A stretch of 50,207 nt of DNA from Catenulispora pinistramenti (lineage in GTDB: Bacteria > Actinomycetota > Actinomycetes > Streptomycetales > Catenulisporaceae). The translations under genes were made by a program, and so were the position numbers. Below are positions 1 to 50,207 of this stretch, piece by piece. The stretch lies in NCBI RefSeq assembly GCF_018274385.1, contig NZ_JAAFYZ010000059.1:1-50207 (forward strand), read 5' to 3'. The notes under the pieces are model-generated. The model was not told the origin of the DNA. It worked only from the letters and a program-made list of their open reading frames with translations, and did no database searches. Each line of letters starts with the position of its first letter. The stretch's first letter is position 1.

Positions 1-35
1 GTTTCCCTGAGGTTGCCGAGGCCCGCCGGAGGCCC
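1..35 (+). repeat. Copy of a dispersed repeat segment, cut by the window edge
   Basis: These 35 bases are identical to 37094-37128 on the same strand and to the reverse complement of 36217-36251. Both of those lie inside the large palindrome at 35971-37345. Identity stops at base 36. The match begins at base 1, so the copy may extend further left outside the window. Confidence 0.85.
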
Positions 36-392
36 CTGCCGTTGACTTCAGGCGCCCACCACACGCGACGATTGCCGCCAGCCCAACGCGTGCGCAGTGA
101 CTCGGACCCGCGCGAAACCACCACCACAACCGCCGCCCGCCAACGCAAACCGCGTGGCACAGCGAACTGCGTCTCGATCCGTGATTAGTCAATACTAGGT
201 AGTTCCGTAAAGAAATGCCTTTAACCAACACACCAACTGCAAGCCACAAGCCAAAACCCTGCCACTCGTACCCGCCACTGGCGCCTGCCACCTAGACCCG
301 CTCACCCATCCGCCGAATCTGATACACCCACCCCGTCCAGGGCAGACGTTGCCGCCCGATACGACGCCAGTGAACCGTCATCCCCAAGTAAA
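36..392. other. Non-coding stretch downstream of the LacI gene
   Basis: No convincing gene is visible. Bases 181-250 are clearly richer in A+T than the surroundings, and 241-392 is C-rich with little codon bias in any frame. I see no strong hairpin terminator for the leftward LacI gene that ends at 393. Confidence 0.5.
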
Positions 393-1481
393 TCAGCGCC
401 CTGTGCCAGCCATGCCAGCCATGCCAGCCGCGCCATCCGCGCCATCCCTACCAGCCCTACCAGCCGTACTCTCCCGCACCTTCAACGCATACGGCGCCTC
501 CACGTCCTCCGACTCAGCGCTCTTCGCCCCACGCCCGCCCCGAATCGGATCCACCCTCTTGTCCGCCAGATTCACAGCCGCTTCGGCGATCGCCTCCTTG
601 TCCGGGGCGATGGTCGTCAGCGTCGGCGAGCTGTAGCCGCCCTCGGCGATGTCGTCGAACCCTGCGATCGCCACGTTCCCCGGGATGGAGATCCCGCGAT
701 CGGTGGCGGTGCGCATGGCGCCGATGGCGAGCAGGTCGTTGCAGCAGAAGACCGCGTCCGGCGGTTCGGGGAGGTCGAGTAGGCGGGCCATCGCCGCGGC
801 CCCGTCGGCCCGTTGGTAGTTCTCGACCGGTAGGACCATCGCCGGGTCGTGCGGCAGGCCGGCGGCGTCCAGGGCCTGGCGGTGGCCGGCGATGCGCAGG
901 GCTCCGGTGCCGCCGTTCTTGCCGGGTTGGTCGCCGATGACGGCGATGCGGCGGCGGCCGATGCTGATCAGGTGCTCCACGACGGTGCGGGCGGCGGCGA
1001 CGTTGTCGATCGCGACGTGGTCGGCCGGGCCGGGGATGTCGCGCTCGCCGAGCAGTACCAGCGGGGTTGCGGGGTCAGCGCGTTCCAGGTCGGAGGGCTC
1101 CATTGCCAGTGGGCTCAGGATTGCCGCGTCTATCCGCTGCGGCCCCATCGAGGTGATGACCGCCTGCTCGCGCTCGCGGGAGCCCTGGGTCTGCTCGACC
1201 AGCACGGTCCACTGGCGGCGGTGCGCGGCGGTGATGACCAGCCCGGTGAGCTCGGCGAAGTATGGATTGTCCAGCTCCGGGACGGCCAGCACGATGAAGC
1301 CGGTCCGGCCCTTGCGCAGGTTCCGTGCGCCCAGGTTGGGGCGGTAGCCGGTCTCGGCGATCGCGCGCTCCACCCGTTCGCGGGTGGCCGGCGTGATGAA
1401 GGCGTAGCCGTTCACCACGTTCGAGACCGTCTTGATCGAGACGCCGGCCCGTTCGGCCACGTCCTTCAGTGTTGGGGGCAC
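393..1481 (-). CDS. LacI-family transcriptional repressor of the arabinoside operon
   Basis: This is a 362-residue LacI/GalR-type regulator. The N-terminal helix-turn-helix (LKDVAERAGVSIKTVSNVV, residues 5-23) is followed by the hinge region. A periplasmic-binding-protein-like effector domain runs from about residue 60 to 335. The gene diverges from the sugar importer/GH51 operon at 1681, and two adjacent TACAACGTTGTA-like sites lie between them, so local repression relieved by an arabino-sugar is the natural inference. The ATG at 1481 fits the family start (MPPTLKDVAERAGV). The last 25 or so residues are an unusual Gly/Ala-rich tail encoded by a 9-bp tandem repeat, which is not part of the normal fold. 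The family assignment is near certain; the effector is inferred from neighbours only. Confidence 0.93.
   Translation of the reverse strand: MPPTLKDVAERAGVSIKTVSNVVNGYAFITPATRERVERAIAETGYRPNLGARNLRKGRTGFIVLAVPELDNPYFAELTGLVITAAHRRQWTVLVEQTQGSREREQAVITSMGPQRIDAAILSPLAMEPSDLERADPATPLVLLGERDIPGPADHVAIDNVAAARTVVEHLISIGRRRIAVIGDQPGKNGGTGALRIAGHRQALDAAGLPHDPAMVLPVENYQRADGAAAMARLLDLPEPPDAVFCCNDLLAIGAMRTATDRGISIPGNVAIAGFDDIAEGGYSSPTLTTIAPDKEAIAEAAVNLADKRVDPIRGGRGAKSAESEDVEAPYALKVRESTAGRAGRDGADGAAGMAGMAGTGR
402..464. repeat. 9-bp tandem repeat in the 3' end of the LacI gene
   Basis: Seven nine-base units resembling CATGCCAGC/CGCGCCATC/CCTACCAGC run head to tail. In the gene's reading direction they encode a three-residue rhythm (GRAGRDGADGAAGMAGMAG) just before the stop codon. 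The period is a multiple of three, so copy-number change would only lengthen or shorten the protein tail. Confidence 0.8.
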
Positions 1482-1531
1482 CTGTCGGGACCGCCCTTCC
1501 CGTGAGTTCCGTTCGGGTCATGCTACGCCTT

Positions 1532-1556
1532 TACAACGTTGTAGACAACGATGTAG
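1532..1556. promoter_or_regulatory. Tandem LacI-type operators in the divergent region
   Basis: A perfect 12-bp palindrome, TACAACGTTGTA (1532-1543), is followed immediately by a degenerate second copy, GACAACGATGTA (1544-1555). A central CG in an even palindrome is typical of LacI/GalR operators. The pair lies 51 bp upstream of the repressor start and 125 bp upstream of the binding-protein start, so it could control both directions. A separate GTGAC-cgga-GTCAC palindrome is at 1585-1598. Confidence 0.7.
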
Positions 1557-1680
1557 AACTGACCACACCCCGGATTTCCGCCGCGTGACCGGAGTCACAC
1601 GGCCGGGTGGTATCGGCGTATCACCGACAAGCCGTAGACAAGATCCATATCAGGGCATTCGACACAGACATCGAGGAGCC

Positions 1681-2943
1681 ATGAAATCGCATGTGAAAGT
1701 CGCCGCCGCGGCCGTCGCCGCCGCCGGTCTGCTCGCGGCCGCGGGCTGTAGCAGCAGCTCCAGCGGCTCCGGGTCGAGTGGCGGTGTGGTGAAGCTGTCC
1801 ATGCTGACCGGGTTCACCGGTCCGGACGGACCCTCCTACCAGGCGCTGGTCTCGGAGTTCAACGCCTCCCACCCGAACATCAAGGTCACCATGGACATCC
1901 AGCCGTGGGACGCGATCGGGCAGAAGCTGCCCGCCGAGTGGGCCACCGGGCAGGGCCCGGATCTGGCCACGCCGAACTTCGACCCCGGCGTGATCTTCAA
2001 CTACATCAAGACCAACTCGGTGCTCCCGCTGGATCCCTCGATCGGCACCGGTGACACGCAGATCAACTCCTCCGCATTCCCGTCCTCGGTGACCAAGGCG
2101 TTCACCGTCAACGGGAAGCTGTACGCGGTCCCGGCGAACCTCGCCACGGTCGCGCTCTACTACAACAAGACGATGTTCACCGCGGCCGGGATCACCGATC
2201 CGCCGAAGACCTCGGACGAGTTCGTCGCGGACGTCAAGAAGCTGACGCTGGGCGGGGCGAACCCGACCCAGTACGGCATCTCGCTGGCCGACCACCAGAC
2301 CATCGAGATGTGGCCGATCCTGCAGTGGATGAACGGCGGCGACATCGTCGGCCCGGACGGCTGCGCGACGGTCAACTCCGCGGCCAGCGTGCAGGCCCTG
2401 TCGACCTGGGCCAACCTGGTGCAGAACCAGCACGTCAGCCCGGTCGGCCAGACCGGCGCCGACGCCGACACGCTGTTCTCGGCGAAGAAGGCGGCGATGG
2501 AGCTGAACGGCCCCTGGGCCGCCGACGGCTTCCGCAAGGCCGGGATCGACCTGGGCATCGCCCCGGTGCCGGTGGGTTCGGCGGGCCCGGTGACCCTGGC
2601 CTCGACCGTGCCGCTGATGATCGCCAAGAACACCAAGCACAAGGACCAGGCGCTGGAGTTCCTGAGCTGGTGGACCGGCAAGACCGCGCAGGCCTCGTTC
2701 TCGAAGAGCTCCGGCTACCCGCCGGCGCGCAGCGACGTCACCGTCTCGGACCCGAACACCGCGGTGTTCGCCCAGGCGCTGCCGACCGCCCGGCTCTACC
2801 TGGCCGGGCTGCCCACCTCCTCGCAGATCGACACCGACGTCTACACGCCGCTGCTGGGCCAGCTGACCCGGGGCGCGGACCCGCAGAAGTCCGCCGACTC
2901 CGCGGCCAAGGCGATCGACCAGCTCACCGGCTGCAAGAGCTGA
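1681..2943 (+). CDS. Sugar ABC transporter substrate-binding lipoprotein
   Basis: This 420-residue family-1 extracellular solute-binding protein is the capture component of the importer encoded next to it. The start chosen is the ATG at 1681, just after GAGGAG. It gives a lipoprotein signal peptide (MKSHVKVAAAAVAAAG) with lipobox LLAAAGC and lipidated Cys23, then a Ser/Gly linker. The remainder reads as a MalE-like two-lobe fold, with segments such as KLYAVPANLATVALYYN and the 'MELNGPWAADGF' region typical of oligosaccharide binders. It is first in an operon with two permeases and a GH51 arabinofuranosidase, which suggests arabino-oligosaccharides as ligand. Family is certain, ligand inferred. 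Confidence 0.94.
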   Translation: MKSHVKVAAAAVAAAGLLAAAGCSSSSSGSGSSGGVVKLSMLTGFTGPDGPSYQALVSEFNASHPNIKVTMDIQPWDAIGQKLPAEWATGQGPDLATPNFDPGVIFNYIKTNSVLPLDPSIGTGDTQINSSAFPSSVTKAFTVNGKLYAVPANLATVALYYNKTMFTAAGITDPPKTSDEFVADVKKLTLGGANPTQYGISLADHQTIEMWPILQWMNGGDIVGPDGCATVNSAASVQALSTWANLVQNQHVSPVGQTGADADTLFSAKKAAMELNGPWAADGFRKAGIDLGIAPVPVGSAGPVTLASTVPLMIAKNTKHKDQALEFLSWWTGKTAQASFSKSSGYPPARSDVTVSDPNTAVFAQALPTARLYLAGLPTSSQIDTDVYTPLLGQLTRGADPQKSADSAAKAIDQLTGCKS

Positions 2944-2986
2944 CGGCGGCCGGCGCGGCGGAGACGGACGAAGAAGAGGGCGATCG

Positions 2987-3931
2987 ATGGCACATCTGGC
3001 AGACCAAGCGACCGACGCGCCGGCCCGGTCCCGGGGACCGGACCGGCGGAGTCGGGGCCGGGGCTGGCGGTCCCGGTTCAACCCCGCGTACCTGTTCGTC
3101 GCGCCGGCGTTCCTGCTGGCCGCCGTCTTCATCCTGTGGCCGATCGTCCAGTCCGGCTGGATGAGCCTGCACGACTGGACGATCGGCGACGACTCGCACA
3201 AGTGGCTGGGCTTCGGCAACTACACCGAGCTCTGGCACGACTCGCGGTTCTGGAACGCGCTGAAGGTGACGATCGTCTACGCGGTCTTCGTCGTCATCGG
3301 CCAGGTGGCGATCGGGCTGGCGCTGGCCCAGTGGCTGCGCCGCACCACCTGGTACACGATGCTGCTGCGCTCGGCGTTCTTCTTCCCGACCATCGCCTCG
3401 CTGGCGGTCACCGGGATCGTCTGGAAGTTCCTGCTGGACCCGCAGGTCGGGCTGGTGGACGGCTGGCTCGGCAAGATCGGGGTCCACTCCCAGAACTGGC
3501 TGCAGGACACGCATCTGGCGCTGCCGGCGCTGATCGCGGTCGGGATCTGGAAGAACTTCGGCTTCTCGATGATCGTGCTGCTGGCCGGGGTGCAGGGAGT
3601 GCGCCAGGACCTGATCGAGGCCGCGACGCTGGACGGCGCCGGCGCGATCGCCCGGTTCCGGCACGTGACGCTGCCCGCGCTGCGCCCGGCGATCCTGTTC
3701 ACCGTGGTGATCGGCACCGTCAACGCCCTGCAACTGTTCGACCTGACCTACGTGATGACCGACGGCGGCCCGCTGTTCCACACCGAGTCGATCGTCATGT
3801 ACCTCTACCAACGCGGATTCGTCGACTTCCGGCTCGGCTACGCCAGCGCGATCGCCTGGGTGCTGTTCCTGATCATCATCGCCGTCTCCGTCGTGCAACT
3901 GCGAATGCTGAGGTTCCGCGATGACGACTGA
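2987..3931 (+). CDS. Sugar ABC transporter permease, MalF type
   Basis: This 314-residue inner-membrane permease has a short charged cytoplasmic N-terminus (about residues 1-25) and six hydrophobic segments. The EAA loop that contacts the ATPase is visible as EAATLDGAGAIARFRHVTLP near residues 207-226. Its start is the ATG at 2987, preceded by AAGAGGG. It follows the binding protein by 43 bp, and its last 11 bases overlap the next permease, so the two are very likely translationally coupled. No ATPase gene is present in the operon. Actinomycete sugar importers commonly share one MsiK-type ATPase encoded elsewhere, and that is the expected partner. Confidence 0.94.
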   Translation: MAHLADQATDAPARSRGPDRRSRGRGWRSRFNPAYLFVAPAFLLAAVFILWPIVQSGWMSLHDWTIGDDSHKWLGFGNYTELWHDSRFWNALKVTIVYAVFVVIGQVAIGLALAQWLRRTTWYTMLLRSAFFFPTIASLAVTGIVWKFLLDPQVGLVDGWLGKIGVHSQNWLQDTHLALPALIAVGIWKNFGFSMIVLLAGVQGVRQDLIEAATLDGAGAIARFRHVTLPALRPAILFTVVIGTVNALQLFDLTYVMTDGGPLFHTESIVMYLYQRGFVDFRLGYASAIAWVLFLIIIAVSVVQLRMLRFRDDD

Positions 3932-4805
3932 CGCGTCCCTCTCCTCGCTGCCCCCAGCGCCGTCCTGGGCCGGCCCGATGCTGCGCGGACTGCGCCGGGT
4001 GGGCCGGGTCCTGGCCTGGACCGTGCTCACCATCGCGGCGCTGGCCACCGTCGTGCCGTTCCTGTGGATGCTGGGCGTGGCCTTCCGCACCCCGGCGGAC
4101 CTGTACTCCGATCCGTCGCGGCTGTGGCCGGACCACTGGTCGGTCTCCGGCTTCCACGCCGTGTTCACCCAGCTGCCGTTCTTCCGGCTGGCGGTCAACA
4201 CCGTCGTGTTCGCCGGCGGCACCACGGTGCTGCTGCTGCTCATCGACTCGCTGTGCGCCTACGCGCTGGCCCGGCTGAAGTTCCGCGGGCAGAACTTCGT
4301 CTTCTGGACCATCCTGCTCACGCTGATGGTGCCGTTCCAGGTGATGCTGATCCCGCTGTTCCTCACCGTGTTCCACCTCGGCTGGCTGAACACCTTCCAG
4401 GGCCTGATCGTCCCGCGGTCGGTGAGCGCGCTGGGCATCTTCATGCTCCGGCAGTTCTTCGTCAAGATCCCCAAGGAGCTGGACGAGGCCGCCCGGGTCG
4501 ATGGCGCCGGTCCCCTGCGGATCTACTGGCAGATCATCCTCCCGCTGGCCCGGCCCGCCCTGGCCTCGCTGTTCGTCATCCAGTTCATGGCGTTGTGGAA
4601 CGACTTCCTGTGGCCGCTGGTCATCTCCAGCAGCACCGACATGCGGACCCTGCCCTCGGCCCTGACGCTGTTCTCCAGCACCTCCGGCGTGGACCACGCC
4701 GCACTCATGGCCGGCGCCGCCATCTCGCTGGCGCCCCTGGCCATCGCCTTCCTGCTCGCCCAGCGGTTCTTCACCGAGGGCATCGCCGCAACAGGTATCA
4801 AGTAA
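3921..4805 (+). CDS. Sugar ABC transporter permease, MalG type
   Basis: This 294-residue protein is the second permease of the importer. It has six hydrophobic segments, and the EAA motif appears as DEAARVDGAGPLRIYWQIIL near residue 190. The ATG at 3921 lies inside the 3' end of the MalF-type gene (11-base overlap). The C-terminus, with 'FFTEGIAATGIK', is the usual MalG-type ending. Twelve bases separate its stop from the TTG start of the GH51 gene, so uptake and intracellular hydrolysis are transcribed together. Confidence 0.94.
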   Translation: MTTDASLSSLPPAPSWAGPMLRGLRRVGRVLAWTVLTIAALATVVPFLWMLGVAFRTPADLYSDPSRLWPDHWSVSGFHAVFTQLPFFRLAVNTVVFAGGTTVLLLLIDSLCAYALARLKFRGQNFVFWTILLTLMVPFQVMLIPLFLTVFHLGWLNTFQGLIVPRSVSALGIFMLRQFFVKIPKELDEAARVDGAGPLRIYWQIILPLARPALASLFVIQFMALWNDFLWPLVISSSTDMRTLPSALTLFSSTSGVDHAALMAGAAISLAPLAIAFLLAQRFFTEGIAATGIK

Positions 4806-4817
4806 AAGGAACCTCCC

Positions 4818-6329
4818 TTGCTCACAGCACATGCCACCCTCGACCCGGCCTTCCGGATCGCCCCGGTAGACCGCCGCCTGTTCGGCTCCTTCGTGGAACA
4901 CATGGGCCGCTGCGTCTACGGCGGTATCTACGAACCCGGACACACCGAGTCCGACACGGACGGCAACCGGCTGGACGTCGCCGAGCTCACCCGCGACCTC
5001 GGGGTCGGCGTGATCCGCTACCCCGGCGGCAACTTCGTGTCCGGATACCGCTGGGAGGACGGCGTCGGCCCGGTCGCCGAGCGGCCCCGGCGCCTGGACC
5101 TGGCGTGGCGCTCCATCGAGAGCAACGAGTTCGGCCTGAACGAGTTCATGGCCTGGACCAGACTGGCCCAGGTGGAGCCGATGATGGCGGTCAACCTCGG
5201 CACCCGCGGCATCCAAGAGGCCTGCGATCTGCTGGAGTACGCCAACCACCCGGGCGGCACCTACTACTCCGACCTGCGCCGCGCGCACGGCGTGGAGCAG
5301 CCGCACGACATCAAGCTGTGGTGCCTGGGCAACGAGATGGACGGCCCCTGGCAGACCGGCCACAAGACCGCCGAGGAGTACGGCCGGCTGGCCGCCGAGA
5401 CCGCCAAGGCGATGCGCCAGGTCGACCCCGGCATCGAACTGGTGGCCTGCGGCAGCTCCAACGCCGAGATGCCGACCTTCGGCACGTGGGAGACCACGGT
5501 GCTGGAGCACACCTTCGAGCACGTCGACTACATCTCCCTGCACGCCTACTACGAGCAGCACGGCGAAGACCGCGCCAGCTTCCTGGGCGCGGCGGCGGGC
5601 ATGGACCGCTTCATCGAGGGCGTGGTGGCCACCGCGGACCACGTCGCCGCCCGCAAGCAGTCCCGCAAGCGGCTCAACCTCTCCTTCGACGAGTGGAACC
5701 TGTGGCAGCAGAGCCGCTTCGCCGGCCACACCAACCTGGACTGGGAGCAGGCGCCGCGGCTGATCGAGGACACCTACACCGTGCAGGACGCGGTGGTCTT
5801 CGGCAGCCTGCTGATGTCCCTGCTCCGGCACGCCGACCGGGTCTCCATCGCCTGCCTGGCCCAACTGGTCAACGTGATCGGCCCGATCCGCGCCGAACCG
5901 GACCGCCCGGCCTGGGCCCAGACCATCTTCCACCCCTTCGCGCTCACCGCCCGGCACGCCGTCGGCGACGTGCTGCGGGTCCAGACCGCCACCGACCGCT
6001 ACGACACCGCCGAGCACGGCGACGTCCCGCTGGTCGACGTGGTGGCCACGCACGACGAGGAGACCGGCCAGGTCACGGTGTTCGCGATGAACCGGCACAC
6101 CGAGGAACAGGCGAAGCTCGACATCGACCTGCGGGCCTTCGGCGACCTGGTGGTGGCCGAACACCTGCACCTGGGCGGCACCGACCTGGACGCCGCCAAC
6201 TCGATCGAGACCCCGGAGCGGATCGCACCGACCGGCGTGGCCGGCGCGACCACCGAGGGCCGACGGCTCAGCGCCGCGCTACCGCCGGTGTCCTGGAACA
6301 TGATCCGGCTGGTTCCGGCCGGCCGGTGA
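4818..6329 (+). CDS. abfA: Intracellular alpha-L-arabinofuranosidase, GH51
   Basis: This 503-residue enzyme has no signal peptide, so it should act in the cytoplasm on imported arabino-oligosaccharides and release L-arabinose. The GH51 start signature LFGSFVEHMGRCVYGG (residues 21-36) is present. Glu173 in WCLGNEMDGPW is the expected acid/base, and Glu292 in SFDEWNLW the expected nucleophile. Length is typical for the family. The start is a TTG at 4818 behind AAAGGA (4805-4810); the ATG at 4831 is out of frame. It is last in the importer operon and is followed directly by a strong hairpin terminator. Gene symbol is by family convention. Confidence 0.95.
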   Translation: MLTAHATLDPAFRIAPVDRRLFGSFVEHMGRCVYGGIYEPGHTESDTDGNRLDVAELTRDLGVGVIRYPGGNFVSGYRWEDGVGPVAERPRRLDLAWRSIESNEFGLNEFMAWTRLAQVEPMMAVNLGTRGIQEACDLLEYANHPGGTYYSDLRRAHGVEQPHDIKLWCLGNEMDGPWQTGHKTAEEYGRLAAETAKAMRQVDPGIELVACGSSNAEMPTFGTWETTVLEHTFEHVDYISLHAYYEQHGEDRASFLGAAAGMDRFIEGVVATADHVAARKQSRKRLNLSFDEWNLWQQSRFAGHTNLDWEQAPRLIEDTYTVQDAVVFGSLLMSLLRHADRVSIACLAQLVNVIGPIRAEPDRPAWAQTIFHPFALTARHAVGDVLRVQTATDRYDTAEHGDVPLVDVVATHDEETGQVTVFAMNRHTEEQAKLDIDLRAFGDLVVAEHLHLGGTDLDAANSIETPERIAPTGVAGATTEGRRLSAALPPVSWNMIRLVPAGR

Positions 6330-6333
6330 GCGG

Positions 6334-6369
6334 GTGCGGTGACCCCACGCCAATGCGGGGTCACCGCAC
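6334..6369 (+). terminator. Terminator of the arabinoside operon
   Basis: Perfect 13-bp stem GTGCGGTGACCCC (6334-6346) pairs with GGGGTCACCGCAC (6357-6369) around a 10-base loop, starting five bases after the GH51 stop. There is no U-tract, as is usual in high-GC actinomycetes. Confidence 0.85.
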
Positions 6370-6370
6370 C

Positions 6371-7216
6371 TACGCTGCCGGTCACCGTCGGAGGCCCCAA
6401 GGCGTACGGCATAGCCACGTTCCCCCGCACCGGCTACCGGCTACCGGTTACCGGCTCGCCAAGGGGACCGGCGTGGCGACCGGCGCCCAGCCGGAGTCGA
6501 TCTACGAGGTGGCCAGCGGCAGCAACGCGACCAACGGCTGCTGCTCGGACTTCGGCAACGTCGAGAACGCCTCGAAGGACACCGGCGCCGGGCACATGGA
6601 CGCGCCGATCATCTCCTCGGCCTGCACCGCCTCGCCGTGCTCCGGGCCCGGCCCGTGGATCCAGGCCGACATGGAGAACGGCGTCTTCATGGGCAACGGG
6701 ACCGGCAACCTGTCCAACACCAGCCTGCACACTCCGTTCGTCACCGCGGTGCTCCGCAACGACGGGCAGGCGAACTTCGCCTTGGACGGCGGTGATGCGA
6801 CGCAGCCAACTGTGCCAGCGCTCTACAACGGCGCCCTGCCAGCCGGCTACGCGCCGATGGCGAAGGAAGGCGGCATCGCTCTGGGAACCGGCGGCGACAA
6901 CAGCAACGCCGCGCCCGGGACCCGCTGCCTGGACATCATCAACGACGCCACCGCGGCCGGTTCCAAGGTGCAGCTGTGGAACTGCAACGGCATCGGCGGC
7001 CAACAGTGGGTCCAGCAGGCCGACGGCACGCTCCTGAACCCGCAGTCCGGGCTCTGCCTCACCGACCCGGCCGCCGACACCGCCAACGGCACCCAGCTCG
7101 ACATCGAACCCTGCGCCGACGCCGCCGACCAGGTGTTCACCTACCAGAGCACATCCGCCCTGACCCCCGGCACGGAAGTCTCCTTCTACGTCATGCCGGC
7201 GGCGCGGAACATCTGA
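6371..7216 (+). pseudogene. Decayed GH54-type arabinofuranosidase (ArfB) relic with ricin-like segment
   Basis: Remnant of a secreted GH54 alpha-L-arabinofuranosidase. The first part (6371-6439, APTLPVTVGGPKAYGIATF, then TGYR) and the second (6446-7216, from TGYRLAKGTGVATGAQ) match consecutive pieces of the family but lie in different frames. Between them, three 7-bp units CTACCGG-CTACCGG-TTACCGG add 14 bases and shift the frame. The N-terminal half with signal peptide is missing; homology starts right behind the preceding terminator. The catalytic domain stops at GGDNSNAAPGT and jumps into a ricin-type segment with two of three repeats. Then comes the opening of what looks like an AbfB/CBM42 domain (LTPGTEVSF), cut where the grpB gene ends. 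At least three rearrangements are needed. It is not expected to make an active enzyme. Confidence 0.8.
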
Positions 7217-7845
7217 TCGTAGATATCCCGGAGCACGTCCTGCTTGCGGCGGTTGTAGTCCATCACATGGCCGCCACCGGGAACCGCCTGTCGTTTCGCC
7301 TGCTCATACCGGTCACGGTCGTCCGGATGAGACCGCAGCCAGTCGCGGAACATGAGATGCCGGATTGTTTCCGGGCAGTCCGGGCCGAACACATGCAGAT
7401 TCACCTTCGGATCCGGCAGCGACAGACATCGATGCTGATGGAAGGACGGTTCTCGAATGACGAGGACGTAGCCGAGCCGTTCCAGGGGCGGCACATAGCG
7501 GTCCTCGTCCGTCGGGTCGGCCACCGTCAAGTCGATGTCGATGACGTCCTTGGCGGCCAGTTCGGGTACTGAGGTGGATCCGACATGGTCGACGACGAGG
7601 GCCGCCGCACCGAGTACCTCGCGGATATCATGGGCGAGCGCCTCGAAACGGCTGGGCCATTCGTGGTTGTAAGGCACGATCTCGACCGCGGCCTGCTGCG
7701 GTGGGCCCGAAACCCACGGATCCTCGTCCGGATCCGGCTCATGATGGCGGGTGATCTCCTCATGTGTTGGCACCCGCCACATTCTACTAACGCGGTCGGC
7801 GGCAAAGATCGATTGCTCGCTCGCCGGCTCTCGCGTGTCCTTCAT
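7186..7845 (-). CDS. GrpB-family (nucleotidyltransferase-like) protein
   Basis: Up to 219 residues. The GrpB/UPF0157 domain covers about residues 50-215, with the hallmark VEIVPYNHEWP near its start, the DHVGSTSVP glycine/serine motif, and paired acidic residues in DVIDIDLTV, as in the nucleotidyltransferase fold. The later DPKVNLHVF and LMFRDWLRSHPDDRDRYEQ segments are also characteristic. Molecular function of the family is poorly defined. Two starts are possible, 7845 or the ATG at 7782 (MWRVPTHEEI); neither has a good ribosome site, and the first 21 residues look unlike the family. Its 3' end overlaps the GH54 relic by 31 bases, at what seems to be a deletion junction. Confidence 0.88.
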   Translation of the reverse strand: MKDTREPASEQSIFAADRVSRMWRVPTHEEITRHHEPDPDEDPWVSGPPQQAAVEIVPYNHEWPSRFEALAHDIREVLGAAALVVDHVGSTSVPELAAKDVIDIDLTVADPTDEDRYVPPLERLGYVLVIREPSFHQHRCLSLPDPKVNLHVFGPDCPETIRHLMFRDWLRSHPDDRDRYEQAKRQAVPGGGHVMDYNRRKQDVLRDIYDQMFRAAGMT

Positions 7846-7941
7846 GACTAGAGTCGATCATCGCGGCGGGGCGCGCTTAACCGTGGCACCGTCGAGCGCC
7901 CACTCCGCTTCCCCGGTCAGTACCACGAAAAGGACATTCCA

Positions 7942-8583
7942 TTGGTCGGGATCAATGACATATTGGCCGAGCAGCAAAAGCTCCTGGAGGTGATCGAAGC
8001 CCAGGACGCGAAGATCAATCCAGCGCTGGAACGGCTCTCGGCCAATGGTTCGCGCGAGCAGTCGGCGCTGTTCGCCGCGGCGTGCGCCGAACGGGCCGTC
8101 GGAATCCTGTTCTGGGTGGCCGCGAACGAGGGCAGGCAGGCGGACCTCGACTTCTACCGGAAGGCCCTGGAGCAGGTCTGGGGACAGCCGGTCGAGGGCG
8201 ACCGCGACCGCGTCTCGCCTGACGACGTCTACGCCCGCCACGACCTCGCCCGGGGACCGGAATCCGACGGCGGCCGCGCGGGCGGACTCGCCCAGACCGC
8301 CGCCCTCGCGCTGCGCTCGGTCCTGGCCTACGGCCAGACCGGCGACTTCGCGCACATCCGCCAGGTCGCGGCCCAGCTGAGGAACGACGCTTCCGGTCTG
8401 GCCCACCGCACCTCGACCGACGGCCTCGCCACGGTCGAGATCGACCGCCAGGTCAGTGAGATCGAGACGATCCTGCGCGACGGGGCCACCACTGATCTCG
8501 CCGCCCGCCTTCGGGAACAGGCGCAAGCCGTCGGTCGGGAATGGCTCGACCTCGCGGTCCGGTATTACCGGACCGGCCATTGA
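7942..8583 (+). CDS. Hypothetical soluble alpha-helical protein
   Basis: I do not recognise this 213-residue protein. It is mostly helical by composition, with no signal peptide or membrane segment and no obvious catalytic motif. Visible landmarks are ALFAAACAERAVGILFWV (residues about 34-51), a helix-like AALALRSVLAYGQTG stretch, and a final EWLDLAVRYYRTG. The start is a TTG at 7942 preceded by AAAAGGA, a well-placed ribosome site that decides the start. It diverges from the grpB-like gene across 96 bp, and its stop lies 55 bp from that of meaB in convergent orientation. Codon bias is normal for the neighbourhood, so it is a real gene. Confidence 0.75.
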   Translation: MVGINDILAEQQKLLEVIEAQDAKINPALERLSANGSREQSALFAAACAERAVGILFWVAANEGRQADLDFYRKALEQVWGQPVEGDRDRVSPDDVYARHDLARGPESDGGRAGGLAQTAALALRSVLAYGQTGDFAHIRQVAAQLRNDASGLAHRTSTDGLATVEIDRQVSEIETILRDGATTDLAARLREQAQAVGREWLDLAVRYYRTGH

Positions 8584-8638
8584 AAAGTGGTGGTTCCCCA
8601 CATCGGGCAGCTACCGCACTCCCGTTATCACGGTTCAC

Positions 8639-9624
8639 CTATCCCGCCTGGAACAAATCCAGAATCTCCTCGGCAGCACTGGTAGCGGTGATCCGCCCCG
8701 ACCGCACCTGCTCCTCAAGCCCCGGCGTCAGTGCCCGGACGCCCTCGTGCCCGCGAAGCCGCGCCAGCAGCCGGTCCTCGACCAGGTTCCACACCCAGGC
8801 GACCTGCTGCTCCCGGCGGCGGGCCGCCAGGCTGTCGGTGGCCTCCAGTGCCTTGCGATGGGCGCGGACCTGGTTCCAGATCTCGTCCAGCCCCGTGTCC
8901 TCGCGCGCGCTGCACGTCAGCACCGGCGGCGTCCATGGCGCGTCCGGGGTGCGGAGCAGTCGCAGCGCGCCGGAGAGTTCCCGCGCGGCGGCTCGCGCGT
9001 CGCGCTCGTGCGGGCCGTCGGCCTTGTTGACGGCGATGACGTCGGCGAGTTCCAGCACGCCCTTCTTGATCCCCTGCAACTGGTCCCCGGTTCGGGCCAG
9101 GGCCAGCAGCAGGAAGGTGTCGACCATGCCGGCGACCGCGGTCTCGGACTGCCCGACCCCGACCGTCTCGACCAGTACCACGTCGTAGCCGGCGGCCTCC
9201 ATCACCACCATGCTCTCGCGGGTGGCCTTGGCGACCCCGCCGAGCGTGCCGGAAGTCGGGGACGGCCGCACGAAGGCGGCGGGATCGACGGCCAGCCGCT
9301 CCATCCGCGTCTTGTCGCCCAGGATCGAGCCGCCGGTGCGGGTCGAGGACGGGTCGACCGCGAGCACCGCGACCCGGTGGCCGAGGCCGGTCAGCATCGT
9401 GCCGAGCGCGTCGATGAACGTCGACTTGCCCACGCCGGGCACGCCGGTGACGCCGACCCGTACCGCGCCGCCGGAGTACGGCAGCAGCGCCGTCAGCACC
9501 TGCTGCGCGGTCACCCGGTGATCAGCCCGGGTGGACTCCACCAGCGTGATGGTCCGCGCGATCGCCGGACGAGATCCCGAGCGGACCCCGTCCACGAAGT
9601 ACTGCGGGTCCTGGGGAGCCGGGC

Positions 9625-9628
<4 letters not shown>
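8639..9628 (-). CDS. meaB: Methylmalonyl-CoA mutase chaperone GTPase MeaB
   Basis: This 329-residue P-loop GTPase of the MeaB/ArgK family gates delivery of adenosylcobalamin and protects methylmalonyl-CoA mutase from inactivation. The Walker A motif is [13 protein letters not shown] (near residue 58), and Walker B/switch elements follow, with the [12 protein letters not shown] segment diagnostic of the family. [15 protein letters not shown] supplies the NKxD guanine-specificity motif. It overlaps the 3' end of mutB by four bases, so the mutase and its chaperone are translationally coupled. It is the last gene of the leftward operon. Confidence 0.96.
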
Positions 9629-11873
<2,245 letters not shown>

Positions 11874-11874
<1 letters not shown>

Positions 11875-13847
11875 CAGAACTCTCCGATCGCCGCATAGGC
11901 GGTATTCAGCGCGGACAGTACATCGCAGCCCACGTAGACGAACTCCTCGACACCGGCCTCGCGGTACTCCTCAGCCCGCTCCCCCGGACGTCCGGCGAGC
12001 CAGATCCGCTGTATCCCGGCCTCACCGAGGATCCGCGCGACTTCTGTGGCGTGTTCGGCATACAGCGCGTCGCTTGAACACAGACACGCGATCTTCGCCT
12101 CGCTGTCGGCCAGCGCCGCCCGCAAGGCGTCGGCATCCACACCGGAACCGGACTCGACAGGCACCGGGACGACGACGCCCTCGATCCCGCCGGCCTGGAA
12201 CAGGTTGGCGGCGAACGACGACCGCGCCGAATACACCGCCTCGGAACCGAGCGCGACCAACGCGATCCGCGGCCGCGACCCGTCCCTGACGAGCAGTTCC
12301 TCCGCACGGTCCCGCAACGCCTCGAACGCCTCGGCCCTGCGCACCCGGGGCAAACCGCCGCCGCGCCGCCCGGGCCGCCGCACGCTGGTCAGCGCCTTCT
12401 CGCCGAGGTTCGGGAACTCGCTGACCCCCAGGATCGGCTCGCGGCGGCGCGCGATGGCCGCCGTCCGGCGCTCCCAGGCCGCGCCGATCCGCTCGGCGAC
12501 CAGCCCGCCGACCAGCGCCGAACGCATCCCGCCGGCCCGCTCGATCTCCTGGAACCAGGCCCAGGCGGCGCGCGCCAGGTCGTCCGTGAGCCGTTCGACG
12601 TACCAGGACCCGCCCGCCGGATCCACGACCCGGCCCAGGTGCGACTCGTCCAGCAGGATCGACTGGGTGTTGCGGGCGACCCGGCGGGTGAAGTCGTCGG
12701 GGAGGCCGACGACGTCGTCGAACGGCAGCACCGTGACGGACTCCGCGCCGCCGACCCCGGCCGCCATGCAGGCCACGGTGGTGCGCAGGATGTTCACCCA
12801 GGGGTCGCGCTCGGTCATCATCACCGAGGAGGTGACGGCGTGCAGCCGGTTCGACGCGGCGGCCTCCGGCGCCCCGGACGCCTCCAGCACCCGGGCCCAC
12901 AGCCGGCGGGCCACGCGCAGCTTCGCGATGGTCAGGAACTGATCGGCGGTCGCGGCGTACCGGAACTCCAGTTGCCCGGCGGCATCCGCGACCGGCAGTC
13001 CGGCGTCAGTGAGCTGCCGCAGGTAGGCGACCGCAGTAGCCAGAGCGGAGCCGAGTTCCTGCGCCGGAGAAGCCCCGGCGTCGTGGTAGGCGAGCGCGTC
13101 GACTGTCAGGGCCCGTACTCCCGGGTACCGCTGAGCGCAGGTCCCGGCGAGCTCGGCGGCCTCGGCGAGCAGGCTCTCGGTCCGCTCGTCCGCGCCGGTT
13201 CGGGCGAGCAGCCCGAGCGGGTCGGCGCCGAGGTTGCCGGTGGCCTGGCCGTCGGGCACGCCGCGCTCGTCGTAGAGCTTGAACAGACGTTGTGCGGCCG
13301 CGCCGAAATCGGGCCCGGCATCGAGCACCACAGCGGCCAGATCGAGGTAGACGCCGTCGAGTACCTTCGGCAGCGCGTCGATCGGCAGGCCCTGGTCGCC
13401 GATTTCGAGCCACAGCGAGGTGACGCCGTTCTCCAGGTCGGCGAGTACGGCCTGGTTCGCCGCGTCCGGGCGCGGATCGCCGTGGTACTGCCGGATGTCC
13501 CAGCCGTCGAGGACGGCGCCGTGCGGGCGGTTTCCGCGGACATACGGTGCGGTGCCCGGGAATCCCGGGTCAGGGGCCTGATCGTCGGCCGTGTAGAGCG
13601 GCTGGGCGGACAGGCCGTCCTCCAGCGCCGTGCTCAGTGCCTTCTCAGCATCCTGACCTTCCAGCCCCGGCTTCCCCGACTTCGCCAGCACTCCGGCGAC
13701 CAGTCGCCGCCACTGCTCGCGGCTCGGGGCCGGGAACAGCGAGGCCAGGGCGAGATCGCCGTCTTGGACGCCGAGGTCTTCGTCTTCACCGTGGGAGCCG
13801 GTCCCGGTACGGGCTGTGGTCTCCCCGGCGGCAGCCGGCGGTGTCAT
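11874..13847 (-). CDS. mutA: Methylmalonyl-CoA mutase small subunit
   Basis: This 657-residue non-catalytic partner of MutB has the same barrel-plus-Rossmann layout. Its C-terminal domain lacks the DxHxxG cobalamin motif; the equivalent place reads [14 protein letters not shown], as expected for MutA. The frame is open further upstream to 14063. The start chosen is the ATG at 13847, because GAGGAGG lies eight bases before it and the preceding residues do not resemble the family; an in-frame ATG at 13886 is the alternative. It is first in the mutAB-meaB operon. Confidence 0.95.
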
Positions 13848-14014
13848 CTCCAAGGCCTCCTCGCGGGGTGTCTTCGCTCGCGACATTGCCCGACGCCGCG
13901 CTACCGCGTCAACTCCGCGTAGTGCCCCTGTGACGTGGCGAAGGACACAGTTGGACAGCGGGGCGGGAGAACTGGACGCCGGGGGTGGGAGAACCCCGGC
14001 AGTAGCGCCAGAGT

Positions 14015-14030
14015 GTTCATATATGTGAAC
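14015..14030. promoter_or_regulatory. Candidate operator between mutA and the GH79-like gene
   Basis: GTTCATATATGTGAAC is a near-perfect inverted repeat with TGAAC half sites and an A+T-rich core. It is in the middle of the divergent region (13848-14104) and is the only A+T-rich patch there. It could serve either direction. The evidence is symmetry and position alone. Confidence 0.4.
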
Positions 14031-14104
14031 GCCAGTCATCCCTGTGAAGTTTTTACCCGCCAACTACTTGTGCCGGCCGTATGCGCGTACGACATTGCCG
14101 TGTC

Positions 14105-15607
14105 ATGAGAATCAGTACGCATAGGCGCACCACGGCCCTCGGCACCGCTGTAGTCGCCGCTGCTCTGATCGGCGGGGCTCTGATCGGCGCTGGGACGGCA
14201 CAGGCGTCCGGTACCTCGGCCGACCCGGCTTCGGAAGCCGCCGCGTCGGGTTCGGAAGCCGCCGCGTCGGCAGCGGCGGGCCTGGCCATCACCGTCCACC
14301 CCGACCAGACCGGCCACCGGCTGAGCCCGGGGTTCGTCGGCTTCTCCTTCGGCGCCGCGACCGTCGCCGCCGACAACTACTCCAGCACCGACCTGGCCGG
14401 GTATCTCAGCACCCTCGGCCCCGGCGGGACCCTCCGGGTCGGCGGCAACTCCGGCGACACCACGTTCTGGACCTCGACCGGCGAGACCGCGCCGAGCTGG
14501 GCCACCTCCGGCACCATCACCCCGGCCAAGCTCCAGCCGCTGGCCGCGATCGCGAAGGCGACGGGCTGGAAGGTGATCCTCGCGGTGAACCTCAAGCACC
14601 GCGATCCGGCCCGGGCCGCCGACGAGGCCCGGTACGCGCGGCAGATCTTCGGCCGGTCGCTGCTGGCCGTCGAGGTCGGCAACGAGCCCAACTTCTACGA
14701 GACCGACCCGGCCGCCTACTACGCCGACTTCGAGACCTACGCCTCGGCGATCCGCGCGGCGGTCCCGGGCATCGCGCTGACCGGGCCGGACGCCGAGACC
14801 AACCACAGCTCCTGGCTCGGCGGGTTCGCCGCGGCCGACGCCGCGCACCCGGACGTCTCGCTGGTCACCGACCACACCTACCCGACCAGCGCGTGCGGCG
14901 GTTCGGTCGCGACCATCGCGCAGCTGCTCGGCACGGCGTCCGCGCAGTACGAGAACGCCAACGCGCAGGCGGCTTTGAGCGCGGCCCGCCAGCTCCACGT
15001 GCCGGCCGCGATGACCGAGACCAACTCGACCGTGTGCGCCGGGACGGCCGGGGTCAGCGACACGTTCGCGTCCGCGTTGTGGGCTCTGGACTACAACCTC
15101 CTGCTCGCGCAGGACGGCGTCGCCAGCGCCGAGTTCATGGACGGCACCAACGCGGCCGGCTGCGACCCTTACACCCCGCTGTGCCCGACGTCCGGCGATC
15201 TGACGGCGCGGCCGCTGTACTACGGGATGCTCGCGACCGAGCTCGTCGGCGGCGGCGACTTCGTGGCGCTGGACGATCCGGACTCCGCCGACGTGCGGGC
15301 CTACGCCGTCCGCGACGGCGGTCACCTGACGGTCGTGCTCGACGACGTCCAGGACCCGGCCAGTCATCCGGCGACGACCGTCGACCTGGCCTTGGGCCTG
15401 AACGGGTTGCAGCACGGCAGCCTCACCGCGCTGACCACGACGTCACCGGACGGTTTGGCGGCCACCTCCGGGATCACGCTCGGGGGCGGGCAGGTCGGGG
15501 CGCACGGAGCGTTCCCGGCGCCGCGGCAGACGCCGGTGGCGGTGCGGCATGGCAGCGCGAGCGTGACGGTGCGGGCGGGGAGTGCTGTGATCATCCGATT
15601 CAGCTGA
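14105..15607 (+). CDS. Secreted GH79-like beta-glycosidase
   Basis: This protein of about 500 residues has a Sec signal peptide (residues 1-34, hydrophobic core ALGTAVVAAALIGGALIGAG, cleavage near AQA-S). An Ala/Ser spacer is followed by a clan-A TIM barrel. Glu194 in EVGNEPNFY fits the acid/base, and Glu305 in MTETNS the nucleophile. A C-terminal beta-sandwich starts near residue 400. The pattern resembles GH79 (heparanase/beta-glucuronidase type), so uronic-acid-decorated glycans are plausible substrates. The start is the ATG at 14105; an in-frame ATG at 14081 gives eight more residues. It diverges from mutA with no obvious functional link. Family-level confidence is good, substrate unknown. 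Confidence 0.82.
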   Translation: MRISTHRRTTALGTAVVAAALIGGALIGAGTAQASGTSADPASEAAASGSEAAASAAAGLAITVHPDQTGHRLSPGFVGFSFGAATVAADNYSSTDLAGYLSTLGPGGTLRVGGNSGDTTFWTSTGETAPSWATSGTITPAKLQPLAAIAKATGWKVILAVNLKHRDPARAADEARYARQIFGRSLLAVEVGNEPNFYETDPAAYYADFETYASAIRAAVPGIALTGPDAETNHSSWLGGFAAADAAHPDVSLVTDHTYPTSACGGSVATIAQLLGTASAQYENANAQAALSAARQLHVPAAMTETNSTVCAGTAGVSDTFASALWALDYNLLLAQDGVASAEFMDGTNAAGCDPYTPLCPTSGDLTARPLYYGMLATELVGGGDFVALDDPDSADVRAYAVRDGGHLTVVLDDVQDPASHPATTVDLALGLNGLQHGSLTALTTTSPDGLAATSGITLGGGQVGAHGAFPAPRQTPVAVRHGSASVTVRAGSAVIIRFS

Positions 15608-15630
15608 CGAGGCCCACCAAGCTGCCGGGC

Positions 15631-16128
15631 TCAGTGTGCGGAGGGTGCGGTGGGTACGGAATGTGCGGCCGAGCTGGGAGTCTGGGGCGGTCCGGTAAGG
15701 CTTCCGCTCGGCGTCGGTCCGGTGCTCTGTCCGGTGCTCTGTCCGGTGCTCTGTCCCGTCGCCTGTCCGGCCGGCGACGAAGCCGACGCCGACGCGCTGG
15801 CATCGTGGTGGCCGTCGCCGTCGGTCGTCCCGGGCGTCGAGGACGGGCCCGGCGCGATCACGCTCGTCGTGGCCTTCGGTGGCGCCAACGGACCCGGGTG
15901 CTCGGGCGCGGGCCCGGGATGACCGGCCAGCACGACAACGGCGGTGGCCACGGCGCCGACCGCGACCCCGCCGAGGGCCAGCGCCGACATCCGCAGCGGC
16001 AGCCGCCGTCCGCGGGCCGGCGGCCGGATCGCGGCCACCCGCCGGGCCAGTTCCGCCGAGGGCTGGATCTCCTCGGCCCGGGTGGCGAAGTGGGAACGCA
16101 GTGCCTCTTGCTGCCCTTCGTCGCTCAT
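15631..16128 (-). CDS. Membrane-anchored partner of the ECF sigma factor (putative anti-sigma)
   Basis: This 165-residue protein has a cytosolic N-terminal region (residues 1-45), one transmembrane segment (SALALGGVAVGAVATAVVV, about 48-66) and an extracytoplasmic Pro/Ser/Thr-rich tail. The tail contains a GQST repeat encoded by 12-bp tandem units at 15721-15768. Its ATG overlaps the sigma-factor stop (ATGA), the usual arrangement for a sigma/anti-sigma pair. No zinc-binding HxxxCxxC motif is present, so it is not a classical ZAS anti-sigma. The regulatory role is inferred from coupling and topology only. It converges on the GH79-like gene with a 23-bp gap. Confidence 0.75.
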   Translation of the reverse strand: MSDEGQQEALRSHFATRAEEIQPSAELARRVAAIRPPARGRRLPLRMSALALGGVAVGAVATAVVVLAGHPGPAPEHPGPLAPPKATTSVIAPGPSSTPGTTDGDGHHDASASASASSPAGQATGQSTGQSTGQSTGPTPSGSLTGPPQTPSSAAHSVPTAPSAH

Positions 16129-16721
16129 CGTGGCGCCTCACTTGTCGAGGTCAGTCGGCCGTGGAGCGCCTTGAGCGCCCGGGACGCGTGGGTCTTCACC
16201 GAGCCGGTCGAGATGCCCAGGGTGTGGGCGATCTCGCGCTCGTCCAGATCGCACCAGTACCGCAGCACCACGACCGCCCGCTGCCGGGCCGGGAGCGCGG
16301 CCAGGCCGGCGGCCAGGTCGCCGGACGCGTCGGCGTCCCCGGGCGGGGTGAGCGCGTCGCGGCCGGAACCGAGCAGGTCCAGGTCGGTGGCGTCGCCGAT
16401 CGGGGTGTCCCGGCCGCGTCTGAGCTTGCGCGAGCGGTCGATCGCCAGGTTCACCAGCACTTTGCGGGAGTAGGCCTCGGGATTGTCGTGCCCGACCCGC
16501 CGCCAGTGCCGCGCCGTCCGCTCCAGCGACACCTGCACCAGGTCCTCCGCGATGTGCCGGTCATCGACGAGGAACACGGCCGTGCGCAGCAGCCTGTGCA
16601 TGCTCGCGCGCGCGAAGGCCTCGAAGTCCGGCTCCGCCCGTTTCCCCAACGCCGCGCTCCCGTCAGCCACGCACAGCCCCGACGCGGCCGGCCCGGCGGC
16701 CGCGGGGACTGGACGGTACAC
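16125..16721 (-). CDS. ECF RNA polymerase sigma factor, SigE-like family
   Basis: This sigma-70 family ECF factor has up to 198 residues. Region 2 spans about residues 30-90, with FLVDDRHIAEDLVQVSLERT for the -10/core contact. Region 4 covers about residues 130-190, containing LPARQRAVVVLRYWCDLDE and the helix-turn-helix IAHTLGISTGSVKTHASRAL. The first 25-30 residues are not conserved, so the true start may be an internal GTG near 16670 rather than 16721. The downstream overlapping membrane protein is its likely regulator. Targets cannot be read from the sequence. Confidence 0.9.
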   Translation of the reverse strand: MYRPVPAAAGPAASGLCVADGSAALGKRAEPDFEAFARASMHRLLRTAVFLVDDRHIAEDLVQVSLERTARHWRRVGHDNPEAYSRKVLVNLAIDRSRKLRRGRDTPIGDATDLDLLGSGRDALTPPGDADASGDLAAGLAALPARQRAVVVLRYWCDLDEREIAHTLGISTGSVKTHASRALKALHGRLTSTSEAPR

Positions 16722-16732
16722 CAGTTGATCCG

Positions 16733-17140
16733 TCAGTGCGACGCCGATGCCGAGGGCTGCGACACCGGCGCGGCCGACGCCGAGGCCGAGGGTTCCGGCG
16801 CGGCCGACGCCGACGCCGAGGGTTCCGACGCGGCCGACGCCGACGCCGAGGGTTCCGACGCGGCCGACGCCGACGCCGAGGGTTCCGACGCGGCCGAGCC
16901 CGAGGCCGACACTGAGGGCACCGGAGCGGCCGACGCCGACGCCGAGGGCTGCGGACCGCCGGGCACCGAAGGCGCCGCCGAAGGCCCGGTCGACGCCGAC
17001 GTCGCCGGACTACTGCCAGTGCCACTACCGCCGGCCGACGCCGCCTGCGAGACCCCGACGCTGATCCCGGTCACGGCGAGCACGCCCAGCCCCACCCCGA
17101 TCCCCGTCGTCCGCAAGCTCCGCTTCCTGGGATTCGCCAT
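16733..17140 (-). CDS. Secreted Ser/Ala-repeat protein
   Basis: This 135-residue protein has a basic N-terminus and hydrophobic signal segment (TGIGVGLGVLAVTGISVGVS), then a low-complexity tail built from the ten-residue unit EPSASASAAS repeated four to five times. The DNA unit is 30 bp, at about 16741-16935. An AGGAGGG ribosome site seven bases before the ATG at 17140 supports it as a real gene. No fold or function can be assigned; a cell-surface spacer or glycosylated stalk is possible. It lies 11 bp upstream of the sigma-factor gene in the same direction, so it may head that operon. Confidence 0.7.
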   Translation of the reverse strand: MANPRKRSLRTTGIGVGLGVLAVTGISVGVSQAASAGGSGTGSSPATSASTGPSAAPSVPGGPQPSASASAAPVPSVSASGSAASEPSASASAASEPSASASAASEPSASASAAPEPSASASAAPVSQPSASASH

Positions 17141-17391
17141 GTCACACCCTCCTGCCGGCGGGCCCGTCGCCCTGCCACGCCCTCATCAACGACGCCTGCG
17201 CACGGCCGCGTTGACACGGGCCCCGACTTTCTTGCGTGTCCGGCTTGCGTGCCCGGGCTGAAACGGTTCGTCAGCTGATGCCAGGCTTCCAGTTCTCCCC
17301 AGGCACTTCATGAACCGTCCGTGCCCTCCCGATCCCCCGAGCGCCAGGGGCACTGTGGCAGAACCCAGCCCGGAGACCGAAGGGACACAAC

Positions 17392-18132
17392 ATGTCTGAC
17401 TCCCGTACCACCCGGCACCGCGTGGCGGCCCTGCTCGGCGCCTCGGCGCTGGCGCTGCTCGCGGCGCCGCAGGCCGGGGCGGCGACCGCCGGCCACGCGG
17501 CGGCGGACCACGCGGCCGCCGGGACCGTGACGGCGACCGCCGGGACCGTCACCGCATCGGCTGTCGACTCGGCCAACGTCTCCACCACGATCCACGACAA
17601 CTGGACCGGCCAGTGCATGGACCTGCCCGGGTACGGCAGCGTGGGCGTCAACACCCCGGTGTCGCAGTACCCGTGCGACACCAGCGAGAGCGGCGACAAC
17701 CAGGACTTCCACCTGAACCCGACCCGCGTGGTCAGCGGCGTCCAGCTCTACGAGGTCGTGAACGACAAGTCCGGCCTGTGCCTGGACCTCCCCGGCTACG
17801 GCTCGGACCCGGCCGGCACCCACCTGTACGTCTACACCTGCGACTCCAACCCGGCCAACGACAACCAGGAATGGTCGGTCTGGAACATGACCGCCCCCGG
17901 CGGCACGGCCCTGAGCTCGGTCTTCGAGAACTTCAAGGCCAGCGGCTCGACGGTCATCTCCCCGACCAGCGGCGGCCAGTGCCTCGACGTCAGCGGCTTC
18001 GCCGACGGCTCGGACGCGGTCGCCGGCGCCGACTGGGCCATGAACGCACCCCTGACCATCTGCTCGTGGGCCAACTTCGGCCTGGACGATCACCTGTGGG
18101 CGTTCCTGGACCAGTGGACCGCCACACCGTGA
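17392..18132 (+). CDS. Secreted stand-alone ricin-type (beta-trefoil) lectin
   Basis: This 246-residue protein has a signal peptide (residues 1-30, ALLGASALALLAAPQAGA) and a short Ala/Thr/Val spacer. It carries one beta-trefoil carbohydrate-binding domain with CMDLPGYGS, CLDLPGYGS and CLDVSGFAD subdomain starts. QDF, QEW and DHLW mark the sugar-pocket or core positions. There is no catalytic domain, so it should act as an extracellular sugar-binding protein. AAGGGA precedes the ATG at 17392. A 251-bp non-coding region separates it from the divergent repeat-protein gene. Confidence 0.85.
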   Translation: MSDSRTTRHRVAALLGASALALLAAPQAGAATAGHAAADHAAAGTVTATAGTVTASAVDSANVSTTIHDNWTGQCMDLPGYGSVGVNTPVSQYPCDTSESGDNQDFHLNPTRVVSGVQLYEVVNDKSGLCLDLPGYGSDPAGTHLYVYTCDSNPANDNQEWSVWNMTAPGGTALSSVFENFKASGSTVISPTSGGQCLDVSGFADGSDAVAGADWAMNAPLTICSWANFGLDDHLWAFLDQWTATP

Positions 18133-18245
18133 CGCGCCGGTGGGCCGTGCGGGCCGTGCGGGCCGTGCGGCGGTTACGTTCGAGCGCGGAGGGTAACTGA
18201 GAACCCTTGCGAGCGTAGCGATCGCTCCGGAACGGAGGCCCAGCC

Positions 18246-18698
18246 ATGGTTGCGACAATTGTTGTGGTGCTGGTGGTCATCTTCGTGTTGCGAAGCTTGG
18301 CGAAGGCCAATAGATCGGGCACCTCCAGATCGGGCAGCTGGACAGCCAAGACTTTCCAAACGCCGCCCAGCACCACGACCAAGCCAGTCTCCTATACGCC
18401 TGCTCCTCCGACGTATCCGACGTATCCGACACCTCCGACGACCTCGCAGGGATCGGACGGATACATCCCCCAGGGAATCGACTACGCCGATTCGGGATCG
18501 TCGCACCACCACGGCGAGCCCTCGCACCACGACACAAACTCGTCGCACCACGGTTCAAGCTCGTCGCACCATGACACGAGCTCGTCGCACCACAACTGGG
18601 GCTCGTCCCACCACGACACAAGCTCATCGCACCACGATTCGAGCTCATCGCACCACGATACGAGCTCGTCATCCCACGACGGAGGCTCGTTCTTCTGA
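18246..18698 (+). CDS. Small membrane-anchored histidine-repeat protein
   Basis: This 150-residue protein has an N-terminal transmembrane helix (ATIVVVLVVIFVL, residues 3-15), a Pro/Thr/Tyr linker with PTYPTYPTPP, and a 75-residue tail of repeated SSHHDTSS/SSHHDSSS units carrying nine His pairs. The DNA is a diverged 15- to 18-bp tandem repeat (18490-18690). ACGGAGG seven bases before the ATG at 18246 supports translation. HH pairs with nearby Asp would suit Zn, Ni or Cu binding at the membrane face, but that is inference; I do not recognise a named family. Confidence 0.7.
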   Translation: MVATIVVVLVVIFVLRSLAKANRSGTSRSGSWTAKTFQTPPSTTTKPVSYTPAPPTYPTYPTPPTTSQGSDGYIPQGIDYADSGSSHHHGEPSHHDTNSSHHGSSSSHHDTSSSHHNWGSSHHDTSSSHHDSSSSHHDTSSSSHDGGSFF

Positions 18699-18706
18699 TC
18701 CCGGAA

Positions 18707-18742
18707 GCGGCGGGACCCGGACCTGAACCCGAGCCCCGCCGC
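18707..18742. terminator. Candidate bidirectional terminator
   Basis: GCGGCGGG (18707-18714) pairs with CCCGCCGC (18735-18742) between two convergent genes whose stops are 64 bp apart. The loop is 20 bases, so this is weaker than the other terminators in the window. Confidence 0.5.
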
Positions 18743-18762
18743 CTCATCGCACCAGCGTCAGC

Positions 18763-20517
18763 TCACCATCCCACCGCGATCTCCAGCCACTGCGGATTGG
18801 CGTGCGAGATGTACGATGACTGCCCGTCCACGTCGTCATACGGGAACCCGTACGCCAGCCCGTTGATCGCGTTCTCGTGCCAGAACTGCGCGTAGTAGTT
18901 CGCCGGCGCCGCCTGGTAGTACTGGCTCGGGTCCTGCTGCTGCGCCGCCGGCAGTGTGGCGACGTGCCGGTTCAGCGCGGCGCACATCGTCGGGTTGCTC
19001 GCCATCGAGCCCGCGCAGCCGAAGATGTTCTGCGTGGTCTCGTTCACGCCCGCCGACGCGGCGTACGCCGTGAAGTAGTTCGCGTTCGCGCCGCCGGCCT
19101 GGAAGCTGGGGTCGCTGCCGGGGGCGATGATGCGGTACGGCGCCTGGGTCTGCGCCAGCACCTTGAACTCCGGCGGCACCGAGTCGATGAACCGCTGAAA
19201 GGTCACCGACCGGTCCTCGGCGAATACCGACTGCGTCTCCCCGACCTGCACGTCGTACCCGTCGTGGGTGTGCAGCCGCATCGCCAGCTTCAGCCCGAAG
19301 GCGTCGACCCGGGTGGTGTTGCCGTTGAACTGGTCGGGGCCGACCGTGAACTCGATGAAGTCGTAGTACGGGCTGGTCGGCGAGCCGAGGTAGAAGTACA
19401 TCCGCCCCGAGCTGTTGACCGGCATGTCGAAGTACGGCTGGTCGGCGATCGAGTGCGTCTGCCCGTCGAAGCTCCAGTAGACCTGGCTGTCCGGGTACTT
19501 GCCGTTGGTCCGGTTCAGGATCTTCAGCATCAGCACGTTCTGCGCCGGCGGGATCGTGGTGGTGTCGCCCCAGAACGGGTCGGTCGTCGGCGTGCTGGTC
19601 AGCACCGCGAACTCCCACAGCGAGTAGCCGTAGGCCGTCGCGCGCTGCGTCCCGTACATCCGCACGTACCGCCCGGTCCCGCTGACCGTCAGGTTCTCCA
19701 CGCCACCGGCCCCGGTGGTCGTGGAGTAGACCGTCGTCCACGCGGTGCCGTCCTCCGAGGTCTGGATCTGGTACGCCTTCCCGTATGCGGCCTCCCAGTT
19801 CAGCGTCACCCCGCAGATGGCCTGCGACGTCCCCAGATCCACCTGGAGCCACTGCGGATCAGAGAACTGCGAAGACCAGCGCGTCCCGGTGTTCCCGTCC
19901 ACGGCGGCCGAGGCCGGGAAGTCCGCGTTCTCCTCCGACGAAGCCGTGGCCGGCCGGTTCAGAGCGGCGTTGTCGGCACACGAGCCGTTGCTCGATCCCG
20001 GCGGGCCGTAAACGGCGAGCTCGAACAGCGAGTAGCCATAGGCGGTGTTCCGCGCCGTCCCGTCCATCCGGATGTACCGACCGCTGCCGGTGACATTCAG
20101 CGTCTCGGTGCCGCCGGGGCCGGTGGTCGTCGAATAGATCGACGTCCACGTGGTCCCGTCCGGCGAGGTCTGGATCTCATACGCCTTGGCCGAGGCCGTC
20201 TCCCACGTCAGCACGACCTGGCAGATGCTCTGAGTGCTCCCCAGATCCACCTGGAGCCACTGCGGATCAGAGAACTGCGACGACCAGCGCGTCCCGGTGT
20301 TCCCGTCCACGGCGGCCGAGGCCGGAAACGCGTCGCTCTCCACCGACGAAGCCGTGGCCGTCTTGTTCAGCGCCAGGTTCGTCGTCGTATCGCAGGACGC
20401 GGCGCGGGCCTTGGTCCCGGTGGCCGCGTTGAAGCCGAGCACACTGGCCAGCAACGCGATGACCAGTGCCACGATGAGCTGTGGCCGCCGACGTAGCGGC
20501 CGCCTTCTGTCATACAT
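18763..20517 (-). CDS. Secreted GH64 beta-1,3-glucanase with two F5/8 (discoidin) modules
   Basis: This 584-residue enzyme has an arginine-rich start, a signal helix (LIVALVIALLASVLGF), two F5/8 type C carbohydrate modules (about residues 42-171 and 180-306) and a GH64 domain (about 314-584). In the catalytic domain Glu389 (DFIEF) and Asp405 (RVDAFG) are 16 residues apart. That matches the spacing I recall for the catalytic pair of laminaripentaose-producing beta-1,3-glucanase. GGAGG six bases before the ATG at 20517 fixes the start. It follows the GH16-containing gene by 13 bp in the same operon. Expected action is hydrolysis of fungal or plant beta-1,3-glucan outside the cell. Confidence 0.9.
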   Translation of the reverse strand: MYDRRRPLRRRPQLIVALVIALLASVLGFNAATGTKARAASCDTTTNLALNKTATASSVESDAFPASAAVDGNTGTRWSSQFSDPQWLQVDLGSTQSICQVVLTWETASAKAYEIQTSPDGTTWTSIYSTTTGPGGTETLNVTGSGRYIRMDGTARNTAYGYSLFELAVYGPPGSSNGSCADNAALNRPATASSEENADFPASAAVDGNTGTRWSSQFSDPQWLQVDLGTSQAICGVTLNWEAAYGKAYQIQTSEDGTAWTTVYSTTTGAGGVENLTVSGTGRYVRMYGTQRATAYGYSLWEFAVLTSTPTTDPFWGDTTTIPPAQNVLMLKILNRTNGKYPDSQVYWSFDGQTHSIADQPYFDMPVNSSGRMYFYLGSPTSPYYDFIEFTVGPDQFNGNTTRVDAFGLKLAMRLHTHDGYDVQVGETQSVFAEDRSVTFQRFIDSVPPEFKVLAQTQAPYRIIAPGSDPSFQAGGANANYFTAYAASAGVNETTQNIFGCAGSMASNPTMCAALNRHVATLPAAQQQDPSQYYQAAPANYYAQFWHENAINGLAYGFPYDDVDGQSSYISHANPQWLEIAVGW

Positions 20518-20530
20518 GATCGTCCTCCGG

Positions 20531-23524
20531 TCAGGCATAGATCCCGAATTCGTAGAGCGAGTAGCCGTAGGCCGTTCCCCGTTGTGTGCCGTACATCCGC
20601 ACATAGCGGCCGGTCCCGGAGACGTCGAAATCGTCGACTCCGCCGGTACCGGTCGTGGTGCTGTAGACCGTGGTCCAGTTCGTGCCGTCGTTCGACACCT
20701 GGATCTGGTAGGCCTGCCCGTAAGCGGACTCCCAGCCCAGTTGGACGTGCTTGATCGCAGTGGGCTGACCCAGGTCCACCTGGATCCACTGCGGATCGCT
20801 CCAGTCGCTGGCCCAGCGCGTGGACCAGTTCCCATCGGTGGCATTGGCCGCGACGTAGGTCTGGCCGTTGCCGGCGGCTTGGAACGACGATGCGGTAGTC
20901 GGCTTGCCCAGCGCCACGTTCGTGCCGGCGACCGGCGGCGCGACCACCCGGAACGACGCGGACTGGATGCCGACGCCGCCGTGCTGGTCGTAGACGTACA
21001 CGTACACCTTCCACACGCCGAGGGTCTTCGGCGCGGTGATGGTGAACGCCCCCGGTCCGGTCTGGGTGTAGCTGGACGGCGACTGCAACGCGGTCGCGCC
21101 GTTGACGTACTTGCCGGACAACGCCACGTTGTAGCTCAGCGTGTCGCCGGTCGGGTTGTTCGCCGCGACGTTCACCGTGAACTGGCCGCCGGAGGGGACG
21201 CTCGCGGTATTGCTGAGCGTCATCGACGTGATCTCAGGGGGCGTATTCGTCTGCGCCTGCCCGGTGAACGCCTGCTTCACCGAGTAGTACGACAGCCGCT
21301 TCCAACCCCCGGTGAGCAGGTTGAACCAGACGCCGCCGAAGTCGTTCTCGACACCGTAGTTGAACAGCGTCCCGCCCAGCGAGACGCCGGGGTGGCCGGC
21401 GATGCAGTTCCAGGCGGTGGTGTAGCCGTCGCGCTGCTGCTGATCGGTGGGCTCGGCCGGAACGTCGTTGGCGTCGTTCGGCACCTCCCACTCTCCGGGG
21501 TCACCGCTCTCGGTGACGATGTAAGGCTTCGTATAGCCGCCGTTGACCCAGTCGGTATTCACGTTGCAGACCGCGCCGTAGGAGTTCACGGCGAGCAGGT
21601 CCAGACTCGGCGTGTACTGCTTGTAGTACGGCCATGCGCCGGTCCACGCGTCCGTGGAGGTGACCGGATGGTCGGGGTCGATGGAGTGGATGGCCTCGGT
21701 AATCTGCTCCACGTACTGCGCGTAGGCGTCGCGCTCCTGCTCCACGGTCGCGCCGTTGGGGTAGGTGTAGTTCCCCGCGGTGTTGATGACCTCGTTGCCG
21801 ACGTCCCACATCAGGGTTCCGGGGTCGTTCTTGTACTGGTTGACGTACTGCTCGATGGTATTCAGGGTGCTGGTTTTGTAGGCGGTGTCGTTGAGATAGT
21901 CCGCCCCCTGATTCAGCCAGAACCCGTTGATGACCTTGATGCCGCGCGCCGCTGCCGCGTCGAGCAACGGTTGCGACGTGCCGTCGGTGCCCCAGGTGCG
22001 GATGGTGTTGACGCCCATCGATGCGGCGTCGGCGAGGTAGCCGTCTCCCGCGGCGTTGCCGGGACCCCAGGTCACACCCTTGACCTGGTACGGGGCGCCG
22101 TTCACGGTCAGCTGCCAGTTCCCCTGGCCGCCGGTGACCTTGACGACGTTCGCCCCGCTGGCCGCCGGCGGCGGCGTGAGCGGGGTCGGGGCCGGGCCGG
22201 TCGTGGTGTAGACGGAGACCGGTCCGACGCTCAGGGTGCCGCCGGAGGCGGTGGCGGCGTTCGGCGAGGTGCAGCCGCAGTCGGCGTTCGGCCAGGAGCC
22301 GCCGATCGCCAGGTCCAGGATCAGGAAGAAGCCGTGGTCCACGGCCGCCTGCCAGGTGGTGACGCCGACCTGGCTCTCGCTGACGGTCCAGGTGACCTGG
22401 CCGTCGACCGAGAAGCGGATCTGCTCGTCGGCCTGCGTGCGGTCGATGACCTCGGTGTAGGTGTGGTAGTCGGTCAGGCAGCCGGTGCAGGTTCGCAGCC
22501 CGCTGCCCCGGCCGCTGGACTCGTTGCACGGGCCGTTCGGCGCGGTCCCGCAGTGCAGGCCGGAGGAGCTGGTCTGGTGACCGTTGACGTTCTCCATGAT
22601 GTCGGTCTCGCCGATGGCCGGCCAGGTGCCGCCGGTGCGCGAACCGCTGCCCAGCGCCCAGAACGCGGGCCAGTAACCGGCCGGGTTCGCGACGTCCGGC
22701 TGCTTGATGTTCGCGGTGACCTCCAGCATGCCGCCGGCCGGCGCGGCGAAGTCAGAGCGCTGCGTCTCGATGCGCCCGGACGTCCAGTTCCCGGAGCCGT
22801 CTTCGAGGGCTGTGATGTTGAGATGACCGCCGCCGTCCACGGAAACGTTTGCGGTCGAGGACGACGCGGATTCCACCTCGCCGGTGCCCCAATCCGCCGG
22901 TCCGCCCGGGGAGTTGTGGCCGGTGTCCTCGATCCAGTTGGCCGAGGACGGAGCGGTACCGGCCGCGCCGGCGAAGTTGTCCTGCCAAAGCAGGTTCCAA
23001 GCAGGCGGCGGCGGTGTACTGCCGTTGCTGCCGTAGACGCTGAATTCCCATAGGGAGTAGCCGTAGCCGGTGTTGCGGGCGGTGCCGTACATGCGGATGT
23101 AACGTCCGCTGCCGGTGACGTTCAGGGTTTCGGTGCCGCCGGGCCCTGAGGCCGTGGAGTAGATGGGGGTCCAGGTGGTGCCGTCGGTGGAGGTCTGGAT
23201 CTGGTAGGCCTTGCCGGAGGCGGTCTCCCAGTTCAACACCACCTCGCAAATGCTCTGCGTGGAACCCAGATCCACCTCCAACCACTGCGGATCAGAGAAC
23301 TGCGAAGACCAACGCGTCCCGGTGTTCCCGTCCACCGCCGCGGACGCCGGATAACCGGCACCCTCCAAAGACGAAGCGGTGGCCGTCTTGTTCAAAGCCA
23401 GGTTGGTGCCGGTGTCGCAGCTGGCCGCCGACGCGCGGCGCGCGCCCAGCGACGGCACCGAAACGACGGCCAACAGCATGGCCAGGATGAGCAGTAAAGC
23501 GGACGATCTTCGTGCGGGATTCAT
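20531..23524 (-). CDS. Secreted two-catalytic-domain glucanase: F5/8, GH16, clan-A barrel, Ig-like, F5/8
   Basis: This 997-residue protein is built in order as follows. A signal peptide (1-33) precedes an F5/8 module (about 35-165). A GH16 beta-glucanase domain (about 176-442) has catalytic GETDIMEN (Glu306, Asp308, Glu311). A Pro-rich linker leads to a second TIM-barrel glycosidase (about 458-755) with Glu578 in DVGNEVI as acid/base and Glu672 in VTESGD as nucleophile (GH2/GH5/GH72-like, clan A). A beta-sandwich (about 765-860) and a second F5/8 module (about 867-997) follow. AGGAGGG before the ATG at 23524 sets the start. It is first in an operon with GH64, so beta-1,3-glucan is the likely substrate. 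The two activities could cooperate as endo-cleavage plus trimming or transglycosylation; the second specificity is unassigned. Confidence 0.87.
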   Translation of the reverse strand: MNPARRSSALLLILAMLLAVVSVPSLGARRASAASCDTGTNLALNKTATASSLEGAGYPASAAVDGNTGTRWSSQFSDPQWLEVDLGSTQSICEVVLNWETASGKAYQIQTSTDGTTWTPIYSTASGPGGTETLNVTGSGRYIRMYGTARNTGYGYSLWEFSVYGSNGSTPPPPAWNLLWQDNFAGAAGTAPSSANWIEDTGHNSPGGPADWGTGEVESASSSTANVSVDGGGHLNITALEDGSGNWTSGRIETQRSDFAAPAGGMLEVTANIKQPDVANPAGYWPAFWALGSGSRTGGTWPAIGETDIMENVNGHQTSSSGLHCGTAPNGPCNESSGRGSGLRTCTGCLTDYHTYTEVIDRTQADEQIRFSVDGQVTWTVSESQVGVTTWQAAVDHGFFLILDLAIGGSWPNADCGCTSPNAATASGGTLSVGPVSVYTTTGPAPTPLTPPPAASGANVVKVTGGQGNWQLTVNGAPYQVKGVTWGPGNAAGDGYLADAASMGVNTIRTWGTDGTSQPLLDAAAARGIKVINGFWLNQGADYLNDTAYKTSTLNTIEQYVNQYKNDPGTLMWDVGNEVINTAGNYTYPNGATVEQERDAYAQYVEQITEAIHSIDPDHPVTSTDAWTGAWPYYKQYTPSLDLLAVNSYGAVCNVNTDWVNGGYTKPYIVTESGDPGEWEVPNDANDVPAEPTDQQQRDGYTTAWNCIAGHPGVSLGGTLFNYGVENDFGGVWFNLLTGGWKRLSYYSVKQAFTGQAQTNTPPEITSMTLSNTASVPSGGQFTVNVAANNPTGDTLSYNVALSGKYVNGATALQSPSSYTQTGPGAFTITAPKTLGVWKVYVYVYDQHGGVGIQSASFRVVAPPVAGTNVALGKPTTASSFQAAGNGQTYVAANATDGNWSTRWASDWSDPQWIQVDLGQPTAIKHVQLGWESAYGQAYQIQVSNDGTNWTTVYSTTTGTGGVDDFDVSGTGRYVRMYGTQRGTAYGYSLYEFGIYA
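23021..23367 (-). repeat. Left arm of a 347-bp perfect inverted repeat
   Basis: Compared base by base with 23932-24278, this arm is the exact reverse complement over all 347 positions. It encodes most of the N-terminal F5/8 module of the GH16-containing protein. Just beyond both ends the two genes differ at synonymous and linker positions. Confidence 0.93.
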
Positions 23525-23627
23525 GACCCTCCTACGCGGATGGCGGACGGTGGGATGACCGTGCGGGGAGGGCGCCCCTTCGGTCCTGAATCGTCAGCCC
23601 TCTGATGGAGGGTGTCAAGAGGGAACC

Positions 23628-23675
23628 GGTTCCGGAACTGGTTTCGGTAGCGGTTCCGAAACCAGTTCCGGAACC
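23628..23675. promoter_or_regulatory. Palindromic control region of the divergent beta-glucan genes
   Basis: GGTTCCGGAACTGGTTTCGG (23628-23647) and its exact reverse complement (23656-23675) flank an 8-base spacer. Overlapping the left arm is a second perfect palindrome, GGAACCGGTTCC (23622-23633). The block sits between two divergent starts (23524 and 23769). A TTGACA box at 23685-23690 follows and could be the -35 element of the rightward gene. Repeated GGAACC/GGTTCC half sites suggest cooperative binding of a dimeric repressor. A transcript hairpin is the alternative reading. Confidence 0.65.
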
Positions 23676-23768
23676 GGATCCGTATTGACAGTCCGTAACA
23701 CGTGCGCCACGTTTAAGGCCCGAGGGCGCTCTCTTCGGTCCGCAATCCCCACACGCCTTGGAGAGCAC

Positions 23769-26033
23769 ATGAGTAATGCTTCGGCCCGGCCACGGGCCGC
23801 TTTGTTCGTCGTTCTCACACTGATGCTGGCCGTCTTGTCCGTGCCGTCATGGGGAGCGAAGGCCGCGTCCGCGGCCAGCTGCGACACCGGAACGAATCTG
23901 GCTTTGAACAAGACGGCCACCGCGTCATCGCTGGAGGGTGCCGGTTATCCGGCGTCCGCGGCGGTGGACGGGAACACCGGGACGCGTTGGTCTTCGCAGT
24001 TCTCTGATCCGCAGTGGTTGGAGGTGGATCTGGGTTCCACGCAGAGCATTTGCGAGGTGGTGTTGAACTGGGAGACCGCCTCCGGCAAGGCCTACCAGAT
24101 CCAGACCTCCACCGACGGCACCACCTGGACCCCCATCTACTCCACGGCCTCAGGGCCCGGCGGCACCGAAACCCTGAACGTCACCGGCAGCGGACGTTAC
24201 ATCCGCATGTACGGCACCGCCCGCAACACCGGCTACGGCTACTCCCTATGGGAATTCAGCGTCTACGGCAGCAACGGCGGTGGAGGCGGCACTCCCCCGC
24301 CGCCGACCGGCGGATCGCTCGGCTCGAACGTGGTCGTGTTCAGCCCGTCGATGACACAGTCCTCGATCCAGGCGACCCTGAACTCGATCTCGGACCAGCA
24401 GGTGCCCAGCGAGTTCGGCACCGGCCGCTACGAGTTGCTGTTCGAGCCCGGGACGTACGGCTCGGCGGCCACCCCGCTGATCTTCACGGTCGGGTACTAC
24501 GAGGCCGTCGCCGGACTCGGCCGGAACCCCGGTGACGTCACCATCAACGGCACCGTCGACTCCTATAACCAGTGCTCCGGCGGCACCTGCAACGCGACCA
24601 CCAACTTCTGGCGCTCGCTGACCAACCTGACGATCAACGTCATGGGGATGTCCGGCTGCCAGAACGGCGACGACTTCTGGGCGGTCTCGCAGGCCGCGCC
24701 GATGCGCCGGGTGCACGTCAACGGCAACCTGAGCCTGATGGACTACTGCGTCGGCGGCCCCGGCTACTCCAGCGGCGGCTTCATCGCCGACTCGCAGTTC
24801 ACCGGCGGCACGGTCACCAACGGCTCGCAGCAGCAGTACATCACCCGGGACTCCGCGCTGGACGGCTGGAGCAACGGGGTGTGGAACCAGGTGTTCTGCG
24901 GCGACCCCGGCGCGCCGGCCCAGAGCTTCGCGTCGAACTCCGGCCTGTCCGGCGGTCCGCCCCCGTACACGACGCTGGCGACCTGCCCGGTCACGCGGGA
25001 GGCGCCGTATCTGTATCAGGACTCTGGCGGGAACTACAACGTGTTCGTGCCGTCCCTGGCCACCAACTCCAGCGGTCCCACCTGGACCGGCGGCCAGACC
25101 CCGGGGACGTCGCTGTCGCTGAACACGTTCTTCGTGGTGCAGCCGTCGGCGACGGTGGACCAGATCAACGCGGCGCTGGCCGCGGGTGACAACCTGCTGT
25201 TCGCCCCGGGTGTCTACAACATCCCGTCGACGATCGACGTCACCAGGCCGGACACCCAGATCGTCGGCCTGGGCTTCGCCACCCTGGTCCCGACCGGCGG
25301 CAACACCACGCTCAGCGTCGCCGACGTCAGCGGCGTGACCGTCAGCGGCCTGATCTTCGACGCCGGCGCGACCACCTCGCCCTCGCTGCTCCAGGTCGGC
25401 ACCGCGGGCTCCACCACGAACCACAGCTCCGACCCGGTGTCGCTGGACGACGTGTTCTTCCGCGTCGGCGGCGCGACCGCGGGTTCGGCGACCACGCCGC
25501 TGGTCGACGACAGCAACGACTCGCTGCTGGACGACGTGTGGATCTGGCGCGCGGACCACGGCGCGGGTGCCGGGACGTGGAGCGGGGACCAGAGTCCGAC
25601 CGGGCTGGTGGTGAACGGTGCCCGCGTGACGTCCTACGGGCTGGCGGTCGAGCACTTCCAGCAGAACGAGGTGGACTGGAACGGCCAGAGCGGAACGGTG
25701 GTCTTCTTCCAGAACGAGAACCCGTACGAGGTCCCCAACCAGGCCGCGTGGATGGCTTCGGCGTCGCAGAAGGGGTATCCGGCGCTGTTCGTGCCCAATT
25801 CGGTCACTTCCTTCCAGGGCTACGGCTTGGGCAGCTACAGCTACTTCGACCAGGGCGCGGACATCCACAACGCGATGGCGTTCCAGGTGCCGCAGACCTC
25901 CGGGGTGCAGCTGCACGACCTGCTGACGGTGTTCCTGAACGGCTCGGGCGGGATCGACTCGGTGGTCAACGGGACCGGGAAGGCGGTGAGCTCGGCGTTC
26001 GGTGGGCCCTCTGACGTGGTCAGCTATCCCTGA
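23769..26033 (+). CDS. Secreted F5/8 module plus double beta-helix protein (GH55-like architecture)
   Basis: This 754-residue protein has a signal peptide (about 1-34), an F5/8 module (about 38-168) identical in most residues to that of the divergent GH16 enzyme, and a Gly/Pro linker. Two right-handed beta-helix halves follow. The first opens with NVVVFSPSMTQSSIQATL and the second with FFVVQPSATVDQINAAL; both use 'LLFEPGTY'/'LLFAPGVY' pectate-lyase-like turns. Two tandem beta-helices recall GH55 exo-beta-1,3-glucanases, and the neighbours are beta-1,3-glucanases. I know related actinomycete proteins only as 'coagulation factor 5/8 domain' proteins of unproven activity. GGAGAG lies before the ATG at 23769. 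Confidence 0.8.
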   Translation: MSNASARPRAALFVVLTLMLAVLSVPSWGAKAASAASCDTGTNLALNKTATASSLEGAGYPASAAVDGNTGTRWSSQFSDPQWLEVDLGSTQSICEVVLNWETASGKAYQIQTSTDGTTWTPIYSTASGPGGTETLNVTGSGRYIRMYGTARNTGYGYSLWEFSVYGSNGGGGGTPPPPTGGSLGSNVVVFSPSMTQSSIQATLNSISDQQVPSEFGTGRYELLFEPGTYGSAATPLIFTVGYYEAVAGLGRNPGDVTINGTVDSYNQCSGGTCNATTNFWRSLTNLTINVMGMSGCQNGDDFWAVSQAAPMRRVHVNGNLSLMDYCVGGPGYSSGGFIADSQFTGGTVTNGSQQQYITRDSALDGWSNGVWNQVFCGDPGAPAQSFASNSGLSGGPPPYTTLATCPVTREAPYLYQDSGGNYNVFVPSLATNSSGPTWTGGQTPGTSLSLNTFFVVQPSATVDQINAALAAGDNLLFAPGVYNIPSTIDVTRPDTQIVGLGFATLVPTGGNTTLSVADVSGVTVSGLIFDAGATTSPSLLQVGTAGSTTNHSSDPVSLDDVFFRVGGATAGSATTPLVDDSNDSLLDDVWIWRADHGAGAGTWSGDQSPTGLVVNGARVTSYGLAVEHFQQNEVDWNGQSGTVVFFQNENPYEVPNQAAWMASASQKGYPALFVPNSVTSFQGYGLGSYSYFDQGADIHNAMAFQVPQTSGVQLHDLLTVFLNGSGGIDSVVNGTGKAVSSAFGGPSDVVSYP
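23932..24278 (+). repeat. Right arm of the 347-bp perfect inverted repeat
   Basis: Exact reverse complement of 23021-23367, separated from it by 564 bp. It covers the central and C-terminal part of the F5/8 module. The signal peptides and the first 15 or so codons of the module outside the arm have diverged. Confidence 0.93.
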
Positions 26034-26044
26034 GTAGGACACAG

Positions 26045-26088
26045 CCGGGCCGGCTTCCGGGATTCGATCTCTCCGGGAGCCGGCCCGG
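26045..26088. terminator. Terminator after the beta-helix gene
   Basis: CCGGGCCGGCTTCC (26045-26058) pairs with GGGAGCCGGCCCGG (26075-26088), with one mismatch and a 16-base loop, 12 bases after the stop of the beta-helix gene and before the next start. Confidence 0.75.
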
Positions 26089-26109
26089 GCCGCCGCGTAT
26101 CCTGGCGCG

Positions 26110-27102
26110 GTGACGCACACCAAGATCCGTTGGGGCATCCTCGCGACCGGCTCCATCGCGGCCACCTTCACCAAGGACCTGCTGACGCTCGATGACGCCG
26201 AGGTGGTGGCGGTCGGGTCGCGCACGCTGGACTCGGCGAAGGAGTTCGCCGACCGGCACGGGATCCCGCGGGCCTACGGCACGTGGGCTGAGCTGGCCGC
26301 CGATCCCGAGGTCGACATCGTCTACGTCGCCACCCCGCATTCGGCCCATCACGAGGCCTCCGCGCTGTGTCTGGACGCGGGCAAGGCGGTGCTGTGTGAG
26401 AAGCCGCTCACGTTGGACGCCGCGCAGGCCGAGGACCTGTGCCGGCGCGCGGAGGCCGCGGGCGTCTTCTTCATGGAGGCGATGTGGACCCGCTGCGTGC
26501 CGGCCGTGCTGCGGATGGTCGAGATGGTGCGGGCCGGCGCTATCGGCGAGCCGCGGCTGGTCACGGCCGACTTCTCCGTCGTCTTCGAAGGCGGCCCCGA
26601 GCACCGGATGCGCGACCCCGCCCTCGGCGGCGGCGCACTGCTGGACCTCGGCGTCTACCCGCTCGCCATCTCGCAGCTGGTCTTCGGCACGCCGAGCGTC
26701 GTGCAGGCGGTCGCCACCCTGACCCCGGAGGGCGTCGACGACACGACCGCCGTCACGCTCGTCCACCCCGGCGGCGGCGTCTCGGCCCTGACCTGCTCGC
26801 TGTCGGCGGACGGCACCTGGAGCGCGACCGTGGCCGGGACCGAGGGCCGGATCGAGTTCGGTCGCGGGTACACCTCCCCTTCCGGCTTCTCGCTGTTCCG
26901 CCAGGGCGAGCTCCTCGAACGGGTCGAGGCGCCGTTCCTGGCCGGGGGCATGGTCCACGAGGCGATCGAGGCGCAGCGGTGCCTACGGGAAGGGCTGCGC
27001 GAAAGCCCGCTGGCCCCGTGGTCGGAGACGCTTGCCGTGATGCGGACGATGGACACGGTGCGGGGCCAGGTCGGCGTGGTCTACCCGGAAGGCCGGGGAT
27101 GA
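26110..27102 (+). CDS. Gfo/Idh/MocA-family NAD(P)-dependent oxidoreductase
   Basis: This 330-residue cytosolic dehydrogenase has an N-terminal Rossmann fold with GILATGSIAATF (residues 9-20). The family signature CEKPLTLDAAQAEDL is near residue 97 and its Lys is part of the catalytic site. An alpha/beta dimerisation domain has GGALLDLGVYPL near residue 175. Members oxidise or reduce sugars, inositols or dihydrodiols. The sequence resembles the trans-dihydrodiol/D-xylose dehydrogenase branch, but the substrate is open. The start is a GTG at 26110. Its stop overlaps the start of the DUF1684 gene, so the two are coupled. Confidence 0.92.
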   Translation: MTHTKIRWGILATGSIAATFTKDLLTLDDAEVVAVGSRTLDSAKEFADRHGIPRAYGTWAELAADPEVDIVYVATPHSAHHEASALCLDAGKAVLCEKPLTLDAAQAEDLCRRAEAAGVFFMEAMWTRCVPAVLRMVEMVRAGAIGEPRLVTADFSVVFEGGPEHRMRDPALGGGALLDLGVYPLAISQLVFGTPSVVQAVATLTPEGVDDTTAVTLVHPGGGVSALTCSLSADGTWSATVAGTEGRIEFGRGYTSPSGFSLFRQGELLERVEAPFLAGGMVHEAIEAQRCLREGLRESPLAPWSETLAVMRTMDTVRGQVGVVYPEGRG

Positions 27103-27722
27103 GCGTCGCGGAGCTGGAACTGGCTGACTGGCGCCGGCAGGTCAGCGAGCTGTACGCGGCCATCCGCAACGCCGAGACCCCCGAGGCGGGCCATGCGACG
27201 TGGCGCGCCGGCCGCGACACGTTGTTCCGCACGCACCCGCAAAGCCCGCTGCCGCCAGGCGATCCGCTCCGGGCCACCGGCCTGCCGTACTGGCCCTACG
27301 ACCCGAGCCTGCGGTTCGCACTGCCGCTGCTTCCGGCCGCCGACCGCGAACTGATGGCCGTGCCCACCGGCGGCGACGAGGTCACGGACCTGGTCCGGAT
27401 CGGGCGTGTGGAGTTGCCCGAGCCGTTCGGGGGCGGGCTCGATGTGTGGTGGCTGGCGCAGTACGGCGGCGGGCTGTTCGTGCCGCTGCGCGACGGCACC
27501 GCGGGCGTAAGCGGCATGGACGGCGGCAGCTACGGCGGCGGGCGCTATCTGCTGGACACGGCCAAGGGCGCCGACCTCGGCGGCTCGGACACGACGCTGA
27601 CCATCGATCTCAACTTCCTGTATCACCCCTCCTGCCGCTACAGCCCCGAGTGGGTCTGCCCGCTCGCGCCGCGGGGGAACACGATCGCGGCGGCGGTTCG
27701 CGCTGGTGAGCGGATGCCGTGA
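27099..27722 (+). CDS. DUF1684 family protein
   Basis: This 207-residue protein of unknown function belongs to DUF1684. Recognisable elements are LFRTHPQSPLP near residue 40, GLPYWPYDPSLRF, the GGGRYLLDTAKG turn, and the C-terminal block LNFLYHPSCRYSPEWVCPLA followed by NTIAAAVRAGE, which contains the conserved Cys pair. There is no signal peptide. The ATG at 27099 overlaps the oxidoreductase TGA (ATGA). Conserved Cys and aromatic positions suggest a small-molecule or metal site, but no reaction is established to my knowledge. Confidence 0.88.
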   Translation: MSVAELELADWRRQVSELYAAIRNAETPEAGHATWRAGRDTLFRTHPQSPLPPGDPLRATGLPYWPYDPSLRFALPLLPAADRELMAVPTGGDEVTDLVRIGRVELPEPFGGGLDVWWLAQYGGGLFVPLRDGTAGVSGMDGGSYGGGRYLLDTAKGADLGGSDTTLTIDLNFLYHPSCRYSPEWVCPLAPRGNTIAAAVRAGERMP

Positions 27723-27936
27723 GGTTCGCGGCCCGCGGGGCGTGATCTCGTATTTGTTGCCCGCGACGGCGATACGGCGGGCCGAATCCGCACAGGTCAG
27801 GGGCCTGAGGCGGGTTGGCCGCGCGGCGCGCCAGCCCGCGCTACGCCACTCTGGATGATCTTGCGTGTCGCTCCCGGTTCCGGGCTCGGCCGTCCGAAAG
27901 ACTATGCGCAAGATCAATTCGCAGAAGGGCAGTTCG

Positions 27937-28305
27937 ATGAGACTCCGCAGTGCACTCGCCGTCGCCGCGGCCGCCGGCCTGGGCATCCTGGCCGGCGCGC
28001 CCTCGGCCATGGCCGACAGCCACCGGCACCACACCCAGGGCACGTTCAGCTACGTGTGGACCGACCGCCACGGGGAGCGGCACGGCGCCGAGCTGGTGGA
28101 CCCCCAGGCTCGGGACTGCATCGACCTTCCGCAGGTCACCGGGGACAACGTGTGGCGGCAGCCTGCTGACTCGCCGAGGAATCGGACCGACTCGACCGCT
28201 GTCGTCTTCAGTGATGAGGGCTGCGACGGTGCTCACTTCGCCATGCGGCCGCTGACCGGCTACGGCAGCGAGCGGCTGAAGGTGCGCTCAGTGCTCTTCT
28301 CCTGA
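27937..28305 (+). CDS. Small secreted protein, function unknown
   Basis: The chosen ATG at 27937 gives 122 residues: signal peptide LRSALAVAAAAGLGILAGAP with cleavage near AMA-D, then a mature domain of about 95 residues. That domain has two cysteines (in DCIDLPQV and EGCDGAHF) likely to form a disulfide, and a conserved-looking end LKVRSVLFS. AAGGG lies seven bases upstream; an in-frame ATG at 27904 is the alternative start. It resembles small extracellular proteins common in actinomycetes, but I cannot name a function. It stands alone and converges on the GH31 gene. Confidence 0.72.
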   Translation: MRLRSALAVAAAAGLGILAGAPSAMADSHRHHTQGTFSYVWTDRHGERHGAELVDPQARDCIDLPQVTGDNVWRQPADSPRNRTDSTAVVFSDEGCDGAHFAMRPLTGYGSERLKVRSVLFS

Positions 28306-28322
28306 CTGGCCTCGCCCTGAAG

Positions 28323-28359
28323 TCGCGCGGCCCCGCAGAAGTCCTGCGGAGCCGCGCGA
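28323..28359. terminator. Strong bidirectional terminator between convergent genes
   Basis: TCGCGCGGCCCCGCAG (28323-28338) pairs with CTGCGGAGCCGCGCGA (28344-28359) with one internal mismatch and a 5-base loop. It lies between the stops of the small secreted protein and the GH31 gene. Confidence 0.9.
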
Positions 28360-28368
28360 TTCACCACA

Positions 28369-28398
28369 TCAAGGTCAAGGTCAGGGTCAGGGTCAGGG
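28369..28398. repeat. 6-bp tandem repeat containing the GH31 stop codon
   Basis: Five units TCAAGG, TCAAGG, TCAGGG, TCAGGG, TCAGGG end in the GH31 stop. In the gene's direction the sequence reads CCCTGA three times then CCTTGA twice, so the stop codon is repeated in frame five times. Confidence 0.9.
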
Positions 28399-31300
28399 CA
28401 ACACCCACTCCTGATTCGCCCCGGCGTTGCAGTCGTAGATGACCAGCTGCGTACCGGAGCCGCCGGAGGCGTTGTCGTCCAGGCACTTGCCGGACTGCGG
28501 ATTGACCAGTTCGCCGTTCGGCTGCGGTGACCAGTTCTGCGCCCCGGAGTTGTTGCACGTGTACAGCTGAACCGGAGTCGAGTTCCCCGTGTTGCCGCCC
28601 TGCACGTCCAGGCACTTGCCCAGCGTCTGGAGCGTGCCGTTGCTCTCGACCGTCCACTGCTGGGCGTTCGTCTGGTCGCACGTGTAGACCTGCACCGGGT
28701 TGGCATCCGTGGTGACGGCGTTCCGGTCGTCCAAGCACAAGCCCTGATACCCGGTCACCTGTCCTGTCGGCGGGCTCCCGGAAGCGATCGCGACTGTATT
28801 CGTGCTCGAAGTCCCGGCACCGGTCGTCACCGAGATCGTGGCGGTGGTTCCGGGCGTGACGGCCCACTCGTTGTTCGAGCCGGACGGCTGCGGGACCGTG
28901 AACGTGATGGCGCTGTCGCTCCAGCTGTTCACGGTGAAGCCGGCCAGGTCGCCCGGGGCACCCCAGTTGGTGCCGTTGTCGCTGAACGTCAGGTAGCCGC
29001 TGCCCTGCGAAGCGCCGAAGCCGCTGCCGGTGACCGTGACCTGCTGCCCGGCCGCGGCGGTGGCCGGGGAGCTGGAGGTGATGGTCGGGGTGCTCGGCTC
29101 CGAGCGCTGCACGGGAGTGCCGCCGGTCTGGGTGACCGTGAGGCTGGACGAGGTCGCCACCGCGCCGAGCGGCACCTGCAAGGTGTTGGTGGCGCTGTCG
29201 TAGCTCCACTGCGACGACGACAGCGTCTGCCCGTTGATCTGCACCGAGCCCGGCTGCGACTCGTCGACCAGGGCGAGCGTGTAGTTCCGGCTGCTCGGCG
29301 CCCCTGAGTAGGAGCCGGTGGCCGGCGAGATCGTCAGCGTGGAGCTCGCGCCGGAGGCGTTCTCGGTGTAGGCGATGGGGGTCTGCGTCGACTGCCCCGA
29401 CTGGTAGCCGAGGCCGGTCCCGGCGTCGTCGTACAGCGAGGAGGAGCCGTTCGCCCCGGCGTGCACCTGCAAGGTGATCGGTGCGGAGCCGGCGCTGGTC
29501 GCCTGTCCGTTCGAGGGCTGCAACGCGATGATGCCGCCCTCCTTGACGAACACCGGCATCCGGCTGGTCGGCGTGTCAATGCTCTGTGTCCCCGGCCCGG
29601 TGAACGTGGCGCCGGTGAAGTAGTCCTGCCAGGTGCCCGGCGGGAACCAGACCTGCGCCGCGACGTCGGCGCCGGGCTGGGTGACCGGTGCGACGAGCAC
29701 GTTGGTTCCGAGCGTGTACTCGGTCGGGTTGGTGTAGGCGGCGGACTGGCCGGGATAGTTCAGATACAGCGCCTGCGTCATCGGGATGCCGGTGCTGCTC
29801 GACTGCGCGGCCAGCGTGTACAGGTACGGCACCAGTTCCTCGCGCAGTTGCATGAAGTTGTCGCCGACCGCCTGCGTCGCGGCGTCGTACTCCCACGGGA
29901 GCCGTGCGTTCTGGCCCCGGTCCACGCCGTTCGAGTGCTCCCGCATGATCGGCTGGAACGTGCCCAGTTGCAGCCATCGCAGATACAGATCGTCCGGAAC
30001 GTTGGCGCTGCCGGTGTTGTCCCCCAGGAAGCTCCCGATGTCGTCGCTGACGTAGGGCTCGCCGATGCTCCCCTCGTCCTGCGACAGCTGCGCCTCGCTG
30101 GCCAGCTCGTTCCACGTGCCCTGGGTGTCGCCGGTGAAGGCGATCGCCGAGCGGTGGTCGGCCCAGGGGCCGGCGGCGTAGGCGCCGGCCTGCGAGTTCT
30201 GGTTCGAGGCTCCGACCCGTGCCAGGTCGAAGCCGCGGTCGCCGTTGTTCACCATCTGCCGCGCGGTCAGGTAGTTGATCCAGGCGTCGGGGGTGACGCC
30301 GGGCTGGGAGAACACGCCGCTGTTGTCGCAGCACCAGTCGAGCCAGGTCATCCCGACAGCGTTCTGAGTCGGGTCGGCGGTGGCGAAGTACGACTCGGCC
30401 TGGGCCACGTTGCCCCAGTCCCAGATCGCGCAGGGCCCGCCGTTGGAACAGCTGGACTGGACCGAGAGCGTGTTGCCGGCGATGTCCTGGGCCTGGGAGT
30501 AGAGCGGGTCGTTCGTCGCGATCGCGGAGTGCACGTTGAGCGCGACGTCGATGCCCTGCGCCTTGGCCCAGTCGGTGAAGGCGGTCGGGTCGGGGAACAG
30601 CGAGGAGTTCCACTCCCAGCCGTTCCAGGTGTTCGGGCTCTTCCAGTCGGTGTCGACCGACAGGTCGTCCAGCGAGACGCCGTTGGCCTGGAACTGCGGC
30701 AAGATCGTGCTCTGATAATCAGAGGTCGAATAACCGTAGTAGCGGGAGAACCAGTTCCCGAACACCGACTCGTCGGGCAGCGTCGAAGGCCCGGTCAGCT
30801 TGGCCAGGTCACCCAGCGCGCCGGTGAAGTTCTGCCCGTAGCCGAACAGGTAGCCGTCCTGGACGTCTCCGGTCGGGCGGTTCGCCACCCAGCCGTCCGA
30901 GGTCCAGACCGAGGTCTGGGAGTCGTCCAGCAGGTACCAGCCGGACTGGTCGAGCAGGCCGGAGGCCTCCTTCGGGATGTTCGCGGTGCAGGCGTCGCCG
31001 CTCTGTCCGCTGGCGCAGGTCGGGCCGCCGGAGTAGGAGCCGTTGGCCGAGTCGTAGGAGCGGATGTAGCCGCCGAGCGGGTTGGCCGGGGCGAACGGGG
31101 CCGCGGTCGCGCCGGGTGCGGTCACCGAGATGTCGTCGACGTTCACGTTGCAGCTGTCGCCGCTGTCGCAGTTCATCGCGACGGTGTCGGTGCCGCCGGC
31201 CGGCGTCACCGGGACCGTGACCGTCGACCAGTCGTCCCAGCTCGCCGTGGCCGGGAAGCTGACCTGGGTGGTGACGCCGTTGACGACCAGGTCCTCGGTC

Positions 31301-32028
31301 CGGGTCTCGGTGTTGCCGTCACCGCCCTTGTTGTTGGCGTACCGGATGGTGACGTTCGCCGCGCCGGCCGTGGTGCCCAGTACCCGCCACGACGCGTTCG
31401 CCCCAGTGGCGGTCAGGCCCGCGACGAACCCCGGCGGGCTCTGATAGCCGTTGTGGTTGTTGGCGATCGACGCGCCGCCGCTCAGCGCGGCGGCGCCGGC
31501 CTGGCAGGACTGGCCGAACGTGCACTCCCCGCCCCACGTCGGCGTGACGTTCGCGGACGCCCCCGGAGGCAGCGCACCGAGCAACCGCATCTTCGTGTTG
31601 ACCGCCGAGAAGGGGCCGGAGCCGACCTGGTACGTCAGCGTCATCGCGCTGGTGGTGATGGTCAGCTGGCCGTTGGCCACGTTGCTGGTGAAGGACGGGA
31701 CCGTGAAGTCGCGATCCATGATGTCGAACGTCGGATCGTCCAGGAAGCTGCCGGTCGGCGAGTATTCCATCCGGACCACGCCGGGCGTCAGTACTTCGAA
31801 GCGCGCGTCGCCCTCGACCACAGTGGCCTGCGACGCGGCCTTGCCGTTCGCCATGTTGATCGGGTTGGACAGGTTGACCGGGGACGAATCCGAGGTCGCC
31901 GTCTGCGCGGCGGCCGGGATGACCGCGGCGATCAAAGCCGCGGAGATCAGTCCGCTGATAAGCGGCAGGCGGCGCTTCACGGCGCGCTTCGCGACGTGCT
32001 TCGTGACGTGCTTCGTGATCCGCTTCAT
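28393..32028 (-). CDS. Secreted GH31 alpha-glycosidase with internal CBM, TIG and ricin lectin domains
   Basis: About 1211 residues. A basic start (MKRITKHVTKHVAKRAVKRR) and signal helix lead to an N-terminal beta domain. A CBM35/6-like module sits at about 186-306, with the calcium-type end NVDDISV. The GH31 barrel (about 320-700) has Asp564 in TWLDWCCDN as expected nucleophile and Asp634 in FTGDTQGTW as acid/base. C-terminal beta domains, an IPT/TIG domain (about 980-1073) and one three-repeat ricin trefoil (about 1086-1211) follow. The ATG at 32028 overlaps the GH3 stop (ATGA) and is preferred to the GTG at 32040. Alpha-xylosidase or alpha-glucosidase activity is plausible; pairing with GH3 hints at xyloglucan. 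Confidence 0.88.
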   Translation of the reverse strand: MKRITKHVTKHVAKRAVKRRLPLISGLISAALIAAVIPAAAQTATSDSSPVNLSNPINMANGKAASQATVVEGDARFEVLTPGVVRMEYSPTGSFLDDPTFDIMDRDFTVPSFTSNVANGQLTITTSAMTLTYQVGSGPFSAVNTKMRLLGALPPGASANVTPTWGGECTFGQSCQAGAAALSGGASIANNHNGYQSPPGFVAGLTATGANASWRVLGTTAGAANVTIRYANNKGGDGNTETRTEDLVVNGVTTQVSFPATASWDDWSTVTVPVTPAGGTDTVAMNCDSGDSCNVNVDDISVTAPGATAAPFAPANPLGGYIRSYDSANGSYSGGPTCASGQSGDACTANIPKEASGLLDQSGWYLLDDSQTSVWTSDGWVANRPTGDVQDGYLFGYGQNFTGALGDLAKLTGPSTLPDESVFGNWFSRYYGYSTSDYQSTILPQFQANGVSLDDLSVDTDWKSPNTWNGWEWNSSLFPDPTAFTDWAKAQGIDVALNVHSAIATNDPLYSQAQDIAGNTLSVQSSCSNGGPCAIWDWGNVAQAESYFATADPTQNAVGMTWLDWCCDNSGVFSQPGVTPDAWINYLTARQMVNNGDRGFDLARVGASNQNSQAGAYAAGPWADHRSAIAFTGDTQGTWNELASEAQLSQDEGSIGEPYVSDDIGSFLGDNTGSANVPDDLYLRWLQLGTFQPIMREHSNGVDRGQNARLPWEYDAATQAVGDNFMQLREELVPYLYTLAAQSSSTGIPMTQALYLNYPGQSAAYTNPTEYTLGTNVLVAPVTQPGADVAAQVWFPPGTWQDYFTGATFTGPGTQSIDTPTSRMPVFVKEGGIIALQPSNGQATSAGSAPITLQVHAGANGSSSLYDDAGTGLGYQSGQSTQTPIAYTENASGASSTLTISPATGSYSGAPSSRNYTLALVDESQPGSVQINGQTLSSSQWSYDSATNTLQVPLGAVATSSSLTVTQTGGTPVQRSEPSTPTITSSSPATAAAGQQVTVTGSGFGASQGSGYLTFSDNGTNWGAPGDLAGFTVNSWSDSAITFTVPQPSGSNNEWAVTPGTTATISVTTGAGTSSTNTVAIASGSPPTGQVTGYQGLCLDDRNAVTTDANPVQVYTCDQTNAQQWTVESNGTLQTLGKCLDVQGGNTGNSTPVQLYTCNNSGAQNWSPQPNGELVNPQSGKCLDDNASGGSGTQLVIYDCNAGANQEWVLP

Positions 32029-35000
32029 GACAGCGTCCACTTCTGGTTCGCGGCGTCGGTGCAGCTATAGATCTGCAACTGCGTACCCGATCCGCCGGAG
32101 CCGGTGTCGTCGAGGCACTTGCCGGAGTTGGGGTTGAGCAGTTCGCCGTTGCTCTGCGGCTGCCAGACCTGCGCGACGGTGTTGTTGCAGGTGTAGAGCT
32201 GGACGAGGGTGCCGTTCGCGGTACCGGCGGCGTTCACGTCCAGGCACTTGCCCAGAGCCTGCAAGGTGCCATTCGATGCGACGGTCCACTGCTGGGCGTT
32301 GGTGCCGTTGCAGGTGTAGACCTGCACCGGAGTGCCGTCGGCACTGCTGGCGCTACGGACGTCGACACACAGACCCTGGTAGCCGGTGATCGGACCGGTT
32401 CCGGTACCCGTCGAGGAGCCCGCCGGGGAGATCCACTCCTGATTCGGCGCGCCGGAGCAGTCCCAGATCTGGACCTTCGTACCGGACAGACCGGAGCCGG
32501 TGTCGTCCAGGCAGCGACCGGACTGCGGGTTACGCAGCGTGCCGTTGGACTGCGGCTGCCACTGCTGCGCACCGGTGTTGTTGCAGGTGTACAGATCGAC
32601 CGCGGTCCCGTTCGCGGTGCCACCGGCAGCGACGTCCAGGCACTTGCCCAGCGAACGGACCGTCCCGTCGGATTCCTCAGTCCACTGCTGGGAGTTGGTG
32701 CCGTTGCAGGTGTAGACCTCGACCGCCGTGCCGTCGGCGTTGTTGGCCGCGGTCACGTCCAAACAAAGGCCCTGATAGCCGACCAGCGGCGTCGTCGGGA
32801 CCCCGGCCGTCGAGGGTGCGACGGTCCACAGGAACGTGGTGGTCGCCTGCGCGCCGTCGGCGTCCTTGGCGGTCACGCTAACGGTGCTCGTGCCGGCGGT
32901 CGTCGGCGTGCCGGTGATCTGGCCGGCGGCGGAGATCGACAGGCCGGCGGGCAGGCCGGTCGCGGTGAACACAGGGGTCTGACCCGCGGTCGAGTCGCCG
33001 GCGGTCACCTGCACCGAGGTCGCGGCACCGGCCAGGCCTTCCTGCGGGCCCGGGCTGGTGACGCTGACCGGCTGGCCGAGCTGGTTCGCGGCCACGGAGA
33101 GCGTGCCGGACAACCCGAGCGCCGAGGCGGAGTCGGCGTCGCCGACCGCGATGCCGTAACTGCCGGTGCTCGTGGCCCAGTTGTTTGTATTGGTGCTCCA
33201 GTAGCGCAGGTTCTGCTCGGCGACCGGGAAGGACACCGTCTGGCTCTGGCCGGGCTGAAGGTCGACCCGCGCGAAGCCCTCAAGCTGGCGCGGCGGCTGG
33301 CCCGAGGCGGCCGGGTCGGTGACGTACAACTGCGCGACATCGGCGCCTTCGCGGCTGCCGGTGTTGGTCACGGTGGCGGTGACCGTCGCCGCGCCGCCCT
33401 GCGGCAGGGAACTGATGTGCAGGTTCGAGTAGGAGAAGCTGGTGTAGGACAGGCCGTAGCCGAACGGGAACAACGGTGTCAGGCCCTTGCTGTCATACCA
33501 GCGATAGCCGACGTCCACCCCCTCGGAGTACTGCACCTGCCCGTTGACGCCGGGCCACTGCGCACTGGTGCTCGCCGGGACCTGGGACAGCGAGGTCGGG
33601 AACGTCACCGGCAGGTGGCCGGAGGGGTTGGTGGTGCCGAACAGGACGTTCGCGATCGCCGTGCCGTCACTCTGCCCCGGGTACCAGGCTTCGAGCACAC
33701 CCTTGACCGAGGACAGCCACGGCATCGTGACCGCCGAGCCGGTGTTCAGGACCACGATGGTGTTCGGGTTCGCGGCGGCCACCGCGGAGATCAGCGCGTT
33801 GTCCGAGGAGGACAGATCGATGCCGGACAGGTCGCTGCCCTCGGACTCGGCGTTGCTGACGAAGACCACTGCGACGCTGGAGTTTGCGGCCAGCGAGGCG
33901 GCCGAGCCGCTGTTGGTGCCGTCGTCGTAGGCCACGGTCGTACCGGCGGGCGCCGCACTGGTGATGCCCTGCAACGGGGTCACCGTGCCGCTGGAGTTGA
34001 CGCTCGCGCTACCGCCGCCGGCGCTCTGCACGCTGGTCGAGGCGTCGGCGCCGATGACGGCGATCGAGCTGTTGCCCGAGCCGAGCGGCAGGACGTTACC
34101 GGAATTCTTCAGCAACACAGTGCCCTGCTCCGCCAGGTGCTCCCCGGTCGCCTGGTCGGCGGCGTTGGTCGCGGTAGCGGCCGGTGAGCCCACGGGCGGC
34201 CTGTCGAACAGCCCGAAGGCGAACTCCTGGGTGAGGATCCGGGAGACCGAGGTGTCGATCGCCGCCTGCGACACCTGGCCGGCGTTGACGGCCGATATCA
34301 GGGAGCTGCCGAAGTTGGTGTTGTCACCCGGCATGTCCTGGTCCAGGCCGGCGTTCACGGCCGGTGCGCCGGAGTGCGTGGCGCCCCAGTCGGAGGTGAC
34401 GAAGCCGGAGAAGCCGAACTGCTGGCGTAGCGCGGCGTTCAGGATATCAGGATCCTGACAGGCATAGGTGCCGTTGATGGTGCTGTAGGAGCACATCACC
34501 GACGACGCGGCGCCCTGCTGCACCGAAGCCTGGAAGGCGGGCAGGTAGATCTCCTGCAACGTCTGGTCCGAGGCGATCACGTTGTCCGACGGGGTGTTGC
34601 GGTTCGTCTCCTGGTTGTACGCGGCCAGGTGCTTCACCTGCGCCATCGTCCCGGTGGACTGCACGCCCCGGATGTCGGCCGCGCCCATCTGACCATTGAG
34701 GTAGGGGTCTTCGCCGACCGACTCGAAGGCCCGGCCCCAACGCGGGTCGCGGACGATGTTGATGGTCGGACCCAGATCGACGGTCGTGCCCTTGGCCGCC
34801 TGTTCGGCACCGATCACCTGGCCGAAGCTCTGCTCGGCGGAGGTGTCGAAGGTCGCTGCGACATCGACCGGCGCGGGCAGCTGCGTGACGTTGTTCATGC
34901 CGTCACCGGGACCGGCCGGGCCGTCCTCCAGGTTCATCGCCGGGATGCACAGCGAGCCGATGGCCGGGGTGAACCCGACGTAGCTGGAGCCGCCGATCCC

Positions 35001-35261
35001 GGTCATCAGCTGGACCTTCTGGGCCAGCGTCATATGCGAGAGCACCTGGCTCACCCGTTGCGGGACCGGTGCGCTGGAACCCACCCAGGGACAGGCGGTG
35101 GACGCGGCCGGGGCGGCCTGCGCGGCCTGGGCACCCGGCGTGGCGGCGTACGTCGCGATCACCGACGCGGACAGCGCGGCGAGCGCCACGCCCACTCGGG
35201 CCCGGGCCAGCCGGGATCTCGGCGTGGGGCTGAGCCTGGCGGCGGATCTGGTGCCTCGCAT
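32025..35261 (-). CDS. Secreted GH3 beta-glycosidase with two ricin lectin domains
   Basis: This 1078-residue protein has a signal peptide (about 1-46). The GH3 N-domain (about 60-370) has nucleophile Asp291 in GFVTSDWGATH and the HLAAYNQETNR substrate loop. The GH3 C-domain (about 390-620) is followed by a fibronectin-III-like domain (about 650-725) with the PRQLEGFARVDLQPGQS signature. A putative Ig (He_PIG-like) domain (about 733-815) and two complete ricin-type trefoils (about 824-943 and 955-1078) complete it, each trefoil with three QxW repeats. GGAGG just before the ATG at 35261 supports the start. It is first in an operon with GH31. Beta-glucosidase or beta-xylosidase activity at polymer surfaces is expected. 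Confidence 0.92.
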   Translation of the reverse strand: MRGTRSAARLSPTPRSRLARARVGVALAALSASVIATYAATPGAQAAQAAPAASTACPWVGSSAPVPQRVSQVLSHMTLAQKVQLMTGIGGSSYVGFTPAIGSLCIPAMNLEDGPAGPGDGMNNVTQLPAPVDVAATFDTSAEQSFGQVIGAEQAAKGTTVDLGPTINIVRDPRWGRAFESVGEDPYLNGQMGAADIRGVQSTGTMAQVKHLAAYNQETNRNTPSDNVIASDQTLQEIYLPAFQASVQQGAASSVMCSYSTINGTYACQDPDILNAALRQQFGFSGFVTSDWGATHSGAPAVNAGLDQDMPGDNTNFGSSLISAVNAGQVSQAAIDTSVSRILTQEFAFGLFDRPPVGSPAATATNAADQATGEHLAEQGTVLLKNSGNVLPLGSGNSSIAVIGADASTSVQSAGGGSASVNSSGTVTPLQGITSAAPAGTTVAYDDGTNSGSAASLAANSSVAVVFVSNAESEGSDLSGIDLSSSDNALISAVAAANPNTIVVLNTGSAVTMPWLSSVKGVLEAWYPGQSDGTAIANVLFGTTNPSGHLPVTFPTSLSQVPASTSAQWPGVNGQVQYSEGVDVGYRWYDSKGLTPLFPFGYGLSYTSFSYSNLHISSLPQGGAATVTATVTNTGSREGADVAQLYVTDPAASGQPPRQLEGFARVDLQPGQSQTVSFPVAEQNLRYWSTNTNNWATSTGSYGIAVGDADSASALGLSGTLSVAANQLGQPVSVTSPGPQEGLAGAATSVQVTAGDSTAGQTPVFTATGLPAGLSISAAGQITGTPTTAGTSTVSVTAKDADGAQATTTFLWTVAPSTAGVPTTPLVGYQGLCLDVTAANNADGTAVEVYTCNGTNSQQWTEESDGTVRSLGKCLDVAAGGTANGTAVDLYTCNNTGAQQWQPQSNGTLRNPQSGRCLDDTGSGLSGTKVQIWDCSGAPNQEWISPAGSSTGTGTGPITGYQGLCVDVRSASSADGTPVQVYTCNGTNAQQWTVASNGTLQALGKCLDVNAAGTANGTLVQLYTCNNTVAQVWQPQSNGELLNPNSGKCLDDTGSGGSGTQLQIYSCTDAANQKWTLS

Positions 35262-35366
35262 GGTGCCTCCGGGGGCATACGGAAACGGTGGCCGGTGCGG
35301 GAGGTGACGCCGCGCGGGGTCGAGCCGCGGCCGGGGACGGCGGGAGGGGCCACCGTCGGCAGGGGT

Positions 35367-35385
35367 TTGTTGTAGCCACCAACAA
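35367..35385. promoter_or_regulatory. Candidate operator upstream of the GH3-GH31 operon
   Basis: TTGTTG (35367-35372) and CAACAA (35380-35385) form an inverted repeat with a 7-base spacer, about 105 bp before the GH3 start, in a patch poorer in GC than its surroundings. Evidence is symmetry and position only. Confidence 0.35.
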
Positions 35386-35468
35386 CCGGTGCGTAACGCG
35401 GATGAAACACCTGCGGCGTGCGACTGTCAATACCTCACGAAACCTGCGGACCAGCCCAATTGCGGCCC

Positions 35469-35825
35469 TCACCAGCGCTTATGTGGAGAAGGCCCCTGAG
35501 ATTGAAACGGTCCTATTTGAGACCGGCGATGAAGGATTTCCTCGACGGTCTCCTCCACGCTCAGCTCCGAAGTGTCCAGCCACAGCCCGATCCGGGGCGT
35601 CCGCTCGCGCAGGTGGGCGTCAAGCTCCGACACCCCTTCATCGCCCGGCTTATAGGCGACCTTCCCTCGCGCCGCCCGCCGCGCCTCATCGCGCTCCCGC
35701 ACCACATCAGCGCGCGGCACGAGAACGACCACGTGGCACGGCCGGGTACGAATCGCCGCGACCATCTCCGCCAAGTAGGGGCCGAGGATCACGTCCTGCA
35801 AGACAACGGTAAAGCCCGGGTAGTT
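35469..35825 (-). pseudogene. C-terminal relic of an AAA/P-loop phosphotransferase-like kinase
   Basis: The segment FTVVLQDVILGPYLAEMV continues through a kinase-like HVVVLVPRADVVRERDEARR and TPRIGLWLDTSELSVEETV. These match the C-terminal half of small (about 170-residue) P-loop kinase-like proteins of actinomycetes. The N-terminal half with the GxxGxGKT nucleotide loop is absent: family-like sequence ends at about 35825 and runs into unrelated low-complexity DNA next to the large palindrome. Without the P-loop it cannot bind ATP in the usual way, so I read it as a 5'-truncated relic. Confidence 0.7.
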
Positions 35826-35880
35826 TCGCGACGTGCCGGTCGCCGAATGGGATCGGTTCCCGGCTGGTGCTGCGGGATTC

Positions 35881-35934
35881 TGGAACTGGAACTGGAACTG
35901 GAACTGGAAGTGGAAGTGGAAGTGGAAGTGGAAG
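35881..35934. repeat. Hexanucleotide microsatellite
   Basis: Nine uninterrupted 6-bp units: TGGAAC four times then TGGAAG five times. It lies between the truncated kinase relic and the left end of the large palindrome. No reading frame across it has normal codon bias. Confidence 0.95.
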
Positions 35935-35970
35935 TGGGCGGGGGTGGAGTTTGCAGGGGGGTGAAGTTTG

Positions 35971-37345
35971 CGGGCCGGGTTGCGGTTGAGGTGTGGGTTT
36001 CAAAGCTTTTTACGGCCTTCGGTAATAGTTGTGCCGGTTCGGGGTTCGGGTCGGCGGGTGTGTTTGTCGGCTGCCGGTTTACGCGTTCACAACCCCGCCC
36101 CACCTCAGGCCTCTTCAACTCCAGCAAGTCAGAACAAGGACACAGGCCAGATCAACAGCACAGGCAAGATCAAGAGCCACAAGCAAGGTCAAGGTCAAGG
36201 GCTGTGATGAAGGGCCGGGCCTCCGGCGGGCCTCGGCAACCTCAGGGAAACTAGCGCGGTTCCCTAGGGTGGCCGGGTCAGTCTCAGCGGCTGCGGCCTG
36301 TGAGGTGGTGCGGTCCGTTCCCCACGGTCGCGTCGTCAGCCCGGGGGGTACAGCACCGGTGTCCGGGGGTAAAGTCCGCGCGCGGCGGTCGAGCATTTGA
36401 CCTGCGGTTTCGTTCAGCGCGAACTTGACCCCCGGCCACCGGCACTGTAGGCGAAGCCCTGCCGACGCGACCGAGGGGAACGAACCGAAAACCAGCCAGA
36501 GAAGTGCAAAACGGGGGGTGCGGGTACCGGCAACTCGGCGAGCTCGGCCGCCGGTGAGGGTGCTGGCAACGCGGCAGTCCCGAGGTGCGCATTCTGGGCT
36601 GGCCGGTGCGGGCGCAGGTGTGGGCGCGGGCTCGCCTAGCCGCCAAGATCGCTGCCGCCGGATGACAGACAGACCTGACCACCAAGATGGCTGCCGCCGG
36701 ATGACAGATCGGTCTGGGCGCCAAGACATGCCGCGCCTACCGCACCGGGCATGTTCTCGACCAACTGACCACCGGCCCGCCGCCACACCCTCACCGGCAG
36801 CCGCATCACCGACCCGCGTTGTCGTTCCCTGCGATTGCTATTCTTCCGGCTGGTTTTCGGTTCGTTCCCCTCGGTCGCGTCGGCAGGGCTTCGCCTACAG
36901 TGCCGGTGGCCGGGGGTCAAGTTCGCGCCATACGAAACCGCCGCCCACCTGCAGGTCCGCAGCGCGCGGACTTTACCCCCGGACACCGGTGCTGTACCCC
37001 CCGGGCTGACGACGCGACCGAGGGGAACGAACCGCACCACCCCACAAACCGCAGCCGCTGAGACTGACTCGGCCACCCTAGGGAACCGCGCTAGTTTCCC
37101 TGAGGTTGCCGAGGCCCGCCGGAGGCCCGGCCCTTCACCATCGCCTTTGACTTTGATCTTGCTCTGGCCCTTTGCCCTTGCTCTGACTTGCTGGAGTTGA
37201 AGAGGCCTGAGGTGGGGCGGGGTCGTGAACGCGAAAACCGGCAGCCGACAAACACACCCACCGACCCGAACCCCGAACCGGCACAACTATGACCGAAGGC
37301 CGTAAAAATAGCCTTTCAACCCACAACCCAACCGCAACCCGGCCC
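35971..37345. repeat. 1.4-kb imperfect palindrome built from nested inverted repeats
   Basis: The left arm (about 35971-36501) and right arm (about 36849-37345) are reverse complements, with over 90% identity in the stretches I aligned; an A-rich insertion near 36125-36200 is the main difference. Each arm holds a 63-bp unit in both orientations: 36317-36379 (+), 36419-36481 (-), 36864-36926 (+) and 36966-37028 (-), all starting GTTCCCC and containing CGGTCGCGTCG and CCGGGGGT. Both arms contain the 35-bp segment also found at 1-35. No transposase or other believable gene lies inside, and open frames here are artefacts of repeat composition. It could be a non-autonomous mobile element, a structured RNA locus or a nested repeat cluster. 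Confidence 0.85.
36643..36708. repeat. Direct repeat in the centre of the palindrome
   Basis: A 27-bp unit beginning CCAAGAT and ending GCCGCCGGATGACAGA occurs at 36643-36669 and 36682-36708 with one difference, giving a 39-bp period. A truncated CCAAGA start follows at 36721. It lies in the non-repeated centre of the palindrome. Confidence 0.8.
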
Positions 37346-37535
37346 TCTACCGCATCCAGCCAGCAATCTGGCGAAACCGCCACGCCGACGACCTCCGCCT
37401 AAGCCAAATCATCACCAGGGCAAACGTTGACTGATGCGGCACTGACTCCGGGCCGCGCTCCGGCTTGAGACCATGCTCAGCCTCGCCGCCCGCTCCAGCC
37501 CGCGCTCCGCCTCATGCCCCCGGCTCAGTTTCCCC
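37346..37535. other. Non-coding stretch between the palindrome and the ROK gene
   Basis: I see no gene here. It is C-rich with weak codon bias. No convincing hairpin terminator for the leftward ROK gene could be found by eye. Confidence 0.5.
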
Positions 37536-38804
37536 TCAAGCCGACAGCTCCCCCGACTCCCCACCGCTCATCATCGCCAGCGTCTGCGGCGCGCGCGCCA
37601 GCACCCGTGCCGCGGCGCCGCGTACCTCGGCGCTGGAGCCGAGGCGGCCGGGGACCACTGTGACCTGGCGTGCGGCCGAGGGCAGGGCGTAGCGGGCGAT
37701 GCCGTGGCGGATCGGGGTGAACAGGGCTTCGCCGAGGGCTGCCAGGTCGCCGCCGACCACAATCAGGCGGGGGTTCATCAGGGTGATGACTGAGGCCAGG
37801 GCGCGGCCCACCGCCTCGCCGGTGTCCTCGATGACGCGGGCGGTGCCCGGGGTGCCCGCGGCCAGGAGGTCGGGGAGGTCGGCCGGGGTTACCGGCTCGC
37901 CCCAGCTTTCCTGGAGCAGTCGGGCCACGGCGACGGGGCTGGCGATGGTTTCCAGGCAGCCGCGGTTGCCGCAGCGGCAGACCAGGCCGTCGGGGGTGGC
38001 CGGGAGGTGGCCGATCTCGCCGGCCAGGCCGCCGGCGCCGAGTTGGAGGCGGCCGGCGGCGATGACGCCGGCGCCGATGCCGGCGGACAGGCGGATGTAG
38101 ACCATGTCCTGGCTGTCGCGGCCGGCGCCGTACATGTGCTCGGCCAGGGCGCCGGCGTTGGCGTCGTTGGTGAGCTCGATGGTCAGGCCGGTGCGGCGCT
38201 CCAGTTCCGGGCCGGGGCGGATGCCGGTCCAGCCGGGCATGATGCCCTCGGCGGACAGCGCGCCGTCGGCGTCGACCGGGGCCGCGATGCCGACGCCCAG
38301 GCCCAGGACGCGTTCGCGCGCGACGCCGTTCTCGGCGATGGCGCGCGCGACCAGGTCCGCGGCGAGGTCCAGGGTCTCGTGCGGCGCGCGGTCGACCTCC
38401 TTGGCCTCGACGGTCTCCCACAACGGCGTGCCGTGCACGTCGCACAAGGCGACCCGGACGTGTGCGTGCCCGATGTCCACGCCGATCGCGTAGACGACCG
38501 ACCGGTTCAGCGCCAACGGCAGCGCGGGCCGGCCCATCGAGCGGTTCTCCGCCTCGGCCGAACCGTTCTCCTCCAGCACCAGCCCGGCCGCGATCAGGTC
38601 CGCGACCAGAACGGACACCGTCGCCCGGGACAGCCCGGTGAGCCGGACCAGCTCCGGCCGGCTGGTCGTGCTGCTGGCGAGCAGGACCTGCAGGACGCGT
38701 AAGCGGCCCTCTTCTCGCAGATTAGGCGGCGCGGCGACGATGCCCTCCTCAAATCGATCCGGATGGCACTCATGGTACGACCGCGCCGGTGGCAGCGAAT
38801 ACAT
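37536..38804 (-). CDS. ROK-family transcriptional repressor
   Basis: About 422 residues. The N-terminal winged helix includes LQVLLASSTTSRPELVRLTG and SRATVSVLVADLIAAGLV. The sugar-kinase-like ROK domain starts at AIGVDIGHAHVRVALCDVHG. The zinc site is intact: GEIGHLPA followed by CRCGNRGCLET. It diverges from the GH95-like/SGNH operon, its likely target, with a sugar as inducer. The start is uncertain. The ATG at 38804 (MYSLPPARSYHEC) lacks a ribosome site. A strong GAGGAGG lies about 70 bp further into the gene but is followed only by ATC and GTC codons, not a normal start. Confidence 0.9.
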   Translation of the reverse strand: MYSLPPARSYHECHPDRFEEGIVAAPPNLREEGRLRVLQVLLASSTTSRPELVRLTGLSRATVSVLVADLIAAGLVLEENGSAEAENRSMGRPALPLALNRSVVYAIGVDIGHAHVRVALCDVHGTPLWETVEAKEVDRAPHETLDLAADLVARAIAENGVARERVLGLGVGIAAPVDADGALSAEGIMPGWTGIRPGPELERRTGLTIELTNDANAGALAEHMYGAGRDSQDMVYIRLSAGIGAGVIAAGRLQLGAGGLAGEIGHLPATPDGLVCRCGNRGCLETIASPVAVARLLQESWGEPVTPADLPDLLAAGTPGTARVIEDTGEAVGRALASVITLMNPRLIVVGGDLAALGEALFTPIRHGIARYALPSAARQVTVVPGRLGSSAEVRGAAARVLARAPQTLAMMSGGESGELSA

Positions 38805-39150
38805 CCGATGACTGAGCAAGGCGCCTGCCGGAAGCCGATCGGCGGCGGGGCATCCGGGTGCGACGGGTGACTTTTGCGTAACACTAAAACAACATCAGGG
38901 TACTCATGGCAAAGTTCTCAAGAGTAAAGACTGACTATAGATCTACGGCGGCGGTTCGCGGCCATCAGCCCTCTGCCAAGCCGCTCACCTTCGGAAATAC
39001 TTGGATCAGCCCCCGAAATTTCCAGCATCATGATCTGTAAGAAGTTGCGCAACTCCCCCGATCCCTGGACGCAGCTCTCAGGTTGCGCTACAACACCTCC
39101 GATGTCTTCGACGTGACGGCGTCTTCACGCGCCGCATCCAGGGAGCGCTT
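38805..39150. promoter_or_regulatory. Divergent control region between ROK repressor and GH95-like operon
   Basis: This 346-bp gene-free region is the most A+T-rich of the neighbourhood, especially 38870-39060. It contains a perfect 12-bp palindrome, AGTTGCGCAACT (39043-39054), and a related imperfect site GTTGCGCTACAAC (39082-39094), 98-110 and about 60 bp before the GH95-like start. These are the best candidates for ROK operators. The ribosome site AGGGAG precedes the GTG at 39151. Confidence 0.6.
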
Positions 39151-42100
39151 GTGTCCAGTCGAAATCTCCGTCCCCGCTTGTCAGCGGCCGCGGCCGCCGT
39201 GTTGATCGCCACCCCGCTCGGCATCGCCGGCGGCCTGGCCCCACCCGCGTCCGCGGCCAGCGCCACCACCGCGTGGCAGAACGGCGCGTTCCAGCTCGAC
39301 ACCGGCGGGGTCGTCTCCCGCTCCGACGTCGTGCTCGGCCAGCCCAACACCGCCACCACGCAGTCCCTGCCGCTGGGCAACGGATCGCTCGGGGTCGCCG
39401 AATGGGCGGCCAACGGGTTCACCGCGCAGCTCAACCGCAGCGACACGATGCCGGACCGGTTGTCGCCGGGCCAGGTGAACATCCCCGGGCTCACCGCGAT
39501 GACCTCCGCGTCGAACTTCACCGGTTCGCTCGACCTCTACAACGGAGTGCTCGACGAGTCCGGCGGCGGGATGACGCTGAAAGCATGGGTGCCGGCCGGA
39601 AAGGATGAGCTGGTCGTCGACGTCACCGGTGCCAACCCCGGCACCCGGCAGACCGCGATGCTGAGCCTGTGGAGCGGCCGGACGCCGTCCACCGCGGCCT
39701 CCGGCGCGGTCGGCAGCCTGGCGCAGACGTGGGTCGACAACTCGCAGACCGGCAACTCCGGACAGACCTTCGGGGCGATGGCCGCGGTCACCGCCGGCGG
39801 GCAGGACGTCTCCGCCTCGGTGGTGGACTCCACGCAGGTCCAGGTGGGCTTCAACCCCAACGCCGACGGGTCGTTCCGGGTCATCGTCGCCTCGCCGCAA
39901 TGGACCGGCGGCGATCCGACCTCGACCGCGAACAGCGTCATCGGCGGCGACGCCACGGCCGGCACGTCCTCGCTGCTCGGCACGCAGTCGGCGTGGTGGA
40001 ACAACTTCTGGGCGAACAGCGGCCTGATCGAGATGACCTCGGCCGACGGAACCGCGCAGTACATGGAGAATCTGCGCACCCTCTACCTCTACTTCGAAGC
40101 GGCGACCATGCACGCCGGCACCTATCCCGGCAGCCAGGCCGGCGTCGCGGACCTGTTCAACTTCTCGCAGGACAAACAGGACTGGTACCCGGCCGGGTAC
40201 TGGCTGTGGAACCTGCGCGGGCAGATCGCCGCGAACATCTCCTCCGGCGACTTCGCGCTGAACACGCCGATTTTCGACATGTATCTCAATGATCTGCCGA
40301 ACATCGAGTCCTGGACCAGCGCGCAGATGGGCGGCAAGCCCGGCGCGTGCGTGCCGGAGACCATGCGGTTCAACGGCAACGGCTTCTACAACGGCGGCAA
40401 CAACACGCAGAATGCCTCCTGCGCGCAGGCTTCCAGCCCCAGCTACAACGCGCTCACGCTGACCAGCGGCGCGGAGATCGCGCTGTGGGTCTGGCAGCAG
40501 TACCAGGCCACCGGGGACGTCGGCTTCCTCCAGAAGTACTACCCGATCCTGCAGCAGACCTCGACCTTCCTTCTGAACTACCAGAGCGTGGGCTCGGACA
40601 ACTTCCTGCACGCCACCGCGAACGCGCACGAGACCCAGTGGGCGGTCACAGATCCGACCACTGACATAGCCGCCAGCCAAGCGCTGTTCACCGCGACCAT
40701 GAACGCCGCGACCAAGCTCAACACCGACTCCGGACTCGCCTCGCAGCTGCGCACGGCGCTCGGCCAGATCGAGCCCTACGCCCGCACCGACGCCGGCAAG
40801 ACCCAGCTGCTGAACCCGCAGCCGACCTCGGCGTCCGCCGCCGCATCCGTCGATGCGCAGGGCACTGACATCATCGCCGACTCCTACCAGCCCTCGGCCA
40901 AACCGCAGAACGGCGAGAACATCGGCCTGGAGCCGGTCTGGCCCTACGGTCTGATCGGTGACGACACCGTCGTCAACGGCGACGATCTGACCGCGCTGGC
41001 CAAGCGCACCTACACCGACCGGGTCAACAAGACCAACCCGGACTGGAACTTCGACGCGGTCCAGGCCGCGCGGCTGGGCCTGGGCAGCGAGGTCGCGGCC
41101 GACCTGAACAGCGTCACCCAGGGCTACCAGGCCTATATCAGCGGCCTGGCGAACCTGTTCAACGGCAACACCGGCGACGAGCCCTACATCGAGCAGTCCT
41201 CGACGGTGGCCACCGCGGTCGACGAGGCGCTGGTCCAGGACTACGACGGCACCCTGCGCCTCGCCCCGGCCTGGCCGTCCGGCTGGGACGCCTCCGGCAC
41301 GGTGTCCGTGCGGGGCAACACGAAGGTCGACGTCCAGGTCGAGGGCGGCACCCTGGCCACGGCCGCGATCCAGGCCGGCAGCACGCAGACCATGACCGTC
41401 CGCAACCCGTGGCCCGGCAAGCAGGCCGAAGTGGTGAACGGTTCGACCGGGGCGGTCGTGGTGGCCGCCACCACGAACGGGACGCTGAGCGTGCCGGTGA
41501 CCGCCGGTTCGACCTACCTGGTCGAGCAGCCCTCCGCGCCGACCACCTCGCTGCCCTTCGCTCAGGTCACCGGCACGAAGGCGACCGCGGCGAAGCACCT
41601 CGGCAAGGTTCAGATCGGCCTGGACCCGGCGGTCTCGTTCCCGAACCTGGCCGCGTCGTTCAACAACGTCGGCATCACCGCGGACACCAACACCGCGCCG
41701 GGCAACTTCGACGGCAACGGCGCCAGCCTCTCCGAGACCGCGCTGACCAACGCCGGCGCCGGTCCCGGAGCGTCGGTCACGTCCTCCGGGGTCACCTTCA
41801 CCTTCCCCAACGCGGCTGCCGGCAGCAATGACAACACCGTCGCCGAGGGTCAGACCATTGACACCTCCGGCTCCGGCACCCTCGGGTTCCTGGTCTCCGC
41901 CGACTACGGCCCGGCCACCGGATCCGGCGTCATCACCTACACCGATGGCAGTACCCAGAGTTACAGCCTCACCGTCCCCGACTGGTTCTCCACGACGCCA
42001 CCGGCCGGCGGCGCGCTGGCGATCAGTTCGGCGTACCAGAACCGACAGGGCAACACCACCTACAGCGGATCCGGGAACATCTTCTCGGTGCCGGTGACGC

Positions 42101-42612
42101 TGACCGCGGGCAAGTCGGTCGCGTCGGTGACGCTGCCCGGCGGTGGCGGGCTGGCCGTCGGCACCCCGTCGATCCACGTCTTCGCGCTGGCCGCCTCCGG
42201 CTCGGGCACCACGTCCGGCTCGCTGATCAGCCTTCGGGCGCATGCCAACGGCGACATCGTCACCGCCGACAACGCCGGAGCCGATCCGCTGATCGCCAAC
42301 CGGACCTCCGTCGGCACCTGGGAACAGTTCGACCTCATCGACAACCCCGACGGGAGTGTCAGCCTTCGAGCTCACGCCAACGGGGACATCGTCACCGCGG
42401 ACAACGCCGGAGCCGATCCGCTGATCGCCAACCGGACGGCGATCGGGCCCTGGGAATCCTTCGACCTGATCACCAACTCCGACGGCAGCGTCAGCTTCCG
42501 GGCCCATGCCAACGGCGACATCGTCACCGCCGACAACGCCGGCGCCGCACCGCTGATCGCGAACCGCACCGCGATCGGGCCGTGGGAATCGTTCGATCTC
42601 ATCCACGACTGA
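39151..42612 (+). CDS. Secreted GH95-like alpha-L-fucosidase-type glycosidase with fascin-like tail
   Basis: This 1153-residue protein has a signal peptide (about 1-35, cleavage near ASA-A) and an N-terminal beta-supersandwich with the SLPLGNGSLGVAEW hallmark (about 71-84). An (alpha/alpha)6 catalytic region (about 297-697) contains YMENLRTLYLYFEAATMHAG and NAHETQWAVTDPTTDIAASQ. A beta-sandwich end and an additional beta domain (about 804-1010) follow, then three 44-residue fascin-like units (about 1027-1153). The layout fits GH95, with alpha-L-fucoside or alpha-L-galactoside as likely substrate; exact specificity is open. The GTG at 39151 is the start. The SGNH esterase follows after 10 bp. 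Confidence 0.83.
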   Translation: MSSRNLRPRLSAAAAAVLIATPLGIAGGLAPPASAASATTAWQNGAFQLDTGGVVSRSDVVLGQPNTATTQSLPLGNGSLGVAEWAANGFTAQLNRSDTMPDRLSPGQVNIPGLTAMTSASNFTGSLDLYNGVLDESGGGMTLKAWVPAGKDELVVDVTGANPGTRQTAMLSLWSGRTPSTAASGAVGSLAQTWVDNSQTGNSGQTFGAMAAVTAGGQDVSASVVDSTQVQVGFNPNADGSFRVIVASPQWTGGDPTSTANSVIGGDATAGTSSLLGTQSAWWNNFWANSGLIEMTSADGTAQYMENLRTLYLYFEAATMHAGTYPGSQAGVADLFNFSQDKQDWYPAGYWLWNLRGQIAANISSGDFALNTPIFDMYLNDLPNIESWTSAQMGGKPGACVPETMRFNGNGFYNGGNNTQNASCAQASSPSYNALTLTSGAEIALWVWQQYQATGDVGFLQKYYPILQQTSTFLLNYQSVGSDNFLHATANAHETQWAVTDPTTDIAASQALFTATMNAATKLNTDSGLASQLRTALGQIEPYARTDAGKTQLLNPQPTSASAAASVDAQGTDIIADSYQPSAKPQNGENIGLEPVWPYGLIGDDTVVNGDDLTALAKRTYTDRVNKTNPDWNFDAVQAARLGLGSEVAADLNSVTQGYQAYISGLANLFNGNTGDEPYIEQSSTVATAVDEALVQDYDGTLRLAPAWPSGWDASGTVSVRGNTKVDVQVEGGTLATAAIQAGSTQTMTVRNPWPGKQAEVVNGSTGAVVVAATTNGTLSVPVTAGSTYLVEQPSAPTTSLPFAQVTGTKATAAKHLGKVQIGLDPAVSFPNLAASFNNVGITADTNTAPGNFDGNGASLSETALTNAGAGPGASVTSSGVTFTFPNAAAGSNDNTVAEGQTIDTSGSGTLGFLVSADYGPATGSGVITYTDGSTQSYSLTVPDWFSTTPPAGGALAISSAYQNRQGNTTYSGSGNIFSVPVTLTAGKSVASVTLPGGGGLAVGTPSIHVFALAASGSGTTSGSLISLRAHANGDIVTADNAGADPLIANRTSVGTWEQFDLIDNPDGSVSLRAHANGDIVTADNAGADPLIANRTAIGPWESFDLITNSDGSVSFRAHANGDIVTADNAGAAPLIANRTAIGPWESFDLIHD
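42229..42609 (+). repeat. Triple 132-bp repeat encoding the fascin-like tail of the GH95-like enzyme
   Basis: Units begin at 42229, 42361 and 42493, exactly 132 bp (44 codons) apart. Each encodes SxRAHANGDIVTADNAG, then PLIANRT and a WExFDLI end. Three such units make one beta-trefoil. Confidence 0.93.
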
Positions 42613-42622
42613 GGACGCCTTC

Positions 42623-44278
42623 ATGAGAACCCGTATCGGCTGGGCCGTCGCCGCCTTCCTGACCGCGCTGGCGACGGCCGTGGCGCCGGCGGCGTCCGGC
42701 TCCGCGGCCGCGCACGCCCAGCTCACCCATCCGACCACCGCGACCGCGGCGACCGCAGCGGCGGCGGCCGCCACCGGGCCGTGGACCGGCACGTGGGCGG
42801 TGTCCCCACAGAGCGGCGGCGCCGCCTTCAACCAGCAGACGCTGCGCCAGATCGTGCACACCAGCATCGGCGGGACCTCGGCCCGGGTGCAGATCTCCAA
42901 CGCCTTCGGCTCGCAGCCGCTGGCGATCGCCGACGTCCACATCGCGCAGCGGTCCTCCGGCGCGGGCATTGTCGCCGGGACCGACCAGATCGTCACGTTC
43001 GGCGGCCAGAGCTCGACGACCATCGCGGCCGGCGCGCTGGCCGTCAGCGACCCGATCGCGTTCGCGGTGCCGGCCCTGTCCGATGTCGCGGTCAGCATCT
43101 ATCTGCCGCAGGGCACCGGCGCCTCGACCTACCACCAGCAGGGTTCTGCGACCAACTACATCGCGTCCGGCGATGTGAGCGGCAGCCAGACTCTGACGAA
43201 TCCGCAGACCACCGGCAGCTACTTCTTCCTGACCAACCTCGACGTGCAGAACGCGGCGTCTCAGGGTGCTGTGGTCACCCTCGGCGCCTCGATCACCGAC
43301 GGCTACGCGTCCTCGTTCGACGCCGACCGGCGCTGGCCGAACGATCTGGCCGTGCGGCTGGCGCAGACCGGCCACGTGGTCGGCGTGCTGAATCAGGGGA
43401 TCAGCGGCAACCGGCTGCTGGTCGACGGGGCCGGGCCCAGCGCGTTGCACCGCTTCGCGCAGGACGTGCTGGCCCAGCCCGGCGTCCGGTGGGTGATCTT
43501 CGCCGTCGACCCGATCAACGACCTGGGCTCGACCAGCCCGCCGCCCAGTTCCGATGAGCTCATCGCGGGCTTGCAGCAGCTGATCGCGGCGGCGCACCAG
43601 AACGGCGTGCGGTTCCTGTGCTCGACGTTGACCCCGTATCAGGGTGCCGGCTACTGGACCCAGCAGGGCGAGACGGCGCGCGAGGCCTTCAACGCCTACG
43701 TGCGCAGCGCGGGCAACGGCTGCGACGCCGTGGTCGACCAGGACGCCGCGACCCATGACCCGGCCAACCCGACGATGTACCTGCCGGCCTACGACAGTGG
43801 CGACCACCTGCACCCGAACGACGCCGGGCTGCGGGCGATCGCGAACGCGGTGAACCTGGCGCTGTTCGGCGCCCCGGCCTCGACGCCGGTCGTGAGCCTG
43901 CGGGCGCACGCCAACGGCGACATCGTGACCGCCGACAACGCCGGAGCCGCACCGCTCATCGCCAACCGCACGGCGATCGGACCGTGGGAGACGTTCGATC
44001 TGCTCAGCAACGCCGACGGCAGCGTGAGCCTGCGGGCGCACGCGAACGGCGACATCGTCAGCGCGGACAACGCGGGGTCCTCGCCGCTGATCGCGAACCG
44101 GACGGCGATCGGGCCGTGGGAATCGTTCGACCTGCTGAACAACGCGGATGGGAGTGTCAGCTTTCGAGCTCACGCCAACGGGAACATCGTGACCGCCGAC
44201 AACGCCGGATCGTCACCGCTGATCGCCGACCGGACGGCGATCGGCGGCTGGGAGTCCTTCGACCTCATCCCGGACTGA
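42623..44278 (+). CDS. Secreted SGNH/GDSL hydrolase with fascin-like tail
   Basis: This 551-residue protein has a signal peptide (about 1-31). A beta-sandwich lead domain (about 52-205) is followed by an SGNH hydrolase domain (about 215-418). Ser223 in TLGASITDGY is the nucleophile, the block III Asn is in GISGNRLL, and Asp394/His397 in DSGDHLHPND complete the catalytic set. Three 44-residue fascin-like units form the tail (about 425-551). Such enzymes deacetylate or de-esterify polysaccharides, and coupling 10 bp behind the GH95-like enzyme suggests they work on the same decorated glycan. The 3' end overlaps the opposing acetyltransferase gene by 14 bases. Confidence 0.9.
   Translation: MRTRIGWAVAAFLTALATAVAPAASGSAAAHAQLTHPTTATAATAAAAAATGPWTGTWAVSPQSGGAAFNQQTLRQIVHTSIGGTSARVQISNAFGSQPLAIADVHIAQRSSGAGIVAGTDQIVTFGGQSSTTIAAGALAVSDPIAFAVPALSDVAVSIYLPQGTGASTYHQQGSATNYIASGDVSGSQTLTNPQTTGSYFFLTNLDVQNAASQGAVVTLGASITDGYASSFDADRRWPNDLAVRLAQTGHVVGVLNQGISGNRLLVDGAGPSALHRFAQDVLAQPGVRWVIFAVDPINDLGSTSPPPSSDELIAGLQQLIAAAHQNGVRFLCSTLTPYQGAGYWTQQGETAREAFNAYVRSAGNGCDAVVDQDAATHDPANPTMYLPAYDSGDHLHPNDAGLRAIANAVNLALFGAPASTPVVSLRAHANGDIVTADNAGAAPLIANRTAIGPWETFDLLSNADGSVSLRAHANGDIVSADNAGSSPLIANRTAIGPWESFDLLNNADGSVSFRAHANGNIVTADNAGSSPLIADRTAIGGWESFDLIPD
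43895..44275 (+). repeat. Triple 132-bp repeat encoding the fascin-like tail of the SGNH hydrolase
   Basis: Units begin at 43895, 44027 and 44159, again exactly 132 bp apart. They are close relatives of the three units in the preceding gene (42229-42609), giving six copies of one module in 2 kb. Confidence 0.93.
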
Positions 44279-44816
44279 CAGTACCCTGACGGCCCTGACG
44301 ACCCCGGCGTTCGATGGCCCGCTCGAAGAAGATCCAGTACTGCTGGAGATGCGGAGGGATCTCGCTGCCCGGGTAAGGGCTCCGCTCCGCGAAGCCGCGC
44401 GAGCGGTACAGCCGCTGGGCGTCCGCCATGAACCGGGCCGTGTCGAGCCGGACGGCGGACGCCCCCAGGCCCTCGGCCTCGGCGAGCAGGCGGTCGAGCA
44501 GCCGCGAGCCGACCCGCAGGCCGCGGCTCTCGGGCACCACGTACATCCGCTTCACCTCGACCACGCCGGGCTCGGTCATCCGCAGGCCCGCCACCCCGAC
44601 CAGCCCGCCGTCCGGATCCTGCGCCACGAACAGGGCTTTGGACGGATCGCTGTACTCGCTCAGCGAGTCCCGCACCCCGGAGACGTCGGTCGGCGAGTCC
44701 TGGATGCCGAACGTCTCGTGGAGCTCGCGCAACGCGGTGGTCAGGTAGTCCACCAGGAGCTTGGCGATCTCGTCGGCCTCGGTGGCGAGATCGGCGCGGC
44801 GGATGAGGATGGACAT
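44265..44816 (-). CDS. GNAT-family N-acetyltransferase
   Basis: About 183 residues from the ATG at 44816 (MSILIRRADL). The GNAT fold is clear: KRMYVVPESRGLRVGSRLLD contains the V-x-P-x-x-R-G-x-x-x-G-S acetyl-CoA loop, followed by LGASAVRLDTARFMADAQRL and the closing LYRSRGFAE strand. The substrate is unknown. GGAGG lies 12 bases before the start, somewhat far. An upstream in-frame start at 44879 would cross the terminator hairpin of the decarboxylase gene and is unlikely. Confidence 0.9.
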   Translation of the reverse strand: MSILIRRADLATEADEIAKLLVDYLTTALRELHETFGIQDSPTDVSGVRDSLSEYSDPSKALFVAQDPDGGLVGVAGLRMTEPGVVEVKRMYVVPESRGLRVGSRLLDRLLAEAEGLGASAVRLDTARFMADAQRLYRSRGFAERSPYPGSEIPPHLQQYWIFFERAIERRGRQGRQGTVSPG

Positions 44817-44841
44817 GGTTGACAGGTACCTCCGGCGAAGC

Positions 44842-44877
44842 GAACGCCCCCGAGACGGATACACCTCGGGGGCGTTC
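44842..44877 (-). terminator. Terminator downstream of the glutamate decarboxylase gene
   Basis: Perfect 13-bp stem GAACGCCCCCGAG (44842-44854) pairs with CTCGGGGGCGTTC (44865-44877) around a 10-base loop. It lies between the decarboxylase stop with its repeats and the acetyltransferase start. Confidence 0.9.
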
Positions 44878-44893
44878 ACACTATGTCAGTCGC

Positions 44894-45005
44894 GAACCGC
44901 CAGTCCTGAACCGCCAGTCCTGAACCGCCAGTCACGAACCGCCAGTCCTGAACCGCCAGTCGTGAGCGGCCAGTCGTGAACCGCCAGTCGTGAGCGGTCA
45001 GTTGT
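44894..45005. repeat. 14-bp tandem repeat containing the gad stop codon
   Basis: Eight consecutive 14-bp units of the form GAACCGCCAGTCCT (variants GAGCGGCCAGTCGT) with strict period. The last unit (44992-45005) contains the stop codon and final codons of the glutamate decarboxylase gene; the other seven lie in its 3' untranslated region before the terminator. Confidence 0.93.
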
Positions 45006-46368
45006 GGGCGAACCCGGACTCGGCGTCGTGCGCCGGCGGCGTGGTGTTCAGCCGGTGGACCGCCTTGCCGAGCGCCAGCAGCAGCGCCTCGCCCAGGTCC
45101 TGGCTGAAGCCCTCGCGGATGACGATGCGCAGCACCGCGAGGTCCTCGGCGTTCGGCGGCATCGTGTAGGCCGGCACCTGCCAGCCGTCGCGGCGCAGCT
45201 CGTCGGAGACGTGGAACACCGTGAACTTGTCGGTTTCCTTGAGCTTGAACGACACCACCGGGATGTCGGTGCCGTCGCTGATCACCTCGAAGGCGTCGAT
45301 CTTCCCGATGCCGCTGGAGATGAACAGCGCGGTGTCCCGCAACCCCTCCATGACCTTGGTGTAGCCCTCGCGGCCCAGGCGCACGAAGTTGTAGTACTGG
45401 CCCACGATCTGGTTGCCGGGGCGGGAGAAGTTCAGGGTGAAGGTCGGCATGTCACCGCCGAGGTAGTTGACGTGGAAGATCAGTTCCTCGGGCAGGTCGT
45501 CGGCGGAGCGCCAGACCACGAAGCCGATGCCGGGGTAGGTCAGGCCGTACTTGTGGCCGGAGACGTTGATCGACTTCACCTGCGGCAGCCGGAAGTCCCA
45601 CTCCAGATCGGGCTGCAGGAAGGGGGCGACGAAACCGCCGGAGGCGGCGTCCACGTGGATCGCGATGTCCGTGCCGTGCTCGGTGTTGTAGGCCACGACC
45701 AGGTCGTGGATCTCCTTGACCGGCTCGAACTCGCCGGTGTGGGTGGTGCCCATGATCGGGACCACGCCGATCGTGTTCTCGTCGACATAGGTCATGGTCT
45801 CGGCGGCGTCGACCGTGAACCGGTCGCGGGCCACCGGCACGTAGCGCGGCTCGACGTCCCAGTACCGGCAGAACTTCTCCCACACCACCTGGACGTTGGA
45901 GCCCATCACCAGGTTCGGGCGGTCGGTGGTCTGCCCGGCGGCCTCCCGGCGCTGGCGCCACTTCCACTTCATGGCCAGGCCGCCGAGCATCACCGCCTCG
46001 GAGGAGCCGATCGTGGACACGCCGATCGCGTCGCCGGAGGAGGGGGCGTGGAAGAGGTTCGCGACGATGTTGACGCAGCGGCGCTCGATCTCCGCGGTCT
46101 GCGGGTACTCGTCCTTGTCGATCATGTTCTTGTCGAACGTCTCGGCCATGAGCTTCTCGGCCTCGGGGTCCATCCACGTCGTCACGAAGGTGGCCATGTT
46201 CAGCCGCGAACTGCCGTCCAGCAACAGCTCGTCGTGGATCATGCGGTAGACGGCCTGGGGCGCCGTCTCCCCGTCGGGCATCCGGTTCTTCGGAACGTTC
46301 GTGCACCCCAGGCGCTTGGTGTAGGCCGGATCTATCGTCGCGTCGCTGTCGTCGTGACGGTGTACCAC
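44998..46368 (-). CDS. gadB: Glutamate decarboxylase
   Basis: This 456-residue PLP enzyme converts L-glutamate to GABA and CO2 while consuming a proton. PLP-lysine Lys273 lies in SINVSGHKYGLTYPG, and the preceding HVDAASGGFVAPF supplies the cofactor Asp. The N-terminal RMPDGETAPQAVYRMIHDEL and AEIERRCVNIVANLFHAP blocks are typical of bacterial GadB. The start is taken as the GTG at 46368 because GAGGGA lies six bases upstream. No GABA/glutamate antiporter gene is in the window. The aldehyde dehydrogenase gene ends 87 bp upstream in the same direction. Confidence 0.95.
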   Translation of the reverse strand: MVHRHDDSDATIDPAYTKRLGCTNVPKNRMPDGETAPQAVYRMIHDELLLDGSSRLNMATFVTTWMDPEAEKLMAETFDKNMIDKDEYPQTAEIERRCVNIVANLFHAPSSGDAIGVSTIGSSEAVMLGGLAMKWKWRQRREAAGQTTDRPNLVMGSNVQVVWEKFCRYWDVEPRYVPVARDRFTVDAAETMTYVDENTIGVVPIMGTTHTGEFEPVKEIHDLVVAYNTEHGTDIAIHVDAASGGFVAPFLQPDLEWDFRLPQVKSINVSGHKYGLTYPGIGFVVWRSADDLPEELIFHVNYLGGDMPTFTLNFSRPGNQIVGQYYNFVRLGREGYTKVMEGLRDTALFISSGIGKIDAFEVISDGTDIPVVSFKLKETDKFTVFHVSDELRRDGWQVPAYTMPPNAEDLAVLRIVIREGFSQDLGEALLLALGKAVHRLNTTPPAHDAESGFAHN

Positions 46369-46455
46369 GATCACTCCCTCGTGTCGGCTGGTTGACGTCA
46401 GAGGCGCAGTATGCCACCTGCGCATAAACGGTCCACGACGGCCGTTGCGGTTCCG

Positions 46456-47913
46456 TCAGAACGGATATTCGACCTGGGTCCCGCGCGCCGTGATCCACCG
46501 CGTCTCGGTGAACGCCTCGATATTCGCGACGCCGCCGAAACGCGCGCCGGTTCCGGAGGCCCCGACCCCGCCGAATGGCGCCACCGCTTCGTCGTTGACG
46601 GTCTGGTCGTTGACGTGTACCAGGCCGGTGGGGATGCGCTCGGCCAGTTCCAGGCCGCGCATGACGTCGGCGGTGAGGATGCCGACGGCCAGGCCGTAGG
46701 GGCTCGCCGTGGCCAGCGCCACCGCTTCTTCGAGGTCGTCGAAGGCCCGGACCGGGGCGACCGGGCCGAACACCTCCTCGGTGTAGGCCGGGGTGGTGTC
46801 GGTGATATCCCCCAATACGGTCGGGCGGTAGAAGAGGCTTTCGTACGTGCCACCGGCCGCCAGCCGGGCGCCGCCGTCCATGCTCGCCCGCACCAGAGCG
46901 TGGATCTTGTCCCGCTGCCCGGCGTCGATGATCGGGCCGAGCGCCACTTCTTCCTTCGCCGGATCGCCGACCGGCAGGTTGTTCGCTTTGTCCGCAAGGC
47001 GCGCTATGTACTCATCGGCGATGGAGCGGTGGACCAGATGACGTCCGGTGGTCATGCAGATCTGGCCTTGGTGGAAGAACGAGCCCCACGCCGCGGTGGA
47101 GACCGCGCGGTCCAGGTCCGTGTCGGGCAGCACGATGAGCGCGGAGTTGCCGCCCAGCTCCAGATGCGCACGCTTGAGGTGTTCGGCTGCCGCGGCACCG
47201 ACTTTGCGTCCGGCCGCGGTGGAACCGGTGAAGGAGATCACGCGCACGTGGGGATCCGTGACCAGCGCGGCCCCGGTGTCGGCGCCGCCGGGCACCAGGC
47301 TGAGGACACCCTCGGGCAGCCCGGCCTCCTCGAAGACCCGCTGAACGACCACGCCACCGCACACCGCGGTGCGCACATCGGGCTTGAGGACGACGGCGTT
47401 GCCGAGCGCGAGCGCCGGCGCCACCGAGCGGATGGCCAGGATCAGCGGCACGTTGAAGGGCACGATGACACCCACCACGCCGGCCGGCACCCGCCGCGCC
47501 ATGCTCAGGCGCGGCTCGGCGGACGGCAGCACTTCGCCGAGCGGACGGGAGGCGAGCGCCGCGGCCTCGTAGCACTCCTGCGCCGCGGTGCCGGTCTCGA
47601 AGGCGGCCTTGCCGGGGATGCTTCCGGCCTCGCGGATCAGCCAGCCGTGGATCTCCTCGGCGTGCCGCGTGAACAGGTCTCCGGCGCGGCGCAGCACGGC
47701 GGCGCGCTCGGTGTAGGGGGTACGGGCCCAGGCGGCCTGGGCGCGGGCGGCGCCTTCGGCGGCCGCGGTGACGTCGTCAGCGGTGGCGAGGCCGATCCGC
47801 TCCAGTTCGGCGCCGGTGGCGGGTTCGACCACCGGGGTGGTGCCGCCGGACATCGTGGTCCAGCCGCCGATGAACGCCTTGCCGGACCAGATGGCGGGGT
47901 CGAGAAGGGACAT
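46456..47913 (-). CDS. NAD(P)-dependent aldehyde dehydrogenase
   Basis: This 485-residue ALDH-superfamily enzyme has catalytic Cys286 in FHQGQICMTTGR, general-base Glu in HLELGGNSALIV, and FTGSTAAGRKVG as the cofactor loop. The C-terminal NDQTVNDEAVAPFGGVGASG block is typical of the benzaldehyde/vanillin dehydrogenase branch. AGGAG seven bases before the ATG at 47913 is preferred to the GTG at 47919. It lies just upstream of gad. That could suggest a GABA-derived semialdehyde substrate, but the sequence looks more like an aromatic-aldehyde enzyme; substrate not settled. Confidence 0.92.
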   Translation of the reverse strand: MSLLDPAIWSGKAFIGGWTTMSGGTTPVVEPATGAELERIGLATADDVTAAAEGAARAQAAWARTPYTERAAVLRRAGDLFTRHAEEIHGWLIREAGSIPGKAAFETGTAAQECYEAAALASRPLGEVLPSAEPRLSMARRVPAGVVGVIVPFNVPLILAIRSVAPALALGNAVVLKPDVRTAVCGGVVVQRVFEEAGLPEGVLSLVPGGADTGAALVTDPHVRVISFTGSTAAGRKVGAAAAEHLKRAHLELGGNSALIVLPDTDLDRAVSTAAWGSFFHQGQICMTTGRHLVHRSIADEYIARLADKANNLPVGDPAKEEVALGPIIDAGQRDKIHALVRASMDGGARLAAGGTYESLFYRPTVLGDITDTTPAYTEEVFGPVAPVRAFDDLEEAVALATASPYGLAVGILTADVMRGLELAERIPTGLVHVNDQTVNDEAVAPFGGVGASGTGARFGGVANIEAFTETRWITARGTQVEYPF

Positions 47914-47937
47914 GGGCACGCTCCTGTGGGTCGCCGG

Positions 47938-48018
47938 GTTGGAGGGTTGTCGGTTGGAGGGTTGTCGGTTGGAGGGTTGTCGGTTGGAGGATCGCCGGGT
48001 TGGAGGGTCACTGGGTCA
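47938..48018. repeat. 15-bp tandem repeat upstream of the aldehyde dehydrogenase gene
   Basis: Units of GGAGGGTTGTCGGTT repeat three times with 15-bp period, followed by two diverged units that end at the stop codon of the LuxR relic (48016-48018). It fills nearly the whole leader between that stop and the ribosome site of the aldehyde dehydrogenase gene, so copy number would change leader length. Confidence 0.9.
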
Positions 48019-48197
48019 TTCGGACGGAGGCCGGTTGGCCGGGACGATCAGGCCGCACTCGTAGGCGTAGATGACCGCCTGGACCCGGTCGCGCAGGCCG
48101 AGTTTCAGCAGCAGATGCCCCACGTGGGTCTTCACCGTGGCTTCGGAGACGGTCAGCACGGCGGCGATGTCCGCGTTGGACAGACCGCGGCCGATGC
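48016..48197 (-). pseudogene. C-terminal relic of a LuxR-type response regulator
   Basis: Only the DNA-binding helix-turn-helix remains: [20 protein letters not shown] continues to [18 protein letters not shown] and the natural ending. The receiver domain and start are missing. Homology begins abruptly at the junction with the peptidase fragment, near 48190-48205, in a different frame. Confidence 0.82.
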
Positions 48198-48431
48198 CAG
48201 GTGTCGGATCAGCGCGACCTGGATCGTCGGCCCGGCCGGATGGGCGTAGTCGAGCGGGACGGTGAGGTTCGCACATTGATATCCGGGTGCGTAGTCGCAC
48301 TGCTGCCAGGCCAGTGGCGGCGGTGTGCCCGCGGCCGTGGCCGCTTTCGCGACGGTCGCCGCGGGCAGGGCTGCCGAGGCCGCGATGGCTCCGGCGAACA
48401 CGATCCTGGCAAGACGGCGGCTGTTGGGCAT
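48153..48431 (-). pseudogene. 5' fragment of a secreted alpha/beta-hydrolase (tripeptidyl aminopeptidase-like)
   Basis: The start (ATG 48431, AGGGAG six bases upstream), signal peptide ([20 protein letters not shown]) and first mature residues are intact. [20 protein letters not shown] and [19 protein letters not shown] match the beginning of TAP-like secreted hydrolases of about 500 residues. After about 78 codons the homology stops at the join to the LuxR relic, and the frame runs on for 14 alien residues. The catalytic domain is lost. The fragment could still be expressed as a small secreted peptide. Confidence 0.8.
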
Positions 48432-48592
48432 CGGTGACTCCCTGACGTCGGGGAACAGCTCTGATCGGCCGCCTCAAGCCAAGGCGCGGCAGGCCGGAAC
48501 CCCATCGCCGCGCCGACTGATCTGTTCGCTCCACCCCGCGCAGGAGCCACGCCCGAATCTCCGCCGCCGCTCCTGGTCCTCAGGGAGGAGAC

Positions 48593-48677
48593 AGCTCAGT
48601 CGGTGAGCCAGCTGAGTCGGTGTGGCAACTCAGTCGGTGACCCAGCTCAGTCGATGCGGCAGCTCAGTCGGTGGCCT
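48593..48677. repeat. 17-bp tandem repeat containing the LOG-gene stop codon
   Basis: Five units start at 48593, 48610, 48627, 48644 and 48661, an exact 17-bp period with core AGCTCAGTCGGTG. The last unit contains the stop codon of the LOG-family gene. In the gene's direction the core is ACCGACTGAGCT, so the last codons plus TGA are repeated downstream. Confidence 0.93.
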
Positions 48678-49251
48678 CCGTCGGATTCTCCCGCCAGGCG
48701 TAGTCCGGCGGCTGATACCCGGCGAAGCGATCGAGCAGCGTCTCAAGGTCCTTCTCGATCAGCAGCATGTCCCGATGCGGCTGGTGCAAGAACCCCTCCC
48801 GCGTCATATGGTCCAGAAAACCGACCAGCGGCGTGAAGTACTCTGCGACGTTCAGCAGCCCGACCGGCTTGGCGTGCAGCCCGAGCTGACCCCAGGTCCA
48901 GATCTCGAACAGCTCCTCCAACGTCCCGGAGCCGCCGGGCAGCGCGATGAACGCATCGGCCCGCTCAGCCATCATCGCCTTGCGCTCGTGCAGGTCCTCG
49001 GCCACGTGCAGCTCGCTCAGCCCCGGATGCGCGACGTCCCAATCCACCAGCGCACGCGGGATGACCCCCACGACCTGTCCCCCGGCCGCCAACGCACCGT
49101 CGGCGAGGCTCCCCATCGTCCCGACCCGCGCCCCGCCGTAGACCACGGTGATGCCGCGCCGGGCCAGGACCGTACCGACCTGCCTGGCCTGGTCGAGATA
49201 CTGCTCGCCGCGTCCGTGCGATGAGCCGGAGAAAACGCAGATGCGCTGCAC
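48664..49251 (-). CDS. LOG-family protein (cytokinin riboside 5'-monophosphate phosphoribohydrolase type)
   Basis: This 195-residue TIGR00730/LOG protein, often mislabelled lysine decarboxylase, is of the type that hydrolyses nucleotide 5'-monophosphates to free base plus ribose 5-phosphate. Seen are ICVFSGSSHGRGEQYLDQAR at the N-terminus, the Rossmann loop VYGGARVGTMGSLADGAL, and the active-site motif LPGGSGTLEELFE. The start is the GTG at 49251, behind GGAGG with 5-base spacing; an ATG at 49287 lacks such a site. The stop lies in a 17-bp tandem repeat. Confidence 0.93.
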   Translation of the reverse strand: MQRICVFSGSSHGRGEQYLDQARQVGTVLARRGITVVYGGARVGTMGSLADGALAAGGQVVGVIPRALVDWDVAHPGLSELHVAEDLHERKAMMAERADAFIALPGGSGTLEELFEIWTWGQLGLHAKPVGLLNVAEYFTPLVGFLDHMTREGFLHQPHRDMLLIEKDLETLLDRFAGYQPPDYAWRENPTEATD

Positions 49252-49368
49252 CAAATCCTCCCGATGTAGGTCGGCTGCTCTTGCCACCTCGTCATCGTCT
49301 CAGGAGGAACCGATCTCGAACGCTGGGCCCGGGGCCGGGGCCGTCGCCGGCCGCGTCGCCGGCCGACC

Positions 49369-50207
49369 TCAGCCGGTCAGTGTCGCGACCGCCGCCATCC
49401 ACTGGTGATCGCAGGACCCCGATGCCTGGACGCTGCCCGATCCCACGCTCTCGTAGGCAGTCGCCAGCTGGTCCGCCGGTGCCACGACCAGCGTGGGCAG
49501 CGCGGTGAATCCCGAACCCCAAGTCGCGTTCTCGCCGCCCTGCACCCCCGCGACCCCGAAGACGATCCCGGCGCCGGAGGCAGAACCCGAGGCGAAGGGC
49601 CCAGAGGCCGCAGTCGCCGAGGAATGCCCGCCGATGCCGGTCACGCCCGAGAAGTCGTCGACCGCGACGTGATGCTCCGACGTGGCCGGGAACGTGAGCG
49701 TCACCGAGCCGCCGCCACCGAGTGCCCTGGCCCCGACCGCAGCGAGAATCAGGGTCCGATCACCGGCCCCGTCACTCTGGTCCGCGACCACCGAGTAGCT
49801 GTTGCCCGCGCTGTCGGAGGCACCCACGCCCCCCGAGTGCGTGTTGGTGAGCATGACCGACACCACCAACGTGTCGCCGCCGGCCGAGGAGCCCGACGTC
49901 TGCAAAGTCACCGACGTCGAAGACGACGTCTTCGCCGCATTCGACGCCAGCCGCCCGACATAAGCCGGAGCTTTCGCAGCCTGCTGCGACGGCGGAGCAC
50001 TGGGGCCGCCGGTCCCGACGGCACTGGGACCGCCGGCACTGGAAGGTGCCGAACCCGACGGCCGACCCGCCTTGCTCGCACTGGAGGAGCCGCCCGGCTG
50101 GCCCGCCGCGCTGCTCTGACCACCGGCCGAGCCGACCGAACCGAGCAGGCCCGGAGCCGTCGCGCTCCCGCCCGCCGCGCCCCCGCCGCCCTGCTCCGAG
50201 TAAGCCG
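49369..50207 (-). CDS. Secreted beta-sandwich protein with long Gly/Ser/Ala linker (partial, 5' end outside window)
   Basis: The frame is open from the stop at 49369 to the window edge (about 278 codons). The window-edge portion is an Ala/Gly/Ser/Pro-rich linker (GGQSSAAGQPGGSSSASKAG and similar). A globular beta-rich domain of about 180 residues follows, containing VTLQTSGSSAGGDTLVVSVM, SVTLTFPATSEHHVAVDDFS and a final SCDHQWMAAVATLTG. Such domains recur at the C-termini of actinomycete extracellular proteins. No catalytic motif is visible. The linker suggests that a second domain or membrane segment lies beyond the window. Confidence 0.75.
   Translation of the reverse strand, partial: AYSEQGGGGAAGGSATAPGLLGSVGSAGGQSSAAGQPGGSSSASKAGRPSGSAPSSAGGPSAVGTGGPSAPPSQQAAKAPAYVGRLASNAAKTSSSTSVTLQTSGSSAGGDTLVVSVMLTNTHSGGVGASDSAGNSYSVVADQSDGAGDRTLILAAVGARALGGGGSVTLTFPATSEHHVAVDDFSGVTGIGGHSSATAASGPFASGSASGAGIVFGVAGVQGGENATWGSGFTALPTLVVAPADQLATAYESVGSGSVQASGSCDHQWMAAVATLTG

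Follow-up and report, generated by a model that had tools for sequence, protein, structure and literature searches.

What is a 1.4-kb nested palindrome with no protein gene inside it doing in the genome of Catenulispora pinistramenti? The window analysed here is the whole of one contig (C544; 50,207 nucleotides, its first base being the contig end) of an 11.46-Mb assembly that is estimated to be 99.95% complete but is fragmented into 671 contigs. The original prediction, made from the letters alone, placed the palindrome at 35971-37345 and offered three readings: a non-autonomous element mobilised in trans, a structured RNA or a recombination hotspot. We conclude, with a probability of about 0.75, that the palindrome is a decayed, non-autonomous mobile element, that many of its copies in this lineage end in IS630-family sequence, and that the transposase of this family most likely moved them in trans through cut-and-paste insertion at the TA within CTAG.

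Inverted-repeat comparison established that the nested palindrome is real. It consists of one inverted arm pair of 337 nt (36164-36500/36845-37181, 90% identity), a second of 140 nt (36007-36146/37169-37308, 95%) and a weaker outermost pair (35948-36011/37306-37369, 73%). Each arm contains an inner hairpin, in which 36311-36381 pairs with 36417-36487 on the left (79%) and 36858-36941 with 36951-37034 on the right (77%), and it is through these two hairpins that the 63-bp unit occurs in four copies of alternating orientation, just as predicted. The region 36300-36500 folds beyond chance as RNA (-121.1 kcal/mol, z = -7.0), and the reverse strand of the left hairpin folds better than the forward strand (-130.6 kcal/mol, z = -9.5). 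The predicted extent was too short, since the unit runs from about 35817 to 37442. Its parts and neighbours, with the close relative C. pinisilvae NH11 (G008) as reference, are as follows.

35532-35816, minus strand: what is left of a P-loop (AAA_33) gene interrupted here by the element and intact in C. pinisilvae (85.6% DNA identity to G008; AAA_33 E 3.3e-11 for the G008 protein).
35817-37442, unstranded: whole element copy, worn, with outer shell, two inverted arms, centre and right terminal repeat; the left edge is the first base past homology to the intact G008 gene, which ends at 35816, and the right edge is the end of the terminal repeat.
35817-35963, unstranded: left outer shell, starting CGGGTAGTTTCGCGACGTGCCGG, with about 23 terminal bases missing, from a by-eye comparison with the subterminal part of another copy (L064).
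35881-35934, plus strand: degenerate TGGAAC/TGGAAG hexamer array within the left shell, from inspection of the sequence.
35964-36500, plus strand: left long arm, with conserved blocks 35964-36150 and 36184-36500 (76-arm alignment and inverted repeats).
36311-36487, minus strand: left inner hairpin, with 71-nt stem halves and a 35-nt variable loop; minus would be the folded strand according to the wobble bias (inverted repeats, folding and pair tables).
36501-36834, unstranded: centre, variable and non-palindromic (arm alignment).
36835-37345, minus strand: right long arm, an inverted copy of the left arm (inverted repeats and arm alignment).
36858-37034, plus strand: right inner hairpin; the wobble bias favours the plus strand (inverted repeats and pair tables).
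37363-37428, plus strand: relic of an IS630-family transposase gene, residues 367-388 (77% identity, E 9.5e-4).
37419-37442, minus strand: right IS630-type terminal repeat, decayed, with TCAGTCAAC for TCAGGCAAC and TCAG in place of the CTAG of intact ends (terminal-motif comparison).
1-35, plus strand: truncated arm fragment of another element copy, at the contig edge (exact match to an arm segment).

The segment at 1-35 matches 37094-37128 exactly and 36217-36251 in inverted orientation; the recurrence that had been taken to indicate a dispersed family is thus an exact copy, and the family is dispersed, although the site itself is a truncated arm at the contig edge. The claim that no transposase is present holds for an intact gene and fails for the 22-residue relic. 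A home-made codon-score gene finder put no open reading frame in the window copy, in keeping with the absence of a protein gene that had been proposed. No terminal repeat was found on the side of the left shell. Elsewhere in the window, the stretches 19604-24269, 42227-44278 and 28405-32781 are self-similar blocks (67-87% identity, direct or inverted repeats); a gene for a family-3 glycoside hydrolase that also carries ricin-type lectin domains overlaps the last of them.

A unit confined to the window would speak against a mobile element, and it is not confined. A 27-nt core gave 72 forward and 72 reverse matches in the host genome with at most three mismatches (control 0), and, because each element carries one core per arm on opposite strands, this corresponds to about 72 elements. 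A 201-bp query likewise gave at least 80 matches in the host genome (the best 40 of 258 candidates were scored). We read 41 loci (the window and 40 others), which yielded 76 arms, 73 of them long enough for hairpin tables. The arms align over 35964-36150 and 36184-36570, while the centre and the outer edges vary; in the copies viewed by eye, the two sides of the centre are of two different sequence types. The cores lie 392-551 apart in 34 of the 35 two-armed loci and 1032 apart in one (L089). The remaining six loci have a single arm, and in five of these the contig stops within about 520 bases of the core. Element copies coincide with many contig ends of the assembly. An autonomous copy with a transposase between its arms was sought in all 41 loci and found in none. 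The only centre gene, the one locus of the 41 with an open reading frame, is L089 on contig C643, where a GNAT acetyltransferase frame (1283-1732, plus strand; PF00583, E 4e-15) stands between the arms and may be a captured passenger. This gene was the sole reason for considering an integron attC site, which would have R/L core boxes and an integron integrase. A simple transposon with fixed ends throughout is ruled out by the presence of at least two edge types. At L061, on contig C19, the sequence replacing the left outer arm is 98.8% identical to a copy in the C. pinisilvae locus L126, and is perhaps an insertion sequence in or beside the palindrome.

The edges of the copies point to the likely mover. 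The title of a 1991 paper by Tenzen and Ohtsubo, cited in PMC2170065, names CTAG as the preferred target. The better-kept element ends read CTAG followed by TGCYGTRTCAGGCAACGTTTGCC, in inverted order, and the terminal motif TCAGGCAACNTTTGCC, with at most one mismatch, occurs 43 + 45 times in the host genome and 8 + 4 times in C. pinisilvae (control 0). At L064 the termini are CTAG followed by TACCGCATCAGGCAACC on the left and, read inward, CTAG followed by TGCCGCATCAGGCAACG on the right; at L094 the right terminus is CTAG followed by TGCCGTGTCAGGCAACG, and the left has CTAG without a recognisable repeat. Among 53 distinct ends found by the motif (72 partly overlapping loci), the flank is exactly CTAG in 33 and not exactly so in 20, a ratio that favours CTAG somewhat because the four flanking letters were included loosely in the search string, with two substitutions allowed in all, and that includes at least two ends of a broken IS630 on contig C642. 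Those terminal repeats also flank a 389-aa IS630 transposase in the Catenulispora genome G009 (NF033545, E 1e-44; DDE_3, E 2.3e-12), and the string CTAGTGCCG[CT]ATCAGGCAACGTT is common to the elements and to the IS630-family insertion sequence. It is this G009 protein that the window relic matches, side by side as IWRNRHADDLRLSQIITRANV / IWRNRHADDTRLRQIVARANV. Sequence of the parent is therefore present, as 22 residues of the transposase C-terminus in the window and 35 at contig C315, at the outer edge only and not in the arms. Since the same terminal repeats flank an IS630-family transposase and a transposase relic lies in the window, the outer shell is, judged by sequence, an IS630 derivative.

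Empty sites in C. pinisilvae show what was inserted. From 22 elements we took 110-nt flank pieces; 15 of these elements could be placed in C. pinisilvae at 91% identity or more, and for them we compared the regions. The element is absent from C. pinisilvae at five sites and present in both species at two (L073 and L085); at the other eight only one flank aligned, three of these being short stretches beside a contig end. The five empty sites, L062, L064, L065, L093 and L094, leave 25, -7, 38, 81 and -4 bp, respectively, between the aligned flanks. L064 (gcgCTAGcgc) and L094 are cut exactly at CTAG, with inserts of 1628 and 1583 bp, and the remaining three are not cleanly cut; the inserts at L065 and L093 (2424 and 2068 bp) include other sequence too. 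IS630-family elements are described in one source as inserting into TA and duplicating it (PMC2170065). Duplication of TA within the CTAG target is seen at L064 and L094, and no clean target duplication is visible at the decayed window copy. The window site is also without an element in C. pinisilvae, where it spans 361 bp against 1715 bp here. A one-armed copy with orthologous flanks in the two species (L084 on contig C47, and L125 in C. pinisilvae) is an old inherited remnant.

Taken with the IS630-type ends, the empty sites indicate that copies moved as non-autonomous IS630 derivatives, and the mobility shell of the element is well supported. The inverted-order terminal repeats, the CTAG at most recognisable ends, the empty sites in a relative and the transposase relic at the edge together argue for trans-mobilisation by an IS630-type transposase, and so for the mobile-element option of the original prediction. 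No intact cognate transposase was found in the host assembly, which has broken pieces (C642) and distant or partial matches; the search of C. pinisilvae gave one C-terminal scrap and one distant partial match, and a PDB search with the transposase gave nothing.

The second suggestion, gene conversion or recombination, was borne out in an unexpected form, as the copies form unlinked mosaics genome-wide and arms belonging to one element show no special likeness. Among 73 arms there are 70 distinct hairpin loops, which are combinations of a few short alleles, and none of 32 elements has the same loop in both arms (0.06 expected by chance given the diversity). Across 77 biallelic sites in the host genome, mean r2 is 0.213 for sites less than 5 bp apart, drops to 0.026 at 20-40 bp and reaches 0.017 at 40-80 bp, against a background of about 0.014, and all four gametes are found in 0.88-0.94 of site pairs beyond 20 bp. 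Beyond about 40 bp, alleles are thus unlinked; wrongly joined contigs might obscure linkage at distances above the read length, but hardly below 40 bp. In C. pinisilvae (58 arms) the decay is slower, with r2 of 0.385 below 5 bp, 0.155 at 20-40, 0.059 at 80-160 and 0.069 beyond (background 0.018). Homogenisation of the two arms within one element of the host genome was considered and rejected: arms of the same element stand at the 0.505 quantile of all arms over 36204-36490. By region, they stand at 0.521 in the hairpin, 0.429 in the outer block and 0.736, that is, less alike, just inside the hairpin; all of these comparisons use 29 to 35 pairs. Arms of the same element share 0.646 of alleles against 0.643 +- 0.011 in permuted pairs, and in C. 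pinisilvae 0.675 against 0.642 +- 0.031 (15 pairs). The genomes G005 and G007 have few copies of this type. The G005 copy has nearly identical arms, with 548 matches against 14 mismatches and 18 gaps. In the G007 copy, whose right arm is without the hairpin, the near-identity covers less sequence, with 280 matches against 8 mismatches and a single gap. We read these patterns as short-tract exchange that runs among copies in genomes rich in them and between arms in genomes with few.

Set against this shuffling is the constancy of the hairpin stem. Within the host genome, variation falls chiefly in the loop and a few unpaired columns, with the stem near-invariant (tables of 75 rows, in which the two window arms are entered twice), and paired columns are almost always Watson-Crick in a table of 92 rows, made up of the 73 arms and 19 alignment rows that repeat four of our own arms; the host-genome line of that table omits two arms of L100. 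In the 19-row alignment 98.4% of cells pair, and nine pairs changed on both sides against 4.2 +- 1.1 in shuffles (none of 500 as high), with no one-sided changes by standard pair; further pair types show no excess (10 against 10.4). The hairpins fall into two subfamilies. In an alignment fitted to the model itself and reduced from 76 matches to 45, one strand per place (one row partial), 29 of 53 stem pairs keep their consensus, 17 have both partners replaced and 7 have a gap or do not pair in the second subfamily. The suggested selection for pairing is accordingly supported by the near-invariant stem and by double-sided changes between species, with the caveat that template switching during replication can, according to one source, also yield double-sided stem changes (PMC8794818). 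In one copy, L266 (G003:C1:3475226-3475406), one stem half contains 26 nt that, judged by eye, exactly complement the other half. Four sister copies lack this match, which looks like an overwriting by template switching; yet one column keeps a T.C mismatch in 37 of 45 rows. Non-Watson-Crick cells on the modelled strand comprise 39 A.C and 4 G.T, in 15 and 3 pair columns, respectively, and an excess of A.C on that strand means G.U on the strand read outward from the centre. The rows are related to each other, so that this wobble bias towards the outward-read strand is suggestive. A structured RNA, the second of the original readings, is possible.

The hairpin reaches further than the IS630-type ends. 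A covariance model built from 19 hairpin sequences matches all ten Catenulispora genomes, with at least 150 matches in the host genome, 142 in G008, 42 in G002, 23 in G009, 17 in G005, 8 each in G003 and G004, 7 in G007, 2 in G006 and 1 in G001, some places being counted on both strands. An order-wide search of 99 genomes, with stricter filters that lost the single G001 match and that weak relatives could escape, matched nine, all Catenulispora, and none of 89 others. At the DNA level (60 genomes, E at most 0.001) nine genomes matched, eight of them Catenulispora, including the host, and one from another family, G022, whose 51-bp match (E 6.4e-4) is weak and was taken as chance; G003 and G001 are matched by the covariance model only. 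A conserved 24-nt pattern was found in at least 49 stretches, which among the matches listed belong to C. pinisilvae NH11, Catenulispora MAGs and one Catenulisporales MAG. The plasmid collection gave no blastn match to the element and viral contigs no exact match to the 24-nt pattern; titles and opening parts of abstracts in the open-licence literature on Catenulispora held nothing on such repeats. One hairpin, L185/L289 (G005:C19:152780-152969), has a score (97.5 bits) between those of the two subfamilies and apparently no second arm.

Could the palindrome, then, be a mobile element in its own right, with its own mover, which captured IS630 ends later in the lineage of the host and C. pinisilvae? 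This is compatible with the preferred explanation, and we entertain it tentatively. Besides the genus-wide hairpin, it is favoured by loci in G003 (a single contig of 10,467,782 bases, which we take to be C. acidiphila DSM 44928) and G005: L288, L290, L275 and L298 are sequence-diverged nested palindromes, about 1.15 kb long and with some 480-500 bp in each arm, they have the outer motif TGCGGTTNGTTTGTGGGTTTT...AAGCTTTTTACGGCTTCG in common with our element, and no IS630 end was found in the 45 bp outside them. Nor was one found in the 130 bp outside each arm of the G005 and G007 copies close to the host type. In the host genome itself there are two edge types, the terminal repeat being recognisable in 29 of 68 arm flanks and in none of the other 39 within 330 bp, and many flanks beginning at another shared edge (TTCGGGGTTCGG). 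These flanks and the G005 and G007 copies mean that IS630 leaves the spread of the older core unexplained. Against a separate mover stand the lack of any autonomous version in the centres of the 41 loci of the host genome and the presence of IS630 transposase matches in all ten genomes of the genus, so that ends elsewhere may have decayed. Either the core predates the IS630 shell or such decay has occurred; the core looks older. A bolder reading, which we regard as doubtful, takes the hairpin as the real unit, a selfish strand as old as the genus, structured as RNA or single-stranded DNA and read from the centre outward, that would double itself into nested palindromes, recombine near linkage equilibrium and borrow the ends of whichever insertion sequence is active, here IS630.

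Where the copies sit raises another alternative, that they are structured RNAs, transcription terminators or insulators useful to the host, placed at gene 3' ends because they function there and kept by host selection. With the codon-score gene finder, 49 of 68 flanking genes at the 41 loci point toward the element, and flanking pairs are 11 times convergent, 14 times codirectional and twice divergent; the near-invariant stem and the strand bias, with its better-folding reverse strand, would fit as well. Yet insertion into CTAG, a sequence that C-TAG stop codons supply, could produce the 3'-end bias with no function involved: where an end is flanked by xTAG, the TAG is the in-frame stop of a coding-looking frame in 17 of 41 cases, and CTAG is rare, 45 occurrences being expected in the window from trinucleotides and 8 found, of which the 5 inside the element stand out. 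The strand favoured by the wobbles is, moreover, the outward-read one and not that transcribed from convergent neighbours. No promoter-like site was found in the element, and hairpins followed by a T run number 2, where shuffles give 2.1; both lie in the outer arms and none at the inner hairpins. An Rfam scan of 35300-37700 returned two chance-level matches far below gathering (29.4 against 90 bits and 15.9 against 42 bits), and sites differ between close relatives. We therefore consider a host function unlikely. Far less probable still is a REP/BIME or REPIN system of a tyrosine (RAYT) transposase, which would account for high copy number, palindromes, alternating orientation and proximity to 3' ends, but not for a 177-nt hairpin, a 1.6-kb unit and IS630-type ends. 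Equally hard to credit is an artefact of a short-read assembly. With 671 contigs and many copies at contig ends, arms could be wrongly joined beyond read length; against this, the same architecture occurs in single-contig G003 and in the 70-contig assemblies G005 and G007, the scrambling acts below 40 bp, which we take as shorter than the reads, and mosaics recur with slower decay in C. pinisilvae, although that assembly is also of short-read type.

Under the trans-mobilised IS630 explanation, an IS630 (Tc1/mariner-like) transposase would act on the element, which would land at gene 3' ends because CTAG is rare and often part of a C-TAG stop. Copies would then swap short tracts by gene conversion and hairpin template switching, giving scrambled loops and arms, and the stem may be kept because it acts in single-stranded form, as folded RNA or DNA read from the centre outward, serving either the upkeep of the element or some effect on the host. 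About 72 gene-less 1.6-kb palindromes in one bacterial chromosome act like a recombining population. With loops and arms shuffled at tens of bases and a stem that hardly varies, they let ectopic gene conversion and template switching be studied in bacteria as a natural experiment, and the hairpin, found across the genus and marked by strand-biased pairing, has a role that can be tested directly.

Our verdict is that an older nested palindrome, specific to the genus, forms the core of an unusually large non-autonomous element of IS630 type. The strand-biased wobble and the unlinked mosaics are what most deserves specialist attention. Bacterial MITEs linked to IS630/Tc1 include Correia/NEMIS, RUP and Nezha, and our element resembles these in being gene-less, in sharing its terminal inverted repeats with an IS630-family insertion sequence, in its TA/CTAG target, in its high copy number and in its mostly intergenic location. 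It thereby qualifies as a MITE in the wide sense. MITEs in the strict sense measure hundreds of base pairs at most, a size exceeded by the inserts at both clean sites. The Correia element is given as 204 bp in one source (PMC10969869), whereas ours is about 1.6 kb and nearly all nested palindrome. It further differs from IS630-derived MITEs in having a core in common with palindromes at which no IS630 ends were seen. Eukaryotic foldback elements (FB, Galileo) have long inverted arms, a variable centre and exchange between arms. These features recur here; unlike Galileo, however, our element is bacterial, has IS630-like rather than P-superfamily ends and carries a further hairpin in each arm. 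With REP, BIME and REPIN sequences it shares dispersed extragenic palindromes of alternating orientation, and it differs in size, in tag and, as far as the ends show, in transposase class, REPs being described in one source as 20-40 bp with a GTAG or CGTC tag (PMC3733652). Finally, a double-sided stem change in one event, as L266 appears to show, resembles quasipalindrome template switching as one source presents it (PMC8794818), although that is a mutational mechanism and not an element, and some T.C mismatch columns persist here in nearly all rows.
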